From Batillaria attramentaria (lineage: Eukaryota; Mollusca; Gastropoda; Batillariidae), in the NCBI GenBank assembly GCA_018292915.2, contig JACVVK020000141.1, positions 1 through 64,000 of the forward strand: DNA of 64,000 nt, in the 5' to 3' direction. The notes beneath the pieces were generated by a model, which saw only the letters and a program-made list of their open reading frames with translations, made no database searches and was not told where the DNA came from. Both the position numbers and the translations under genes were made by a program. Each line of letters opens with the position of its first letter. Position 1 is the stretch's first letter. This document shows positions 1 through 64,000 of this stretch, piece after piece.

Positions 1-244
1 GTAAAGGTGTTGTCAATATCCATCGCCATGCTAAGTTTGATGTCTCTGGCTATTCTAAATTCTGAGAAAATGCCAATGTAAAATTTCCAAACAGACAGCT
101 TTAGTGACCTTGACCTTGGGTCAAGGTCAATCAATATAGTATGTTGTGAAAGGTCTTATGGCTGTCTATCAGCTTGCCAAGTTTGGTGCCTCTGCTGCTC
201 ATAGTTTCTGAGAAAATGCCAGTGTTAAGGTTTACTGCGGACAC

Positions 245-279
<35 letters not shown>

Positions 280-336
280 CACAGACAGACGACGGAGGGT
301 TATTACATAGACTCACTTTGTTACACAAGTGAGCCA
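1..336 (-). repeat. TCAAGGTCA-rich interspersed repeat, copy 1 (cut by window edge)
   Basis: This is the end of a repeat also seen at 3544-4045, 20352-20720 and 38625-39720. It shows a palindromic core in which GACCTTGACCTT is followed by GGTCAAGGTCA (about 108-130), the phrase 'gagaaaatgccaatgt', a (CAGA)n tract at 241-290, and the terminus ACACAAGTGAGCCA at 323-336. Open frames across it are only repeat translations. Confidence 0.8.
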
Positions 337-620
337 ACAAAACCCCTCAAAGCTCACCCAAACAGCAACAATACATACAAGATTCTCGAAATTCAACTGA
401 GAAAAATTTCATCTTTAACATAGGCGATAAATTTAGGTTTGTTTCTTTGCAAGCAACAGTCAACCTAACGGGTTTTAACTTCGACGGACCAAAGACTAGA
501 TCCGCTACGACGCCAGGTTTCGCGTCTGCCCTACACATGGAGAGAAAACTCTGATCACACAGTGCATCCACGTAAATACAGCATACACTTTTTTTTAGAA
601 GTAATGACACCTGTGATTGT

Positions 621-1247
621 GACTCAGCATTATCGACATTTCATGATACCTGACTACTATCTCACTGCCTGACTATAGATGGGATGATATCTTTTTCTTT
701 TTGTATGTGTCGGTTCAAACAACGATTTTACCTCTAGATTTCTAGCATGGCTACGGAAGGTGTACTGCGCGTAGGATCTCGGCTGGCGACGCTACATCTG
801 GCAGTTGAGTCTTATATTCCGTAGCAGACTTAGAGCATTACGTCTGTCTACGTAGATCGTGTCGTCTGCTTCGCTTTTGTTTACCGCTGGTACACCACGT
901 GATGTGTCACGCTTCTCGAATGGAACAAAAGCCCTTGCTGCGATTTATTCAGTGAGTTTTACTGCCAGAGTATGCTGACCGTAAACGCTACGTTATTCTT
1001 CACCAGTCTAGACTGTTATTTTGTCCTACAAAGGACATCGTTTTGAGTCGCCACACATTTGCCGTTCCCTACCGCTTCTGTAGAGGCATGGACGCCAAGC
1101 CAAGAGCTATCATTGGCTTGGTTCCAGAGTTCAGTGATTGGTGCGCGTGGTCGACGTCACTGAAATTCTGACGCACAAATTGTAGGCCTAGTAAAGGGAT
1201 CGTTGGAAAGTGTAGCCTAGCGCTGAACAAAACAGATTCCAAGGCTC
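621..1247 (+). other. Upstream region of the lectin-like receptor gene
   Basis: No coding frame is supported here. An E-box-like CACGTG lies near 897. No clear TATA box precedes the start at 1248. This stretch should hold the promoter and 5' UTR of the receptor gene, but no single site decides the transcription start. Confidence 0.4.
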
Positions 1248-3368
1248 ATGCAATGCAGGATGGAGAGCCTCAGCATTCGGGTGCTGCTGTTGTTTATGAT
1301 TCCGTCGACGGCAGGTCACCAAGATCAAGAAAAATGGTTAGAGTTCAATGGTATATGTTACTGGTTCAGCACTAGATCGAGGATGATTTTCGATATTCAA
1401 GACTGTAAAGTGGCAGAGCCGCACAACGTATCTCACTATGAGTTTTTGCGGAGTAACGTAGCCAGAATGCGTCTTACGGGTGTTGCACTAGCACTTAAGC
1501 ACTTTCGGTCTAATATAATATGTAACAGGCATATGAAGCGGCTTTACTATCTTCGAAGTAAATGGATGCCGGGCCAGCCATCAGGAGAAGGAAATTGCAT
1601 AGATCTGTTCCCATCAGGAATAAACGATTATCGATGCCACTTGAGTAGAAAGTACATCTGCCAAAAAACGTTACCATCATGCCCCCCAAAATATGACTGT
1701 GAAAACGGTGGGGAGTGCGAAGCTACTTGTACTGGTAGTTACAGGTGTGTATGCGTCAAGGAATATTATGGACCAAGATGCAGTTTAGATAAGGACAATT
1801 GCGGAAGCATTCCTTGTCAGCACGATGGCATTTGTACAGATGGAATTCAAACCTTCACTTGCGATTGCCGCGCTGGATATAGAGGCACAGTTTGTGATAT
1901 TGATATGGACGAGTGTGAAAGTCAGCCATGTCAAAATGAAGCGACCTGTGAGGAGGGACCCAAGGTCAACCAGTTTACTTGCCTCTGCAAAGAAGGCTTC
2001 ACGGGAGCCACTTGCGCATATGAAATACCAAATAAGCCGTACTATGACTGCGATGTGTGGGTGCGTGAAAATGCGGACCTTACCTGCGCCTGTACAACCG
2101 TGTTTCGTGGATCTCCAGAAGCTGTAGTCGGCTGGAATATGCATAATAATGATACTGACCTAAAGCCACATTTCACCTTCACATCTCTTCAGCGGAATGA
2201 TGACCGCTTGGGACTGTACATTTGCCAGGTAACATGGAAAATAGCAGACGAGGTCGATTATATAGTCACAACACCTTACTCCCTACGAGTGGCGTATGGG
2301 CCGACAAGGGCAGACAGCCAGATTTACGGAAACGACAGTGTGACTACAGATGGCCTGAAGGAGATAACGTTACAGTGCTATTCAACTTCAGCGTGTCCTG
2401 GTGCAAGAGTGGAATGGCAAGACGTTGAGTGTTTCGAAGGAAATTACGGAGAAGACTGTACGTTCAGGCCAGATCCTGTAACTGCAACGTTGAATAAAAA
2501 CAAAACAACAGTCGCCTGCAGACTCGAAAATTCTGAAATCCTAGCGATAACTGTAACAGTTACTCACACCGTGAAGGTCACGTGGAACGGACATGCTAAA
2601 GTCTTGTATCTCGAGGTGGATGAAACGGCAAATGCGGTTGTCGTAAACACATCGGCCACAAGAATGCAGCTTGCGTGTATGGCAGTTGGAAAGCCAAGGC
2701 CAAACACGCTGGAAGTCTTTCATCATCCAGGTCAAAATACCTCTGCTACGGCAGGTGGTAGTAAACTTATAGCGAAGAGCGAAAAGGAGACTGACTATCG
2801 ATATGCGAAAACCTACACTATCACGTCCCCAGCAACCTGTGAGCAGGTGGACACCTACCGCTGCGTTACTGCCAGCACTGAAACCTCAACAGAGCGTGAT
2901 TCCCAACGCATTACCATCCTGTATAGGTGCCCATCCAGCCCCGGTGGCGAGAACACGGAATCGGACGCCTTATCTGCCATCATAGGGGTTGTTGTTGGCC
3001 AGTCCACGTTACTGCCTCTAGGTTTCTTGATCTGCGCAGCCGTTCGACGTAGGCGAAGACAGAACAGACGAGAAAGGCAGGAGGCACTTCAAAGAGCTTT
3101 AGCGGAGGAACATCAGAGAGCCTTCGAGAGTCGACTTGCTGGCGCTCAGGCCCAGGAAGCCCCGGATATGGCCTTGCAAAATATAGAATTGATGCAGGGA
3201 ATCGAATACTCTGAAACAGAATCAAATGTAGACACTGGAGAAGAAGAAACCACAGGAACACAAGAAGAAGCCACAGGAACACAAGCAGAAACCACAGGAA
3301 CACAAGCAGAAACCACAGGAACACAAGCAGAAACCACAGGAACACAAGAAGAAACTGAAAAGCACTGA
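1248..3368 (+). CDS. Single-pass membrane protein with C-type-lectin-like, EGF and Ig-like domains
   Basis: An uninterrupted 706-codon frame. A hydrophobic signal peptide covers about residues 1-23; a second in-frame Met at residue 5 could equally be the start. A C-type-lectin-like fold follows (27-139), with WMPGQPS, NCIDL, a conserved ND and the closing YICQ. Its QPS stands where sugar-binding lectins carry EPN or QPD, so calcium-dependent sugar binding is doubtful. EGF modules lie at 145-178, 185-216 and 218-256, the last opening DMDECE like a calcium-binding EGF. Two or three Ig-like stretches follow (about 264-560; DRLGLYICQV is an Ig-type motif), then a membrane span (about 574-598), an Arg-rich stop-transfer, a charged helix and an acidic tail with repeats of the type TGTQAET. 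It probably sits at the cell surface as an adhesion or recognition receptor; the function is inferred. Absence of introns in a modular receptor is odd and suggests retroposition or a lineage-specific intronless family. A poly(A) signal follows 43 bp after the stop. Confidence 0.85.
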   Translation: MQCRMESLSIRVLLLFMIPSTAGHQDQEKWLEFNGICYWFSTRSRMIFDIQDCKVAEPHNVSHYEFLRSNVARMRLTGVALALKHFRSNIICNRHMKRLYYLRSKWMPGQPSGEGNCIDLFPSGINDYRCHLSRKYICQKTLPSCPPKYDCENGGECEATCTGSYRCVCVKEYYGPRCSLDKDNCGSIPCQHDGICTDGIQTFTCDCRAGYRGTVCDIDMDECESQPCQNEATCEEGPKVNQFTCLCKEGFTGATCAYEIPNKPYYDCDVWVRENADLTCACTTVFRGSPEAVVGWNMHNNDTDLKPHFTFTSLQRNDDRLGLYICQVTWKIADEVDYIVTTPYSLRVAYGPTRADSQIYGNDSVTTDGLKEITLQCYSTSACPGARVEWQDVECFEGNYGEDCTFRPDPVTATLNKNKTTVACRLENSEILAITVTVTHTVKVTWNGHAKVLYLEVDETANAVVVNTSATRMQLACMAVGKPRPNTLEVFHHPGQNTSATAGGSKLIAKSEKETDYRYAKTYTITSPATCEQVDTYRCVTASTETSTERDSQRITILYRCPSSPGGENTESDALSAIIGVVVGQSTLLPLGFLICAAVRRRRRQNRRERQEALQRALAEEHQRAFESRLAGAQAQEAPDMALQNIELMQGIEYSETESNVDTGEEETTGTQEEATGTQAETTGTQAETTGTQAETTGTQEETEKH
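3246..3355 (+). repeat. In-frame 21-bp coding minisatellite
   Basis: About five units of 21 bp (type ACCACAGGAACACAAGCAGAA) encode the seven-residue repeats of the receptor's cytoplasmic tail. The unit length is divisible by three, so copy-number change would keep the frame and only alter tail length. Confidence 0.8.
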
Positions 3369-3410
3369 AACACAAGACACTAAATCAGAAGGGGGGAATA
3401 CAACACCACC

Positions 3411-3416
3411 AATAAA
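3411..3416 (+). other. Poly(A) signal AATAAA of the receptor gene
   Basis: Canonical AATAAA 43 bp downstream of the TGA that ends the receptor frame, correctly placed for a short 3' UTR. Confidence 0.6.
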
Positions 3417-3543
3417 GAAACACAGAAAAACCTGGAAGAAACCTCCAGGTAAATCGGAGAATCTTCATGACCTTCAGGATTCTTCATTTTCAACAGTTTG
3501 GCTATTTCCCTGTCTGTCCTGGTTACTTTTTTTATGGACTTTT

Positions 3544-4045
3544 TGGCTCACTCGTGTAACAAAGTGAGTCTATGTAATAACCCTCCGTCGTCTGTCTGTG
3601 TGGGTGTCTGTCTGTGTGTCCGCAGTAAACCTGAACATTACCCTTTTCTGAGAATCTACAAATAGCAGAGACACCAAACTTGGCATGCTGATAGACTGTA
3701 GACAGCCATGAGAACTTTCGAAACATACCATATTGATTGACCTTGACCCAAGGTCAAAGTCACTAAAGCTGACTGTTGGGAAATTTTACATTGGCATTTT
3801 CTGAGAATCCCAAAAAGCCAGAGACATCAAACTTTGCATGATGATAGACATTGACAACATCTTTACTGACATACATGTATTCAGTGACTTTGAGTCAAGG
3901 TCAAGGCCATAAAAGCTGTTTTGCGGAAAACCTTTCAAAACCATAACATTGGCATTTTCTCAGAAACAATGAACAGCAGAGGCACCAAACTTGGCTTGCT
4001 GACAGACACCCGTAAGACATTTCAAAACATACCATATTGACTGAC
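3544..4045 (+). repeat. TCAAGGTCA-rich interspersed repeat, copy 2
   Basis: Starts TGGCTCACTCGTGTAACA and repeats the phrases of the 1-336 and 38625-39720 copies, here in plus orientation. Internal units carry GACCTTGACC...GGTCAAGGTCA blocks near 3740, 3890 and 4040. Copy 2 starts about 175 bp downstream of the receptor stop. Confidence 0.8.
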
Positions 4046-4091
4046 CTTGATCCAAAAATCTTCGACTGTGACACGCACGCACGGAACAATA

Positions 4092-5075
4092 ATTAATACC
4101 GTTTCAACATGTTCAACAGACAAGTCTCACCAAATGTTATGTCCCGCCTCGGTCACTCCACTGAAACTGCACTCTTGAAAATAGTGAATGACCTGCTGTC
4201 TCTTGATGATGGTAAAGTTTCTGTTCTCACGCTGCTGGATCTTTCCGCAGCTTTCGACACCATAGACCACCAGATTCTCCTTCACAGACTTCAGCATGTT
4301 TTTGGCGTACATGAGACTGCCCTGGCATGGTTTAAATCATATTTAGCGGACCGAAGCCAGACGGTCTCTGTCAGCCTCACTCCCCCAGTCCATGGAAATA
4401 TGCAGTTCCACAGTGCAGTTCTCTCCTCATGTTAAAAACTTAGGTGTAACTCTGGACAGCAGTCTCTCAATGAGTAATCAGGTCGCAAATGTCTGTGAGT
4501 CTGCCTACATTGAGCTGAGACGCATTGCCTCAATCCGCCACTACCTCACAGAGGATGCGACTAAAGTTCTTGTTTGTGCTTTTGTCTTGTCGAAGCTGGA
4601 CTATTGCAATGCGCTCCTGGCTGGCTGCCCTCAGTTCCTCCTGAACAGACTTCAAAAGGTTCAAAATGCTGCCGCTCGCTTAGTGCTTAAAGCAAAGAAA
4701 ACAGATCACGTCACACCCCTTCTTCGCACTCTGCACTGGTTGCCTGTGTCCTCTAGAATTCAATACAAGATTTCATCCCTTACGTACAACTGTGTCACCT
4801 CCTCCTGTCCTCCATATCTGTCTTCTTTGCTTCAGCTTTACACTCCATCTAGACAACTTCCTTCTGCTGCTGACACTCGGAAACTCCGTGTCCCTCATGT
4901 CAAGACAAAGACCTTTGGTCAGCGTAGTTATTCATACCAGGGTCCGACTTGTTGGAATGATCTCCCAGTCTCGATCAGATATGCAGACACAAAACTATCT
5001 TTCAAAACAAATTTGAAAACCCACCTCTTCACAGCCTTCAACCAATAACTGTTGCCACATCTTCATCTTGCTGGT

Positions 5076-5116
<41 letters not shown>

Positions 5117-5283
5117 CAGGGGCAGCTCGTGTATGATGTGCACATCATGTGCTTTTAGTTAAATGTATGTGTGGAGGCATGTCGTGTGTGTTTCTGGGTG
5201 AGTGAATGTGTGTTCTCTGTAAGGCGCCCTGAGCTCCCGCGAGAGGGAGGACGTCTTTTTAAGTACCCATTTTATTATTATTA
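4092..5283 (+). pseudogene. CR1-like non-LTR retrotransposon remnant with internal deletion
   Basis: The first frame (4109-4435) carries LINE reverse-transcriptase text: [23 protein letters not shown] and [12 protein letters not shown] second frame (about 4410-5048) holds the C-terminal thumb region with [20 protein letters not shown] and HWLPV. The palm segment with the catalytic Y/FADD box is missing where the two meet (about 4375-4410), and the frame shifts there, so it cannot be active. The 3' end is typical of the family: a (TG)n tract at 5079-5114, GTAAGGCGCCCTGAGC at 5220, and a (TTA)n tail ending at 5283. Confidence 0.85.
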
Positions 5284-7250
5284 GATTATCCCAAGCAATG
5301 TTTTGCCAGTAAAACTATATCAATGAACACGTTTTCAGAGAAAGTGTTAATATCTACCAGAACATGTGAAAAAACGTTAGGTAGAGTGCATCTAAAGCAG
5401 CCCTTAAAGGCAATATCGTACGTTGTTTTAAATCGTGATAAAATCAAACAGAACTGCTCTTTTCTGTTTTCTGAAATCAAATATGTTACATCTGTCGGCA
5501 TTTCTTTATCTCAGAGAACTCAGGCGGGGTATGTTTGTTATTACATACCTGATTATTATGTGTCTTAGCGTCACAGTAACCGAGTTAAGCTCCCCACCCC
5601 CCAAAATGTTGAATTACAAGACATGTCTGTAATGGTAACCCCAAGCGATGTTTTGCCACTAGAACTACTACAAATCAACATGTCTTCAGAGAAAATAACA
5701 TTATGCACCAGAAAAAAATAATGGAAAAGGTCGGATATGGTGCATTTAAACTTGCACATCATGGTTAATTGTGTGGTTTCAAGTCTTAATAGAATCAGGA
5801 CATTTTTTGCCATTTTGTCGACAAGGTAAAGCTGGTTACCTGGAACCTGGCCCCAGCGACTCTATTAGACCGGTTTAAAAATTACCCTTAGGGTGTGCTG
5901 AACACATTAGATCATTGTTCCCATAAATCCGCTGGCTTGCACGAACAGTTACAGCTCTTAACGTATATGACCCCCCTACGCACTGAAGACAAACAACAGA
6001 CTGCAATTGACAAACACGTTATTTCAATCACTCAAAACAAATTGTCTTCTATTTGCCAATACATACAAACCATCCATGGCAGTGTTTATTAGCGTCTATC
6101 GTCTGAAATAAAACAAACAGAAATGAAATACAGCCGGATACTGCTTCACAGTGTTGACTTACGTAAGTCTAGTTTTCCATCATTGCAGAAGATCGTAGAT
6201 ATACGGAGAAAATGCCCTTTTTACTTTTCTTAACGCATCAAAGCTGTCAGCAATTCTTTGTCTCAGGTATCAGCAGTGAGGTATGTGGAATATTCTGAAC
6301 CTTATTCTGTGCTGCTGCGATGTGTCTTGGTGTCACAACATCAGATTTAACCTCCTACCCCCCAAAAATGTCAAACGACAAGAAATCTCTTTGTGGATAA
6401 CCCTAAGCAGTGTTTCGCCAATGTAACTGCAACCAATAAACACGTTTTCATACAAAGTAATAATATCCGCCCGAACATGTGAAACTGTCAGGTATGGTGC
6501 ATATATATAGCCATTGAAGGGAATTTCGCTGTGTCAAATCTTGATAAAATGAAACAAAACCTACCCTCATCTCTTCTCTTAAATCAGATGCATTACATCT
6601 CTTGGCATTTTTTTGGTCTCTGATGACCCCGGGGAGGTGTTCGCGTTACTTCAAACCTTGTTATTGGATGCTGCAATGTGTCATGGCATCACGGTAGTGG
6701 ATTTGAACTCCTCACCCCCAAACACTGTGATGGTGAAGTACAAGACATGTCTGTTAATGGGTAAACACAAGCGATGTTTTACCAACAGAACTACTACACA
6801 TCAACAGGTCTTCAGAGAAACCGATAATAATTATGCTCCACACAAAAGTAGAAGAGTCAAGCAAGTAGCATTAGAACTACCACATCAGGGCAATCTCGTT
6901 CTTTCAAGTCTTAAGACACCCAGGCATGTTGCAGCATCGAAACAACAGGTTTGCAATACTCCGGTTACCTCACTTGCAATCTCTGAGACAAAGTCTTGCA
7001 GCTGACAGATATAATGCATTCGATTCACGAACAGGAAAAGAGCAGGTTTTGTTTAATTTTATCAAGATTTGACACAACGAAATTCCCTTCAATGGCTAGT
7101 TTTAATGCACCATACGTGAAAGTTTCACATGTTCGGGCGGATATTATTACTTTGTATGAAAACGTATTGATTGGTATTAGTTACATTGGCAAAACATCGC
7201 TTGGGGTTATCCATAAAGAGATTTCTTGTAATTTGACAATTTGAGGGGGG
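5284..7250. repeat. Diverged repeat cluster with direct and inverted units
   Basis: Related units recur around the phrase CCAAGCAATGTTTTGCCA: direct copies start near 5285, 5638, 6396 and 6755, and an inverted copy ends near 7235. The 6396-6510 and 7110-7240 stretches are reverse complements, making a hairpin of roughly 0.85 kb. No reading frame in it is protein-like. It ends in a G-run at 7243-7263. Confidence 0.65.
5937..6190 (+). repeat. Outer inverted repeat, left arm
   Basis: The reverse complement is found at 11268-11526. It shares GAACAGTTACAGCTCTTAACG, CCATCCATGGCAGTGTTTAT and the stretch up to GTTGACTTACGT. The pair encloses the long-TIR element and the MITE. Confidence 0.75.
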
Positions 7251-7268
7251 GGGGGGGAGGGGGTAAAT

Positions 7269-7604
7269 CCACAGACGTAAAGAGATAGACGCACCGCCGC
7301 ACGCTGCCACCGCTGCTTGCGAGTATCGCTATCGCGGCCATCTTGTCTTACTTATACCAGAACTCTGAGGCTCTGTGTATAGGACGCCTCGTTCGAAATA
7401 CAAACTTCTTTAGAAAGACGTCATCAGAAATGTGACGTAAGATAAAGCGGACCAATGCTATGCGCGCTATGTAAACAGCTGATAGCGTCTGGCCAATGCT
7501 ATGCGCGCTATGTAAACAGCTGGCACTTCCAGGTACTAGCAACATGGCGCGCGGCGGCGTCACTTTTCCGGCACTGCGGTGCGTCTATCTCTATACGTCT
7601 GTGG
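7269..7604. mobile_element. MITE, 336 bp, with 29-bp terminal inverted repeats
   Basis: The left end 7269-7297 and the reverse complement of the right end 7576-7604 match at 28 of 29 bases (start CCACAGACGTA). The flanks both carry TAAAT, with one extra T on the right. Inside is a tandem pair of a 29-bp unit starting CCAATGCTATGCGCGC (7451, 7492). It is non-coding. Collapsed relatives occur at 28066-28092 and 60548-60579. Confidence 0.8.
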
Positions 7605-8491
7605 TTAAATCTGATATTGTGACACCAAGACACATTGCAGCATCACAGAGTCAAGTTTGAAATAACCACCGTACTCCACTTACGATTACAAAAAGGGGCT
7701 GACAGATATGCTGCGTTTGATTTAAGAAAAGAGAACAGGGTATTTAGGCTAGTCTAATTAGGCTTTTTATATAGCGGAAGGTAGAACAAATTTGATCCTA
7801 ACTTTTTATTACAGAAATCAGTAGAGCACAGGCCCCTAATGCTGTGGTGGTCTCCGTGAATTTGTTCTCCGTCCGCGTCACCGCTAAAAACGACCGTTTA
7901 TCTTGCCATTTTCACTATATGAGCCCTATAAATGGGCTTTTGAGGGTGTGCACAAAGTATGCGTGTTTGCGGGTACAGAAATGCGCAGAACTCCACTCTA
8001 AAAACGGTTACTGTTAGACAAGACATTCATTGTTGACATACTGAAATTTTACCCCAATCAGAATGATGCTTCCTGGAAAATTGCGGCCATCAGTTTGGCC
8101 GTTGATTCAAAGGACCCTGTAAAACGGCAGTATTTGATGCTTGTGCACTTATCAGGTCACTGCAGGTGACATGTATCGCGGAAAACATTTACGAACATTG
8201 AACAATTTAGTCAGGAAACGCTTCTTTGGTGTTGTGATGTTCCCTTGTCACCGCATGTGCAGGTACGTATGAAATATGATATCCAAGTGAGCACTTTTTT
8301 CGGTAGCGATAATTTGGGGGTGTACTTACTAAAGTAGTTGCTGCTTTGTGAGTAGTGAACGGGTTTTCTCAAAGAGTAGTGCACACTCAAGAATAGTATC
8401 CCAGTTGTGTCATATCAAAAGTTCATTGAAATCGCTTTTGTACTTTTGTCACAAACAGCCAACGAAAGTGCAACCTGTTTAATAATGGCTT

Positions 8492-9825
8492 AATATGCGT
8501 AATGATGGGAGTAGGGACACTTGATTGGTTGCTGTGATAAGGTGTATCCGCGAAAACAAGTATAATATGATGCAAATATTCGGGCACATGCTCGGTGTTT
8601 CAGAAGTATCTTCAAGAACTTGTATGAAAGATTATTGCTGATAGATGGCCGTTAATTGAAGCTATCAGTTCCCTATATGGGCTGAAAGCGGTGCTTACCA
8701 AAGAGCCTGCCATAATTGCTACACTTGAAGCAATTTCCTTTTTTACATTTGTCTTGGAGGAAAAGACAATGACTAGTCGTATGAAGAAAGATCCGTGAAT
8801 CTAAACAAGCACGTCTTCTTTACAGCGGTCATTATTTTACCCATTTTTTTCCACTTCCTTCATTACATGCTGCGTGGGGGCTAGGTTTATATTTTGCTGC
8901 TAGCAGCCACCAGTTTTAACTTGTCATTCTTTTACATATTGGAAAAAGTAGAGTGATTCCAGGAGAAGGAAAACGTGCATCCCACATCAAATTTCATGAA
9001 CTCTTCACTGCTTGAAATAGGTGACTTAAATCACCTTTTTCTAATTAAACAGAGCATTAATTGCTACGGGGGTAGGTTACCAAGTAGCCAGATATGACGG
9101 CCACAGTGTACACAGCGTTTTTTGTTACTGACCAACGTTTAGAGGAGAGGCTTGGCACTTACGTGTTACTAGCCCATCCACTATGTCCTTTTGGTTGTGA
9201 GGGGAAATGACGGGAATCCATATTGTGGCTGGGTTCAAAAATTGACTATACACAGCAAAGATTACAAATGACGCCGCTGCAGCAGGTATTGTGCACACAC
9301 TTCAAGTTTGACTACTGGATATGTTAGGCCAGACACCCTGTGGTGGTCCAACGAAATGACGACAGATTTGCCTGTAGAAGCTCTCAGTTATCAAATCTTC
9401 CTTTTTCCATATAGACGCCAATTCTCTTACTGATGGGGACCGGGCTCACATATTACGCTGCTGCAGCTGCTACGCTTGACAGATCATTTGCAGACGCACA
9501 TCATACTTTAGCGAAATGGTCCAGCATCCCTAAAATACTATTACAAGTATACCTTTTTGCCTCAAATTCTAACGCACTCAGAAAATGTCGGACATTTTCA
9601 TTAATTCCTGTTTTGAGGTACAGGTACAGAAATTAGACAAACTTAATATGAAAAGTCCAGAAAAATAATATCACACAAATGCAAATGAAAAACAATAGAC
9701 ACAAAAGCAAATCTGTGAAATCTCTTTTATTTTCAACGTGTTTTTCCTTGGGAACAAACGCCGTTATTTTGCCTCTTTTTTTGGACATTCATAAGTTTAC
9801 AAATGAAAATCACTGGCATACATTA
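8492..9825. other. Unpaired 1.3 kb segment inside the left arm
   Basis: This stretch has no counterpart between the matching parts of the right arm, which pass directly from the AATAATGGCT phrase to the inner arm. It is either an insertion into the left arm or a deletion from the right. No coding frame or terminal repeat was recognised in it. Confidence 0.5.
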
Positions 9826-10498
9826 CTGGCAAAATGTGATGGAGGGTATGTAGAACACAACATCAAGTCTACAGTAGTAAGTGGCTGAATTCATTTCAAG
9901 TGTTATGAGGTATGTTAATCACACGGCAAACATGTTTACAAGGTCAAGGTCATCGGTTCGTCTGTTTACTCCCAAAAATTTTCTTTCATCGCTGTGTTAG
10001 AATAAGCAAACGAACAAGCAGTCACAAGCACCAGGCAAAACAAAATTAGCACAAACGATGTTTGTATGAGAAGATTTCTTGTGGACAACTTTGGTGACCT
10101 TGACCTTGGGAGTAAAGGTCATAGAGACTGGGTGAAAATTTTGTAAATACAACTTTTGGCATAACATTTGCCTAATATGCATTGATAAGAATGCCTTTCT
10201 GGTGACCTCTAGTAAAGGTCAAGGTCACGCTTGAGTTATGAAGATTTTGCAGTCATATTTTTATTCTGAGGATGTTGTGAACTCACCAAACCATGGGGAC
10301 AAAAGTTAGCAGCACCAAAATGCTTATTCTGAGCAATGAAGTAAAACGTTTTGGAGTAAACAGACAAACCAATGACCTTGACCTTGAAAACATGTTTGCC
10401 GTGTGATTAACATACCTCATAACACTTGAAATGAATTCAGACACATACTACTATAGACTTGAGGTTGTGCTCTACATAATTTCCATTGCACTTTGCTA
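9826..10498. repeat. Inner inverted repeat around a 370-bp loop
   Basis: 9826-9975 pairs with 10345-10498. It includes CACGGCAAACATGTTTACAA and, in both arms, an AAGGTCAAGGTCA / TGACCTTGACCTT block, plus matching GTAAACAGACAAAC text next to the loop. The loop (9976-10344) carries two more GACCTTGACC-type motifs. Confidence 0.75.
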
Positions 10499-11267
10499 GT
10501 ACTGAACTAGCAGCCATTATTAAACAGGTTGCACTTTCGTTGGCTGTTTGTGACAAAAGTACAAAAGCGATTTTAATGAACTTTTGATATGACACAACTG
10601 GGATACTATTCTTGAGTGTGCACTGCTCTTTGAGAAAAATCGTTCACTACTCACAACGCAGCAACTACTTTAGTAAGTACACCCCCAAAATATCGCTACC
10701 GAAAAAAGTGCTCACTTGGATATCATATTTCATACGTACCTGCACATGCGGTGACAAGGGAACTTCACAACACCAAAGAAGCGTTTCCTGACTAGACTGT
10801 TCAATGTTCGTAAATGTTTTCCGCGATACATGTCACCTGCAGTGACCTGATAAGTGCACAAGCATCAAATACTGCCGTTTTACAGAGTCCTTTGAATCAA
10901 CGGCCAAACTGATGGCCGCAATTTTCCAGGAAACATCATTCTGATTGGGGTAAAATTTCAGTATGTCAACAATGCATGTCTTGTCTAACAGTAACCGTAT
11001 TTAGAGTGGAGTACTGCGCATTTCTGTACCCGCAAACACGCATATTTGTGCACACCCTCAAAAGCCCATTTATAGGGCTCATATAGTGAAAATGGCAAGA
11101 TAAACGGTCGTTTTTAACGGTGACGCGGACGGAGAAAAAATTCACGGAGACTACCACAGCATTAGGGGCCTGTGTACTACTGAAATCTGTAATAAAAAGT
11201 TAGGATCAAATTTGTTCTACCTTGTTCAGCAATTTTCCTAGCCTAATTGTTTGCTTCTATTCATGAC

Positions 11268-11526
11268 CTTCCCCACTGGTGGAACACTAGACACGTAAGT
11301 CAACACTCTGAAGCAGTATCCGACTGTATTTCATTTCTGTTTGTATTATTTCAGACAAGAGACGCTTATAAACACTGCCATGGATGGTTTGATCTGTATT
11401 GGCAAGTAGAAGACAATTTGTTTTGAGTGATTGAAATTACGTGTTTGTCAATTGCAGTCTGTTGCTTGTCTTCAGTGCGTAGGGGGTCATATACGTTAAG
11501 AGCTGTAACTGTTGTTGCAAGCCTCA
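11268..11526 (-). repeat. Outer inverted repeat, right arm
   Basis: Reverse complement of 5937-6190, with small indels. Similarity ends at TTGCAAGCC near 11525 on one side and at the foldback element edge on the other. The foldback element therefore seems to have inserted into one arm of an older inverted repeat. Confidence 0.75.
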
Positions 11527-11996
11527 AGTTGCTTAGGAGAGATGCTTACTTGCGCGCCGCCTCCTTGCCTGGGGATGTCAAGTTTAGCTGTCTCCGCTCC
11601 TCCACTGATTCGCAAGCTGTTTTCGGACCAGAGGCCACTACTGCTGTTACGAACTATCGCTTGCAGGCCAGAGCGTTCGCCAAACCCAAGCCCTCCGCCC
11701 CGCCTAAGCCACCTCCTCCCTCTCAGCCCGGGGAAAGGTGGTGGCACATCATCGATCTGAGCACGCTCAACCTGCAGACAGCTCGAGCGCTACGTCTGTC
11801 TGTTCTCCCGGGCGATTACGCAATGAGTCTAGACGTAACGGTACGCGTTTATACCGATGCATGGGTCGGCCCAACGCTACAAACGTTTTGCCATGTGATG
11901 TTAAGTTCACAGGTGCATAAGACCTTTTTCTTCATACATACCACGTGTTACGTTAAAATGTACACTACAACACTCACACAGGTCATATTTGTATGA
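11427..11996 (+). pseudogene. Possible DIRS-like retroelement fragment
   Basis: A 189-codon frame contains LLRRDAYLR and VFGPEATTAV, then a Pro-rich stretch, then a YTDAWVG stretch that recalls the YTDAS box near the RNase H of tyrosine-recombinase retroelements. The resemblance is from memory of the family style and is weak. The first 100 bases overlap the inverted repeat ending at 11526, so the true fragment would begin near 11527. Confidence 0.25.
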
Positions 11997-12184
11997 CAGT
12001 AACAAAATTGTTCGGTTCATTTGTCGATTAACAGGAAATCAGTGAAAAACGAGGCACTAATTCCAGATAATCTTGCACTGACTTTCAACACTGATGCCTC
12101 TAGGGCCGTTTCAGAGAATATGCTGACTTGAAAAGCCTGAGTTATTTCACAGTTTGCAAATATCTTTACCCACTGCTCCGTCGT

Positions 12185-13482
12185 CGGCTACAATCTACCT
12201 ACCTGTCTGTTTTCGCACTGGCTACAATCCACCTACAGCCCTGGCTACGATCCACCTTCTATGTGTCATGTGTTTGATTCATTTACTGCACAATTTAGCA
12301 TGCACATTGATGGTTTCCATTCTCACATTGCAGATACTGCTTGGCTACTCCTGTGTTTTCTCTGCTACAGACATGGAACCTTCGGAATTCTTATGCTGGC
12401 ACTGTGTAAACAAGAACACAAATGCAACTTCGGCAATACAAAAAAGCTAACCCACAAACAATAATGACAAAAAGCAAACAAAGAAAAAATGTCAGAAAAA
12501 AAATCTATATTCAGGATTTGGCACGACATCAAAGCAGCATTCATTCTCTGAAAATAATAATAATAATAATAATTCTGCATCTGTTTATTCCTACACATGA
12601 CAAATGGATCCATGAGAAACTACTTTTAAACGTTTTAAACTTAAAGTCAAACGACTAGAACACCTGAAACTGACTTTTTCCCAAGAAAAACAGCTTGCCA
12701 TGAACTTTTTTTAAAAAAAGTGCAGATCTCGCTCTCTCTGTTGCTTGTCCATAATGCAAAAATGGGCTTATGCTTTATTCTTTTACTGAGCACCTTTTCA
12801 AGCTTGAAGCATGCTTGAATAAGCCAGCACATCTTGCACATGAGAAAATGGGCTTTTCGTCATGAGTGTGGAGATGCTGTTCGAGATCGGCTCTCTTGTA
12901 GAACTGTTTGCCACATGTCTGGCACTCATGCAATGAGGGCTGCTTGGGTTTGCAAACATGGCGTTGGCGTTTTGTGCTCCTTTCGTGGGAGAAGGTAGCA
13001 TTGCATGCACTGCATTTGTAGGGTTTTATTTTGAAATGGACGGTATTAACATGGGAATGCAGTTCTTTCAAGGTGAAAACTTCTTGTCACAAACTGTACA
13101 CTTGAGGCGAAGACAGCCTTTGTGATTGTGGTTCCTCTGTGGTTCCTTTGTGATGTGTGTACGCAGGGACGGGCGGTGACCGTACGAAATCCCACACTCT
13201 GCACAAAGATGTCGTTTGGGCTTGACACTGCTTTTCCCCCGGGGTTGACGTGAGAGTGGGTTGAAAAAACTCACCGCAAAGACCTGGTTCCGTTTGTGCA
13301 AGTTCTTCACTTACATCCAGAAAACTTTCTACATAAATTCCTGACAGTTCCATCTGAAACAAGCAAATGAAAACCTCTTATTCTAGGCTTTTCATGAACG
13401 AGAAACTTAGGTGGATTGTAGCCGGATCTAAATCAAGACGGTAGGCGGATTGTAGCCTACGCAAAAGATGGATTGTAGCCGA
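12185..13482. other. Segment bordered by triplicated inverted 16-bp motif
   Basis: The motif GGCTACAATCCACCTA occurs three times in forward orientation (12186, 12220, 12243; minor changes) and three times inverted (13409-13424, 13441-13458, 13467-13482). The two clusters border the zinc-finger exon. Clustered subterminal repeats of this sort are known in some DNA transposons, but no outer termini or target duplication were found. Confidence 0.5.
12771..13353 (-). pseudogene. C2H2 zinc-finger terminal exon, frame-broken
   Basis: On the minus strand a splice-acceptor-like TTGTTTCAG precedes the block at about 13353. Finger modules follow: HLCAECG...THITK, KCTVCDKKFS...HVNTVH, YKCSACNATFS...RHVC (C2HC), HECQTCGKQF...HLHTH, and a last finger (FSCARCAGLF) that lacks its histidines. 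One base is missing near 13070: CTVCDKKFS and LKELHSHV lie in different frames, and the spacing would be canonical with one extra base. A further frame change lies near 13260. The frame ends in a stop that overlaps an AATAAA (12773-12778). Probably a DNA-binding protein relic; an assembly error cannot be excluded. Confidence 0.65.
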
Positions 13483-13648
13483 GCATTTGATAGTATCACT
13501 TTTCTTTTTTCATTTGCTTGCGATGTAGGCCACTAAGAATGCTAAGTTTTGAAAGGTAAGTGCAAAATATATCAGAAAACAAAACAAAGACAAAAAATAT
13601 GTTCTTTCTGTCAGCAACTTCGGACAATTGTCGATGAAATTGCAAATC

Positions 13649-13886
13649 ACCCTTATGTGGGGGAAAAGGACGTTAAACTCCTAAACACCCACCCTCTCTC
13701 TCTCTCTCTCTCTCTCCCTTCTTCCCCCACCCGGCCCCACCCCCAGTCACGTGGCTAATCGGTCGAAGTCGTAGAGGATCTAGTGTCATTGGTAGAACTT
13801 GGAGAGGGGAGAACCGGCAACAATAACAACAAAACAGACAAAATAAAATGAAGTTTGGAGAAACAACTTTGTAGGATGAGGCCGTT
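13649..13886 (+). repeat. Body of the SINE-containing composite repeat, partial copy
   Basis: Matches 15120-15364 and the reverse complement of 23358-23625: GGACGTTAAACTCCTAAAC, a (CT)n run, CAGTCACGTGGCTAATCGG and the terminal GGCCGTTCCTCCTTGTT. Confidence 0.75.
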
Positions 13887-13906
13887 CCTCCTTGTTAACT
13901 GTGACG

Positions 13907-14038
13907 CGGACGGAGAAAAAATTCACGGAGACCACCACAGCATTAGGGGCCTGTGCTCTACTGATTTCTGTAATAAAAAGTTAGGATTAAATTTGTTCTA
14001 CCTTCCGCTATATAAAAAGCCTAATTAGACTAGCCTAT
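13907..14038 (-). repeat. Solo terminus of the foldback element family
   Basis: Reverse complement of 7744-7875, from GTGACGCGGACGGAG to the outer end CTAGCCTA. It shows the family is multicopy and confirms the outer terminus inferred for 7744. Confidence 0.75.
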
Positions 14039-14563
14039 AAGAATAACTGAACTTTTAGATAAACATAGCTTTTTTAAGTTTCTGTGAGAAGCACCAGTCA
14101 AAAGAGTTCCAAATTTGCGATTTCATAAGTACAATCCAAGGTATTCTAGTCCACGTTTCACCAGCCCTCTAGATCTTCCAGATTTTATGTAAAAATTAAT
14201 TCAGTCAGGGAAGTCACAAAAGCAACAGGGAAATCACAAGACATGCACAAGCATCATCTGTGATACCACCAGTGTGAGGCTGACGTCAAACGCTTAGTTC
14301 ACAGACAAAATCAGCAAGTATCGTCACTGCCTCCGACATTTCACCAGCTCTCTAGATCTTCCAGATTTCATGTGAAAAATAATTCAATCGGGGAAGCCAC
14401 AAAGCCAACTAGGGAACTCACAAGACATAAAACAAGCATCCTCAGACGATCTCAGTGCTAGGGGTTGACGTCAAAAGTTTAGTTCACGGAATTGACGTCA
14501 TCTCTCTCTCTCTCTCTCTCTCTGTATGACGACCTGCCTGAGGCTGACGTCAAATGTTTAGCA

Positions 14564-14961
14564 AATAAAAGCGACACAAAAGGGACAGAAACCACTTAAC
14601 TTTGACAAAGGACGGCACAGGTCGACGTTTCGGCTTACGCCTTCTTCAGGACATAAACAAATGGGACATAACTTCAACAAACAAGCAAAAGGTAACTCTG
14701 CGGACGTACTGACATACACGGCGCGGAAAAAAAAAAAAAAAAAAAAAAGGTGGGCGAGAAAAGGACCAGAAAAAAATAGCAAAATTATCACAACATCCAT
14801 CCTTAGGTGACAGAAGACCATGGACTGTGTGTGAAAAAAAAAAAAAAATGTTGGGCAGAAAAGAACAAAAAAGAATAGTGAAAATTAGCAATCACAACAC
14901 CCATCCTTTGGTGACAAGGACCATGGATTGTGTGTGAAAAAAGTTCAGAGGGTTTAGTTTA
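14564..14961. mobile_element. Insertion of about 400 bp with 10-bp target duplication
   Basis: AAATGTTTAG stands on both sides (14554-14563 and 14952-14961), while the homologous inverted copy near 32216 has it once, uninterrupted. The insert contains GTCGACGTTTCGGCTTACG followed by CCTTCTTCAGG, two long A-runs and a tandem pair of a block ending CCATGGAYTGTGTGTGAA. It has no coding frame. The type is unknown; A-runs and the target duplication are compatible with retroposition. Confidence 0.7.
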
Positions 14962-15003
14962 AATGTTTAGTTCACGGAACTGACGTCTCTCTCTCTCTGG
15001 GGA

Positions 15004-15170
15004 GCCAGGGTGGCCGAATGGTAGAGCGTTGGACTTTCAATGCTTGGGTCGAGAGTTCAAATCCCGGCTGGGGCGAAATATTTGTGCTGGCCTTTTTCTC
15101 GTTGCCCCGTCTTTGATATCACCCTTATGTGGTGGAAAAGGACGTTAAACTCCTAAACACCCACCCACCC
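15004..15170 (+). repeat. tRNA-derived SINE head
   Basis: A box TGGCCGAATGG (15011-15021) and B box AGTTCAAATCC (15054-15064) are spaced as in a pol III type-2 promoter. The acceptor ends do not pair well, so this is a tRNA-like SINE promoter and not a tRNA gene. Downstream is GGACGTTAAACTCCTAAAC (15140). The 90-bp copy at 38325-38414 ends in CACCCACCC at this point, suggesting the SINE proper stops near 15170. Confidence 0.75.
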
Positions 15171-15372
15171 TCCCTCTCTCTCTCTCTTTTTCCCCCACCC
15201 GGCCCCACCCCCAGTCACGTGGCTAATCGGTCGAGGTCGTAGAGGATCTAGTGTCATTGGTAGAACTTGGAGAGGGGAGAACCGGCAACAATAACAACAA
15301 AACAGACAACATAAAATCAAGTTTGGAGAAACAACTTTGTAGCACGGGGCCGTTCGTCCTTGTTTTTCCTTC

Positions 15373-18300
15373 AGGTACATCCTTACTGCAGAGGTCTGTT
15401 AAGATGCCATTTACATGAGCTACGATTCTTGCATTGTAATTTCGATAAATGGAAGTTGATTGTTGTTTTGATAAAACAATACACTAGTTTATGTTGTATT
15501 ACTGAAGGCTCCGATATTTTTCAAGTTCTTCATGATTCTTGCATTGTAATTCAGTAAATGAAAAGTTGTTGTTGTGGCCTTTACCGTTACCCATGTTCCT
15601 GTTGTATTACTTTGAGGCTCTAGTGTTTCTTAGTCGCAATTCTTGCATTGTACTTTAATAGATACACATTTTAGGTCAGAAGTTTTTTGTAGGAGTAAAT
15701 TAGTGGTTGTGTCGTTTTTTTTTTTATGAACTGTTACTCACGTTCCTGTTGTATATCTTTATGGCTAAGTTGGTTGTCATACATGGTTCTTGCACTGTGA
15801 TTTAGTTAAATGAAGGTTTTTTTCTTGTTGTTTTGGTGACACCGTATTCGAATTTTTGTTGTATTACTTGAGGCTTCAGTGTTGTGTATTCGCAATTCGT
15901 ATTGTATTGTAATTTAGTAGATACAAGGCTTTTGTTCCGAAGTTTGAAAAGAAATGGTGGTTGTGTTTCTTTGCTATGCACCGTTACACACGTTCCTGTT
16001 GAAAATCTTTATGGCTAAACTGTTTGTCACACATGATTCGTTACTAAATCTCAATAAGGAGCGCCACATAGAAGTGGACCACTAATGAATTTCTCAAGAT
16101 CTCCATGAAACTCTTTCTTTTCCCTTGAGGTACATCCTTTCTGCAGTGGGCTGTAATGGTGCCATTTAAATGGAGCTATGACTCTTGCATTGTAATTTAG
16201 AAAAATGAAAGTTGATTGTTATTTTGATAAAATAATACACTAGTTTATGTTGTATTACTGAAGGCTCCGATATTTTTCAAGTTCTTCATGATTCGTGCAT
16301 TGTAATTCGATACATGAAAAGTTGTCGTTGTGACCTTAACCGTTACCCATGTTCCTGTGGTATTACTTTGAGGCCCCAGTGTTTCTTATTCGCAATTTTT
16401 GCATTGTACTTTAGTAGATACAATTTTTTTGTATAGATTAGTGGTTGTTTCTCTTTGTTATAAACTGTTACTCACGTTCCTGTTGTATATTTTTATGGCT
16501 AAGTTGGTTGTCATACATGGTTCTTGTACTGTGATTTAGTTAAATGAAGGTTTATTGTTGTTGATTTGATGACACCGTAGTCGAATGTCTGTTGTATTAC
16601 TTTGAGGCTTCAGTGTTCTGTATTCGCAATTCTTGTGTTATACTTCAGTAGATACAAGGCCTTTGTTCGGAAGTTCAAAACAAAAAGGTGGTTGTATTTC
16701 TTTGTTATGACCCTTACTCACGTTCCTGTTGTATATCTTTGTGGCTAAACTGGTTGTCATACATGATACAAGAGTCTCAATAGGGAGGGACACATAGAAC
16801 ACAAGAAGTGGACCACTGATGAATTTCTCATCTCTGGCTAAACTGTTTGTCACACATGATTCGTTACTAAGTCTCAATAAGGAGCGCCACATAGAAGAGG
16901 ACCACTAATGAATTTCTCATGATCTCGATGAAACTTTCTTTCCCCTTGAGGTACATCCTTTCTGCAGTGGTCTGTTAAGGTGTCATTTAGATGGAGTTAT
17001 GAATCTTCCATCGTAATTCAGATAAATGAAAGTTGATTGTTGTTTTGATTTAAAAAAAAAAAAACAAAAACAACAAAAAAACGCTAGTTTATGTTGTATT
17101 ACTGAAGGCTCCGAAGTTTCTCAAGTTCTTCTTGATTCTTGCATTGTAATTTAGTAAATGAAAAGTTGTTGTTGTGACCTTAACCGTTACCCATGTTCCT
17201 GTTGTATTAGTTTGAGGCTCAATTGTTTCTTATTCGCAATTTTTGCATTCTATTTTAATAGATACACTTTTTTTGTATAGGTTAGTGGTTGTTTCTCTTT
17301 GTTATAAACTGTTACTCACGTTCCTGTTGTATATCTTAATGGCTAAGTTCGTTGTCATACATGGTTCTTGTACTGTGATTTAGTTAAATGAAGGTGTGAT
17401 GAAAATGCCCTGGACTTGGTAACTGTAGAGCATGTGTGTGCAGTTAGGTATCACTATCAGCCAGGGAGAGTGCTAGCACTAACAGCGATAAGATCGCACA
17501 CCTGGCGTTCTTGGGTTTTCCCCAGCGCTGTACAGCGATCCCGGCCGCGGCCAGTGCTTAACGAGAGTAGTGTCCCTTGCTCTCGGGTCAGCAGGTCAAG
17601 GCGGTGATTACCTCCCTTGTTTTTACTTTTAGGAAGAAGTTGTTTATGTTGTACATGTAATTCTAGTGTCTAGAGAGCAACTCTCTGGTTTATTTTTATA
17701 GGAGAATGTCGAGTAAGATATCTCGGAACTATGGAAGGAAAGGTTTAAGGTTTTCAAAGCAGAATGGGGTAAAATATTCCCTAGTCTTTTTAAGTATTCT
17801 GACTCTACCTATTTCTGAACGAGTTTGGTATCAGTTGGGGAAAATTTCTAAGTTCAGAAACTGGAGGTAAGTGTACCACACACCTTACCGAGTCTATGCT
17901 CTCGCATAGGCGCCAAGGGGCACGGAAATCTTTCACTCTCTCGAGTGAAATCTGAGTACTGTCCCGAGCGATGCTATCCGATAGTAACGGCAATGGTATC
18001 ACTATAGCTCAAATCCAGGGATCTCTCTACACTTTGGACTCAGGACTTCACTTTGGACTTGGGACTTGCACCTAATTTCGGGCAGAGGAAAAGCTTGCTC
18101 TCTCGAGCTTGACTGAGTACAAAACCCGTGTTGGATGCTTGTCCTTTGGCCATTGCTCTCTTCTTATTCGTACGGATTTCTGGTAGGTACTGGGTGGGTT
18201 GTCTTGACTGTGGTGTTCCGTTTGTCCGGAAAGTATTCCCCCTGCACTACGGAAGAAATCCACTGACTTCGGTCGAATTTGTTGTACTGTACATTTTGTG

Positions 18301-20340
18301 TTTCTTTTGCTTTCTCCCGCCTCTTTCGTCCACAGAGGGTGCCAGGGTTGGAGCGGAGTGTAGGCTCTGTACACTCCGCAGCACTTGCGGTTACTGGCAC
18401 CACCCCATTGTCCGTTATCCGCATTTGGAAATAGTAATTCCATGCGTCGAGAGTCTTTACCACTCTACTAACTTTGTGTTTAGATGTGATCCCTCACCCC
18501 TAATCTCTTCAAACTCTTGGCTATCCCTTCCCCACCCCTTGTGTTGAGCGTTACGCACTGGCCACTAACACCGCCCAGGAGTCTTCTCCCAGGCGGGACT
18601 TGTGGCCTTCCAAAGATGCGTTAAATGTGCTCTTGTGTCGTCTGTCGCTAGGCTCTGTGTTGGGGCGGGGTTAGGTAGGGATAATGCTGGGTGTAGGTAG
18701 TATTGTCGTGTATCGATAGGTGATAGATTTTACGTACAGGTTAGCTGCAACCGGGTTTCGTCCTAGTTGCACAGGTTTAGACCCTTCTTTAGATGCGTAG
18801 GAGTTAGAACGCGGAGGCAGGGGGTTTAATTGTTGGTAGTCCTTATTTGGTGTGTTATGGTTCTGCCAATTACTCTTAGTGCTTACTATTTTCTTTACTC
18901 ATGAACAGTGAACAATATATTTTTGTTCGAACGATCCCATGTTCCTTTTTATAGTATTTTGCCTTGCTTTTCCTTGATTAAAACTTTTATTCTCTTATTC
19001 TGGGAAGTTTGGCTAATTTTGTTGTTTCGTGTCTTGTGTTGTTGTGTGTGTTGTGTTGGTGTCTACCGCCGTCCTGACAAACAGCTTCAGACACCAGCAT
19101 AGCGGACCTAGCACGCGACAACATTAAACATAATTCATAGTGATATAGCAGGCGGCACTACAAAGGTTTATTGTTGTTGATTTGATGACACCGTAGTCGA
19201 ATGTCTGTTGTATTACTTTGAGGCTTCAGTGTTCTGTATTCGCAATTCTTGTGTTATACTTCAGTAGATACAAGGCCTTTGTTCGGAAGTTCAAAACAAA
19301 AAGGTGGTTGTATTTCTTTGTTATGAACCGTTACTCACGTTCCTGTTGTATATCTTTGTGGCTAAACTGGTTGTCATACATGATACAAGAGTCTCAATAG
19401 GGAGGGACACATAGAACACAAGAAGTGGACCACTGATGAATTTCTCATCTCTGGCTAAACTGTTTGTCACACATGATTCGTTACTAAGTCTCAATAAGGA
19501 GCGCCACATAGAAGTGGACCACTAATGAATTTCTCATGATCTCGATGAAACTTTTTTTCTCTATGAGGTACATCCTTTCTCTTTGTTATAAACTGTTACT
19601 CACGTTCCTGTTGTATATTTTTATGGCTAAGTTCGTTGTCATACATGATTCTTGCACTGTGATTTAGTTAGATGAAGGTTTATTGTTGTTGTTTTGATGA
19701 CACTGTAGTTGAATTTCTGTTGTATTACTTTGAGGCTCCAGTGTTCTATATTCGCAATTCTTGTGTTGTACTTTAGTAGATACAAGGCTTTTGTTCGGAA
19801 GTTTTTTTTACAAAAAAAAAAAATAATAATAATAATAATTATTTAAAAAAAATGGTGGTTGTGTTTCTTTGTTGTGAACCGTTAGTGAGTTACTCACGTT
19901 CCTGTTGTATATCTTTATGGCTAAACTGGTTGTCATACATGATTCGTACTTTAGTAGATACATTTTTTTTTTTTTTTTTGGTCAGAAGTGGGTTTTTTTA
20001 ATAAATGAATTAGTGGTTGTGTCTCTTTGATATGAACTGTTAATCACGTTCCTGTTGTATATCTTTATGACTAAGTTTGTTGTCATGCATGGTTCTTGCA
20101 TTGTGATTTAGTTAAGTGAGGGTTCATTGTTGTTTTCATCACACCGTAGTCGATTTTCTGTTGTATTACTTAAGGCTGCGAAGTTTCTCAAGTTGTTCAT
20201 GATTCTTGCATTGTAATTCAGTAAATGAAAAGTTGTTGTTGTGACCTTAACCGTTACCCATGTTCTTGTTGGATTACTTTGATGCTCCAGTGTTTTATAT
20301 TCGCAATTCATGCATTGTCCTCTAGTAGAGATAAGGTTTT
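15373..20340 (+). repeat. Tandem array of about 0.75-0.85 kb units
   Basis: Units begin with AGGTACATCC at 15373, 16127, 16949 and 19566. Within a unit, subrepeats share GTTCCTGTTGTAT, TTGAGGCTYCAGTG, ATTCGCAATT and TAGATACAAGGC. The 16548-16948 and 19163-19565 stretches are almost identical, so some duplication is recent. Unit 3 is split by a 1.77 kb insertion. No protein-like frame occurs; matching short minus-strand frames are just the same repeat read twice. Confidence 0.8.
17395..19162. mobile_element. Solo-LTR-like insertion, 1768 bp
   Basis: Begins TGTGATG and ends CACTACA (imperfect inverted ends TGTRRTG). It is flanked by AAGG on both sides (17391-17394, 19163-19166), and other array units read GAAGGTTTATTG without a break. 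TG...CA ends and a 4-bp duplication fit a long solo LTR. No open frame supports a coding element. Orientation is not decided. Confidence 0.65.
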
Positions 20341-20351
20341 GTCCAGAAGTT

Positions 20352-20402
20352 TTGCGTTCACTTGTGTAATATAGGGAGTCTGTATAATAACCCTGCGTCG
20401 TC

Positions 20403-20455
<53 letters not shown>

Positions 20456-20720
20456 AGTAAACTTTAGCATCGGCATTTTCTCTACAAACGCCAGTGGCTT
20501 TAAACTTTGCATGATGATAGACATTGATAGGAACTTCAGCCATACCTGCATTCAGTGACCTTGGGTAAAGGTCAAGGCCATACAAGCTGTTTTTGGAAAA
20601 CGTTTTGGGGTCAAGATTATACAAGCTGTCCTGGGAAAATTGTAATACTGCCATTTCCTCAGGAACTACAAACACCAGAGACACGTGCCGTACATGGCAT
20701 AATGATAGATATAGTGACAA
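20352..20720 (+). repeat. TCAAGGTCA-rich interspersed repeat, copy 3
   Basis: Begins CACTTGTGTAATATAGGG, with a (TG)n tract at 20405-20451 in the place of the (CAGA)n tract of copy 1, then GTGACCTTGGGTAAAGGTCA near 20556. A further fragment related to the other end of the family lies at about 20960-21060 (GGCAGAAGCC, GGGTCAAGGTCAT). Confidence 0.7.
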
Positions 20721-21365
20721 GAGCTTTAAACAATGACGTCAGTAGTCGCGTTTGCCTGCAGGCATTTACCGGAGGAACTAACCCTGAATGCGCAAAAGCC
20801 TGCTCTGTCATTCGGTATCAAAACTGGCCGGTAGGAACGACTGTGCACCTTTATTCGTTCCCAGAGGAGCTACAGAATTTGTCCGTTCGCCTAGCTGTGA
20901 GACATACTAGGGACGTCAGCCTTTCCGCTTGATTTTTCGATCCCCCGTTAAAACATAATTAGAAAGGCAGAAGCCTTTTTGGTTCATTTGTGAAATGGGT
21001 CAAGGTCATACCCAAAAAAAGTTTGATTGTAAAGGTCTCATTACTATCACCATGCAAGGTTCAGTGTGCGCAAAGAGGCTCGGAAAATGTTACATGACGG
21101 GAGTTTATTTCTTCAATTCTGTGTTCATTGCTGAAGACTGTTATGTGGTGAATGCCGTTCGAAGAGCCCGTCGTCTTACCGAGAAATACGGTGACAGTCA
21201 GGCAAACACTCTTCGAGTAGCGAGTTCTTGTACTGACTACGGAAGAAGTCTTATTCACTCACAAAAAGACTCGTAAGCGCGTAGAAAAGTTACAGCTGTG
21301 TGGAGTTTATTACAGCACGTCTCTGGCATCACACGTACTGCACGCTCAAACTTCGCACATTTGAA
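20721..21365. other. Mostly unexplained segment
   Basis: Apart from the repeat fragment at about 20960-21060, nothing here could be assigned. Frames at 20555-20932 and 20995-21276 run through repeat sequence and are not convincing as genes. Confidence 0.3.
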
Positions 21366-21521
21366 TAGAGCTGTGAACCGGTTCAAAAATCCAAACCGGT
21401 TTTTTACCGTTTTTTTTAACTTCAAACCGGTTTTTTAAACCGGTGTTTTTTTCCGGTTCAGTCATCACCAAAAGGTGTTTGAGGTCTGCAAAAATATTGA
21501 CGTTTTATGCGATGCGTGTTC

Positions 21522-21570
<49 letters not shown>

Positions 21571-22870
21571 CAAGTGCATCAGCGATCAGGCTGCAGTAAA
21601 CTGATTGCTAGTCGTCAAAAATAAATCCTGGATAAACAAACAAACACACAAAACGAACAAACAGACAAGAAAAAAAGAGGAGGAGGAGGATGAAAACAAG
21701 AAGAAGAAGAACTTGTAAGAAGGAGGAGGAGGAGGAGGATGAGAAGAAGAAGAACTTGTAAGGAGAAGAAGGAGGAGGAGGAGGAGAAGAAGAAGAACTT
21801 GTAAGGAGAAGAAGAAGGAGGAGGAGGAGAAGAAGAAGAAGAACTTGTAAGGAAAAGAAGAAGGAGGGGTATGAGAAGAAGAAGAACTTGTAAGAAGAAG
21901 GAGGAGGAGGAGGAGAAAAATAAGAACTTGTAAGGAGAAGGAGGAGGAGGAGGAGAAGAAGAAAAAGAAGAACTTGTAAGGAGAAGAAGGAGGAGGAGGA
22001 GGAGAAGAAGAAGAAGAACTTGTAAGAAAAAGAAGGAGGAGAAAAAGAAAAAGAAGAGGACGAAGAAAGAAAGAAGGCAGGAAAGAAAGAAAGAAAGCAA
22101 ATCTAAAGTTTTGACCACTTTGCTGTATTTTCTTGAACAAGAACTTCTCAAACGCAACCTGACCATAATTCCCCCCCAAAATATAAACTTACTTCAGCCC
22201 ATAATTAATATTTTAAGTCCTCTGCTCTAGAGGGCTTGGGCCTAAATGTGAAATTAAAGTTGTTTTTTTTTCTAAAATAAAAGTTCTTAATTTCCTTACT
22301 AACATAGCATCCACTAGTAATACTTGAAACAAACGTGAAATAAAAATTTACATCAAAATAAAAGTTAGAAAATAAAAGCCATATACAGCATCTACTAATC
22401 CTACTGAACGCGAAATATTTTTTTTTTAAACCAAAAAACAAAACAAAAAACAAAACAAAACAAAAACAGCACAATTCTAGGAAGTCGTTTCGAAACGCGT
22501 GGCTTTCCTTTCAGTTTCTGTGTTCTTCAGTAATTGCGTCATAACAACTTATCAAATATCAATCATATCTCGCTGCAGCCCCACCCTGGAAGACTAAATT
22601 TGACAGTGCAAAATTACAGAGTTGACCCTTTCTTAATTTCTTAGTCCCTTTCACACCCATAACCCAACCAGCAGTTTCACATCAATGCGGAAAAAATGTC
22701 AACATTACCCCCCCCCCCCCCCACACACACACACACACACACTCCTCCTCCTCCCCCAACCCCAGCTTAGGTTACAGAGTAGGATACAGACGAGACTACA
22801 GGATCTGCAGATACGTTACAAGAATTCCAGCGGCCGCCAAGAGGAAATTAGAAGAAAAATGATGACTTAA
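21366..22870 (+). repeat. Duplicated unit, expanded copy A
   Basis: Starts GAGCTGTGAACCGGTTC and ends near GAATTCCAGCGGCCGCC (22825). Copy B at 22918-23357 has the same start, middle (CAGTAAACTGATTGCTAGTC) and end, but only about 440 bp. Copy A is longer because of the polypurine tract and an AT-rich stretch at 22185-22685. Confidence 0.75.
21664..22090 (+). repeat. Polypurine minisatellite, about 430 bp
   Basis: Units of the type GAAGAAGAACTTGTAAGGA plus GAAGGAGGAGGAGG recur about ten times. The strand is nearly all purine, so the minus strand gives long Ser/Phe-rich frames that are not genes. Mirror-symmetric GA runs of this length are candidates for triplex (H-DNA) formation. Confidence 0.85.
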
Positions 22871-22917
22871 GTAACTTTAGTACGTGTACTATGATCAAAA
22901 CACCGGTTCGCGGCAAC

Positions 22918-23357
22918 TAGAGCTGTGAACCGGTTCAAAAATCCAACTTCAAACCGGTTTTTTAAAGCGGTGTTTTTTTCCGGTTCAGTCATCACCAAAA
23001 GGTGTTTGAGTTCTGCACAAAATATTGGCGTTTTATGCGATGCATGTTCATATATATGTGTGTGTGTTCAAGTGCATCAGCGATCAGGCTGCAGTAAACT
23101 GATTGCTAGTCGTCAAAAATAAATACTGGCTAAACAAACAAACACACAAAACGAACAAACAAACAAGAAAAAAGAGGAGGAGGAGAAGAAGAAGTGCGGA
23201 AAAAAATGTCAACAACATTCCCCCCCCCCCCCCCCCCCACTCCTCCTCCTCCCCCAACCCCAGCTTAGGTTACAGAGTAGGATACAGACGAGACTACAAG
23301 ATCTGCAGATACGTTACAAGAATTCCAGCGGCCGCCAAAAAGAAATTAGAAGAAACA
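22918..23357 (+). repeat. Duplicated unit, short copy B
   Basis: Direct duplicate of the ends of copy A, with a short GAGGAGGAG run in place of the minisatellite. It ends abutting the inverted SINE composite at 23358. Confidence 0.75.
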
Positions 23358-23625
23358 AGGAGGAACGGCCCCGTCGTACAAAGTTGTTTCTCCAAACTTC
23401 ATTTTATTTTGTCTGTTTTGTTGTCGGTTCTCCCCTCTCCAAGTTCTACCAATGACACTAGATCCTCTACGACCTCGACCGATTAGCCACGTGACTGGGG
23501 GTGGGGGGTGGGGCCGGGTGGGGGAAGAAGGGAGAGAGAGAGAGAGGCAGAGAGAGAGGCAGAGAGAGAGGTTGGGTGGGTGGGTGTTTAGGAGTTAAAC
23601 GTCCTTTTCCACCACATAAGGGTGA
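23358..23625 (-). repeat. SINE composite, inverted copy, part 1 (interrupted)
   Basis: Reverse complement of 15120-15364, up to CACCACATAAGGGTGA. It is cut at 23625 by the LTR retrotransposon and resumes at 32047 after a duplicated GGTGA. Confidence 0.85.
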
Positions 23626-23828
23626 TGTGTTGTTCTCGCTCTCTTAGGCTCATAAACTCTCGCAAGAGATTCCACGTTTCTAAAACCGTTTATTCAGTTG
23701 GCTGCCATCTTGGTCCCATCTCGGGGCTTACAATTTCTCCGCGCAGGGAGTCCCCGGTCGTCTGCAACTTCCGGTTGGAAGAGTTCGTCTGCTAGACGCC
23801 AAGTGCCTACATGTACAATACCATGACA
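23626..23828 (-). repeat. 3' LTR of the gypsy element
   Basis: 203 bp, starts TGTGTTGTTC and ends CCATGACA on the plus strand; near-identical to 31842-32046. Confidence 0.9.
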
Positions 23829-24199
23829 TCCCCCTTTGTTTTGAGATAAATTGAAATTAAAATATATAGGAGACCTGTTATCATTGAGAGTCTTTAAAAA
23901 CATATATGGTCTCCCACAACTAAATCTTTAGTTATTGCAAATTACTTTATTTTGCAGGGATTGCCATGTTTTCAATTAAACTGAACTACCACAAATGAAA
24001 AGTCTTTGTCTTCCAGTCCACAGAGAGTTCTGCAATTCTGACTAGAATTCCACATTCACACAATGACAAAATACTTAAAATGATTCAATGTTTAGCGTGA
24101 CTAGTTTGGGAAAGAACAATAATACTAAAACTTGAACTTGGCACTGAAAAGTCTTTGCCCTGTAAACAGAGAAACTGAAATAATCGGTTTTCAGGAATT

Positions 24200-27076
24200 T
24201 TATTCATCCCTGTAACGGGCGGGTTTGATTATTGCCCGACCACTGCGGCTGCGTAACGGACTGGGTGTACTTAGAGGTGGTGCTTGTGGCTGTCCAGTAT
24301 CAGTCTGTCCCGTATCAGTCGCGGTCATCAGTGTCTCAGTCTCTGATGTTTGACTCTGAGCTGGCGGTGTGTTTTGGGTTGTACTGAATTTCGGTATGAC
24401 TGGTATGACTGGCCACGGTAGCTCAGTGCGCAACGGTGCTCGGTCAGATGTGTCAACGCGCAAGTTGCGGCGGTTTCTTCGGAGCTCACCTCTTTCTGTT
24501 TTGACCAAGTACGAGCGTGGAGCACATAATTTTATGACTTCTCCAGGCGTATTCCAACCTTTTTCCCGATCAGTTTTGACAAGAACCGGCTGTCCTGGTT
24601 TGAGTTCTGGCAGTGTTTGTGCACCGTGCCGCTTGTCGTAGTAGTGTTTCTGTTTCTGTTTTGCAACTTTGTCTCGCTCGCGGAAGACAGTTGGGTCAAT
24701 TGGTTTTGTGTCCAGGTTGATCGGTATGGTTGGGAGTGTAGTTCTGAGTTTCCTCCCGAAGGCTAACTCTGCTGGACTCGCGCCCAATTCTACAATGGGT
24801 GTTGCCCTGTATGTCAACAATGCGAGGAATGGATCGTCTTGTGTCAGGATCGCTTTCGCTAACTTGACACCATTTTCCGCCTTCCCGTTTGACTGAGGGA
24901 AGTGAGGACTAGACGTCATGTGAATGAAGTTCCACTCTTTTGCAAAATTCTGGAATTCTGCAGAAGTGAATTGCGTCGCATTGTCCGAAAATAGCACTTC
25001 TGGCACGCCATGATGCGAAAAGATGCTTTTCAGCTTGTACACAAGAACTGTTGTTGTTGTGGTCGGCAAGTAGACAATGTCAATGTACCGTGAGTAATAA
25101 TCGCTGTATGCCATGTAGTGTTCCCCTTCAATCTCGAGAAGATCAACGCCGACTTTTTGAAAAGCGCGGTCAGGTAGTGGTGTGGAAATCAGCGGTTCAC
25201 TTTTCTGAGCCGGCTGTTTCTGCAAACAGTGCTTGCATTTCGCGATTCTGTCTTTGATATCCGCATTAATTCCTGGCCACCAGACGGAATCTCTGGCTCT
25301 TTCGCGACATTTCGCTATCCCCAAGTGACCATCGTGAATGCGATCAAGGATTTCTTTTCTCTCGTCAAACGGAATTACAATCCGACTTCCACGGAGAAGC
25401 AGGCCATTGTACTCGCTCAACTCATCTCTGGCTTCATACAGCTCTCGGGCTGCTAATTTGACGTCCTCTTTGTACTGCGGCCACCCGTTCCGCGTGTACT
25501 CTAGTGCAGTGCTGAGATTGATGTCGGCAGCTGTTGCTTTTGCTAGAGTAGTGAGTTTCTGATCGGATGCTGGCCATGACGCTCGCACGGCGCCGACGTG
25601 TGCGTTCACGTCTTGTTCGAGTGTGTTAGTGTCTGGTCCTGTGAGTGGGCTACGTGAGAGTGTGTCTGCCACGACTAGCTTTTTGCCTGGTATGAACTCT
25701 GCTTTGATGTTGTGACGCATGAGACGCATCAACATTCTTTGGCATCTGACTGGGGTATCTATCAGGTTCTTTGTGTTGATCAGCGGGATCAACGGCTTGT
25801 GATCTGTCAAAAGTTTGACCTCGGGTAGGCCAACAAGATACCTCTCAAATTTCTGGCATGCGTTCACTGAAGCTAGAAGTTCCTTTTCTATCTGTGCGTA
25901 TCTGCGTTCAGTGTTTGTCAAACTGCGCGAACAGAACGCGACGGGTTTCAGTTCACCCTCATGGTCCTGGTATAGGACTCCTCCTAGTCCGTATTGACTT
26001 GCGTCAGAACAAACGACTGTAGGAAGTTGTGGATCGTAGAAAGCGAGTGATGGCGCTTGTGTGAGCAGCTCTTTCACTTCTGCGAATGCCTGGCGTTGGG
26101 GCGGTCCCCACGTCCATTCTGCGGTTTTGTGTAGCAGCTGGTTCAGTGGCTGCAGAACCGTTGAGAGATTTGGTAGGAAACGGCCAAGATAGTTCACCAT
26201 GCCCAAATACCGACGCAATTCCGGCACGTTCTGCGGCTCGGCCATGTCTCGGATGGCTGTGATTTTCGTCTCGTCTGCCTCGATCCCTTTTTTGCTGATT
26301 TTGTGACCCAGAAAGAGAATGTGGTCTTTCCCGAACTCGCATTTTTCTCGGTTGAGTTTGAGCCCTGCTTTCTGCACTCGGTCTAGAACCGTTTTCAACC
26401 TCTCATCATGTTCTTGTGTGTCTTTCCCCGCGATTCCAATGTCGTCCATGTAACAGACCACGCCCGGCACGTCACCGACGATGGACTCCATTGTTCTCTG
26501 AAAGACTTCCGGCGCAAGCGAAATTCCAAATGGCAATCTTCGGAAGAAAAATCTGCCAAAAGGAGTCATGAACGTGGTGAGTTTTGCGGACTCGGCTTCC
26601 AACGGAAGCTGCCAAAAACCGGATCGGGCATCGAGCTTCGAAAACACGGTCCCATTCGCGAATTTGTGCATCAACAATTGGAGTCGCTGTGCCAGTTCTC
26701 CGTCACGGACACCGGCCACCATTCGATCTCTGATTCTTTCGTCCTTGTCGGTGAAATCACATAACTGTGACAGATCTAGCAGCGCATGCACGTATTGTTC
26801 GATCGACTCGCCCTCCTGTTGGACTCTGGTATTGAATTTAGCCCTCTCGTGGATCAGATTCCTGATTCGACGAGGCAGAAAATGTTCAGTTAGGAGGCGA
26901 CACACTGTTTCATAGTCCTTCTTTGGGTCTGGAATTGCTTGTGTTGCAGCAGGAAATGTCAGATGTTCGAAAATGCGTTCTGCTTTCTCGCCCATAGAAT
27001 ATATAAGCGCGCTCACCTGGTCTTCTCCAGGCTTCCCATACAGCTGTGACGCTGATCGGTATCTGTCGAACCTCTG
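24200..27076 (-). pseudogene. Gypsy gag-pol polyprotein, internally deleted
   Basis: A long frame (Met at 27016, open upstream to the break at 27076). The gag part (IYSMGEKAERIF, LIHERAKF) passes in frame straight into reverse transcriptase near residue 114, so nucleocapsid, protease and the first RT motifs are missing. RT motif A (LDARSGFWQ, Asp about 119) and YMDD (about 179-182) are present. A gypsy-type RNase H follows (CSDASQYGLGG, LTDHKPLI), then an integrase zinc-finger region (HDGHLGI...CKHC) and the integrase core with VDLLEI, SDNATQF and SNGKAENG supplying the Asp, Asp and Glu. The integrase and RNase H look intact, but the deletion and the gag insertion make the copy non-autonomous. 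Found in genomes as a mobile element, not a host gene. Confidence 0.9.
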
Positions 27077-27085
27077 CTTCCAACT

Positions 27086-28682
27086 TAGTCATGGTCTCCT
27101 CTCTCCTGAAATCGAGAGTCATGGATCCTAGCGTAGAAAAAAAATTAACACATTAATATCTCTGTGGTGGCTGGACCAATATTTAAATACTGATAGGATA
27201 CAAGTGACGCTGAATAACGCTCCATGAAAATATACACTTTGGCCTTACAAGCTACCGTGCATGATTGAGTGGAAAATGCCCAACTCTAACACTGCGAGCT
27301 GAGGTTCGTCTGCTTGGCAGCCATTTGCATGGTGTCGGCGCATGCGTGCCTGAATAGAAAACCGCGGGAAAAGTCGGAGATTTCTAAAGGTGGGCAGATC
27401 AGACAAAAGCTGACAGAATAACAGGAATTGATGTAATATCTCTTTGTCAGTCTCAAAAACAGTTGGCTGAAAAATCTCACAGGTCCTGTACTGCTTTCTA
27501 CAAGCTTTTCTTAATCAGAAAACTCACTCAGCGAAAAGATTTTTCAACTAAAACGTAAGTCAGTTCAAGATCCCTCGAATCTGACAGGCCGGCATGCTGA
27601 TCCCTCCCAACCGCATAGCAGAAAGATCTACACAAACACACGAGATTTTTCTTAGATGACTGAACGAAATTTCTGATTACCACTGATTTGATGTGATCAC
27701 TGATCATCATGGTGTGAGTGTTTATGTTATGTCTCTCTAGATCTAGACTGTGAGCCGACAAGCAAATTCACGTGGAAGGATGGTAGTGAGGAGAAAGAAT
27801 AAAAGGAAAAAAGGGGGCGGGGCGTAAAATACGGCAAGCACTATTACACAGCTGCTGTACTTTTTAAACTTTACAAAATCACTGTCACATAATCCAGTGT
27901 GTTAAATTGTACGTGCAGTTTTGCTTTCCAGGGACAAGGTCGGTGTAAACTAGCATGCACAATCAAACGCAAAACAGTAATGGAAAACGTTGAATCTAAA
28001 CACTGAGATGATTTAAGTCCATCCCATACAAATCAAGACTGTCATCTTTTTTGTCCCTGTACTGTACACAGACGTATAGATCTATACGTCGATGGTACTG
28101 TACCAACATTGGCTGTCAAGAGCATTACATGTTTGGCAGCGTGAGCGGGGAAAACAGCAACATGGTTCAAACTGAAAATGTTGCCACTTCGCATTGTCAG
28201 ACTCTTGACGTCAATGGCACCACGCGCATCACGTTTGTATGTGGGCACTTGTTTTCAAATGTTTTTTCCTTTGGAGCGAAATGATCCAGTTTGCTGAAGT
28301 TGATCCGGCAATAAAATTGTATTGATGATCTTTGGTTTTCCCTCTGTTGTTGTATGTTTCTAAAAAGCATCCATGTCTGTGCTTGGGACTGCTGATAAGA
28401 CAGTCAAAACATGCTTGGTGAGTGGATGAGGATCTTTGTAAATTAGGCTTTTGGTTGTCCTTTGAGTTGGTCAGACCAGACACAGCGAATGGTCAAACAT
28501 CAGATTCCTGACCGGCGAAGGTTGTCCGATTTCATTTAAGACTTTTTTAATGTTTGGCAGATAGTACACATTGTATATTTTAATTCATATACAACTAGGT
28601 CTGTTGTACTGCAAACAAAAACGCATAAATGGGCACACTAACCGTATCTATTTATATTTTAGTATTATTTGTACTGTTTAAT

Positions 28683-28735
<53 letters not shown>

Positions 28736-29826
28736 TATAATGAGAAACATCGAAAGACGTAATGTTCAGGTAGTGTATGTTGAAATTTATCAGCCTTGTG
28801 ATTAGGACATCACTTGGAAGGTCACACATTATCAAACGTTTCCTTTTGTACATTTATTTCTAGACACATGTTGATCAGTCACAACACAAACATTTTGGCC
28901 AATGGGGACAAAGTTTACCATTCAGGTTGGAAACATGGCAGCACATGGAAACTGATCAGATTTAGGACTGACCATACAGTAATGTGTCATGATAAAAACA
29001 AAAACAAAACTAAATGCCATTTCTTTCAAATGTTACAACAGTGAAACAAGTGCTTGGACAACTAGCAAATTACAGATAACAGAAAATGTATACCTGAAAT
29101 ATATTCTTTAGATTCTCACTGTTCCTTCAGCCCTAGCCAAGTCAGATTCACACTTCAAACAGAGTTTAGTACTAAATGTATTTCAAAAAGGTGGGGATGG
29201 GGGTATGGCAGTTTGAATTGAGCGTCAAGTGTCTGATTAGATGAGGGAATTTTGGGACTGAATTTCACTAGTGTCAATACTGGAAAAGGTCTTGTCCTAT
29301 TACAACCGGCTTTGACATCACCATTATGGTAACAAAAGATAATTTTAATGAGGGAATTTTAGTGTCCAAGATGCCCGGTCTGTTGATCCTGAGGTACATG
29401 TAGCAGGTAACAATCCCATGGTAGGTAGGGATATCACTGGCGATTGCTTTCTGAGGGGATTTCATATCAGTTAAACACAGATTTAGGCCAGTTTAAGAAT
29501 ATGTAATCTTTGCTCTTAGTTTGTAGTACATGTACATGGATTCAACACAATAGAGGTTGTCTGGTACGCTTGTTGCTAACTTTAACATTAAAACAAAAAA
29601 GCAAAAGTGGACCTAACTAAACTTACCACTTGGTGTTGACTTGAATAATCGCCATGTTGAACATGATATTAGATGATGACACATTTGTAAACATATTTGC
29701 AGGAGCTGGTTGTTTTGAGCAGGACCTGGGCCTGAAATAAATGCATACATGCAGATCAAAGTGATGTTGTAACACACACACACACACACACGCACACGCA
29801 CACACACACACACACTTACCCCACAG

Positions 29827-29857
<31 letters not shown>

Positions 29858-31748
29858 GGTGATGGTGTGCATGGTTTCTCTTCAGTCCTCATTTGTACTG
29901 ATCTTGCATGATACATGTACTTCATAGACTGTTCAAACACACACAAAACACTTTGGTATACAACTGACTTGTACTGCACGCTTACTGAAATAGCTGCTGG
30001 TGAGTCTGACATGAGATCTATCTCTACACTGCCTGAGATCATACTTGCAATACCTATGTACAGACCAATGCCACAGCAAAATGCACACTGTGCCCTGCTT
30101 TTCAGTCCCCCCCCCCCCTTCCTGCTGCACCAATGCACACCTATCTCATCAGTGCTCTGCAATAACATGACAAAGTCCAGGGAAAAGAATATCCCAAGTG
30201 TCTATCATGTCACAGTCAGCAGGGGGAAAACACAGTAGGACCATGCTCACCTTCGTAGAATGGATACTGTCTGTGTATGTGATTATTAAAACTGCTGTGA
30301 GAGTCAGAATCTAATGCAGCACTCCCTCCAGTTTTACTCCGTTGCCTCCCAGTACTGCCTCTACTCATCCCTCTCCAACTTTCCTGGACTCCCTTCACAG
30401 TACACATCTTCCACACCCACCAGAACTCGACTGATTACAGTGATTAGTGTAGATTGATCACCTCCTACTTCCCATCATCAGAGTCATTTTCCTCCAATTC
30501 TTCTACATGCCCGAAGGAATCATGAAAACCGCCGTCCAAATCTACGAATCTTGCCACACTCTAATCTTCACTTTCTGCACCATTCCCCGGAATATTGAAC
30601 AAAATTCCACGATTATCCCCATTACGTAATGGTCGCGCGGCCATCTTGTTGATACGAAAATCTAAAGTAGATTTTCACACGAACATTTATAGAAACGTAA
30701 AACCACTCGTAGATAAATATTGCTGTTTGATGTAAGGAGCGAGACCGCGTCCTTCGACTTTGCGAAACTATTCAGAATATCCCAGGTAAACCACTGAATA
30801 TTTCGCTAACGTCATATTTTGAGAAAATTGATTCTCGCCTGCCAAAGTCGCTGACGTGTTCTACACGGTAGCTGAGGAAGCAGTAGACAAGAAATGCAGT
30901 AATTCTGAGTTATACAAACGCCACCAGCGACATTTTGAAGTACAATCCGATAGCAGTATGTTACTGGTATGAGTGATCGAGTGCGAACATTTCAAGATAA
31001 TAGATAGATCTGGTTCCTGCCTAGTCTGAACAAATTTAGTAACTGCAGACATGTATCCGTAAAGGCTTTCTTTGAAACTTGAAGCAGGCTTTTCAGTTCT
31101 AGCATTTAAAGGTCTAAAACCACTCTAGTCAGTGTCCTAAAATAGTCGGCTGCTAAGACAAAGGTATCAGTGACGCGACGTTACTTTGCTTGTCGGCTCA
31201 CACGCTTCCTTGTCGGACTCAGACGACAATCTGTCTAAACTGACAGAGATCATGTTGTTTTGAAATAAAGGGGGAAAATGGACGTACAAATACAGTACAC
31301 TCAAACACACTGCTTACCTTCAACCACGACGAAGAAATCACAACGCGGATTGAGACTGATTGAGGAAGTATCCGTGTTAGTATCCTTTCGTGAAAAATGT
31401 CGCAGGAAAGTGCGCGCGGGTTGGTGTGAGGTCAATTGGGAGATAATTAAAACATGGAAGATAACTCTGAAATAACAATGAGTTCATTCCCTTCAGTTTT
31501 CGCTGTGCGCCATAAGGGATCCCATTCTAACTTCCGCAGACGGCCGGTTGAAGCCGTGAACATTTCAATCAAGTTCAGCTATAAACATCATCGTACAGCT
31601 TAGGTACGCTGTCAGTTTTCTTATATTAGCCTGACGTTTTCCTGTGCCATAGCCACCACGAAAAAAATGTAGCCACCAAAAAGTTTCTTCGCTTGGATCC
31701 CTGACCCAGGATGTGACTTCCCCGATCACTCATGGGTTACCCGGACTA
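27086..31748. mobile_element. Candidate Pack-type DNA transposon (4.66 kb) nested in gag
   Basis: The 9-bp sequence CTTCCAACT flanks the insert (27077-27085 and 31749-31757), and the gag frame is continuous when the insert is disregarded. Both ends begin TAGTC, and 10 of the first 14 bases agree. A subterminal block GGATCCNAGCGNAGAAA occurs inverted at both ends (27123, 31684-31700), as does TGTGAGCCGACAAGCAAA (27749, 31188-31205). A 9-bp duplication with inverted ends points to a Mutator-like or similar cut-and-paste transposon. No transposase is visible. The interior 28362-31130 is an inverted copy of 47314-50224 with exon-like blocks and their introns. Confidence 0.6.
28362..31130 (-). repeat. 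Inverted copy of the 47314-50224 segment
   Basis: Long, high-similarity reverse complement of 47314-50224, including (CA)n tracts (28685-28732, 29774-29815), an A-run at 29832, and exon-like blocks. On the minus strand these are a MAARPL start near 30652, a block ending PFYE before a GTGAGC donor (about 30250), and an acceptor-bordered block with QPAPANMFTNVSSS ending before GTAAGT (about 29625-29730). The start block carries an in-frame TAG after GAESED, shared with the other copy. Confidence 0.8.
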
Positions 31749-31814
31749 CTTCCAACTAGGCCACTCTGCAGGCCTATCAAAGTTAAATTCTGCTGGAGGC
31801 TTGAACGAAGGCAT
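31749..31814 (-). pseudogene. N-terminal gag fragment of the gypsy element
   Basis: ATG at 31814, 28 bp downstream of the 5' LTR. The 22 residues have the same style as the gag that starts at 63648 (Met-Pro, Phe, Pro-Pro, later Trp-Pro-x-Trp-Lys). The frame stops at the insertion border and resumes at 27076. Confidence 0.8.
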
Positions 31815-31841
31815 TCTGTTATGCTTTTACCGCTGCCACCA

Positions 31842-32046
31842 TGTGTTGTTCTCGCTCTCTTAGGCTCATAAACTCTCGCAAGAGATTCCACGTTTCTAAA
31901 ACCGTTTATTTCAGTTGGCTGCCATCTTGGTCCCATCCCTGGGGCTTACAATTTCTCCGCGCAGGGAGTCCCCGGTCGTCTGCAACTTCCGGTTGGAAGA
32001 GTTCGTCTGCTAGACGCCAAGTGCCTACATGTACAATACCATGACA
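31842..32046 (-). repeat. 5' LTR of the gypsy element
   Basis: 205 bp; same sequence as 23626-23828 with about two small indels and a few substitutions, suggesting a fairly recent insertion. Confidence 0.9.
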
Positions 32047-32640
32047 GGTGATATCAAAGACGGGGCAACGAGAAAAAGGCCAGCACAAATATTTGGCCCC
32101 AGCGGCCGGGATTCGAACTCTCGGCCCAAGCATTAAAAGTCCAACGCTCTACCATTCGGCCACCCTGGCTCCCCAGAGAGAGAGAGAGAGAGAGACGTCA
32201 GTTCCGTGAACTAAACATTTGACGTCAGCCTCAGGCAGGTCGTCATACAGAGAGAGAGAGAGAGAGAGATGACGTCAATTCCGTGAAATAAACTTTTGAC
32301 GTCAGCCTCTAGCACTGAGATCGTCTGAGGATGCTTGTTCATGTCTTGTGATTTCCCTGTTGGCTTTGTGACTTCTCCGACTGAATTTTTTTCACATGAA
32401 ATCTGGAAGATGTAGAGGGCTGATGAAATGTCGGAAGCAGTGACGATACTTGCAGATTTTGTCTGTGAACCAAACATTTGACGTCAGCCTCACGCTGCTC
32501 GTCTGACAGATGCTACTTCTGCATATCTTGTGATTTCCTTGTTGCTTTTGTGACTTCCGTTACTGAATTAATTTTGACATAAAATCTGGAAGATCTAGAG
32601 AGCTGATGAAACGTGGACTTAAGTGCCTTGAATTGTACTT
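32047..32640 (-). repeat. SINE composite, inverted copy, part 2
   Basis: Resumes at the duplicated GGTGA with the tRNA-like head (minus; B box near 32107, A box near 32155), then (GA)n and two GACGTCA-containing blocks matching 14040-15000 reversed. Together with 23358-23625 it was one repeat before the LTR element arrived. Confidence 0.8.
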
Positions 32641-32689
32641 ACGAAATCTTGAAGTGGAAAATGCCTGCCTTCTGTTCGAGACAACACAG

Positions 32690-32790
32690 TGGATAAATAA
32701 TAATAATAATAAAGACTTATAAGGCGCCTATACGTGTAAATTCAACAGGCTGTAAGCGCCGTAAATAAGAACAATTACGTGGGCTTTTTT
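32690..32790 (-). repeat. 3' tail of a LINE or SINE with (ATT)n end
   Basis: On the minus strand GGCGCTTACAGCC leads to ATAGGCGCCTTATAAG and a (TTA)n tail. A similar tail occurs at 62591-62650. Only the terminal part is recognisable. Confidence 0.55.
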
Positions 32791-32942
32791 TTGGTACCAA
32801 AATAATGATAATTTCACAGAGAGACACTGACTCAGCAATGGATCAGAGTCACAGAACAAACTTGTAATATTTGTAATTCTAACACAGCACTTTTCCAAGT
32901 AACACCCATGCCCCAAACAAATTCGCACTATGCCATATTGAC

Positions 32943-33117
32943 CTGTGGGGTCTTCCGCGCATCGAAGGCTCTTCGTTTATATATTTGGAGTGCTTGACGC
33001 AGGAGTTCCCCAGGTGGGTCGCGGCTCACTTTGATATCCTGTGTGAATGTGATTTTGGTGTTGGACTGCCATTTCTCAATCACTGTCTCCAACCTTTCCT
33101 CTGGGCCAGTGTTTTCA
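32943..33117 (-). CDS. Exon 14: start of the HECT-like domain
   Basis: Entered in phase 2 after exon 13 (175 nt = 1 + 58 codons). Encodes ETVIEKWQSNTKITF and then VSRDPPGELLRQALQIYKRR, followed by AFDARKTPQ, the pattern of a HECT N-lobe entry. An internal GTGAGC donor at AAA|GTGAGC could also be used. Reading past GTCAAT meets a stop within four codons. Confidence 0.6.
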
Positions 33118-36100
33118 CTATTAGATTTAGACAGTAAAGTATCTAGCAGCCATCTTTATAGAGTACATTACATTGCAATCGGAAGATCAACCACAGCCTC
33201 ATGAAGGTCCCATATATGTAATGCACGAAAGGAGGTTAACATTAACATATGATTGATTAAATAACAGAATCCATCAGCAGAGGGGCAGTCACCTGTGATA
33301 CCGTGTTTACTGTTTTCTCCATGCTAGAATTTAACTATCTGCCGTTGCCCTACTTTCTAGTCAGTAAATAGAAGCGAGAAACAAGCCATGAGCTACAAAG
33401 AATCAAGTGACTGTGGTTATTCAGCAGAAGTGAAAGAGTAAGGTTGGAGTTGTTAGATAAGATTAAGAACATGTTGCAGAGTGAAAATGCAAGATACCCA
33501 AGCAACATCCCTGAGAATGATGAGTGATAAAGTGTGGGAAGAGAAAGTTAACACAGCATCTAACGCCTGGCTAGGATCTACACAATGGAGCTTAAGTAGC
33601 AAATTACTTTCCTCACCGCAATCACATCAGGAAGAGAGTCATCATCAGAGATGGAAATGTTGCCGAGGCTGAAACATGTCATAAATCACTGTTAATAAGT
33701 GTATTAATCTTTGGCTTCTCTTCATTCACAGGGGTGCTAGCAACACGGGACCTCCAAATCTGAAAGCACTTCAAGATGTTTTGCCAAATCTGAAAAGCCA
33801 CAACTGCCAGTTTTTACAGGCAAGATACAAAAAATTGAAAAGCAGGAGGCAGGGACCACTTACCGCAGTCCTGAAACTGAATTGACCCTCAAAATCGGAA
33901 AGGAATGAAAGCCAGAAGAAAAGTTAAAATTGTGTGACTCACAGCACGGATGCACACAATGACGAAATCTAGACTTACTCTGCTTCAGGCCCATTCAGAT
34001 TCCACTGGATGTCAACAGTTGCATCAACACTGATCCCCATTTCACGCAGGCTCATGTCATGCATGAGCCAAGATGGTGGCATCTCGGGTGCACCATGCAG
34101 AGATATCCGAAAATATCTTGTTGCTCCATCCTGGCTCCCAATCCAGTTTCGTAGAGTCTGTTTAGATTGAAGAAAATCAAACGAAAGGGATTGTTTCAGA
34201 GCTCATATGGACAACACATGATAACAGAAAAAAATTCCAAATCCATTAACCCTGTGGTGACCAGAACTGCCACAAGCATGCAGCAACTGGGTGTCCAGAG
34301 CCGCCAAGGTGAATGGTGCAAAAACCGGTTGTCACTAAAAGTGGCACAACAGGCTAATTTGACCTTAGATCTGCATGAACCTGTACAGATATGTGTGGGA
34401 CATATTGGTCTTTACCATATTACTTGTTAAATTGATGTTGCTTTGGTAACAAGGTGGCGGCCATCTTGTGAAGGGAGATAATATTCTAAACACATTTTTG
34501 GACTCCCAACAACCTACAGCGATTGCATTTATCGACTTTTGCATTTATCGAGAATATCGACACGCGTCAGCTGTCTTCTTTTTGTCATATTTTGTCACCA
34601 AAAACACAACACGAACATTCAAATCGCATGCACAACACAAATGGAACTCTTCACGAACGGAAACCCCAACAAGAGTTGGCTTATACTGGGCGGTAAACGT
34701 GGCCTGGATGGAAAACTTGGACCTGAACTAGTACTAGTACAGACGTGAATATATATACGTCAATAATCGTCAATGGGTTGCACGGCAGAGATGTGAATAC
34801 ACGTCAGTAGTCGTCAATGACTTAATCTATAACACATAAAACAAGATTGTACGTACTTCAGCCGAGTCTGTTGGCAAGAAACGCCTCTGACCTCCCCCCC
34901 GGCAGGTTAGAAGGAATCCACTGCACGCTGCTGGCTCACTGGGCAAGTCATGGGCACGCATTCTGCGCACCTACAGAAACAGACGTACAAACCTTTGAAA
35001 GTGCAGGTATTTCAAAAGCAGATCAAAGAATACAACGGTTGTCACTGAAGGCAAACGATCACCAAAATGTACTGTTTTACTGCAATATGTTTTGTTTCTG
35101 TTCTCTTTAAAAAAAGAAAAAAATGTACCTCTTGCAGAGCCTCTTCCTCTTCAGCTTGCTCTTGCTGTGCTGCTTGCCTCTGCTCTTCCTCAAGCTGCTG
35201 TGACATAGCCTGCAAAATGACATTGCAAAGCAATGCAGTGAGAATTAAGTCCTACTTCGCAGATTTGTATAGATAAGCCAGCAACAGGCTGAGGCCTCTG
35301 CTATTAACGAAACAGCAGAGCTGAGCACTCACTTTTACCATGGAAATAATAGTTTACAATAGCTTAGAATATACTTCATGACCAAGAAATAAAAGTGCAA
35401 TGTATGCCTTTCAAGGTCAGACTGAAAAGCAGAACAGTCAGTGTAATATCTGACTGTATACGTATAATTAGCTTCATGCGGTAAAGTGCACATCAAATTA
35501 ACTGGATTCATTAAATCAAAGACACATGAATGAGGCATTTCGAATCCTTTCTTTCTTTTTTTTTTTTTGGGTCTATTCTACTCTGCAAATGTCTGTTTCT
35601 CACCCGCATTCTGTCAATGAAGAGGCTAGCATTGTATGCACGATCCTGCTCAGCTCTTATGGCAGTCTGACTCTGGCCACCATTGTCAATTCCACTCCCC
35701 TGTAGACGGAGACTTTGGTTTAAACAATCCAGATCAGATGGTAAGTGTCACAGCATTAATTATGTTGTATAAAGTAAGTTTCAGAAATAATGTCAAAACA
35801 AATGGAGAATATGTTGGGGTTTTTTGTTCATATTTCTTCTTCTTCTGCGTTCCCTGTTCTGGACTCCGCCTCAGATGATTAGGTTTGTGGTCTTTATATA
35901 GGCAGTGGTCTTCAAGAGGTCTGTTTTGCTGCCCCAGAGTTTCTCTGCCAGTGTGGCTCCGTTCGGCCAGTGTTGTGTCCTTGCTTCTTTGAAGAGGGGG
36001 CAGGACTGCAGAATGTGTTCCGGGGTTTGAGGGGCTGTTCCGCACGGACAGTCTGGTGAGTGTGACAGCCCAAGGCGGCACAGGTGGGCACGCAGTCTGC

Positions 36101-39100
36101 AGTGTCCAGTTCGTAGTCTGAAGATGGTGGTCTGTTCATAACGCTGGAGCTGTGGCATCTGGTCATTAGATGGGGGATTGTGTTGCGCCGTCCAGATTGT
36201 CTTGTACTGATGTTTTACCAGAGTCTTGGCTTCTGTGTAGGAGACTGCCTGCTGGGGTTGCTCTTTTCTGCTGCCAGACTTGGCCAGTCTGTCTGCCTCT
36301 TCGTTTCCTGTGAGACCACAGTGAGCAGGGATCCACTGTACGGCGACCTTCATCTGTTGTGAGAGGGCAGCTAGAAGGTGCTGTGTGTCTCTTTCCAGCT
36401 GCTCACTGGGTGACTGCAGGCTTTGGATGACGGATCTGCAGTCAGTTAGGAAGACGACGTGTGTGGGCAGGGGGGATTCTCTACCAATGAGCCTGGCAGC
36501 TTCTCGGAGAGCATTGACTTCAGCCCTGAAGTTTGTGGATAGTCGTCCAGCAGGCATGGAGCTTGTTGTGGTGCGGCCATCTGGGTGGCGGATGAGAATC
36601 CCGCTTCCTCCATTCCTGACTGCTGAGTCTGCGGACCCGTCAGTATTGGCGTGTGTCCAGACTGACATGTTGTAGTCCCGATCCAGCATTTCTAGTGAGA
36701 GGGATCTAAGCGTGGCTTGTGGCTGGTCGTCCTTGCTGGTCACTCCTGGAACATCTGTAACAAGGAGCACCCCTTCCAGGTTGGTGTCCCATTCCTCAGC
36801 TGCTTGGAGTGGCTCTTGTTCTTCAGGAGTGGATGGCAGGACGTCTATGTGTGTTCTCATCAGCTGTTTGGCCAGGTGGTTGAAGCTGCCTCTTTTCAGT
36901 CGGTTCTTTGTGTGTTCTTGGAGGTGCTGGTGGGCGGGGTGGGTGGCTAGTCTTTTCAGTTTTTCGCTCTGGGTGAGCACTTTCTTCTCCCTTCGTAGCT
37001 CAAGAGAATGGAGTCCTGTAGTTGTTTCGAGGGTGTGTACGGGTGTTGTTTTCAGCCCGCCTGTGATGATTCGCATGCCTGCGTTCTGCACCTTGGCCAA
37101 CCTGCTGGTGTTGCTCTTTGCTGCGGTGGCCCACGCTGCTGCTCCATACTCCATCACAGGGCGTACATTCCCTATGTACACCCTCTTCAGGATGCTGCTG
37201 TTGGCTCCCCACTTAGTGCCAGCCAGTTTCTTCATGAGAGAGAGTCTTTTTGTGGCCCTTTTCTCCATCTCTCTGATGTGGAGGTTCCATGTCAGTTTCT
37301 TGTCCAGTTTGGTTCCAAGGTATGTTGGTGTGTCTTCCTGGGGAATCTGCTGATTGTTGATGGTCAGTCTGAGAGTCTCCTTGGTGTTAGAAAGAGAGAA
37401 GCAGGTGGCTACTGTTTTCTGGCTGTTGATGGTGACGCACCAGTCCGTTGCCCATTTGGAGGTGGTGTTGAGGGCCTCTTGCATTCTGACTGTGGCAGAG
37501 GAGGTGGACTCTGAGGCGTTCCACATTGCGAAGTCGTCAGCATGCAGGGCTCTGGAGATGTGTCTGGACAGACTACTGGTAATGTCATTGATGAAGACAA
37601 CGAAGAGAGTGGGAGAGATCACCCCTCCCTGGGGGACCCCTTCCCTGATCTTGACTGTGTGGCTCAGGCTGCTGTCCAGCTTGACTCTTGCGGTTCTGTG
37701 GCACAGGAAGCTCTTGATCCAGTTGAACATGCGTCCAGCTATTCCGGCGGTCAGTAGTTTCAGGAGAAGGCCGTCTTTCCACACCTTGTCGAACGCCTTG
37801 GACAGATCAATGAAGGTGGCGACCACTTTCTTCTTCTCCTGGAAGGCGTTCTCTATTGACTGTGCCAGGTAGACGAGCTGGTCTTCAGTATTCCTGTTCT
37901 TCCTGAAGGCTGTCTGTTCTTTGGTGATCAGGTTGTTGGATTCCAGGTGCCACATCAGCCTCTTGTTTATCATCCGTTCAAGAGTCCTTTTTTTGTTCAT
38001 ATGAAACGTTTCATCGAAACTACAGAATGTCTACAGGATAATTCAGTTCTGATTGACACTGCACCCAAAACCTAAAACAAAAGTGCCAGCAAACTTTGAC
38101 GGATTCTGATAAATTAATAAATAAAATATTCCCATAATTGGATACAGAAACATACAGGGATTATTCCACTTGTGAACGCTGCTGAAGTTGGATGAGAATG
38201 CAACATGGGCACTGATTCTCTCACAGGCGCTGTTGGGGATGGCAGTGAATCAATCTGTAACCGCAAAGCAAACAGGCAGTGAGGATTAGTTTCTTTTGCT
38301 GGTGACCCAGATAAGCACAGAAAGGGTGGGTGGGTGTTTGGGGGTTTAACGTCCTTTTCCACCACATAGGGTGATATCAAAGACGGGGCAACGATGAAAA
38401 AGCCAGCACAAATAAAGCACAGAAAGAATAAATCAATAAACTACTCATATTACTAAACACATGCAGTTGCAAACTTATTTGAGTCATTGACAGTGTGTAT
38501 GAACAAGAAGTGGTTACTTTCCAGAAAACAGGAAAGCAAGTTGCCAGCACTTCCAACAGAACTTGACGTAATACGAAAAGAAATTGTATAAAACAGAAGA
38601 TAACTAGAGAGGCAGAAGCCTCCATGGCTCCCTTGTGACACAGGTCAAGGTCATTCACAAAAGTATGGTTGTAAAGCTCTTATCACTATCCATTATCATG
38701 CTAAGTAAAGTGTCTGGCGCTCTGAGTTCCTGGCAATATTACAATTTTCCCCGAAACAGTTTGTACAGCCTTTACCTTTGGTCAACGTCATTCAAATGAG
38801 ATCTCATCAATGTCTATCGTCATGCCAAGTTTGATGCCTCTAGCATTTGTAGTTCCTCCGAAAACAGTAATGTTAAAATTCACAACAGACAGCTTTAATG
38901 ACCTTGACCTTCCGTCAAGGTCATTCAGAAAGGTAGGTCTCACTGCTGTCTATCATCATGCCTCGTTTGGTGCCTCTACTGTTTGTTGTTTTGGAGAAAA
39001 TGCCAAGGTTAAAGTTTCCCCCAAAGAACGCGTGCATGACCTTGACCTTGACTAAAAGTCACTGAACACAGGTATGTCTGCACAGGTGCTGCCAATGTCA

Positions 39101-39636
39101 ATCATCGCACATTGTTTGATGCTTCTGATTCTTCTAGATACTGAGAAAATGCAAATGTAAAATTTCCCAACAGACTGTTTTAATGACCTTGACCTTCAGT
39201 CAAGGTCATTTAAGATGGTATGTGTGCATAGGTCTTATCACTGTCTATCAGCATGCCAGGTTTGGCACCTCTGCTGTTCGTTGTTTCTGAGAAAATGCCA
39301 ATGTTAAGGTTTCACAAAACTATCTTGTACGGCCTTGGCCTTGACCTTGACAGAAGGTCACTGACTACATGTATATCTGTAAAGTTTTTATCAGTGTCTA
39401 TCATCATGCAAAGTTTATAACCTCTGGCATTTGTAGATTACGAGAAAATGCCAATGTAAAATTTTCAAACAGCGAGCTTTAGTGACCTTGACCTTGGGTC
39501 AAGGTAATTCAAAATTATGTTTTGAAAGGTCTTGTGGTTGTCTATCAGCAAGCCAAGTTTGGTGCCTCTACTGTTTGTAGATTCTGAGAAAATGACAACG
39601 TTAAAGTTTTCTGCACACACACACACACACACACAC

Positions 39637-39680
<44 letters not shown>

Positions 39681-40882
39681 GGGTTAATACATAGACTCCC
39701 ATTGTTACACAAGGGAGCCAAAAACCACATACCTCTTCAGCACTGTCATCTTGTGTTCCTGTCATGAGGTCAATGCTTGGGCTATTCAATGGGGTCACCT
39801 GTGGAGATACCGTGTTGCCTGTGTACAACTCACAATCTTTGTTTAGACAGTGTCATGAATTAATACCCAGCATAATTATAGCATCTTTATACCGTTGAAA
39901 CCTATTGCTATGAAACATTTGTATGCACTTAAGCAGACAAATTTATTTTTACAGTATAATGTCTTTCTCCCAGTTAGTTACCAGATGACATGCTACTATA
40001 GGAGATTCCCCCATAGCCCAACGACTTCAGTAAGAAGCGTTAGCGTACTTGGCAACAAGAGAGATAACCTCTATTGACTCTTGCCCCAGTGAGTTTGCCT
40101 GGCACGTGACTCCCAAGTCACCTGACCCGATCCCCAGTTGCCAGTTTCCCACCGCTTGCCTGGGCAGGAACTGCTGGGAGGCCCTACCCATAGCACAAGA
40201 GATATCAGGTTCTTTTCCTCTTTTTTTTTTTGGTCTTTTTAAAAAAAAATTTCAAACTTGGTATCCTACCTGACCTTCCTCCGCAGGGTCCAAAATGATA
40301 ATGGCCTAGGACCCCAGACTCAGTGAGGAACGAGGCAACTGAGATGCAAAAGTGCATAAACCATGCTTGGGCCTGCAACCATTACTACTTGTACCAAAGC
40401 CGGGGGTGATGTGGCGGCCAGTAACAGTCTTGAGTCGCTTCAACCAATAGATAGGAGCTCCCCATCTTTCCATGAGAGCAGCACAGTGTGTGAGGAACTT
40501 TGTTTAGAGAGACGATATCACTGTCGGTATACATCTGACAGACACATACCTCACTTGGGAGTCACGTGGCAGGCTAACTCACTGGGGCAAAAAGTAAATA
40601 GTAAGTATATCCAACTAACTGATAACAAAAAGTACTCATTAAAAACTTACCCGCCCGGCCCATTCTCGGACCTGCAGACGCCCTGCCACAGCTGCCTGGC
40701 GACGAGGGGGGCGTGACGTCAAGTTCTGCTGGAAAAATGAAAAGGCGGGATTGGAAGAAATGTCAGAATTGTTGGTGTGATGTAGAAGTAGCCCAATAAA
40801 CCGCAGGTTGCTGATGCCTGCCTTGATTTCAAGACTTAAGCACAGAGCAAATAAGTGAGGAAAAAACAACAACAACAAAACC

Positions 40883-40922
<40 letters not shown>

Positions 40923-43900
40923 CAGATATCAAAACCTAATCCCTCAAAGGAAACTCATACACACTTGGGCCCTGCGCTGTACACGAAAATTAATCCGTGC
41001 TGGCTCAAAATCCCTGATGTCCTCCTCTGCGTTTCCTTCAGGGTCCTTAAAGGGCAAAAAAAAAAAACCAAAAAAAAAAAACAAGCACAAATGAACAAAC
41101 ATCATAACTACAGTCAAACTTTGAAGCAATGATGATGATGATGATGAATATAATGATGGAATAAGCAGCTAGCACAGTACTTTATCAAGCCTTACCAACA
41201 GTAACTATGTGTAAAAGAGGAGCAATGAAAACAATAGAAAGAAAGGTCACAAGAACACTTCCCCTAACCACCCCCCCCCCCCCCCCACACACACACACAA
41301 ACACAAGACTTACATGATGATGTACTGGAATACTGACTGAATGTGTCTCCCCACTTCCATTTGAGGTCTATAAAGAATAAATTTGAGTATATTTCCTTGA
41401 GACTCTTTGACAACATATACGCAACAGAGGGTTATTGGTGGGGAGATGGGGTGCATGCATGGGAGATGGATGTTCTATGAAGAAGTGTCAGATGTCACCA
41501 AGATGGTGGCAAGTGCTTCAATTTACAGTTGCATGAAACTTTTGATTGAACCTTTCTTTTTTCCTTTCAAAGTAAGGATATTTTTTACAAAAAATATTTA
41601 AAAATAATGATTCCCAGTGTCCTGGGACAATGTCACTCTTGTATTCAGAATAACTGAAGAATTCAGAATGCTTAGATAAAAAAATAATAACTCTGAGAGT
41701 GTAATGCCTTCCATTTTTTTTACCCCCCCCCCCCCCCCACACACACACACACACACAAAACTCTGAAAATTAACAAAGAAAAGTTAGATACTAATTTCTT
41801 TGTCGGTAAGACTTCCCAAACGTAAAAGAAAATACACACTTTCAGGCTCATGCTGTATCTTCAGTTTAAATGAACACATATGATGGCACTGAATGCCACA
41901 ACGGTAAACGGAAAGCCACAAACCAGAACAATATTTTTGTTGGTTTTTTTTTTTTTCAGTTATTAGTATCAGTTGAATTACATGTTCTTGAGCTGCAATT
42001 ACGCGATAAAACTAGAGTAAAGCTGCACATACACTGGTCGAAGCAGCAAGTCTTCCATCACCAAAGTGTGAGGTTCCCGGTAGTGGTACAGGTACATATT
42101 GTTGACAAGAAGTCTCAGCCATCTAGAGAACGAAAAGACAACCTTAAAAATGACAAAGCAGTTATGCATGAAACATTTCATGAAAAAGGAAAATGTACTT
42201 GTCTAAATTACAGGACATGTCAGCGCAAATATCTGCCAAGGAATAAAATGATTTTGTGAGAGTATACTATAGGGATAAGTTGTCAATCCCCCCCCCCCCC
42301 CCCCCCAAAAAAAAATTTTTTGGAAGCTAATGATCCCACCTCAGTAGTATGTTTTGGAAACAAGTCCTTACATCTCCCCGAACAAGCATTAACAAAATTT
42401 AAAAAAAAAAACTTCCACTGCCATTATTTTGTGGCATTAGTTGAAGGTGTTTGATCACTTGGTCCTGCAGACCATGTGACAAGAAAGAAAAAATCTTAAC
42501 ACAATATGACTTTGAAAAGTTAGATACTAATTTCTTTGTTGGTAAGACTTCCCAAACGTAAAATAAAATACACACTTTCAGGCTCATGCTGTATTTTCAG
42601 TTTAAATGAACACATATGATGGCACTGAATGCCACAACGGTAAACGGAAAGCCACAAACCAGAACAATATTTTTTTTTTTTTTTTTTTTTCAGTTATTAG
42701 TATCAGTTGAATTACATGTTCTTGAGCTGCAATTACGCGATAAAACTAGAGTAAAGCTGCACATACACTGGTCGAAGCAGCAAGTCTTCCATCACCAAAG
42801 TGTGAGGTTCCCGGTAGTGGTACAGGTACATATTGTTGACAAGAAGTCTCAGCCATCTAGAGAACGAAAAGACAACCTTAAAAATGACAAAGCAGTTATG
42901 CATGAAACATTTCATGAAAAAGGAAAATGTACTTGTCTAAATTACAGGACATGTCAGCGCAAATATCTGCCAAGGAATAAAATGATTTTGTGAGAGTATA
43001 CTATAGGGATAAGTTGTCAATCCCCCCACCCCCCCCCCCCCCCCCCAAAAAAAAAAATTTTTTGGAAGCTAATGATCCCACCTCAGTAGTATGTTTTGGA
43101 AACAAGTCCTTACATCTCCCCGAACAAGCATTAACAAAATTTAAAAAAAAAAACTTCCACTGCCATTATTTTGTGGCATTAGTTGAAGGTGTTTGATCAC
43201 TTGGTCCTGCAGACCATGTGACAAGAAAGAAAAAATCTTAACACAATATGACTTTGAAAAGTTAGATACTAATTTCTTTGTTGGTAAGACTTCCCAAACG
43301 TAAAATAAAATACACACTTTCAGGCTCATGCTGTATTTTCAGTTTAAATGAACACATATGATGGCACTGAATGCCACAACGGTAAACGGAAAGCCACAAA
43401 CCAGAACAATATTTTTTTTTTTTTTTTTTTTTTCAGTTATTAGTATCAGTTGAATTACATGTTCTTGAGCTGCAATTACGCGATAAAACTAGAGTAAAGC
43501 TGCACATACACTGGTCGAAGCAGCAAGTCTTCCATCACCAAAGTGTGAGGTTCCCGGTAGTGGTACAGGTACATATTGTTGACAAGAAGTCTCAGCCATC
43601 TAGAGAACGAAAAGACAACCTTAAAAATGACAAAGCAGTTATTCATGAAACATTTCATGAAAAAGGAAAATGTACTTGTCTAAATTACAGGACATGTCAG
43701 CGCAAATATCTGCCAAGGAATAAAATGATTTTGTGAGAGTATACTATAGGGATAAGTTGCCAATCCCCCCCCCCCACCCCCCCAAAAAAAAAAAAAAAAA
43801 AAATTTTGGAAGCTAATGATCCCACTTCAGTAGTATGTTTTGGAAACAAGTCCTTACATCTCCCCGAACAAGCATTAACAAAATAAAAAAAACAAACTTC

Positions 43901-46886
43901 CACTGCCATTATTTTGTGGCATTAGTTGAAGGTGTTTGATCACTTGGTCCTGCAGACAATGTGACAAGAAAGAATAAATCTTAACACAATATGACTTTGA
44001 CAAGCTGAGGCAATGCTGGCAGCGGCACAGGATGAAACAGCTCAGGTTTTCTTTATAAAGAAAGCAAACATGTTAGAAAAAGACAATTCTGTAATTTTTC
44101 AAAGAAATTACCTGTGGGCGCACAAAAATCTTTGCTCGCGGGCCAAGGATGGCCTTAAGCGTACGCATGTCGTGCGCCATATTCACAGCACACAGGGCAC
44201 CATTCTGCAGAAAACAGATCTCAAAAAAGGAACCTGTCAGGTGCGGAAATGCCTGCAGTAAAGCTCTCCGCAGACCATCAGACGAGGCTTTCCTCTTCAC
44301 TTTGATTGTTCTGCGGGCTGCAAGTACACCAAATATATATATATAAACTATGTACATTGTACAAAACATCTGTACATTAAAACAATTTACATGGACTTCA
44401 TAATTATAATTTCTCACCAAGACATCCAACAACCCCAACACCAAGGAACTAATCTCTCATTTGTTTCAGATTCATATTTTTAAAACAATGTTATGTATGC
44501 CAAGGCTCAGAAATGGAGTCTGCATGTGTGCAGTACTTCTGGGACTACTGCCTGGGACCTGATCGTTGAACAAAGAATTTAAATTAAGGGCTGAAAGAGT
44601 CTTGGATACTTATTACCATTTACTTGTGGGGACACCCTCAATGAAAAGCTGTATGACTCACGCATTGTACATGTATTACTCTTCATTTCTTTATTCTCTT
44701 TACAATAAAAACTTGAGTACTATAAACGTACAGTGAGAACAGCCAGGAATGACTCACAGAATGAAGGCACAACAGCACTAAGGTGTTGATGTTAAGGCCA
44801 AATAAAAAAAATAGTTGTGGTTAGGGTCACCCGACCGACCCTATTCTGACACCCCCCCCCCCCCCCTAACTTTTTTCCCCTGGGTATTAAAAAAAAAAAA
44901 AAAAAAAAGCCATCGCGGTATCACTGAGCGTTTCGGGCCCCAAAGTAGGCTTTCTGAAACAAGGGATGCTACTCTTTCAAGAGATATTGGTTGAAATACA
45001 AAAGTGTTGTTTATTCTTATCTGTGTGTTTCACATTGCTGCAATCATATCAGTGTCCTTCCACAATATATGTGTGACAGTTCATGAAGATATGTGAGATG
45101 GCTACCGACTGAATCTTTCATATCTTATTGAGAGAGAGAGTATCTACAGAACTTGTTCTGCCCGGAATAATATGACTTGACTGGGAAGAATGAAAAAGTT
45201 GAAAAAGAACATGACATGGCAAAGATCAAATGAAAATAAAGAAAGAGGTTGAATTGGGCTTTTGAGTGTTTAAATTTCAAGCAGGGGTTATGAAAGCTGA
45301 AAAATCTTGCTAGTCCGTCGGGCTAGCAAGATTTAAAACCAACTAGCCCGAAACCATTTCCACTAGCCCCAAAATACATTTTGTCAGAGAGAGAGAGAGG
45401 CGGGGAGAAACCACTCTGCACTCACTGAGGTTTTTTATGGAGAGTTGTAGCGAGTGGTTCGCGCTAAAAATAGTTACTCTCACCGCAACGTCACAACAGA
45501 AACTAAGAGAGAGAGAGAGAGAGGGGCTCGCTAACAGTACCTTGTGCATTCAGCTCTGTGAAAATAGAGCAAGCTTTGCCTCATAATCTCAACTAGTCCG
45601 GCGGGCCAGTGGTAAAACATTTTAACTAGTCTGATGGTATTTTCACTAGTCCGTGGGCTGTCGGACGAGTCTTTTCATAATCCATGTCAAGCTGAAATTT
45701 TAAATATTAATATTCTAGCGAAAAAGGATTTTTTCCTTTGGGGTTGCCATACTACCATTACAAAAAAACATTCAACACACCAATCATTAATTCATACATG
45801 AAATATGGAAGTTAAAATAAATCATATGAAAACAAAAGGCATAAAAAGTCGTGTTTAGGGTAACGTGTTATGAATAAAATGGTTCCGGTTCAGTCTCCAT
45901 GTCCAAAACAACTAAAAATAATTTTAAAAATTAGAAAAAGTCAAAGCCTACCTACCCTAATTTTCTTTTGATCATGTTACCCTAACCACAACTATTTTTT
46001 TTTTATTTGGCCAAATAAATGACAAGATGGACAAGCCGAGATGTAACTTGAAAGAGTTGATTGCTCAATTAGTCAATACAATCTTTTTAAACAAAAGGAG
46101 CCCATTATTTGTTAGTTCTGCACTGCTTAGGCATTGTTGGAAAACACTTACCACAGATGAGTTTGTTGCCCTTCAGCTCCCCAGGCTTTACTACCTGGCG
46201 AAATGTCCTCAGCAGTCGAATGTGCAAGGTGTATGTTCCCTCTGGCCTCTTTCCTGACACCTCTTTCTGTACACCTCCGTGTTGCCTCATAGACTGGAAT
46301 CTGAAAAAGGGACAGTGAAGGTGAAGGTCTGTCTTTGATTACAGTCAAATGTAACACTACCTTTCAATTCTGCCCCCCCCCCCCCCCCCCAAAAAAAAAA
46401 AATAAATAAATAAATAAAAAAAAAAAAAAATTCAAGCATGAACATGTTTAGGACTTCGGTGAAATCTGGCCTTGTGCTGAAAGAATTATATTCTTAATGT
46501 AGTGACCCTACGGACTAATATACATAGAGATGTCATGGCTTCACCAGTGTTCCGACCTACTACTAGTAGCAGTACTATTACATTATCATGAGTACGTGTG
46601 TTCTGTGTGCAGTGTCCTTGACACCGGCGTCACACCTTCTACACTCGACTAAATCATGCTTTAGAACACGAAGTTGACGAACACAAAAAACACGCATGCT
46701 GTTTCACAAAAAAGAACCGAAGACAGACGATGCAGACGTTGACTAGCCGATTACAGGGGAAGAAAAGGAGTTAGCTGAAGTAGACACTTACTGCTGCACG
46801 AAAGAAACTTCCAAATCGTTGTCATGTTCATCAAGTTCCATGCCACGGAGGTGGCCTACCATCTCGTGGAATCGTGTGGCTGCCAT
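32943..46886 (-). CDS. HECT-type E3 ubiquitin ligase-like gene (14 exons, 3' end not found)
   Basis: Exons in order on the minus strand: 46886-46792, 46300-46152, 44317-44112, 43599-43510, 42856-42767, 42122-42033, 41045-40965, 40728-40651, 39798-39733, 38254-38156, 35699-35604, 35209-35129, 34157-33979, 33117-32943. All junctions agree in phase, and most donors are GTAAGT, GTATGT or GTGAGA. The N-terminus holds a compact basic module (RRTIKVKRK...FEICFLQNGALCAV), then Ser/Pro linkers, a UIM-like EQDRAYNASL, a Glu/Gln-rich coil, and finally QDIKVSRDPPGELLRQAL with YKRRAFDARK, which resembles the start of a HECT domain. If right, it would transfer ubiquitin to substrates; the catalytic Cys lobe is not in view. 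The last exon has a weak donor (GTCAAT) and is followed by about 9 kb of nested repeats, so the gene may be truncated. Confidence 0.6.
33118..33978. other. Intron 13 of the HECT-like gene
   Basis: Joins phase 2 to phase 2. At 33863-33869 a 7-nt GACTGCG lies between TTTCAG and GTAAGTGG on the minus strand and looks like a micro-exon, but inclusion would break the phase. No other feature is seen. Confidence 0.4.
33979..34157 (-). CDS. Exon 13 of the HECT-like gene
   Basis: 179 nt, bordered by CTAAACAG and GTAAGT. Encodes LRNWIGSQDGATRYFRISLH and further PPSWLMHDMSLREMGI; ends in phase 2 with GA, completed by T of the next exon. Globular, not a linker; family not recognised. Confidence 0.6.
35129..35209 (-). 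CDS. Exon 12: Glu/Gln-rich coiled-coil exon
   Basis: 81 nt, phase 0 at both ends, bordered by TTTTGCAG and GTACAT. Encodes AMSQQLEEEQRQAAQQEQAE and EEEALQE, a likely charged helix. Confidence 0.65.
35604..35699 (-). CDS. Exon 11: UIM-like exon
   Basis: 96 nt, phase 0, bordered by GTCTACAG and GTGAGA. Encodes GSGIDNGG and then RAEQDRAYNASLFIDRMR. EQDRAYNASL has the acidic-Ala-Ser-Leu look of a ubiquitin-interacting motif. Confidence 0.65.
35834..37988 (-). mobile_element. I/Nimb-like LINE, 5'-truncated, with 14-bp target duplication
   Basis: The duplication TTTTTTGTTCATAT lies at 35820-35833 and 37989-38002. The 3' end carries a short (GAA)n tail next to it. The element sits in the intron between exons 10 and 11 of the HECT-like gene, in the same orientation as the gene. 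The endonuclease and early reverse transcriptase are absent, the usual outcome of incomplete reverse transcription. Confidence 0.9.
35871..38000 (-). pseudogene. LINE reverse transcriptase plus RNase H frame
   Basis: A 709-codon frame that opens in the flanking target duplication. RT text: FIDLSKAFDKVWKDGLLLKL, REGVPQGGVISPTLFV and the catalytic HADDFAMW (about residue 157). A separate RNase H follows, with NTDGSA (about 457), RAEVNALREA, LTDCRSVIQ and PAHCGLTGNEEADRLA. RT followed by RNase H is typical of the I superfamily; Nimb elements of snails are the closest style I know. Uninterrupted, hence young, but lacking its N-terminal endonuclease. Confidence 0.85.
38156..38254 (-). CDS. Exon 10 of the HECT-like gene (Ser/Pro-rich linker)
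   Basis: 99 nt, phase 0, bordered by GGTTACAG and GTATGT. Encodes IDSLPSPTAPVRESVPMLHS followed by HPTSAAFTSGIIP. Likely disordered linker. Confidence 0.6.
38325..38414 (-). mobile_element. Truncated SINE insertion, 90 bp, with 12-bp target duplication
   Basis: AAGCACAGAAAG at 38313-38324 and 38415-38426 flanks the block. The inside is the reverse complement of the SINE segment from TTTGTGCTGG to CACCCACCC, lacking the pol III head. Confidence 0.8.
38625..39720 (-). mobile_element. TCAAGGTCA-rich element, full-length copy with short TIRs
   Basis: Left end TGGCTCCCTTGTGACACA and right end (reverse complement) TGGCTCCCTTGTGTAACA are inverted ends. Inside are about seven tandem units of roughly 145 bp, each with a GACCTTGACCTT or GGTCAAGGTCA block (near 38643, 38770, 38900, 39040, 39187, 39340, 39485), then a (CA)n/(CAGA)n tract. 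It lies in the intron between exons 9 and 10, its right end 12 nt from the exon 9 splice donor. No target duplication is obvious. Confidence 0.75.
39733..39798 (-). CDS. Exon 9 of the HECT-like gene
   Basis: 66 nt, phase 0, bordered by TCTCCACAG and GTATGT. Encodes VTPLNSPSIDLMTGTQDDSA followed by EE. Ser/Asp-rich linker. Confidence 0.6.
40081..40590. mobile_element. MITE-like element, 510 bp, TIRs of about 38 bp
   Basis: TTGCCCCAGTGAGTTTGCCT at 40081 pairs with the reverse complement of 40553-40590, continuing through CACGTGACTCCCAAGT with few mismatches. Non-coding. Target duplication not clear. It lies in the intron between exons 8 and 9. Confidence 0.75.
40651..40728 (-). CDS. Exon 8 of the HECT-like gene
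   Basis: 78 nt, phase 0, bordered by TTTTTCCAG and GTAAGT. Encodes QNLTSRPPRRQAAVAGRLQV followed by REWAGR, a basic segment. Confidence 0.65.
40965..41045 (-). CDS. Exon 7 of the HECT-like gene
   Basis: 81 nt, phase 0, bordered by CCTTTAAG and GTGTGT (weaker sites). Encodes DPEGNAEEDIRDFEPARINF followed by RVQRRAQ. Confidence 0.55.
42033..42122 (-). CDS. Exon 6 (third copy of the 90-nt repeat exon)
   Basis: Thirty codons, phase 0, bordered by CGTTCTCTAG and GTATGT. Encodes MAETSCQQYVPVPLPGTSHF followed by GDGRLAASTS. Identical to the copies at 42767 and 43510. Confidence 0.55.
42767..42856 (-). CDS. Exon 5 (second copy of the 90-nt repeat exon)
   Basis: Same sequence and splice borders as 42033-42122; phase 0 at both ends, so inclusion of one, two or three copies keeps the frame. 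Confidence 0.55.
43510..43599 (-). CDS. Exon 4 (first copy of the 90-nt repeat exon)
   Basis: Same sequence as the other two copies; follows exon 3, which ends in phase 0 before GTAATT. Confidence 0.55.
44112..44317 (-). CDS. Exon 3: basic N-terminal module of the HECT-like gene
   Basis: 206 nt, entered in phase 1 (G + CC), ends in phase 0. Encodes ARRTIKVKRKASSDGLRRAL, then FPHLTGSFFEICFLQNGALC and RTLKAILGPRAKIFVRPQ. Looks like a folded small domain; family not recognised. Confidence 0.7.
44796..46012. mobile_element. TIR element, 1.2 kb
   Basis: GGCCAAATAAAAAAAATAG at 44796, continuing TTGTGGTTAGGGT, is matched inverted at 45978-46012. The interior holds three CTAGYCC-type short repeats near 45310-45660 and (GA)n runs. 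Non-coding. It lies in intron 2 of the HECT-like gene. Confidence 0.75.
46152..46300 (-). CDS. Exon 2 of the HECT-like gene
   Basis: 149 nt, entered in phase 2 (CA + A), ends in phase 1 with G. Encodes FQSMRQHGGVQKEVSGKRPE and TYTLHIRLLRTFRQVVKPGE, ending KLIC. Borders CTTTTTCAG and GTAAGT. Confidence 0.7.
46792..46886 (-). CDS. Exon 1 of the HECT-like gene
   Basis: 95 nt from ATG to GTAAGT, encoding MAATRFHEMVGHLRGMELDE and HDNDLEVSFVQ. This ATG has a purine at -3 and G at +4; the frame stays open upstream into the TCGCGA repeat, which is unlikely to be coding. An inverted CCAAT box lies near 46970. Confidence 0.7.
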
Positions 46887-47029
46887 GTCACTACTGCAAA
46901 TGTCGTCTGCTACTGCGTCAAGTTTCGCGCCGCAAACGGTGAGCCGATGGGTGATCTGCCTTGAACGTCCAATCAGAACGCGGGACACATAGTCTCTTCG
47001 GTGGTCAGACAGGTACGTGTGCAAAACTG

Positions 47030-47300
47030 CAGTTTTGTCGCGACAAAAAAATGGCTTGTAAGTTTTCGCGAAAAAACTGCCACCTTTTTTGTCGCGAAAA
47101 AATTGACTGCACAAGAGAATTTTTTCGCCAAAAAATGGCCATAAATTTTCTTCAGAAAATAGTATGCTTTTTTTTTCGTGAAAAACGATTTTTTCGCAAC
47201 AAAATCTTTTTTTTGCGAAAAAATGCTATTTTTTCGCGAAAAAAAAAACGTTTTTGTCGCGAAAAAACGGATTTTTCGCGAAAATATGGATTTTTGTCTG
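47030..47300. promoter_or_regulatory. Cluster of TTTTCGCGAAAA palindromes
   Basis: About ten TCGCGA or GCGAAAA motifs (for example near 47037, 47063, 47090, 47213, 47231, 47256, 47272) separated by T- and A-runs. TTTCGCGAAA resembles the E2F palindrome. The tract starts about 145 bp upstream of exon 1 of the minus-strand gene and ends at the border of the 47314-50224 segment, so it sits between two divergent start candidates. Function is inferred only. Confidence 0.5.
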
Positions 47301-47313
47301 GAATTGCCAATCA

Positions 47314-48709
47314 TACTAGAGTGGTTTTAGATCTTTAAATGCTAGAACTGAAAAGCCTGCTTCAAGTTTCAAAGAAATCCTTTACGGATACATGTCTGCA
47401 GTTACTCAATGGTACAGACTAGGCAGGAACCAGATCTATCTATTATCTTGAAATGTTCGCACTCGATCTCTCATACTAGTAACATACTGCTATCGGATTG
47501 TACTTCACAATGTCGCTGGTGGCGTTTGTATAACTCAGAATTACTGCATTTCTTGTCTATTGCTTCCTCAGCTACCGTGTAGAACACGTCAGCAACTTTG
47601 GCAGGCGAGATTCAATTTTCTCAAAATGTGACGTTAGCGAAATATTCAGTGGTTTAGTACTTTACTGACCTGGGATATTCTGAATAGTTTCGCAAAGTCG
47701 AAGGACGCGGTCTCGCTCCTCACATCAGTCAAACAGCAATATTTATCTACTAGTGGTTTTAAGTTTCTATAAATGTTCGTGTGAAAATCTACTTTAGATT
47801 TTCGTATCAACAAGATGGCGGCGCGATCATTAAGTAATGGGGATAATCGTGGAATTTTGTTCAATATTCCGGGGAATGGTGCAGAAAGTGAAGATTAGAG
47901 TGTGGCAAGATTCGTAGATTTGGACGGCGGTTTTCCTGATTCGTTCGGGCATGTATAGAATTGGAAGAAAATGACTGAGACTCTGATGATGGGAAGGAGG
48001 AGGTGATCAATCTACACTAATCAGTCGAGTTCCGGTGGGTGTGGAAGATGTGTACCAAAGACCTTGGAATCAGAAATATGTTTCCAAGATCTTTGATGTG
48101 TACTGTGAAGGGAGTCCAGGGAAGTTGGAGAGGGATGAGTAGAGGCAGTACTGGGAGGCAACGGAGTAAAACTGGACGGAGTGCTGCATTAGATTCTGAC
48201 TCTCATAGCAGTTTTAAAAATCACATACACAGACAGTATCCATTCTACGAAGGTGAGCATGGTCCTACTGTTTTCCCCCTGCTGACTGTGACATGATGAC
48301 ACTTGGGATATTCTTTTCCTTGGACTTTGTCATGTTATTGCAGAGCACTGAACAAACCAGTATGCTAGACAGATAGGTGTGCATTGGTGCAGCAGGAAGT
48401 GGGGGGAGTGGGGGGGGGGGGCTGAAAAGCAGGGCACACTGTGCATTTTGCTGTGGCATTGGTCTGTACATAGGTATTGCAAGTATGATCTCAGGCAGTG
48501 TAGAGATAGATCTCATGTCAGACTCACAAGCAGCTATTTCAGTAAGCCTGCAGTACAAGTCAGCTGTATACCAAAGTGTTTTGTGTGTGTTTGAACAGTC
48601 TATAAAGTACATGTATCATGCAAGATCAGTACAAATGAGGACTGAAGAGAAACCATGCACACCATCACAATTTTTTTTTTTTTTTTTTTTTTTTACAGAT
48701 CTGTGGGGT

Positions 48710-48740
<31 letters not shown>

Positions 48741-49857
48741 ACAACATCACTTTGATCTGCATGTATGCATTTATTTTAGGCCCAGGTCCTGCTCAAAACA
48801 ACCAGCTCCTGCAAATATGTTTACAAATGTGTCATCATCTGATATCATGTTCAACATGGCGATTATTCAAGTCAACACCAAGTGGTAAGTTTAGTTAGGT
48901 CCACTTTTGCTTTTTTGTTTTAATGTTAAAGTTAGCAACAAGCATACCAGACAACCTCTATTGTGTCGAATCCATGTACATGTACTACAAACTGAGAGCA
49001 AAGATTACATATTCTTAAACTGGCCTAAATCTGTGTTTAACCGATATGAAATCCCCTCAGAAAGCAATCGCCAGTCATATCCCTGCCTACCATGGGATTT
49101 AAACCTGCTGCAGGATCTACAGACCGGGCATCTTGGACACTAAAATTCCCTCATTAAAATTATCTTCTTTTTTTACCAAAATGGTGATGTCAAAGCCGGT
49201 TGTAATAGGACAAGACCTTTTCCAGTTTTGACACTAGTGAAATTCAGTCCCAAAATTCCCTCATCTAATCGGACACTTGACGCTAAATTCATACCCCCGC
49301 CCCCACCTTTTTGAAATAAATTTAGTACTAAACTCTGTTTGAAATGTTTGTAGGTGTGCTGGTTGGTTGTATGTTTGTTTGTACTGCTACATTTTCATTT
49401 TGAAAGTATAACACTGAAACAAAGTAGACACAATATAGTGTGAATCTGACTTGGCTAGGGCTGAAGGAACAGTGAGAATCTAAAGAATATATTTCAGGTA
49501 TACATAATCTGTTATCTGTAATTTGCTAGTTGTCCAAGCACTTGTTTCACTGTTGTAACATTTGAAAGAAATGGTATTTAGTTTTGGTTTTGTTTTTACC
49601 ATGACACATTACTGTACGGTCAGTCCTAAATCTGATCACAGTTTCCATGTGCTGTCATGTTTCCAATCTGAATGGTAAACTTTGTCCCCACTGGCCAAAA
49701 TGTTTGTGTTGTAACTGATCAACATGTGTCTAGAAATAAATGTACAAAAGGAAACGTTTGATAATGTGTGACCTTCCAAGTGATGTCTTAATCACAAGGC
49801 TGATAAATTTCAACATACACTACCTGAACATTAAGTCTTTCGCTGTTTCTCATTATA

Positions 49858-49910
<53 letters not shown>

Positions 49911-50224
49911 ATTAAACAGTACAAGTAATACTAAAATATAAATAAATACGGTTGGTGTGCCCATTAATGCATTTTTGTTTGCAGTACAACAGACCTAGTT
50001 GTATATGAATTATGTGTACTGTCTGCCAAACATTAAAATAAAGTCTTAAATGAAATCGGACAACCTTCGCCGGTCAGGAATCTGATGTCTGACCATTCGC
50101 TGTGTCTGGTCTGACAAACTCAAAGGACAACCAAAAGCCTAATTTACAAAGATCCTCATCCACTCACCAAACATGTTTCGACTGTCTTATCAGCAGTCCC
50201 AAGGCACATACATGAATGCTTTTT
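47314..50224 (+). repeat. Segment with exon-like blocks, inverted relative to 28362-31130
   Basis: Exon-like blocks on the plus strand: a start AAGATGGCGGCGCG at 47814 (MAARSLSNGDNRG, then an in-frame TAG after GAESED); a block ending HRQYPFYE before GTGAGC at about 48251; and a block after TTTTATTTTAG at 48780-48884, with QPAPANMFTNVSSS and FNMAIIQVNTK before GTAAGT. The two copies differ by few residues in the last block, but both carry the TAG, so coding capacity is uncertain. Microsatellites (TG)n occur at 48714-48740 and 49860-49907. Confidence 0.75.
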
Positions 50225-51700
50225 ATGTTGTTTCCATAGTAATGGAAACAACATCATAGGACGGGCTAAATTTTCCACGTTCATGGGCAAGCATCTGTGG
50301 TACAAACGCACGTCACTGCCGATCTCCCGCAGAGACGATTTTGCAAATGTAACTCTGACAATGACGTAAGAAACGTGCGTCATCGATGCTGACATGTACG
50401 GTGCCCCGAACGCGCTTCTCCTCAATGAGTGCCGTCTGTGCGTATGTGTGTGCGTGCGTGCGGCTGTGTGTGTGTGTGAATTGTGTCCAGGCCCGTTTCT
50501 TCGAAAATACTCAACCGAATGGCTTCAAATTTGGGGTATCCAAATATATCAAAATGTTACATTAGAGGAACCAAGCGTGTGATGATTGCTTAAGTGATTT
50601 GGGAGTTATCGCCCTTTTGAGACAAGTTGGTTGTCTTTCGTGTACAGGCGTAATATTTATTTAAATCACTCAATTTTTTGGCAGTAGATAGCTTGAATAC
50701 GGACTCTGAACACAATCACTACTAGAAAATGGTCGCTCTTATAGTTTTTATGTAAACCGAGCCTGAGTTGACATTGCATGTGAACCCAGTTCAGATGCCT
50801 ATTTCTCCGAAAATACTGAACCGATCGATTTCAAATTTGGGGTTTCTAAATGAATCAAGATTGTTGAATAGAAGGCCCGATCCAGGTACGATTGCACACA
50901 TGATTTGCGAGTTATCGCCCTTTTCAGAAAAAGTGGCTTTCTGGCGTTTAATGGCGTAATATTTACCTAAACCACTCCATTTTTTGAACATAGATAGCAT
51001 GAATACGGACTCTCAACTAAATGAATTTTGGAGGTTGTCGCTTTTATACTTTTGGCGTAAGCCGTACCTGATGAAAGTGCTGGTGAACACACTTAAGATC
51101 TCAAAATCGCTCCAACTATACATAGACAATGAGCCTGGGGTGCCATAAAAAATGTACAAAAAAATTCACTGCAGCCGTTATCGTCAGTTGACTCGAAAAT
51201 TTGTACTCACAGCACATTTCCTCTGCAAGCCACACGCCTCACAAACATCGAAGAAGAGACGCACGCGCACTGACGTAAAGTAAGTGCGTCATGTTTGATT
51301 GACGTGATGCTGTTTTTGCTTGGGGGTGTCTCGCCACTTTCTTTCCGAATTCCTCTGTTTGGAGACGTGGTGTATTTTACTTCTACTATGTCGCCATCTT
51401 CGTGCAATCGCAGAGAAGACGCGGTATACAACAGAATACAACTCCAATACTTTATGAACAGAATATGCTGTCAGGAACCAAATATCAGTGTTTTTCATAG
51501 GTGACAAACATTAGATGATAACACCGCCGTTGGTGCAAATATTTTGTGTGAACATGCTTTGGTTCGTGTTTCCTGACATAATACTGAACTGTATTTCCCA
51601 AGACACAGCGTTTTTGTGTCACCGGGATCCCTTTTCCCACGTGCAACTCGGGCCACTGTATCTGGAGTTTTAGCGCCCGGCTCAAATATGAGGATGGGTC
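50225..51700. repeat. Tandem pair of about 300-bp units with flanking hairpins
   Basis: Two direct units (about 50490-50790 and 50791-51090) share CGAAAATACTGAACCGAT-type text, TTCAAATTTGGGGT, GAGTTATCGCCCTTTT and GAATACGGACTCT. Similar hairpin blocks TGACGTAA...GTGCGTCAT stand at 50361 and 51273. No gene is seen. Confidence 0.6.
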
Positions 51701-51729
51701 TCCGTCCGGAATGGGACAGGGGCGAATGG

Positions 51730-51861
51730 GACAGTTAGCCAATCAGCGGTCGCCGGGAATAAGACTCACGAATGCGAATGACACTCATGAATGCGAATGG
51801 GACTGCCGCTTTTTCCATTGGTTGTCTTGCCCCGTCCTTCACCTTGGCTTGACTGACATCA
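51730..51861 (+). promoter_or_regulatory. Putative promoter with paired CCAAT boxes
   Basis: AGCCAATCAG near 51736 and an inverted box CCATTGGTTG near 51816 lie upstream of TCAATGGCGGCC. GAATGCGAATG repeats lie between them. Position and composition fit a CpG-type promoter. Confidence 0.45.
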
Positions 51862-51912
51862 ATGGCGGCCCCCAGTGTCCAGCCGCTGGCGGTCGCTTTA
51901 ACGTCAAAACAA
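51862..51912 (+). CDS. Putative first coding exon
   Basis: ATG in TCAATGGCGGCC, then 17 codons (MAAPSVQPLAVALTSKQ) to a strong donor GTAAGT in phase 0. The next convincing exon (52674) needs phase 2, so either an exon in between is missing or the two belong to different genes. Confidence 0.4.
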
Positions 51913-52673
51913 GTAAGTATCTCAAAATTTATGCTCTTCTCCGTGCACTGATTTATTTGATGGAAAATTCGGGGTGGCGATAGATCTGTGTCACGTTCGC
52001 AGCAGTGCAAAAAGTCTGGAAAAGTAGTTATTTGCTGTGGAAGACCTATTAAGTTCCTGGCTAGTAAAAGTGGGTCATGCTCGTAGTGAAACGACGTTGT
52101 GAAACTGAAAGTACAACATGTATACATTTAGAGTGTGGAACGTTTTCCTCTGCACAGAGGTCGCTAGCTACTAGACTGTCCTTGATAAAAATATCCGTTG
52201 TTGTAACCGAATCGTTCGCTTCCAGGCTTCCACTTCAGATGTAGTGTGTGTGTCAACGCGCTGTTTGTTTCATAGCTTGTGTGTGTGTGTGTGTGTGCTG
52301 TACGATCTCAGCCCTCCGTAAGCATTTTCCCTCTGTAGTCCCACTGTTTCCCCTACCCCCCCCCCCCCCCCTTTTTTTTTTTTTTTTGGCAAAAGAAAAA
52401 GGAAGTGCAGCTCTCAGCAGATCTGTTGAAACCCAGTATGGGAGGGGGTAAGGGGGGGGGGGGAGGCTGGTGATCTTATGTTTAGAAGTTGAATAATCAT
52501 AAGAGATGTGTCTGCCGTGTGCGCACATGTGTGTGTGTTTATGTGTATGTAATATGTGTATGTAATATGTGTGTGTATGTGTATGTAATGTGTGTGTGTG
52601 CATGTGTGTGTGTGTGTTGTGAGATTACGTTTGTGTGTAGTGTGTGCTATATTGTTTCTTATAATGTTCACAG

Positions 52674-52917
52674 GTACTACGCCAGTGACATCATGCCAAA
52701 AGACGGCATTGGGGAGCAGCAGTGGCTGCAGCGCTTGAGGGCTTTTGCTGCTGGAACTTTTACCTTCAAAAAGGGCCAGCACCCGCCAAAAAATTCGAAA
52801 TGGGCAAAAATGTTACAGAAGATTAGCGATTGTCCCTCACAGAAAGCAGGATCAATGAAGAGGGACCTCTTTGGAAATGAGATAAAGTGCACATGCTCCT
52901 TCCACCCAAAAGAAAAG
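52674..52917 (+). CDS. Exon of an unidentified plus-strand gene
   Basis: 244 nt after TTCACAG, ending AAG|GTAAAA in phase 0. Encodes GIGEQQWLQRLRAFAAGTFT, then GQHPPKNSKWAKMLQKISDC and LFGNEIKCTCSFHP. Two Cys and a His near the end could bind metal. The family is not recognised. The frame is continuous and of protein-like composition; downstream exons below share its phase. Confidence 0.6.
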
Positions 52918-53220
52918 GTAAAAAGTAGCAACATACAACCTCTCAGCCTCACATGCATGCATATATTCTATTGGTTTCAGTGTAATGTTACACCTCCAGC
53001 CATAAAATCATGTGACTGGCCACATGTCATTGTATTAATAACAGCTTTAGTGTAAAATTTAACTTTACAGCACAGTATTGCAAAATTGACCTTTACTAGC
53101 GATGTGTTGAAAATTTATCAGAGTACAGCTTGTGTTTGTTTTTCAGATTTTTTGTTGTTGTTGTTGAATATCAAACTGATCCTGACTGATAATTCCAACT
53201 GATGTTCTGGCTTGTTTCAG

Positions 53221-53262
53221 AATCCACACCAGCCTTTGCTACCCACCTTAGGTGGAACTGAC
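53221..53262 (+). CDS. Small exon of the same gene
   Basis: 42 nt, phase 0, bordered by CTTGTTTCAG and GTGAGT. Encodes NPHQPLLPTLGGTD. Confidence 0.55.
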
Positions 53263-53649
53263 GTGAGTGTTGATATGGATAACATACATGTGGGGGTGGG
53301 TGGGGGAAGATGGTGTGGCAGACCAGTTTCCTGGTGTTTGTTTGTTTGCTTTGCCACTGCTGTCAAGCAGTTGAGTCCCAGCTGCTACTGTTTCCTTTTT
53401 TGCGGGTGGGGTGGGGGTGGGGGAGGTGATGCCTTTTTTGTGTATGTGAACACTGTTTTGCTTATGATGGTCACAGAAATTTAAGGACAGTTATGTACAA
53501 CATGGCAGTTTTACTGATTCAGCACCAATTCAATCATAAGTAGTTTAAGGGTTTTGATCTCTTGCTTGTTTACTTGTATAAACAGAAAGAAGCAACTGCA
53601 TTGCAAGAATGTGTTTATCGTTGTTTTCTTTCTTTCTTTTTTATAACAG

Positions 53650-53712
53650 GATGACTTTCTTGTTCAAATGAATGCAGAGGATGATGAATACCTAGCAGAA
53701 GTGGATTTGGAG
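53650..53712 (+). CDS. Acidic exon of the same gene
   Basis: 63 nt, phase 0, bordered by TTATAACAG and a weak donor GTGATC. Encodes DDFLVQMNAEDDEYLAEVDL followed by E. Confidence 0.5.
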
Positions 53713-54272
53713 GTGATCTTTCCACTAAACCATACTCCTTATAATCCTTTCACTAGCATATGTAACTCTTTAGGGTCTGGGCACATAACTTCTGTGCTTA
53801 GCTTGCACCCTTCCTTTTGATTTTTTTCCCCACCCCCTACTGACCTTGCAGAACATCCTGCAACCTTTGTGTGACAGCAATGTTCCCTGGTAAAACTCAG
53901 CTCACTCTACTTATTTTAAAAGAGCTGCATCATTGTTTTGTCATCACCGTGAGATCAAGGGTGCATTCATGCAGAGCCCCTTCGCTACCATTCAGTAGCT
54001 AGCAGAGGCTTTATAGTCTCTTTACTGTGGGGCTGTCCCTATAAGCAGGCAGATAGCTCCACTAGCTGAACATAGCCCAGGTCTGTCCTGAGTTTGGACT
54101 GATTGTGTATCAACTTTTCCAAGTAAAGTGCCCAGAATCCTCCCTTCTTTGAAACACACACACACACTCTCTCTCTCACTCTCTCTCTTAATATTAACAA
54201 ATAAGTAAGTTGCTGGTCACAGCAATGTCTAGAGAATTATTATCTTGTACTTTTGTAGTCGCTTGCCACTGT

Positions 54273-57200
54273 ACTTACTTACTTACTTAAGCCCTTGGCT
54301 CCACGTGGAGCATAGGCCATCGACAACCCTTCGCCATCGCACTCTGTTCTGGGCTAGTCTTGCCACTCCAGTCCAGTTGGTCCCCTGCTTACATAGCTCT
54401 GCCTCAGTGTCCCGCCTCCAGCTGTTGCGAGGCCGGCCTCTCTTCCTTTTCCCCTGCGGGTTCCATGTCAGGGCTTGGCGTGTGGTGCTGGATGCTGGCT
54501 TCCTGAGGGTGTGTCCAATCCAGCCCCACTTCCTCCGCAGGATCTGCTTGGCCACTGGTTCCTGCCCCGCTCGCTCCCACAGCTCTTCATTCCGGATCTT
54601 CTCTGGCCATCGGATGTTGAAGATGCGCCTCAGACAGGTGTTGAGAAATGTCTGGATCTTCTGCTGCATCGTCTTCGTTGTCCTCCATGTTTCGCATCCG
54701 TAGAGCAGAACTGACTTCACGTTGGAGTTGAAGATGCGAAGTTTGGTTCTTATGCTGACAACTTTGGATGCCCAGACGTTCTTCAGCATGACCATTGCTG
54801 CCCTTGCCTTGCCGATTCTGGCTGTGACGTCTCGGTCTGTGCCTCCCTGTCCATCAACCACACTCCCCAGGTAGACAAAAGACTCCACCTCCCTGATGGG
54901 CTCTCCACCGACTGTGACTGGTGTGTTGGCAGTGGTGTTGATCTTCATCAGCTCGGTTTTCTTCCTGTAGATCTTGAGCCCTGTTCCGGCTGATGTGGCT
55001 TCCAGGCACGTAGTCTTGTCCTGCATCTGGCTGTGGCTGTGAGACAGGAGCGCCAGGTCGTCCGCGAAGTCGAGGTCATCCAGCTGCGTCCAGAGTGTCC
55101 ACTGTATCCCGTTTTTCCTGCCTGCTGTAGTGGTCTTCATGATCCAGTTGATGACCAGGAGGAAGAGAAACGGGGACAACAGGCATCCCTGGCGGACTCC
55201 GGTCTTCACCTCGAAGCTTTCTGACAACTGGCCAGCATGGGCAATCCTGCAGCTCATGTCTTGGTAGGTGCACTGGATCAGGGAGATGATCTTCCCAGGA
55301 ACTCCATAGTGCCTTAGCAGCTTCCACAGTGCCTCTCTGTCTACGCTGTCGAAAGCCTTCTCATAGTCTATGAAGTTGATGTAGAGGGGGGAGTTCCACT
55401 CCAGCGACTGCTCCACAATGATGCGTAGGCTGGCAATCTGGTCAGCGCAGGACCTGTTCCTGCGAAAGCCCGCCTGCTGGTCTCGGAGCATGGGGTCGAC
55501 TGCCTCTCTCATCCTCTCCAGTAGAATTCTGTTGAGAACCTTGCCTGGCACTGACAGGAGCATGATCCCTCGGTAGTTGCTGCAGTCCCTGAGGTCCCCT
55601 TTCTTTGGCAGCTTGATGACGATCCCTTCTTTCCACTGGGCTGGCACCTCTTCCTTCTCCCAGATCTTGCTGAATAGGCTGTGCAGCATGTTGACGGCTG
55701 TCTCTGTGTCTGCTTTGATGGCTTCTGCTGGTATCTCGTCCGGCCCTGCAGCTTTCCCATTTCTCAGTGTCATGATGGCTTTCCTGATCTCTGCCTTAGA
55801 GGGCTTGTCGCAGTTGATGGGTAGTTCTGTCTCTGCTGGTGGGATGTCTGGTGGTGATTCAGGGATGGGGCGATTTAACAGCTCCCTGAAGTGTTCTGCC
55901 CATCGTTTCAGCTGTTCTTCAGTTGTTGTCAGTGGGTGCCCGTTCTTGTCCGTCACTGGTTTGTCTGTCTGCTGAAATTTGCCCGCGAGCTTCTTGGTCA
56001 CCTGGTACAGGTCTTTTAGATTCCCTTGTCGGGCTGCTTCCTCTGCTTGACTGGCCAGGTTGTCGATGTAGTCCCTCTTGTCCTTCCTGGTGCTCCTCTT
56101 CACTTCTCTGTCAGCTGCTGTGTATTCCTCTTGTGCCTTTGCCTTAGCTCTTCTTGTTCGGCTCGTGTTCAGTGCAGTTTTCTTCTCTTTCCTAACTTCC
56201 AGCTTCTGGATGGTATCAGCAGAGATCCATTTCTTATGTTGGGTCTTTCTCTTGCCAAGGACCTCTTCGCATGTGTCGTGCCAGAGTTTCTTGCTGTGTT
56301 CCCACTGTGTCTCGATGTCCATTTCACTGTCTTCTATCAGGTCTTGCAGTGGCTGGAACCTGTTGGAAAGGCTGATCCGGAATGCTGCTTGTGTGTCTGT
56401 GTTCCTGAGTAGTCCAACGTTGTACCTGGTCCGTGTGTTGTTGGCGTTGGTGTGCCTCTTAAGCCGAAGTCTCAATGTTGTTGCAAGAAGGTGGTGGTCT
56501 GATGATACATCGGCACCCCTCATCACGCGCACATCCCGCCACGATCTCCTGAACTTCCGGCTGATGCAGATGTGATCAATCTGGTTCTCCGTGACATGGT
56601 CCGGTGATCTCCATGTGGCCTTGTGGATGCGCTTGTGTGGAAAGATGCTGCCTCCTATCACTAGCTGGTTCAGGGCACAGAAGTCTGCAAAGCGCTCACC
56701 ATTTTCGTTCATCTGTCCCAGTCCGTGTGTTCCCATGGTGTCCTCGTAGCCTGTGTTGTCTGATCCAATCTTGGCGTTGAAGTCTCCCATCAGCATAGTC
56801 ATGTTCTTGGCTCCTCCTCTATCTATCACTGTCTGCAGTTGTTGGTAGAAGTCATCTTTTTTCTCCTCTTCCGCATCATTGGTGGGAGCGTAGCACTGGA
56901 TGATGTTCAGCTTGATGTCTTTTTTCTTGGTGATGAATTTGGCTGTAATGATGCGGGAGTTGACAGGTTCCCAGCCGATGAGTGCCCGCTGTGCCTCCGG
57001 TGCCAGCATCAGGGCCACGCCCTCAGTGTGGGGGGCTCCATCCTCTGTGTGTCCAGAGTACAGCAATTGCTCTCCCGATGAAAATCTCAGCTGTCCTGTC
57101 TGTAGCCACCTTGTCTCACTCAGTCCCAGTACTCCTATCTTGTAGTTCTTCATCTCTCTTGCTACTTGTATGGTCCTTCCTACTTCATACATTGTCCTGA

Positions 57201-57575
57201 TGTTCCATGTGGCTACTCTCGTTGTTGTCCTGGGTGTTAGAAGGGGGGTCGGCCTTGCAGCTTCCTTTCGGCTTTCACTGCAATGCGTCATAGGTCTCCG
57301 GGATGGAGACCCTTCCTCGCCCAGGTGAATGTCTCGGTTTGTTGCTGTCGATGCTTCAGTAACTTAGTGTTTTTTACAGGTAGGGCTGTTAACCCTACGC
57401 AAACCCGTTTAGCCTCTTGGAGAGGTGGTCCACATTCGTCTGACCTCTACCCTTTGACCTGTCCAGCTTGGGTGACCCTGCCAGGAGCATGTGCTCCTGC
57501 TGGCATAGTTCTCTGGGTCATTGAGGTACACAAGCCACTACCCCACGACAAGGGGTGGACCATGTAGGGGCTTGA
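54273..57575 (-). mobile_element. Full-length RTE-like LINE with target duplication
   Basis: CACTGT flanks the element (54267-54272, 57576-57581). The 3' end on the minus strand is a short AAGT-type tandem tail (plus ACTTACTTACTTAC at 54273). A 5' UTR of about 280 bp precedes the frame. The host sequence without the insertion is seen at 58304-58330 and 58690-58712. It inserted 13 nt before the exon at 57589. Confidence 0.9.
54283..57291 (-). CDS. RTE-like LINE polyprotein: endonuclease and reverse transcriptase
   Basis: An uninterrupted frame of 1002 codons. The N-terminus is an APE-type endonuclease: TRVATWNIRTMYEVG, GLSETRW, LMGDFNAKIG and SSDHHLL. The reverse transcriptase has YRGIMLLSVPGKVLNRIL, FIDYEKAFDSVDREALWKLL, GVRQGCLLSPFLFLL and the catalytic DFADDLALLSH (about residue 745). 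The C-terminus has RRKWGWIGHTLRK and GKRKRGRPRNSWRRD, typical of RTE-X/BovB-like elements common in marine invertebrates. It nicks target DNA and copies its own RNA into the break. No stop or frame break is seen, so this copy may be recently active. Confidence 0.9.
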   Translation of the reverse strand: MTHCSESRKEAARPTPLLTPRTTTRVATWNIRTMYEVGRTIQVAREMKNYKIGVLGLSETRWLQTGQLRFSSGEQLLYSGHTEDGAPHTEGVALMLAPEAQRALIGWEPVNSRIITAKFITKKKDIKLNIIQCYAPTNDAEEEKKDDFYQQLQTVIDRGGAKNMTMLMGDFNAKIGSDNTGYEDTMGTHGLGQMNENGERFADFCALNQLVIGGSIFPHKRIHKATWRSPDHVTENQIDHICISRKFRRSWRDVRVMRGADVSSDHHLLATTLRLRLKRHTNANNTRTRYNVGLLRNTDTQAAFRISLSNRFQPLQDLIEDSEMDIETQWEHSKKLWHDTCEEVLGKRKTQHKKWISADTIQKLEVRKEKKTALNTSRTRRAKAKAQEEYTAADREVKRSTRKDKRDYIDNLASQAEEAARQGNLKDLYQVTKKLAGKFQQTDKPVTDKNGHPLTTTEEQLKRWAEHFRELLNRPIPESPPDIPPAETELPINCDKPSKAEIRKAIMTLRNGKAAGPDEIPAEAIKADTETAVNMLHSLFSKIWEKEEVPAQWKEGIVIKLPKKGDLRDCSNYRGIMLLSVPGKVLNRILLERMREAVDPMLRDQQAGFRRNRSCADQIASLRIIVEQSLEWNSPLYINFIDYEKAFDSVDREALWKLLRHYGVPGKIISLIQCTYQDMSCRIAHAGQLSESFEVKTGVRQGCLLSPFLFLLVINWIMKTTTAGRKNGIQWTLWTQLDDLDFADDLALLSHSHSQMQDKTTCLEATSAGTGLKIYRKKTELMKINTTANTPVTVGGEPIREVESFVYLGSVVDGQGGTDRDVTARIGKARAAMVMLKNVWASKVVSIRTKLRIFNSNVKSVLLYGCETWRTTKTMQQKIQTFLNTCLRRIFNIRWPEKIRNEELWERAGQEPVAKQILRRKWGWIGHTLRKPASSTTRQALTWNPQGKRKRGRPRNSWRRDTEAELCKQGTNWTGVARLAQNRVRWRRVVDGLCSTWSQGLK

Positions 57576-57588
57576 CACTGTGCCACAG

Positions 57589-57633
57589 AGGAAAGGACCT
57601 GCACCTTCGACTTCAACCACTTCAGCAGATACG
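57589..57633 (+). CDS. Repeat exon X1 (15 codons)
   Basis: Bordered by GTGCCACAG and GTATTT. Encodes RKGPAPSTSTTSADT; phase 0. Its upstream splice region was replaced by the LINE insertion ending at 57575. Confidence 0.5.
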
Positions 57634-57912
57634 GTATTTTGCTGAATTTTCTACACATACTCTATCACACATATGCACACACATGTAATATTACACACAA
57701 TAAAAATTGAATAAATCATTTTCAGTTAAGCCAGTGGATTATTAACTCACTTTATCATCATGCTCGATGATAATTATGTGGACTGTTATCAGATTTCTTG
57801 TTATCAAATGTTTAAATATATTTAAAGGCAGTTTTGGAAAATATGACTTTTTCCCCTGTTCAGAGTATGGTTCAGATTTCCTTATTCTGTTATCATGCAT
57901 CATCACTATCAG

Positions 57913-57999
57913 GCACATGTCGCATGGTTGGGGGAGCCATCCGGTCCTGGGCAGCCACAGGCTGCACTTTCCACGTCTGCAGCACTCAAGGAAAAACCA
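57913..57999 (+). CDS. Repeat exon Y1 (29 codons)
   Basis: Bordered by CTATCAG and GTGAGA, phase 0. Encodes AHVAWLGEPSGPGQPQAALS followed by TSAALKEKP. Paralogous to 59082-59180. Confidence 0.55.
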
Positions 58000-58172
58000 G
58001 TGAGATAAACTGCTTGAAGCTTTACTGTATATTCCCTGTATGTTTAATTATTCACTCACTTAGGCAGAAAAGAAACTGTTACGGAAATGTAGATGTGCTT
58101 GTGTGCATGTTATGCTACGAAAAAACAAAACAAAAACAAAAACCCTCCTTTCTGAAGTGAAATGTTTTGAAA

Positions 58173-58239
<67 letters not shown>

Positions 58240-58326
58240 TCCTATTCCTAAGTGACTAACTGGTTTCAACAAACTCTAGAGGATTTTTATCTTGTATGTT
58301 TGTAGTCAGTTGCTGCTGTGCCACAG

Positions 58327-58371
58327 GTGAAAGGACCTGCACCTTCGACTTCAACCACTTCAGCAGATACG
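58327..58371 (+). CDS. Repeat exon X2 (15 codons)
   Basis: Encodes VKGPAPSTSTTSADT, phase 0, bordered by GTGCCACAG and GTATTT; identical to X3 at the protein level. Confidence 0.5.
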
Positions 58372-58410
58372 GTATTTTGCTAAACTTTCTACACATACGC
58401 TAGCTATCAC

Positions 58411-58488
<78 letters not shown>

Positions 58489-58711
58489 TATGTGGACTGT
58501 AATCAGATTCCCAGTTATGAAGTGAAACCTTTGTTTTGAAACACTCTGTTTCTCTTTCTGTCACACACACACGTACACACACACACACACACACATACAC
58601 ACACACACACACACACACGCATGATCCTATTCCTAAGTGACTAACTGGTTTCAACAAACTATAGAGGATTTTTACCTTGTATGTTTGTAGTCAGTTGCTG
58701 CTGTGCCACAG

Positions 58712-58756
58712 GTAAAAGGACCTGCACCTTCGACTTCAACCACTTCAGCAGATACG
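58712..58756 (+). CDS. Repeat exon X3 (15 codons)
   Basis: Encodes VKGPAPSTSTTSADT. Third copy of the same Ser/Thr-rich exon, in a duplicated block of about 380 bp. Confidence 0.5.
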
Positions 58757-58795
58757 GTATTTTGCTAAACTTTCTACACATGTATACTCTAGCTA

Positions 58796-58865
<70 letters not shown>

Positions 58866-59081
58866 TAATTTACACACAATAAAAATTGAATATATCATTT
58901 TCAGGAAAGCCAGTAGATTATTAACTCACTTTATCATGATGCTCGATGATAATTATGTGGCCTATATCCAGCTGTCAGTTGTAACTTGTATAAGGTAATT
59001 TTGGCAATATATGAGTGTTTTTCCTATGCAAAGAATGGTTCAGATTTCTTCATTCTTGTTATCATGCATTGTCAGTATCAG

Positions 59082-59180
59082 GCACGAAGCCCTTTAGACA
59101 TCACACAGATGGGGGAGCCATCCGTTCCTGCGCAGCCACAGGCTGCACTTTCCATGTCTGCAGCACTCAAGGAAACACAA
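59082..59180 (+). CDS. Repeat exon Y2 (33 codons)
   Basis: Bordered by GTATCAG and GTGAGA, phase 0. Shares the pattern GEPSxPxQPQAALSxSAALK with Y1, preceded by ARSPLDITQM. Confidence 0.55.
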
Positions 59181-59490
59181 GTGAGATAAACTGCTTGAAG
59201 GTTTACTGTATATTCCCTGTACGTCTTAATTTTAACTCGTGCAGGTAGAAAACCACTGCTTAAGAAAGGTACATGCATGTTCTAAAAGCCCAAAGAAGTG
59301 AAGCCTTATTTGGAAAACTAGATATTTCTTCAGTGCACATGAAAGTTGTTCACCTACTATTCTGTCTGATATCATTGTAATTCCTCAAGCACAATTATGT
59401 GTTTCAACTTCCATACATCCTTATGTAGACACATGTCTGTCCTTTCAAGTATTTCAGTAAAGTACTGTTCTTTATGCTCAGATGATGCAG

Positions 59491-59544
59491 TGTCTTCAAC
59501 AAACAGTGACCAGCACAGATTCTTCCACCATTTCTGGGGCTGTG
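59491..59544 (+). CDS. Possible further exon of the same gene
   Basis: 54 nt, phase 0, bordered by GATGATGCAG and GTAAGA. Encodes CLQQTVTSTDSSTISGAV. No later exon of this gene was found before the next start at 59915. Confidence 0.4.
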
Positions 59545-59795
59545 GTAAGAATCACCATTGCAACATTGAGACGTTTCCTGTGCAGCCTAATGACATGTAC
59601 TGTGTACATTTAAAGACCAACCTGGGTGGTATATTTTTTATGCAGATATCGGTAGATATAGGCAATTTGAACCCTCACTGTAAATTCCAGATTCCTAAAC
59701 CAAACCGTTTATGAGTTATTTGGCGGTAAAGTTCGAGTTTTACACCTGTAATCAACAAGCACCGCAAAGCCTCGCTAACACGCGAGAACAACGTG

Positions 59796-59803
59796 TGACG
59801 TCA
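59796..59803. promoter_or_regulatory. CRE site TGACGTCA
   Basis: Perfect cAMP-response-element palindrome 112 bp upstream of the P2X7-like start codon, in a GC-richer stretch that probably is its promoter. Confidence 0.5.
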
Positions 59804-59914
59804 GTTTGGCGGCTTCCGGCAATCGCGCTGACTCTAGTCGTGCCTCAGGCTAAAAGCACGCGCAGAGAAAGCATTGCTTGTTGAGAGGAAAACTGACACA
59901 AAGTTGTTTTATTC

Positions 59915-61064
59915 ATGGCGTCTGACGATAACTATTCGTCCGATGAGCTTCATCTGTCATGCTCATCAAGCAGTTTTGAAGAGGAAACCGAGCCTGTGCT
60001 TCGAGCGGCTGTGATTGCGCCCTACATGTACGAACCGTCCGAGTCGGAAAGTTCGGACACTGATCCATGCGGCGAACAAAGTGCGGCAGACAGTACGAAT
60101 GAAGAAAGACTTCACACCACTGCATGGTAAGCATCATCACTTTCGTTCACAGTTGCATCGACACTTACTGTTGTTCTGTTTGATACCAAAGTCTCTATCA
60201 CGACTCTTCGGCACCTTTCTCAACGCGTGTCCCGTGTGCAGTGGTATGTTCAATGCCATGACTGAGATGTTTAACACATCTGTGTATGTGTGCTCGTTTT
60301 CAGGTGCACCTGTTCAAACTGTGGGCTAATGCCAACAGCTAAAGAAAGTGTGTGCTGCAGGGAAATCCCCCACATGAAGGACAGAATGACAGGCCTGGGT
60401 AATCCTGATGCGGCATCATGCATTTGTCATCATCCAGGATTCAAAACAGTCTGCCTGGATGTTGGGTGCTGGACACTGCCTATTACCAGTACAGGCAACA
60501 ATACAAGGAAACTATTACTGATGTAAACAAGTGAGTTGTACTCATCCACGTATAGATCTAGATCTATACGTCTGTGGTTGTGCTTCATGTAAATCACTGG
60601 CATAGGAACTTTCAGGGGGGGGGGGGGGGGGTTAATGTTCGCCTCCCCCATCTTAGACTGAGAATTTTAACCACCCCCACCCTGGGCAAAATTTAATATG
60701 TTCCTACGTCACTGTATATCACACTCAGTCAATCAAACCCAAAGCCAACACCCGTATGGAAATTATGAACATAACTGAGTTTATTTGGTGTTTCATTTGT
60801 TTCAGCAACTAATGCCATACAGAGTACTTTAAAATGACAATTTCATCAAACTACATGTACAAAGAAAATATATAACTTCTCTTTTCCCTGTTCATACAGC
60901 CGTTACAGATACACTGCATACAGGCAACTGGTGCGGTTTGTGTGGGGCTACCTTGGGAAAGACATCAGGGTTACACTCCCATCATGTGCTGTGACTGCAT
61001 CAGAAAGAGATTCCCCAGTGCAGATGGTACCTACACAGGCTACCTGGAACCTGAGGTGAAATAG
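59915..61064 (+). pseudogene. P2X7 intracellular-domain-like gene, three exons, two frame breaks
   Basis: Exons 59915-60126 (70 codons + 2), 60304-60530 and 60900-61064, with GTAAGC, GTGAGT and consensus acceptors. Exon 1 encodes an acidic Ser-rich tail (MASDDNYSSDELHLS, PYMYEPSESESSD). Exon 2 begins WCTCSNCGLMPTAKESVCCR and continues CICHHPGFKTVCL, the Cys/His pattern of the zinc-binding intracellular ballast of P2X7 receptors, a domain that occurs alone in many invertebrate proteins. One base is missing near 60462, where the frame moves to WVLDTAYYQYRQQY. Another is missing near 60993, where it moves to IRKRFPSADGTYTGYLEPE. Exon 3 contains YRQLVRFVWGYLGKDIRVTL. The domain would bind zinc and probably guanine nucleotide by analogy to P2X7. 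Either a young pseudogene or two assembly errors. Confidence 0.75.
60548..60579. repeat. Collapsed hairpin of the 7269-7604 MITE family
   Basis: The palindrome around ACGTATAGATCTAGATC ends in CTATACGTCTGTGG. It equals two MITE termini (CCACAGACGTA...) joined tail to tail. A shorter relative is at 28066-28092. Confidence 0.55.
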
Positions 61065-61734
61065 GTATGGCTGTCATTTATGGTGTGTGTGTGTGTGTGT
61101 GTGTGTGTACATACACATTTGCATGTATTATGAAGGCCTAAGCACTGTCAATCATACCACAAATACCAAGTACATGTAACATTCAAAACAAATGTTGCTA
61201 CACTGTTTTATCATCAAACGCCCTTGTCTAACTATTACACTGATTTCCTGATGTACTATTTTCCTCTCAAAATTATCTTTAAAAATAGTGCACTAGCTTT
61301 CAGGCTTTTGTATTGTCGGAAATGGTACATCTTTTCTGTTGACTGATAATAATCTCCAAAACATTGAGTGGCTTGAACAAGAATAATTAAGAAGTGAGGT
61401 GATCCATTCTGTGCACTAGTACCGCATGAATGCTCCGATATACTTGCCGACAGCCTAATCAGAACCTAATTTCAAGTTTGAAAGCAAAACAGGCCCATTT
61501 CACTGTGAATGACAATGCTGCAGATCCACTGTTCAAAGCTTCACTCAGTTGAACAAAGTAACTGGCAACTGCTAAGACAGTCATGTTGCATTGTGACTGG
61601 GAGGTTTTCCAACAGGGAGGTGTATGAGTTCCTGAAGATATTTAGCCACAAAGTTAGAATTTTTTTTTATAGTGCTCTCACAATCATTATGTGTATAAAA
61701 AAATTTCAAGAACTTGTATGCACTGCCTGTGCAG

Positions 61735-61962
61735 GTGTCAGCTAGTGTGCAAATTGCTCTCCCATGCCAACTGCAAAAGAAAGCCGGTGCTGCACGGGTG
61801 GAAATTTCACAGATGAGTGCAGTCATGTCTGCAGAGGGGGTGGAATGCACATGTCAGCATCCGGGGTTTGATGCTGTATGCCTGAACATTTGGATGCTAA
61901 ATGTGGCATACTACAGGTATCACCAACATTACAAGGAAGAGATAACAGACATTGATCAACAA
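61735..61962 (+). pseudogene. Second P2X7 intracellular-domain exon, frame-broken
   Basis: Paralogue of 60304-60530, bordered by CCTGTGCAG and GTAAGT. MPTAKESRCCTGG and ECTCQHPGFDAVCLNIWMLN with AYYRYHQHYKEEITD are all visible but lie in different frames. The final exon expected downstream is not seen; a gag remnant starts near 62110. Confidence 0.7.
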
Positions 61963-62109
61963 GTAAGTAAAACTTCCATGACTGTTTCTTTTTCATTCTG
62001 TTTAAAATGGAAGATAATGAACATACGTGCTCACACTCCGTCAACCCCAAACTATCAAAACATTCCATAATATTTACACTCAGCTTCCTTACAGTTCCCC
62101 CTCCCCGGG

Positions 62110-63310
62110 AGAAAAAAAAAATTCTTGTCCCAGGAATCTCAGGGAAACCCCTTCCCCCTGCAAATCCTCCTCTTCTGTGAGGTGGAATATACTGGTTTTT
62201 CTTCTGTTCAACATTCTGTGTTACTGTTGCAGCGTTTCCCACCAACGTTTTGTCTGACGGTTTTGCTAAGTTTTTGCCAGGGTGAGCAAGACGAAAACTT
62301 TCTGCCTGTTCTAGAATCTCTTTAGAGGTCGTTAGCTTTCTCTCACGCAAAAAAACAGCAAGTTCTTTTGATACTGAGGCCAGAATTTGTTCAGACACGA
62401 TGAGATCCGTCAGTGCATCAAATGTTCTTCCTATGCCCGTGAGCTGTACCCATCGTTCAAACAAATGAAATATCCTAATGCCATACGCCTGGAAACTCTC
62501 ATCGGGTTCGGGTTTACAAGACCTGAATCTGTCATTGAACCGTTCAGCAGTGCATGAAAACTTAGTCAGCAAACATTTCTTCAGAATGTCGTATAATAAT
62601 AATAATAATAATGAAGATTGTATAGGCGTTTTACCCAATTTCATGAATCGGCTCGAAGCGCCGCGAACTGAACCCAAGACGCACGCTCACGTGAATCACA
62701 CGCATTCTCTCACACACTGGACATAAACACATTACAATCACGTGGTGCGAAGGGTCAGCTCAGCTATTTAAATTTCGGGATTTAGAATTGCATTTATTTT
62801 TCAAATTTGGTGGGCTTAACATTTCCAAAGCAGAGGGGGAGGAAGCCGGAGTACCCGGAGAGAACCCCCGACGATCGGCCCGAATGAACGTGGACCACTT
62901 GCACATAAGCTATGGTATAGACTAAGAGCCTGTCCCTCCAAAACATTGGACAGAAATATCACCCACTTGTCCTCAGGCCAGTTTGATGCAGTAGCATGAG
63001 CTTCAAATCGAAACAAAAAAGCATCAATGCTATCCACTTTCTCTTTAAAAGTAGGCAGTTTGGGAAAGTTTGATGGTTTAGTAGCATTTCTGTTTCCGCT
63101 ACCACTCTCAGTAGTTACAATCTGATCATGTTTACTCACTTCAAGTTTTTTCTCTTTCTAGTGCTATCCTATAGTTCTAGGTCTGCTTCTCTTTGCAGTT
63201 TTCTGTCTTCTGCCTGTAATCTTCTATCTTCTGCCTCTCTTTGTAACCGTTTTTCTTCTAGCTCGAGTCTATCTTTTTCTCGAGCTCTGGCTCTGTCATC
63301 TCTTTGCTGA
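62110..63310 (-). pseudogene. Gypsy-type gag gene, interrupted and frame-broken
   Basis: On the minus strand: a charged coiled coil (63310-63160; EEKRLQREAEDRRLQAEDRK) broken by TAG and a frame change; then LPKLPTFKEKVDSIDAF-like text (FPKLPTFKEKVDSIDAFLFR) and EGQALSLYHSLCASG up to about 62890; an insertion; then YDILKKCLLTKFSCTAERFN, SCKPEPDESFQAYG and YIPPHRRGG down to about 62110. Order and motifs fit capsid-type gag of Ty3/gypsy elements. No pol follows in the window. Confidence 0.75.
62591..62890 (-). mobile_element. Insertion of about 300 bp with (ATT)n tail in gag
   Basis: Begins on the plus strand with (TAA)n, then GTATAGGCG and GGCTCGAAGCGCCGCG. It ends with GGGAGGAAGCCGGAGTACCC and GGCCCGAATG before gag text resumes in the same frame. 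On the minus strand it is a short retroposon with a (TTA)n tail, related at its tail to 32690-32790. Confidence 0.65.
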
Positions 63311-63319
63311 CAATTGTCT

Positions 63320-63555
63320 TGTAGTGTGTGTTATCTGGCTAGTGTACGGGAGGTAACCACTGTTGTTTGGGATGTTTATGCTTGACGGGTGGTTTGCCCT
63401 TGTCACTACTTCCTGTGGCACGAAACATGGCTGAATACACTCAGAGACTGAGATGCTCGAGTTTGTCATTATTATTTGATTGTCAGTCAGCGTCAGTCCA
63501 CTCCCATCTTGACAAGGATGTCTGTTGTAGTTTGCAAGCACAGCAAGACATTACA
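63320..63555 (+). repeat. 5' LTR of a second gypsy element
   Basis: Starts TGTAGTGTGTG and ends CATTACA (inverted ends TGTARTG), directly followed by a primer-binding site. The left border abuts the minus-strand gag relic, which it probably interrupted. Confidence 0.65.
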
Positions 63556-63569
63556 TGGTGTCAGAAGTG
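63556..63569 (+). other. Primer-binding site, complementary to tRNA-Leu
   Basis: TGGTGTCAGAAGTG is complementary to the 3' end of animal tRNA-Leu (…CACTTCTGACA plus CCA), at the exact place expected after the LTR. This primes minus-strand DNA synthesis. Confidence 0.75.
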
Positions 63570-63647
63570 TTAACGGTTGATTCGTCAAGCCAAGAATAGT
63601 GACTTTGCTGCCTCCAAGTGAGTAGAATATTCTAGAACATTCCCATC

Positions 63648-64000
63648 ATGCCTCGCTTCCAGCCACCCTCGCCGTTCGACTTTTCCCAACCTCACACATG
63701 GCCAGAGTGGAAAGAAAGATTCCTACGCTTTCGTATAGCCACAAAACTGACTGCTGATACAGGCGAAGTTCAAGTTGCTAGTCTGATCTATGCTATGGGC
63801 AACGAAGCAGAGAAACTTTTCAAATCGTTCGAATTTGAAGCGGCACAGGAAGGACAGCCTGACCCAAGAGACACTTTTGACACAGTGTTGGAGAAGTTTT
63901 CAGCGCATTTCATGCCGAAACGTAACGTGATTCATGAGCGGGCCAAATTCCACTCTAGATGTCAGAAATCGGGGGAAACGGTAGAGCACTACGTCAGGGA
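63648..64000 (+). CDS. Gypsy gag, N-terminal part (runs off window)
   Basis: ATG 79 bp after the primer-binding site; 117 complete codons are open to the window end. Contains PEWKERFLRFRIATKL, SLIYAMGNEAEKLF and VIHERAKFHSRCQKSGETVE. It is clearly related to the gag part of the element at 23626-32046 (LIYSMGEKAERIF, LIHERAKFNTRVQ), so both belong to one lineage. It would form the capsid particle of the retrotransposon. Confidence 0.85.
   Translation, partial: MPRFQPPSPFDFSQPHTWPEWKERFLRFRIATKLTADTGEVQVASLIYAMGNEAEKLFKSFEFEAAQEGQPDPRDTFDTVLEKFSAHFMPKRNVIHERAKFHSRCQKSGETVEHYVR

Follow-up and report, generated by a model that had tools for sequence, protein, structure and literature searches.

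The window analysed here, a stretch of 64,000 nucleotides from the gastropod Batillaria attramentaria, contains a 4663-bp insert that interrupts an LTR retrotransposon and that displays blocks resembling exons separated by introns. In the initial annotation, this insert was proposed to be a Pack-type element, namely a DNA transposon carrying a captured gene sequence. The question raised by this locus is whether the insert is a mobile element and, if so, whether its interior stems from a gene or is the ordinary body of a repeat family. As argued below, it is very probably a young member of a non-autonomous family of terminal-inverted-repeat transposons that is present in many copies, is probably Mutator-like and is moved in trans.

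Structure of the insert and of its host

The features of the insert and of the retrotransposon that surrounds it are the following:

27086..31748, + strand: non-autonomous DNA transposon, whole, 4663 bp (20 long copies aligned)
27077..27085: 9-bp target-site duplication on the left side, CTTCCAACT
31749..31757: 9-bp target-site duplication on the right side, CTTCCAACT
27086..27175, + strand: stretch compared as the left terminal inverted repeat (imperfect), starts TAGTC
31649..31748, - strand: stretch compared as the right terminal inverted repeat (imperfect), ends GACTA
27749..27773, + strand: left subterminal 25-bp inverted block, TGTGAGCCGACAAGCAAA...
31178..31202, - strand: right subterminal 25-bp inverted block
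27309..31498: interior of about 4.2 kb, common to young copies and missing from the short (MITE) form; no coding signal
28686-28732 and 29772-29815: (CA)n arrays in the interior
23626..32046, - strand: host LTR retrotransposon, LTRs at 23626-23828 and 31842-32046
23621-23625 and 32047-32051: 5-bp duplication GGTGA of the host element

The borders proposed in the initial annotation were recovered in full: the same nine bases lie on both sides, the element starts with TAGTC and finishes with GACTA, and inverted subterminal blocks are present. The ends form an imperfect inverted repeat of about 100 bp, the comparison of the first 90 bp with the reverse complement of the last 100 bp giving a local score of 29 against a maximum of 22 in 500 base shuffles. 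The 25-bp subterminal blocks, which lie 663 bp inside the left end and 546 bp inside the right one, match at 92% in inverted orientation, with a score of 40 that exceeds all 200 base shuffles of 800 bp (maximum 33.5). Besides, the left and right tip patterns each occur once in the window, for an expectation of 0.

The nesting of this DNA transposon in an LTR retrotransposon holds as well. The host is bordered on both sides by GGTGA, and its two LTRs (203 and 205 bp) are identical but for one substitution and two single-base gaps. On the left of the transposon, a minus-strand retrotransposon frame extends over 24200-27088. On the right, 31749-31814 reads MPSFKPPAEFNFDRPAEWPSWK, the final three codons of which correspond to the duplication and match the SWK that starts the left part. 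The gag frame is therefore unbroken outside the transposon, as previously claimed, and resumes on the far side of the insertion with 19 codons before the duplication. The retrotransposon is thus young, and the transposon landed in the early part of its gag.

A family of dispersed copies

The search for relatives was carried out in the window's own genome (715 Mb, 863 contigs). The left 715 bp used as query gave 1354 candidates, and each of the 40 that were scored aligns with the whole query, at 97-100% identity. In 30 out of 30 loci cut out, the window included, the match begins at most 3 bp from the TAGTC tip and the flanks differ. When up to 3 mismatches are allowed, the left tip (a 43-mer) has 141 matches in the genome, a 54-mer of the interior has 242 and the right tip has 997, the reversed control giving 0 in each case. 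Among the matches listed (contigs C1-C251), 71 of the 83 perfect left tips have a partner within 25 kb, a listed and equally perfect right tip oriented the same way, and 58 of the 83 pair with a listed perfect interior match. These listed tip pairs are 4399-4786 bp long in 54 cases out of 71 and 5.1-22 kb long in the other 17, few of which were read.

Of the 20 long copies, 16 are bordered by an exact 9-bp duplication and one (L035) by a duplication conserved at eight of the nine positions; the three others have none, L038 agreeing at one position out of nine, L039 running into N and L050 being without right tip. The flanks of 17 long copies and of the short element L060 were then joined and compared with the window and with loci L034-L062. 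A related, uninterrupted empty site was detected for 5 of these 18 insertion sites (L035, L037, L040, L042 and L045), with 188-200 of 200 bases covered by the match. L044 and L048 overlap in part, as seen from both, and are left out of this count. Fixed ends, a duplication of constant length with empty sites and inverted repeats place the family among the Class II terminal-inverted-repeat transposons, and the insert is one of many recently dispersed copies of a DNA transposon family.

The other copies anticipated by the initial annotation, bordered by both ends and by 9-bp duplications, thus exist. The fact that a second, inverted copy lies just 16 kb away in the window could also evoke a segmental duplication, or a chance event in which the duplication and the similarity of the ends are coincidental. 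This explanation is refuted by the 17 of 20 copies with duplications matching at eight or nine positions and by the empty sites at 5 of 18 insertion sites, and retains virtually no credence.

One interior and its coding potential

The young copies aligned are 19 in number, namely the window copy plus 18 of the long ones, L038 and L039 being left out as a diverged subfamily. All of them have a single interior of about 4.2 kb in common, with extra insertions in L041 and L047, and the older copies read share it too. Since the long copies examined have one body, the insert does not look like the isolated capture of a host gene. In a Pfam scan of 20 of the 63 listed stop-to-stop open reading frames, no family exceeded its cut-off, and the single sub-threshold match (15 bits vs a cut-off of 22) was taken as chance. 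In the same line, none of 225 candidates proved to be a relative, at E <= 1, of the 294-residue chain of gene-like blocks. For seven such blocks, 9 to 12 copies were set against each other, and the distinct changes were counted by codon position (1, 2, 3):

28229-28492: distinct substitutions 5, 3, 5; frame-breaking indels 6 of 8
29274-29492: distinct substitutions 5, 11, 4; frame-breaking indels 1 of 5
29623-30201: distinct substitutions 28, 27, 24; frame-breaking indels 38 of 45
29627-29732 (within 29623-30201): distinct substitutions 3, 4, 1; frame-breaking indels 3 of 3
30241-30434: distinct substitutions 6, 2, 3; frame-breaking indels 4 of 4
30480-30660: distinct substitutions 4, 8, 4; frame-breaking indels 3 of 3
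30861-31124: distinct substitutions 7, 7, 8; frame-breaking indels 14 of 15

In these seven blocks and 9-12 copies, no third-position excess is seen among the distinct substitutions, most distinct indels break the frame in six blocks out of seven, and every block has a stop in at least one copy. The exception in terms of indels is 29274-29492, where they mostly keep the frame, yet older copies have extra stops in it. In turn, 30241-30434 is without stop in 9 of 12 copies. These two blocks are not clearly dead and count against the present reading. The exon-like blocks of the initial annotation thereby lose their coding interpretation, and the interior was rejected as a coding gene for want of a Pfam family over its cut-off in the 20 open reading frames scanned, of a protein relative and of coding constraint. 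The recognisable gene fragment, with coding exons, by which a Pack-type element is defined was not found in this interior.

An origin of the interior by capture of genomic DNA (gene-derived and with introns) between the ends, followed by amplification, is in our opinion quite unlikely. Minus-strand blocks with splice-like borders can be picked by eye, 30241-30434 is open in most copies, and the available text of a survey of animal genomes describes Pack elements in animals (PMC8277862); against these points stand the sharing of one interior by every young copy aligned (19) and by the older copies read, the lack of coding constraint and of a protein relative, and the nature of the further interior copies, described hereafter.

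The second copy in the window and other interior copies

The inverted second copy appears in the window as one feature:

47315..50225, - strand: older fragment of the same element, without ends, matching element positions 1276-4044

The presence of 2.8 kb of the interior in inverted orientation 16 kb away, already pointed out in the initial annotation, is borne out by the similarity of 28361-31129 to 50225-47315, at 90-95% identity. The upper edge of this fragment, 50226, adjoins another repeat, and the same edge is encountered in L037 and L055. The adjoining repeat cuts into the element at position 4534 in L055, and its body is also found in L044 and L048. In a tree, 47315-50225 is intermediate between the clade of young copies and the group of older ones, a place that by itself would not rule out a parent. 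As 50226 is the edge of another repeat in L037 and L055 too, 47315-50225 is, judging from sequence, best read as a truncated family copy and not as the source gene. Its candidature as the parental locus was rejected in view of the 242 interior matches in the genome, of its restriction to element positions 1276-4044 and of the other repeat at 50226.

Five interior matches without listed left tip were also read (L054-L058). Three of them, L055, L056 and L057, match element positions 408-4534, 494-4663 and 413-4663, respectively, their starts being the edge of the stretch fetched, while L054 and L058 hold long insertions, the match of L054 ending at position 3562. Together with L059, L061 and 47315-50225, they amount to 8 further interior copies read out of the 242 matches; all are family copies or fragments, and no single-copy parent was found among them. 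A gene-like anatomy and a nearby second copy can therefore mimic gene capture although the sequence is a repeat.

Short forms and the origin of the interior

The ends of the long element are shared with a 440-bp MITE, L060:

27086..27308, + strand: left end in common with L060, 75% identical
31499..31748, + strand: right end in common with L060, about 90% identical, the MITE being without 32 bp inside

L060 has a perfect 9-bp duplication, GGTCAGTGC, and corresponds to element positions 1-223 fused to 4414-4663, with a junction, TTCG, that is present at both break points (27305-27308 and 31499-31502). With L060 as query, 1934 candidates were obtained, and each of the 40 that were scored covers at least positions 6-435 of 440, one being L060 itself and the 39 others being 86-88% identical. 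A form of about 80 bp made of the two tips, L062, was found as well. Either the MITE may have been produced from the long form by deletion, or a MITE-like ancestor may have received an insertion and become the long form.

The first of these routes agrees with an interior that would be the remnant of the family's own coding region, the element being a decayed autonomous copy and the MITE its internal-deletion derivative. The junction of the MITE at the TTCG of both break points and the further 32 bp missing are as deletions would give, and the subterminal inverted blocks sit within the interior. Nevertheless, no transposase domain emerged from the 20 open reading frames scanned and PF10551, the MULE domain, is at none of the listed element places, and we regard this origin as rather unlikely.

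The second route bears on the Pack-type proposal, since an abundant MITE with similar tips and without the interior makes a MITE-like ancestor plus an insert possible. A very old capture may conceivably lie behind the gene-like blocks, and template switching at the TTCG break points could be its route; that the interior is host DNA captured long ago by a MITE-like ancestor and amplified to more than 100 copies is nonetheless improbable. If true, it would represent a rare case, an unusually high-copy Pack-type family in an animal. According to the favoured explanation of a non-autonomous family moved in trans, the interior would rather be non-coding filler that had become fixed in a master lineage by the time the recent burst began.

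The excess of right tips (997, against 242 interiors and 141 left tips) was considered as a sign of members with different cargo, and is not decisive. The two short forms give 14 and 15 of the right-tip matches at 3 mismatches, the MITE query alone yielded the 1934 candidates mentioned above (40 scored), and in older long copies the left-tip and interior patterns can have more than 3 mismatches. Moreover, 12 listed right tips are accompanied by neither a listed left tip nor a listed interior; of the 4 that were read, two have the same interior and two are short forms. The family with different cargo envisaged by the initial annotation was thus not encountered: the 19 young copies have one interior, the MITE forms have none, and the tip pairs above 5 kb (17 of 71) were read in a few cases. 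Its proposal of captured gene cargo is likewise not supported by the copies read.

Assignment to a superfamily

As far as the available text of a description of MULEs goes (PMC6446971), these elements make duplications of 8-11 bp and usually have long inverted ends, of 14-500 bp. The 9-bp duplication of the family falls in this range, and the Mutator-like character advanced in the initial annotation is supported in that respect. The family is probably Mutator-like, a label that rests on the length of the duplication and on the structure of the ends, as no transposase is tied to these ends. Genome-wide, PF10551 has 13 matches, none of them at any element place among the matches listed, and next to one of these matches two stretches of 1.5 kb (L063 and L064) do not resemble the tips, although ends could lie beyond them. 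A search of the genome with PF03108 gave no match, but its controls were silent as well. The autonomous copy with a transposase that the initial annotation had called for was accordingly not seen among the 20 of 63 open reading frames scanned and the fraction of the 242 interior matches read.

A non-autonomous element of another superfamily that also makes 9-bp duplications is a less likely possibility. The TAGTC tip and the modest terminal repeat are not diagnostic and no MULE transposase is tied to these ends, whereas the length of the duplication and the inverted ends are, in the available text of the same source, MULE traits (PMC6446971). For the favoured Mutator-like family, a transposase encoded elsewhere would bind the tips, and staggered cutting followed by 9-bp fill-in would move the element.

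Relation to known elements

The family shares with the non-autonomous animal members of the Mutator-like elements the 9-bp duplications, the imperfect inverted ends and the many copies without transposase, but differs from them in that its inverted ends, of about 100 bp, are degenerate, that its left and right tips are unlike and that no transposase is linked to it. As for MITEs derived from DNA transposons, similar tips bound the 440-bp MITE and the micro-form of about 80 bp, whereas the window element is ten times longer.

With respect to Pack-type elements, the available text of the survey cited above reports 370 Pack-TIRs in 100 animal genomes, with four multi-copy cases, and no Pack-MULE in those 100 reference genomes, Ssk-FB4 being a Pack-MULE found in Drosophila populations (PMC8277862). 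Pack-MULEs and animal Pack-TIRs such as Ssk-FB4 are, in the same text, like the present family in being non-autonomous and multi-copy, with 9-10 bp duplications and a long interior (PMC8277862). Here, in contrast, no parental gene and no coding signal were found, one interior is present in the young copies and the left tips reach 141. The family is a further example of a familiar kind of element. No description of it was found in the literature searched, which is not taken as proof that it is unpublished.

Age of the copies

The 19 young copies differ by a median of 0.87% over 171 pairs. The most similar pairs are L048 and L049 (0 substitutions in 4653 bp, 2 gap events), L042 and L043 (1 substitution in 4702 bp) and L052 and L053 (1 substitution in 4685 bp), with 2 to 4 gap events in each pair. 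In all three pairs, the members lie on separate contigs and have unlike duplications, and such near-zero divergence between copies with unlike duplications points to very recent mobility. The animal genome studied here thus harbours a very recently mobile, long and apparently enzyme-less DNA transposon family whose short (MITE) and long forms match. Older copies are present too, with 90-98% identity to the window copy depending on the piece. As a separate observation, L045 is inserted inside an older relative of itself.

Repeats in the window

Several insertions of the transposon family, a high-copy and probably Mutator-like non-autonomous family, involve a repeat that occurs twice in the window:

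14119-14561 and 32211-32648: repeat, two occurrences

Three long copies at other genome loci, L035, L037, and L042, are inserted within copies of this repeat, which is a recurrent target of the family. As judged by eye, the ~80-bp micro-form L062, consisting of two tips, also lies within a copy of it. The same GTTTATGTC adjoins both L042 and L062. A second repeat adjoins several copies of the family and interrupts another long copy, L055. It is listed here with two arrays, the first of which adjoins the transposon fragment 47315-50225:

50226-51470: repeat, ~1.2 kb, with the palindrome TGTTGTTTCCATAGTAATGGAAACAACA close to its 50226 edge
47030-47300: array of palindromic TTTTCGCGAAAA-like units
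41778-44004: tandem triplet, unit ~745 bp, three copies with 96-98% identity

Retrotransposons and neighboring blocks

In the LTR retrotransposon hosting the window copy (23626-32046), gag-like sequence passes straight into reverse transcriptase in one minus-strand frame. Since the RVT_1 match begins only at profile position 59, and no protease domain was detected in this frame at E <= 0.001, this copy looks internally deleted. Besides, a stop-free non-LTR retrotransposon frame is present:

54283-57363, minus strand: open frame, 1026 aa, endonuclease and reverse-transcriptase domains

Finally, two plus-strand blocks at 59897-62070, for which a Pfam search gave zero matches at E <= 1, contain repeated C..HPGF..VCL motifs and, judged by eye, resemble paralogous P2X7-C-terminal-like genes.
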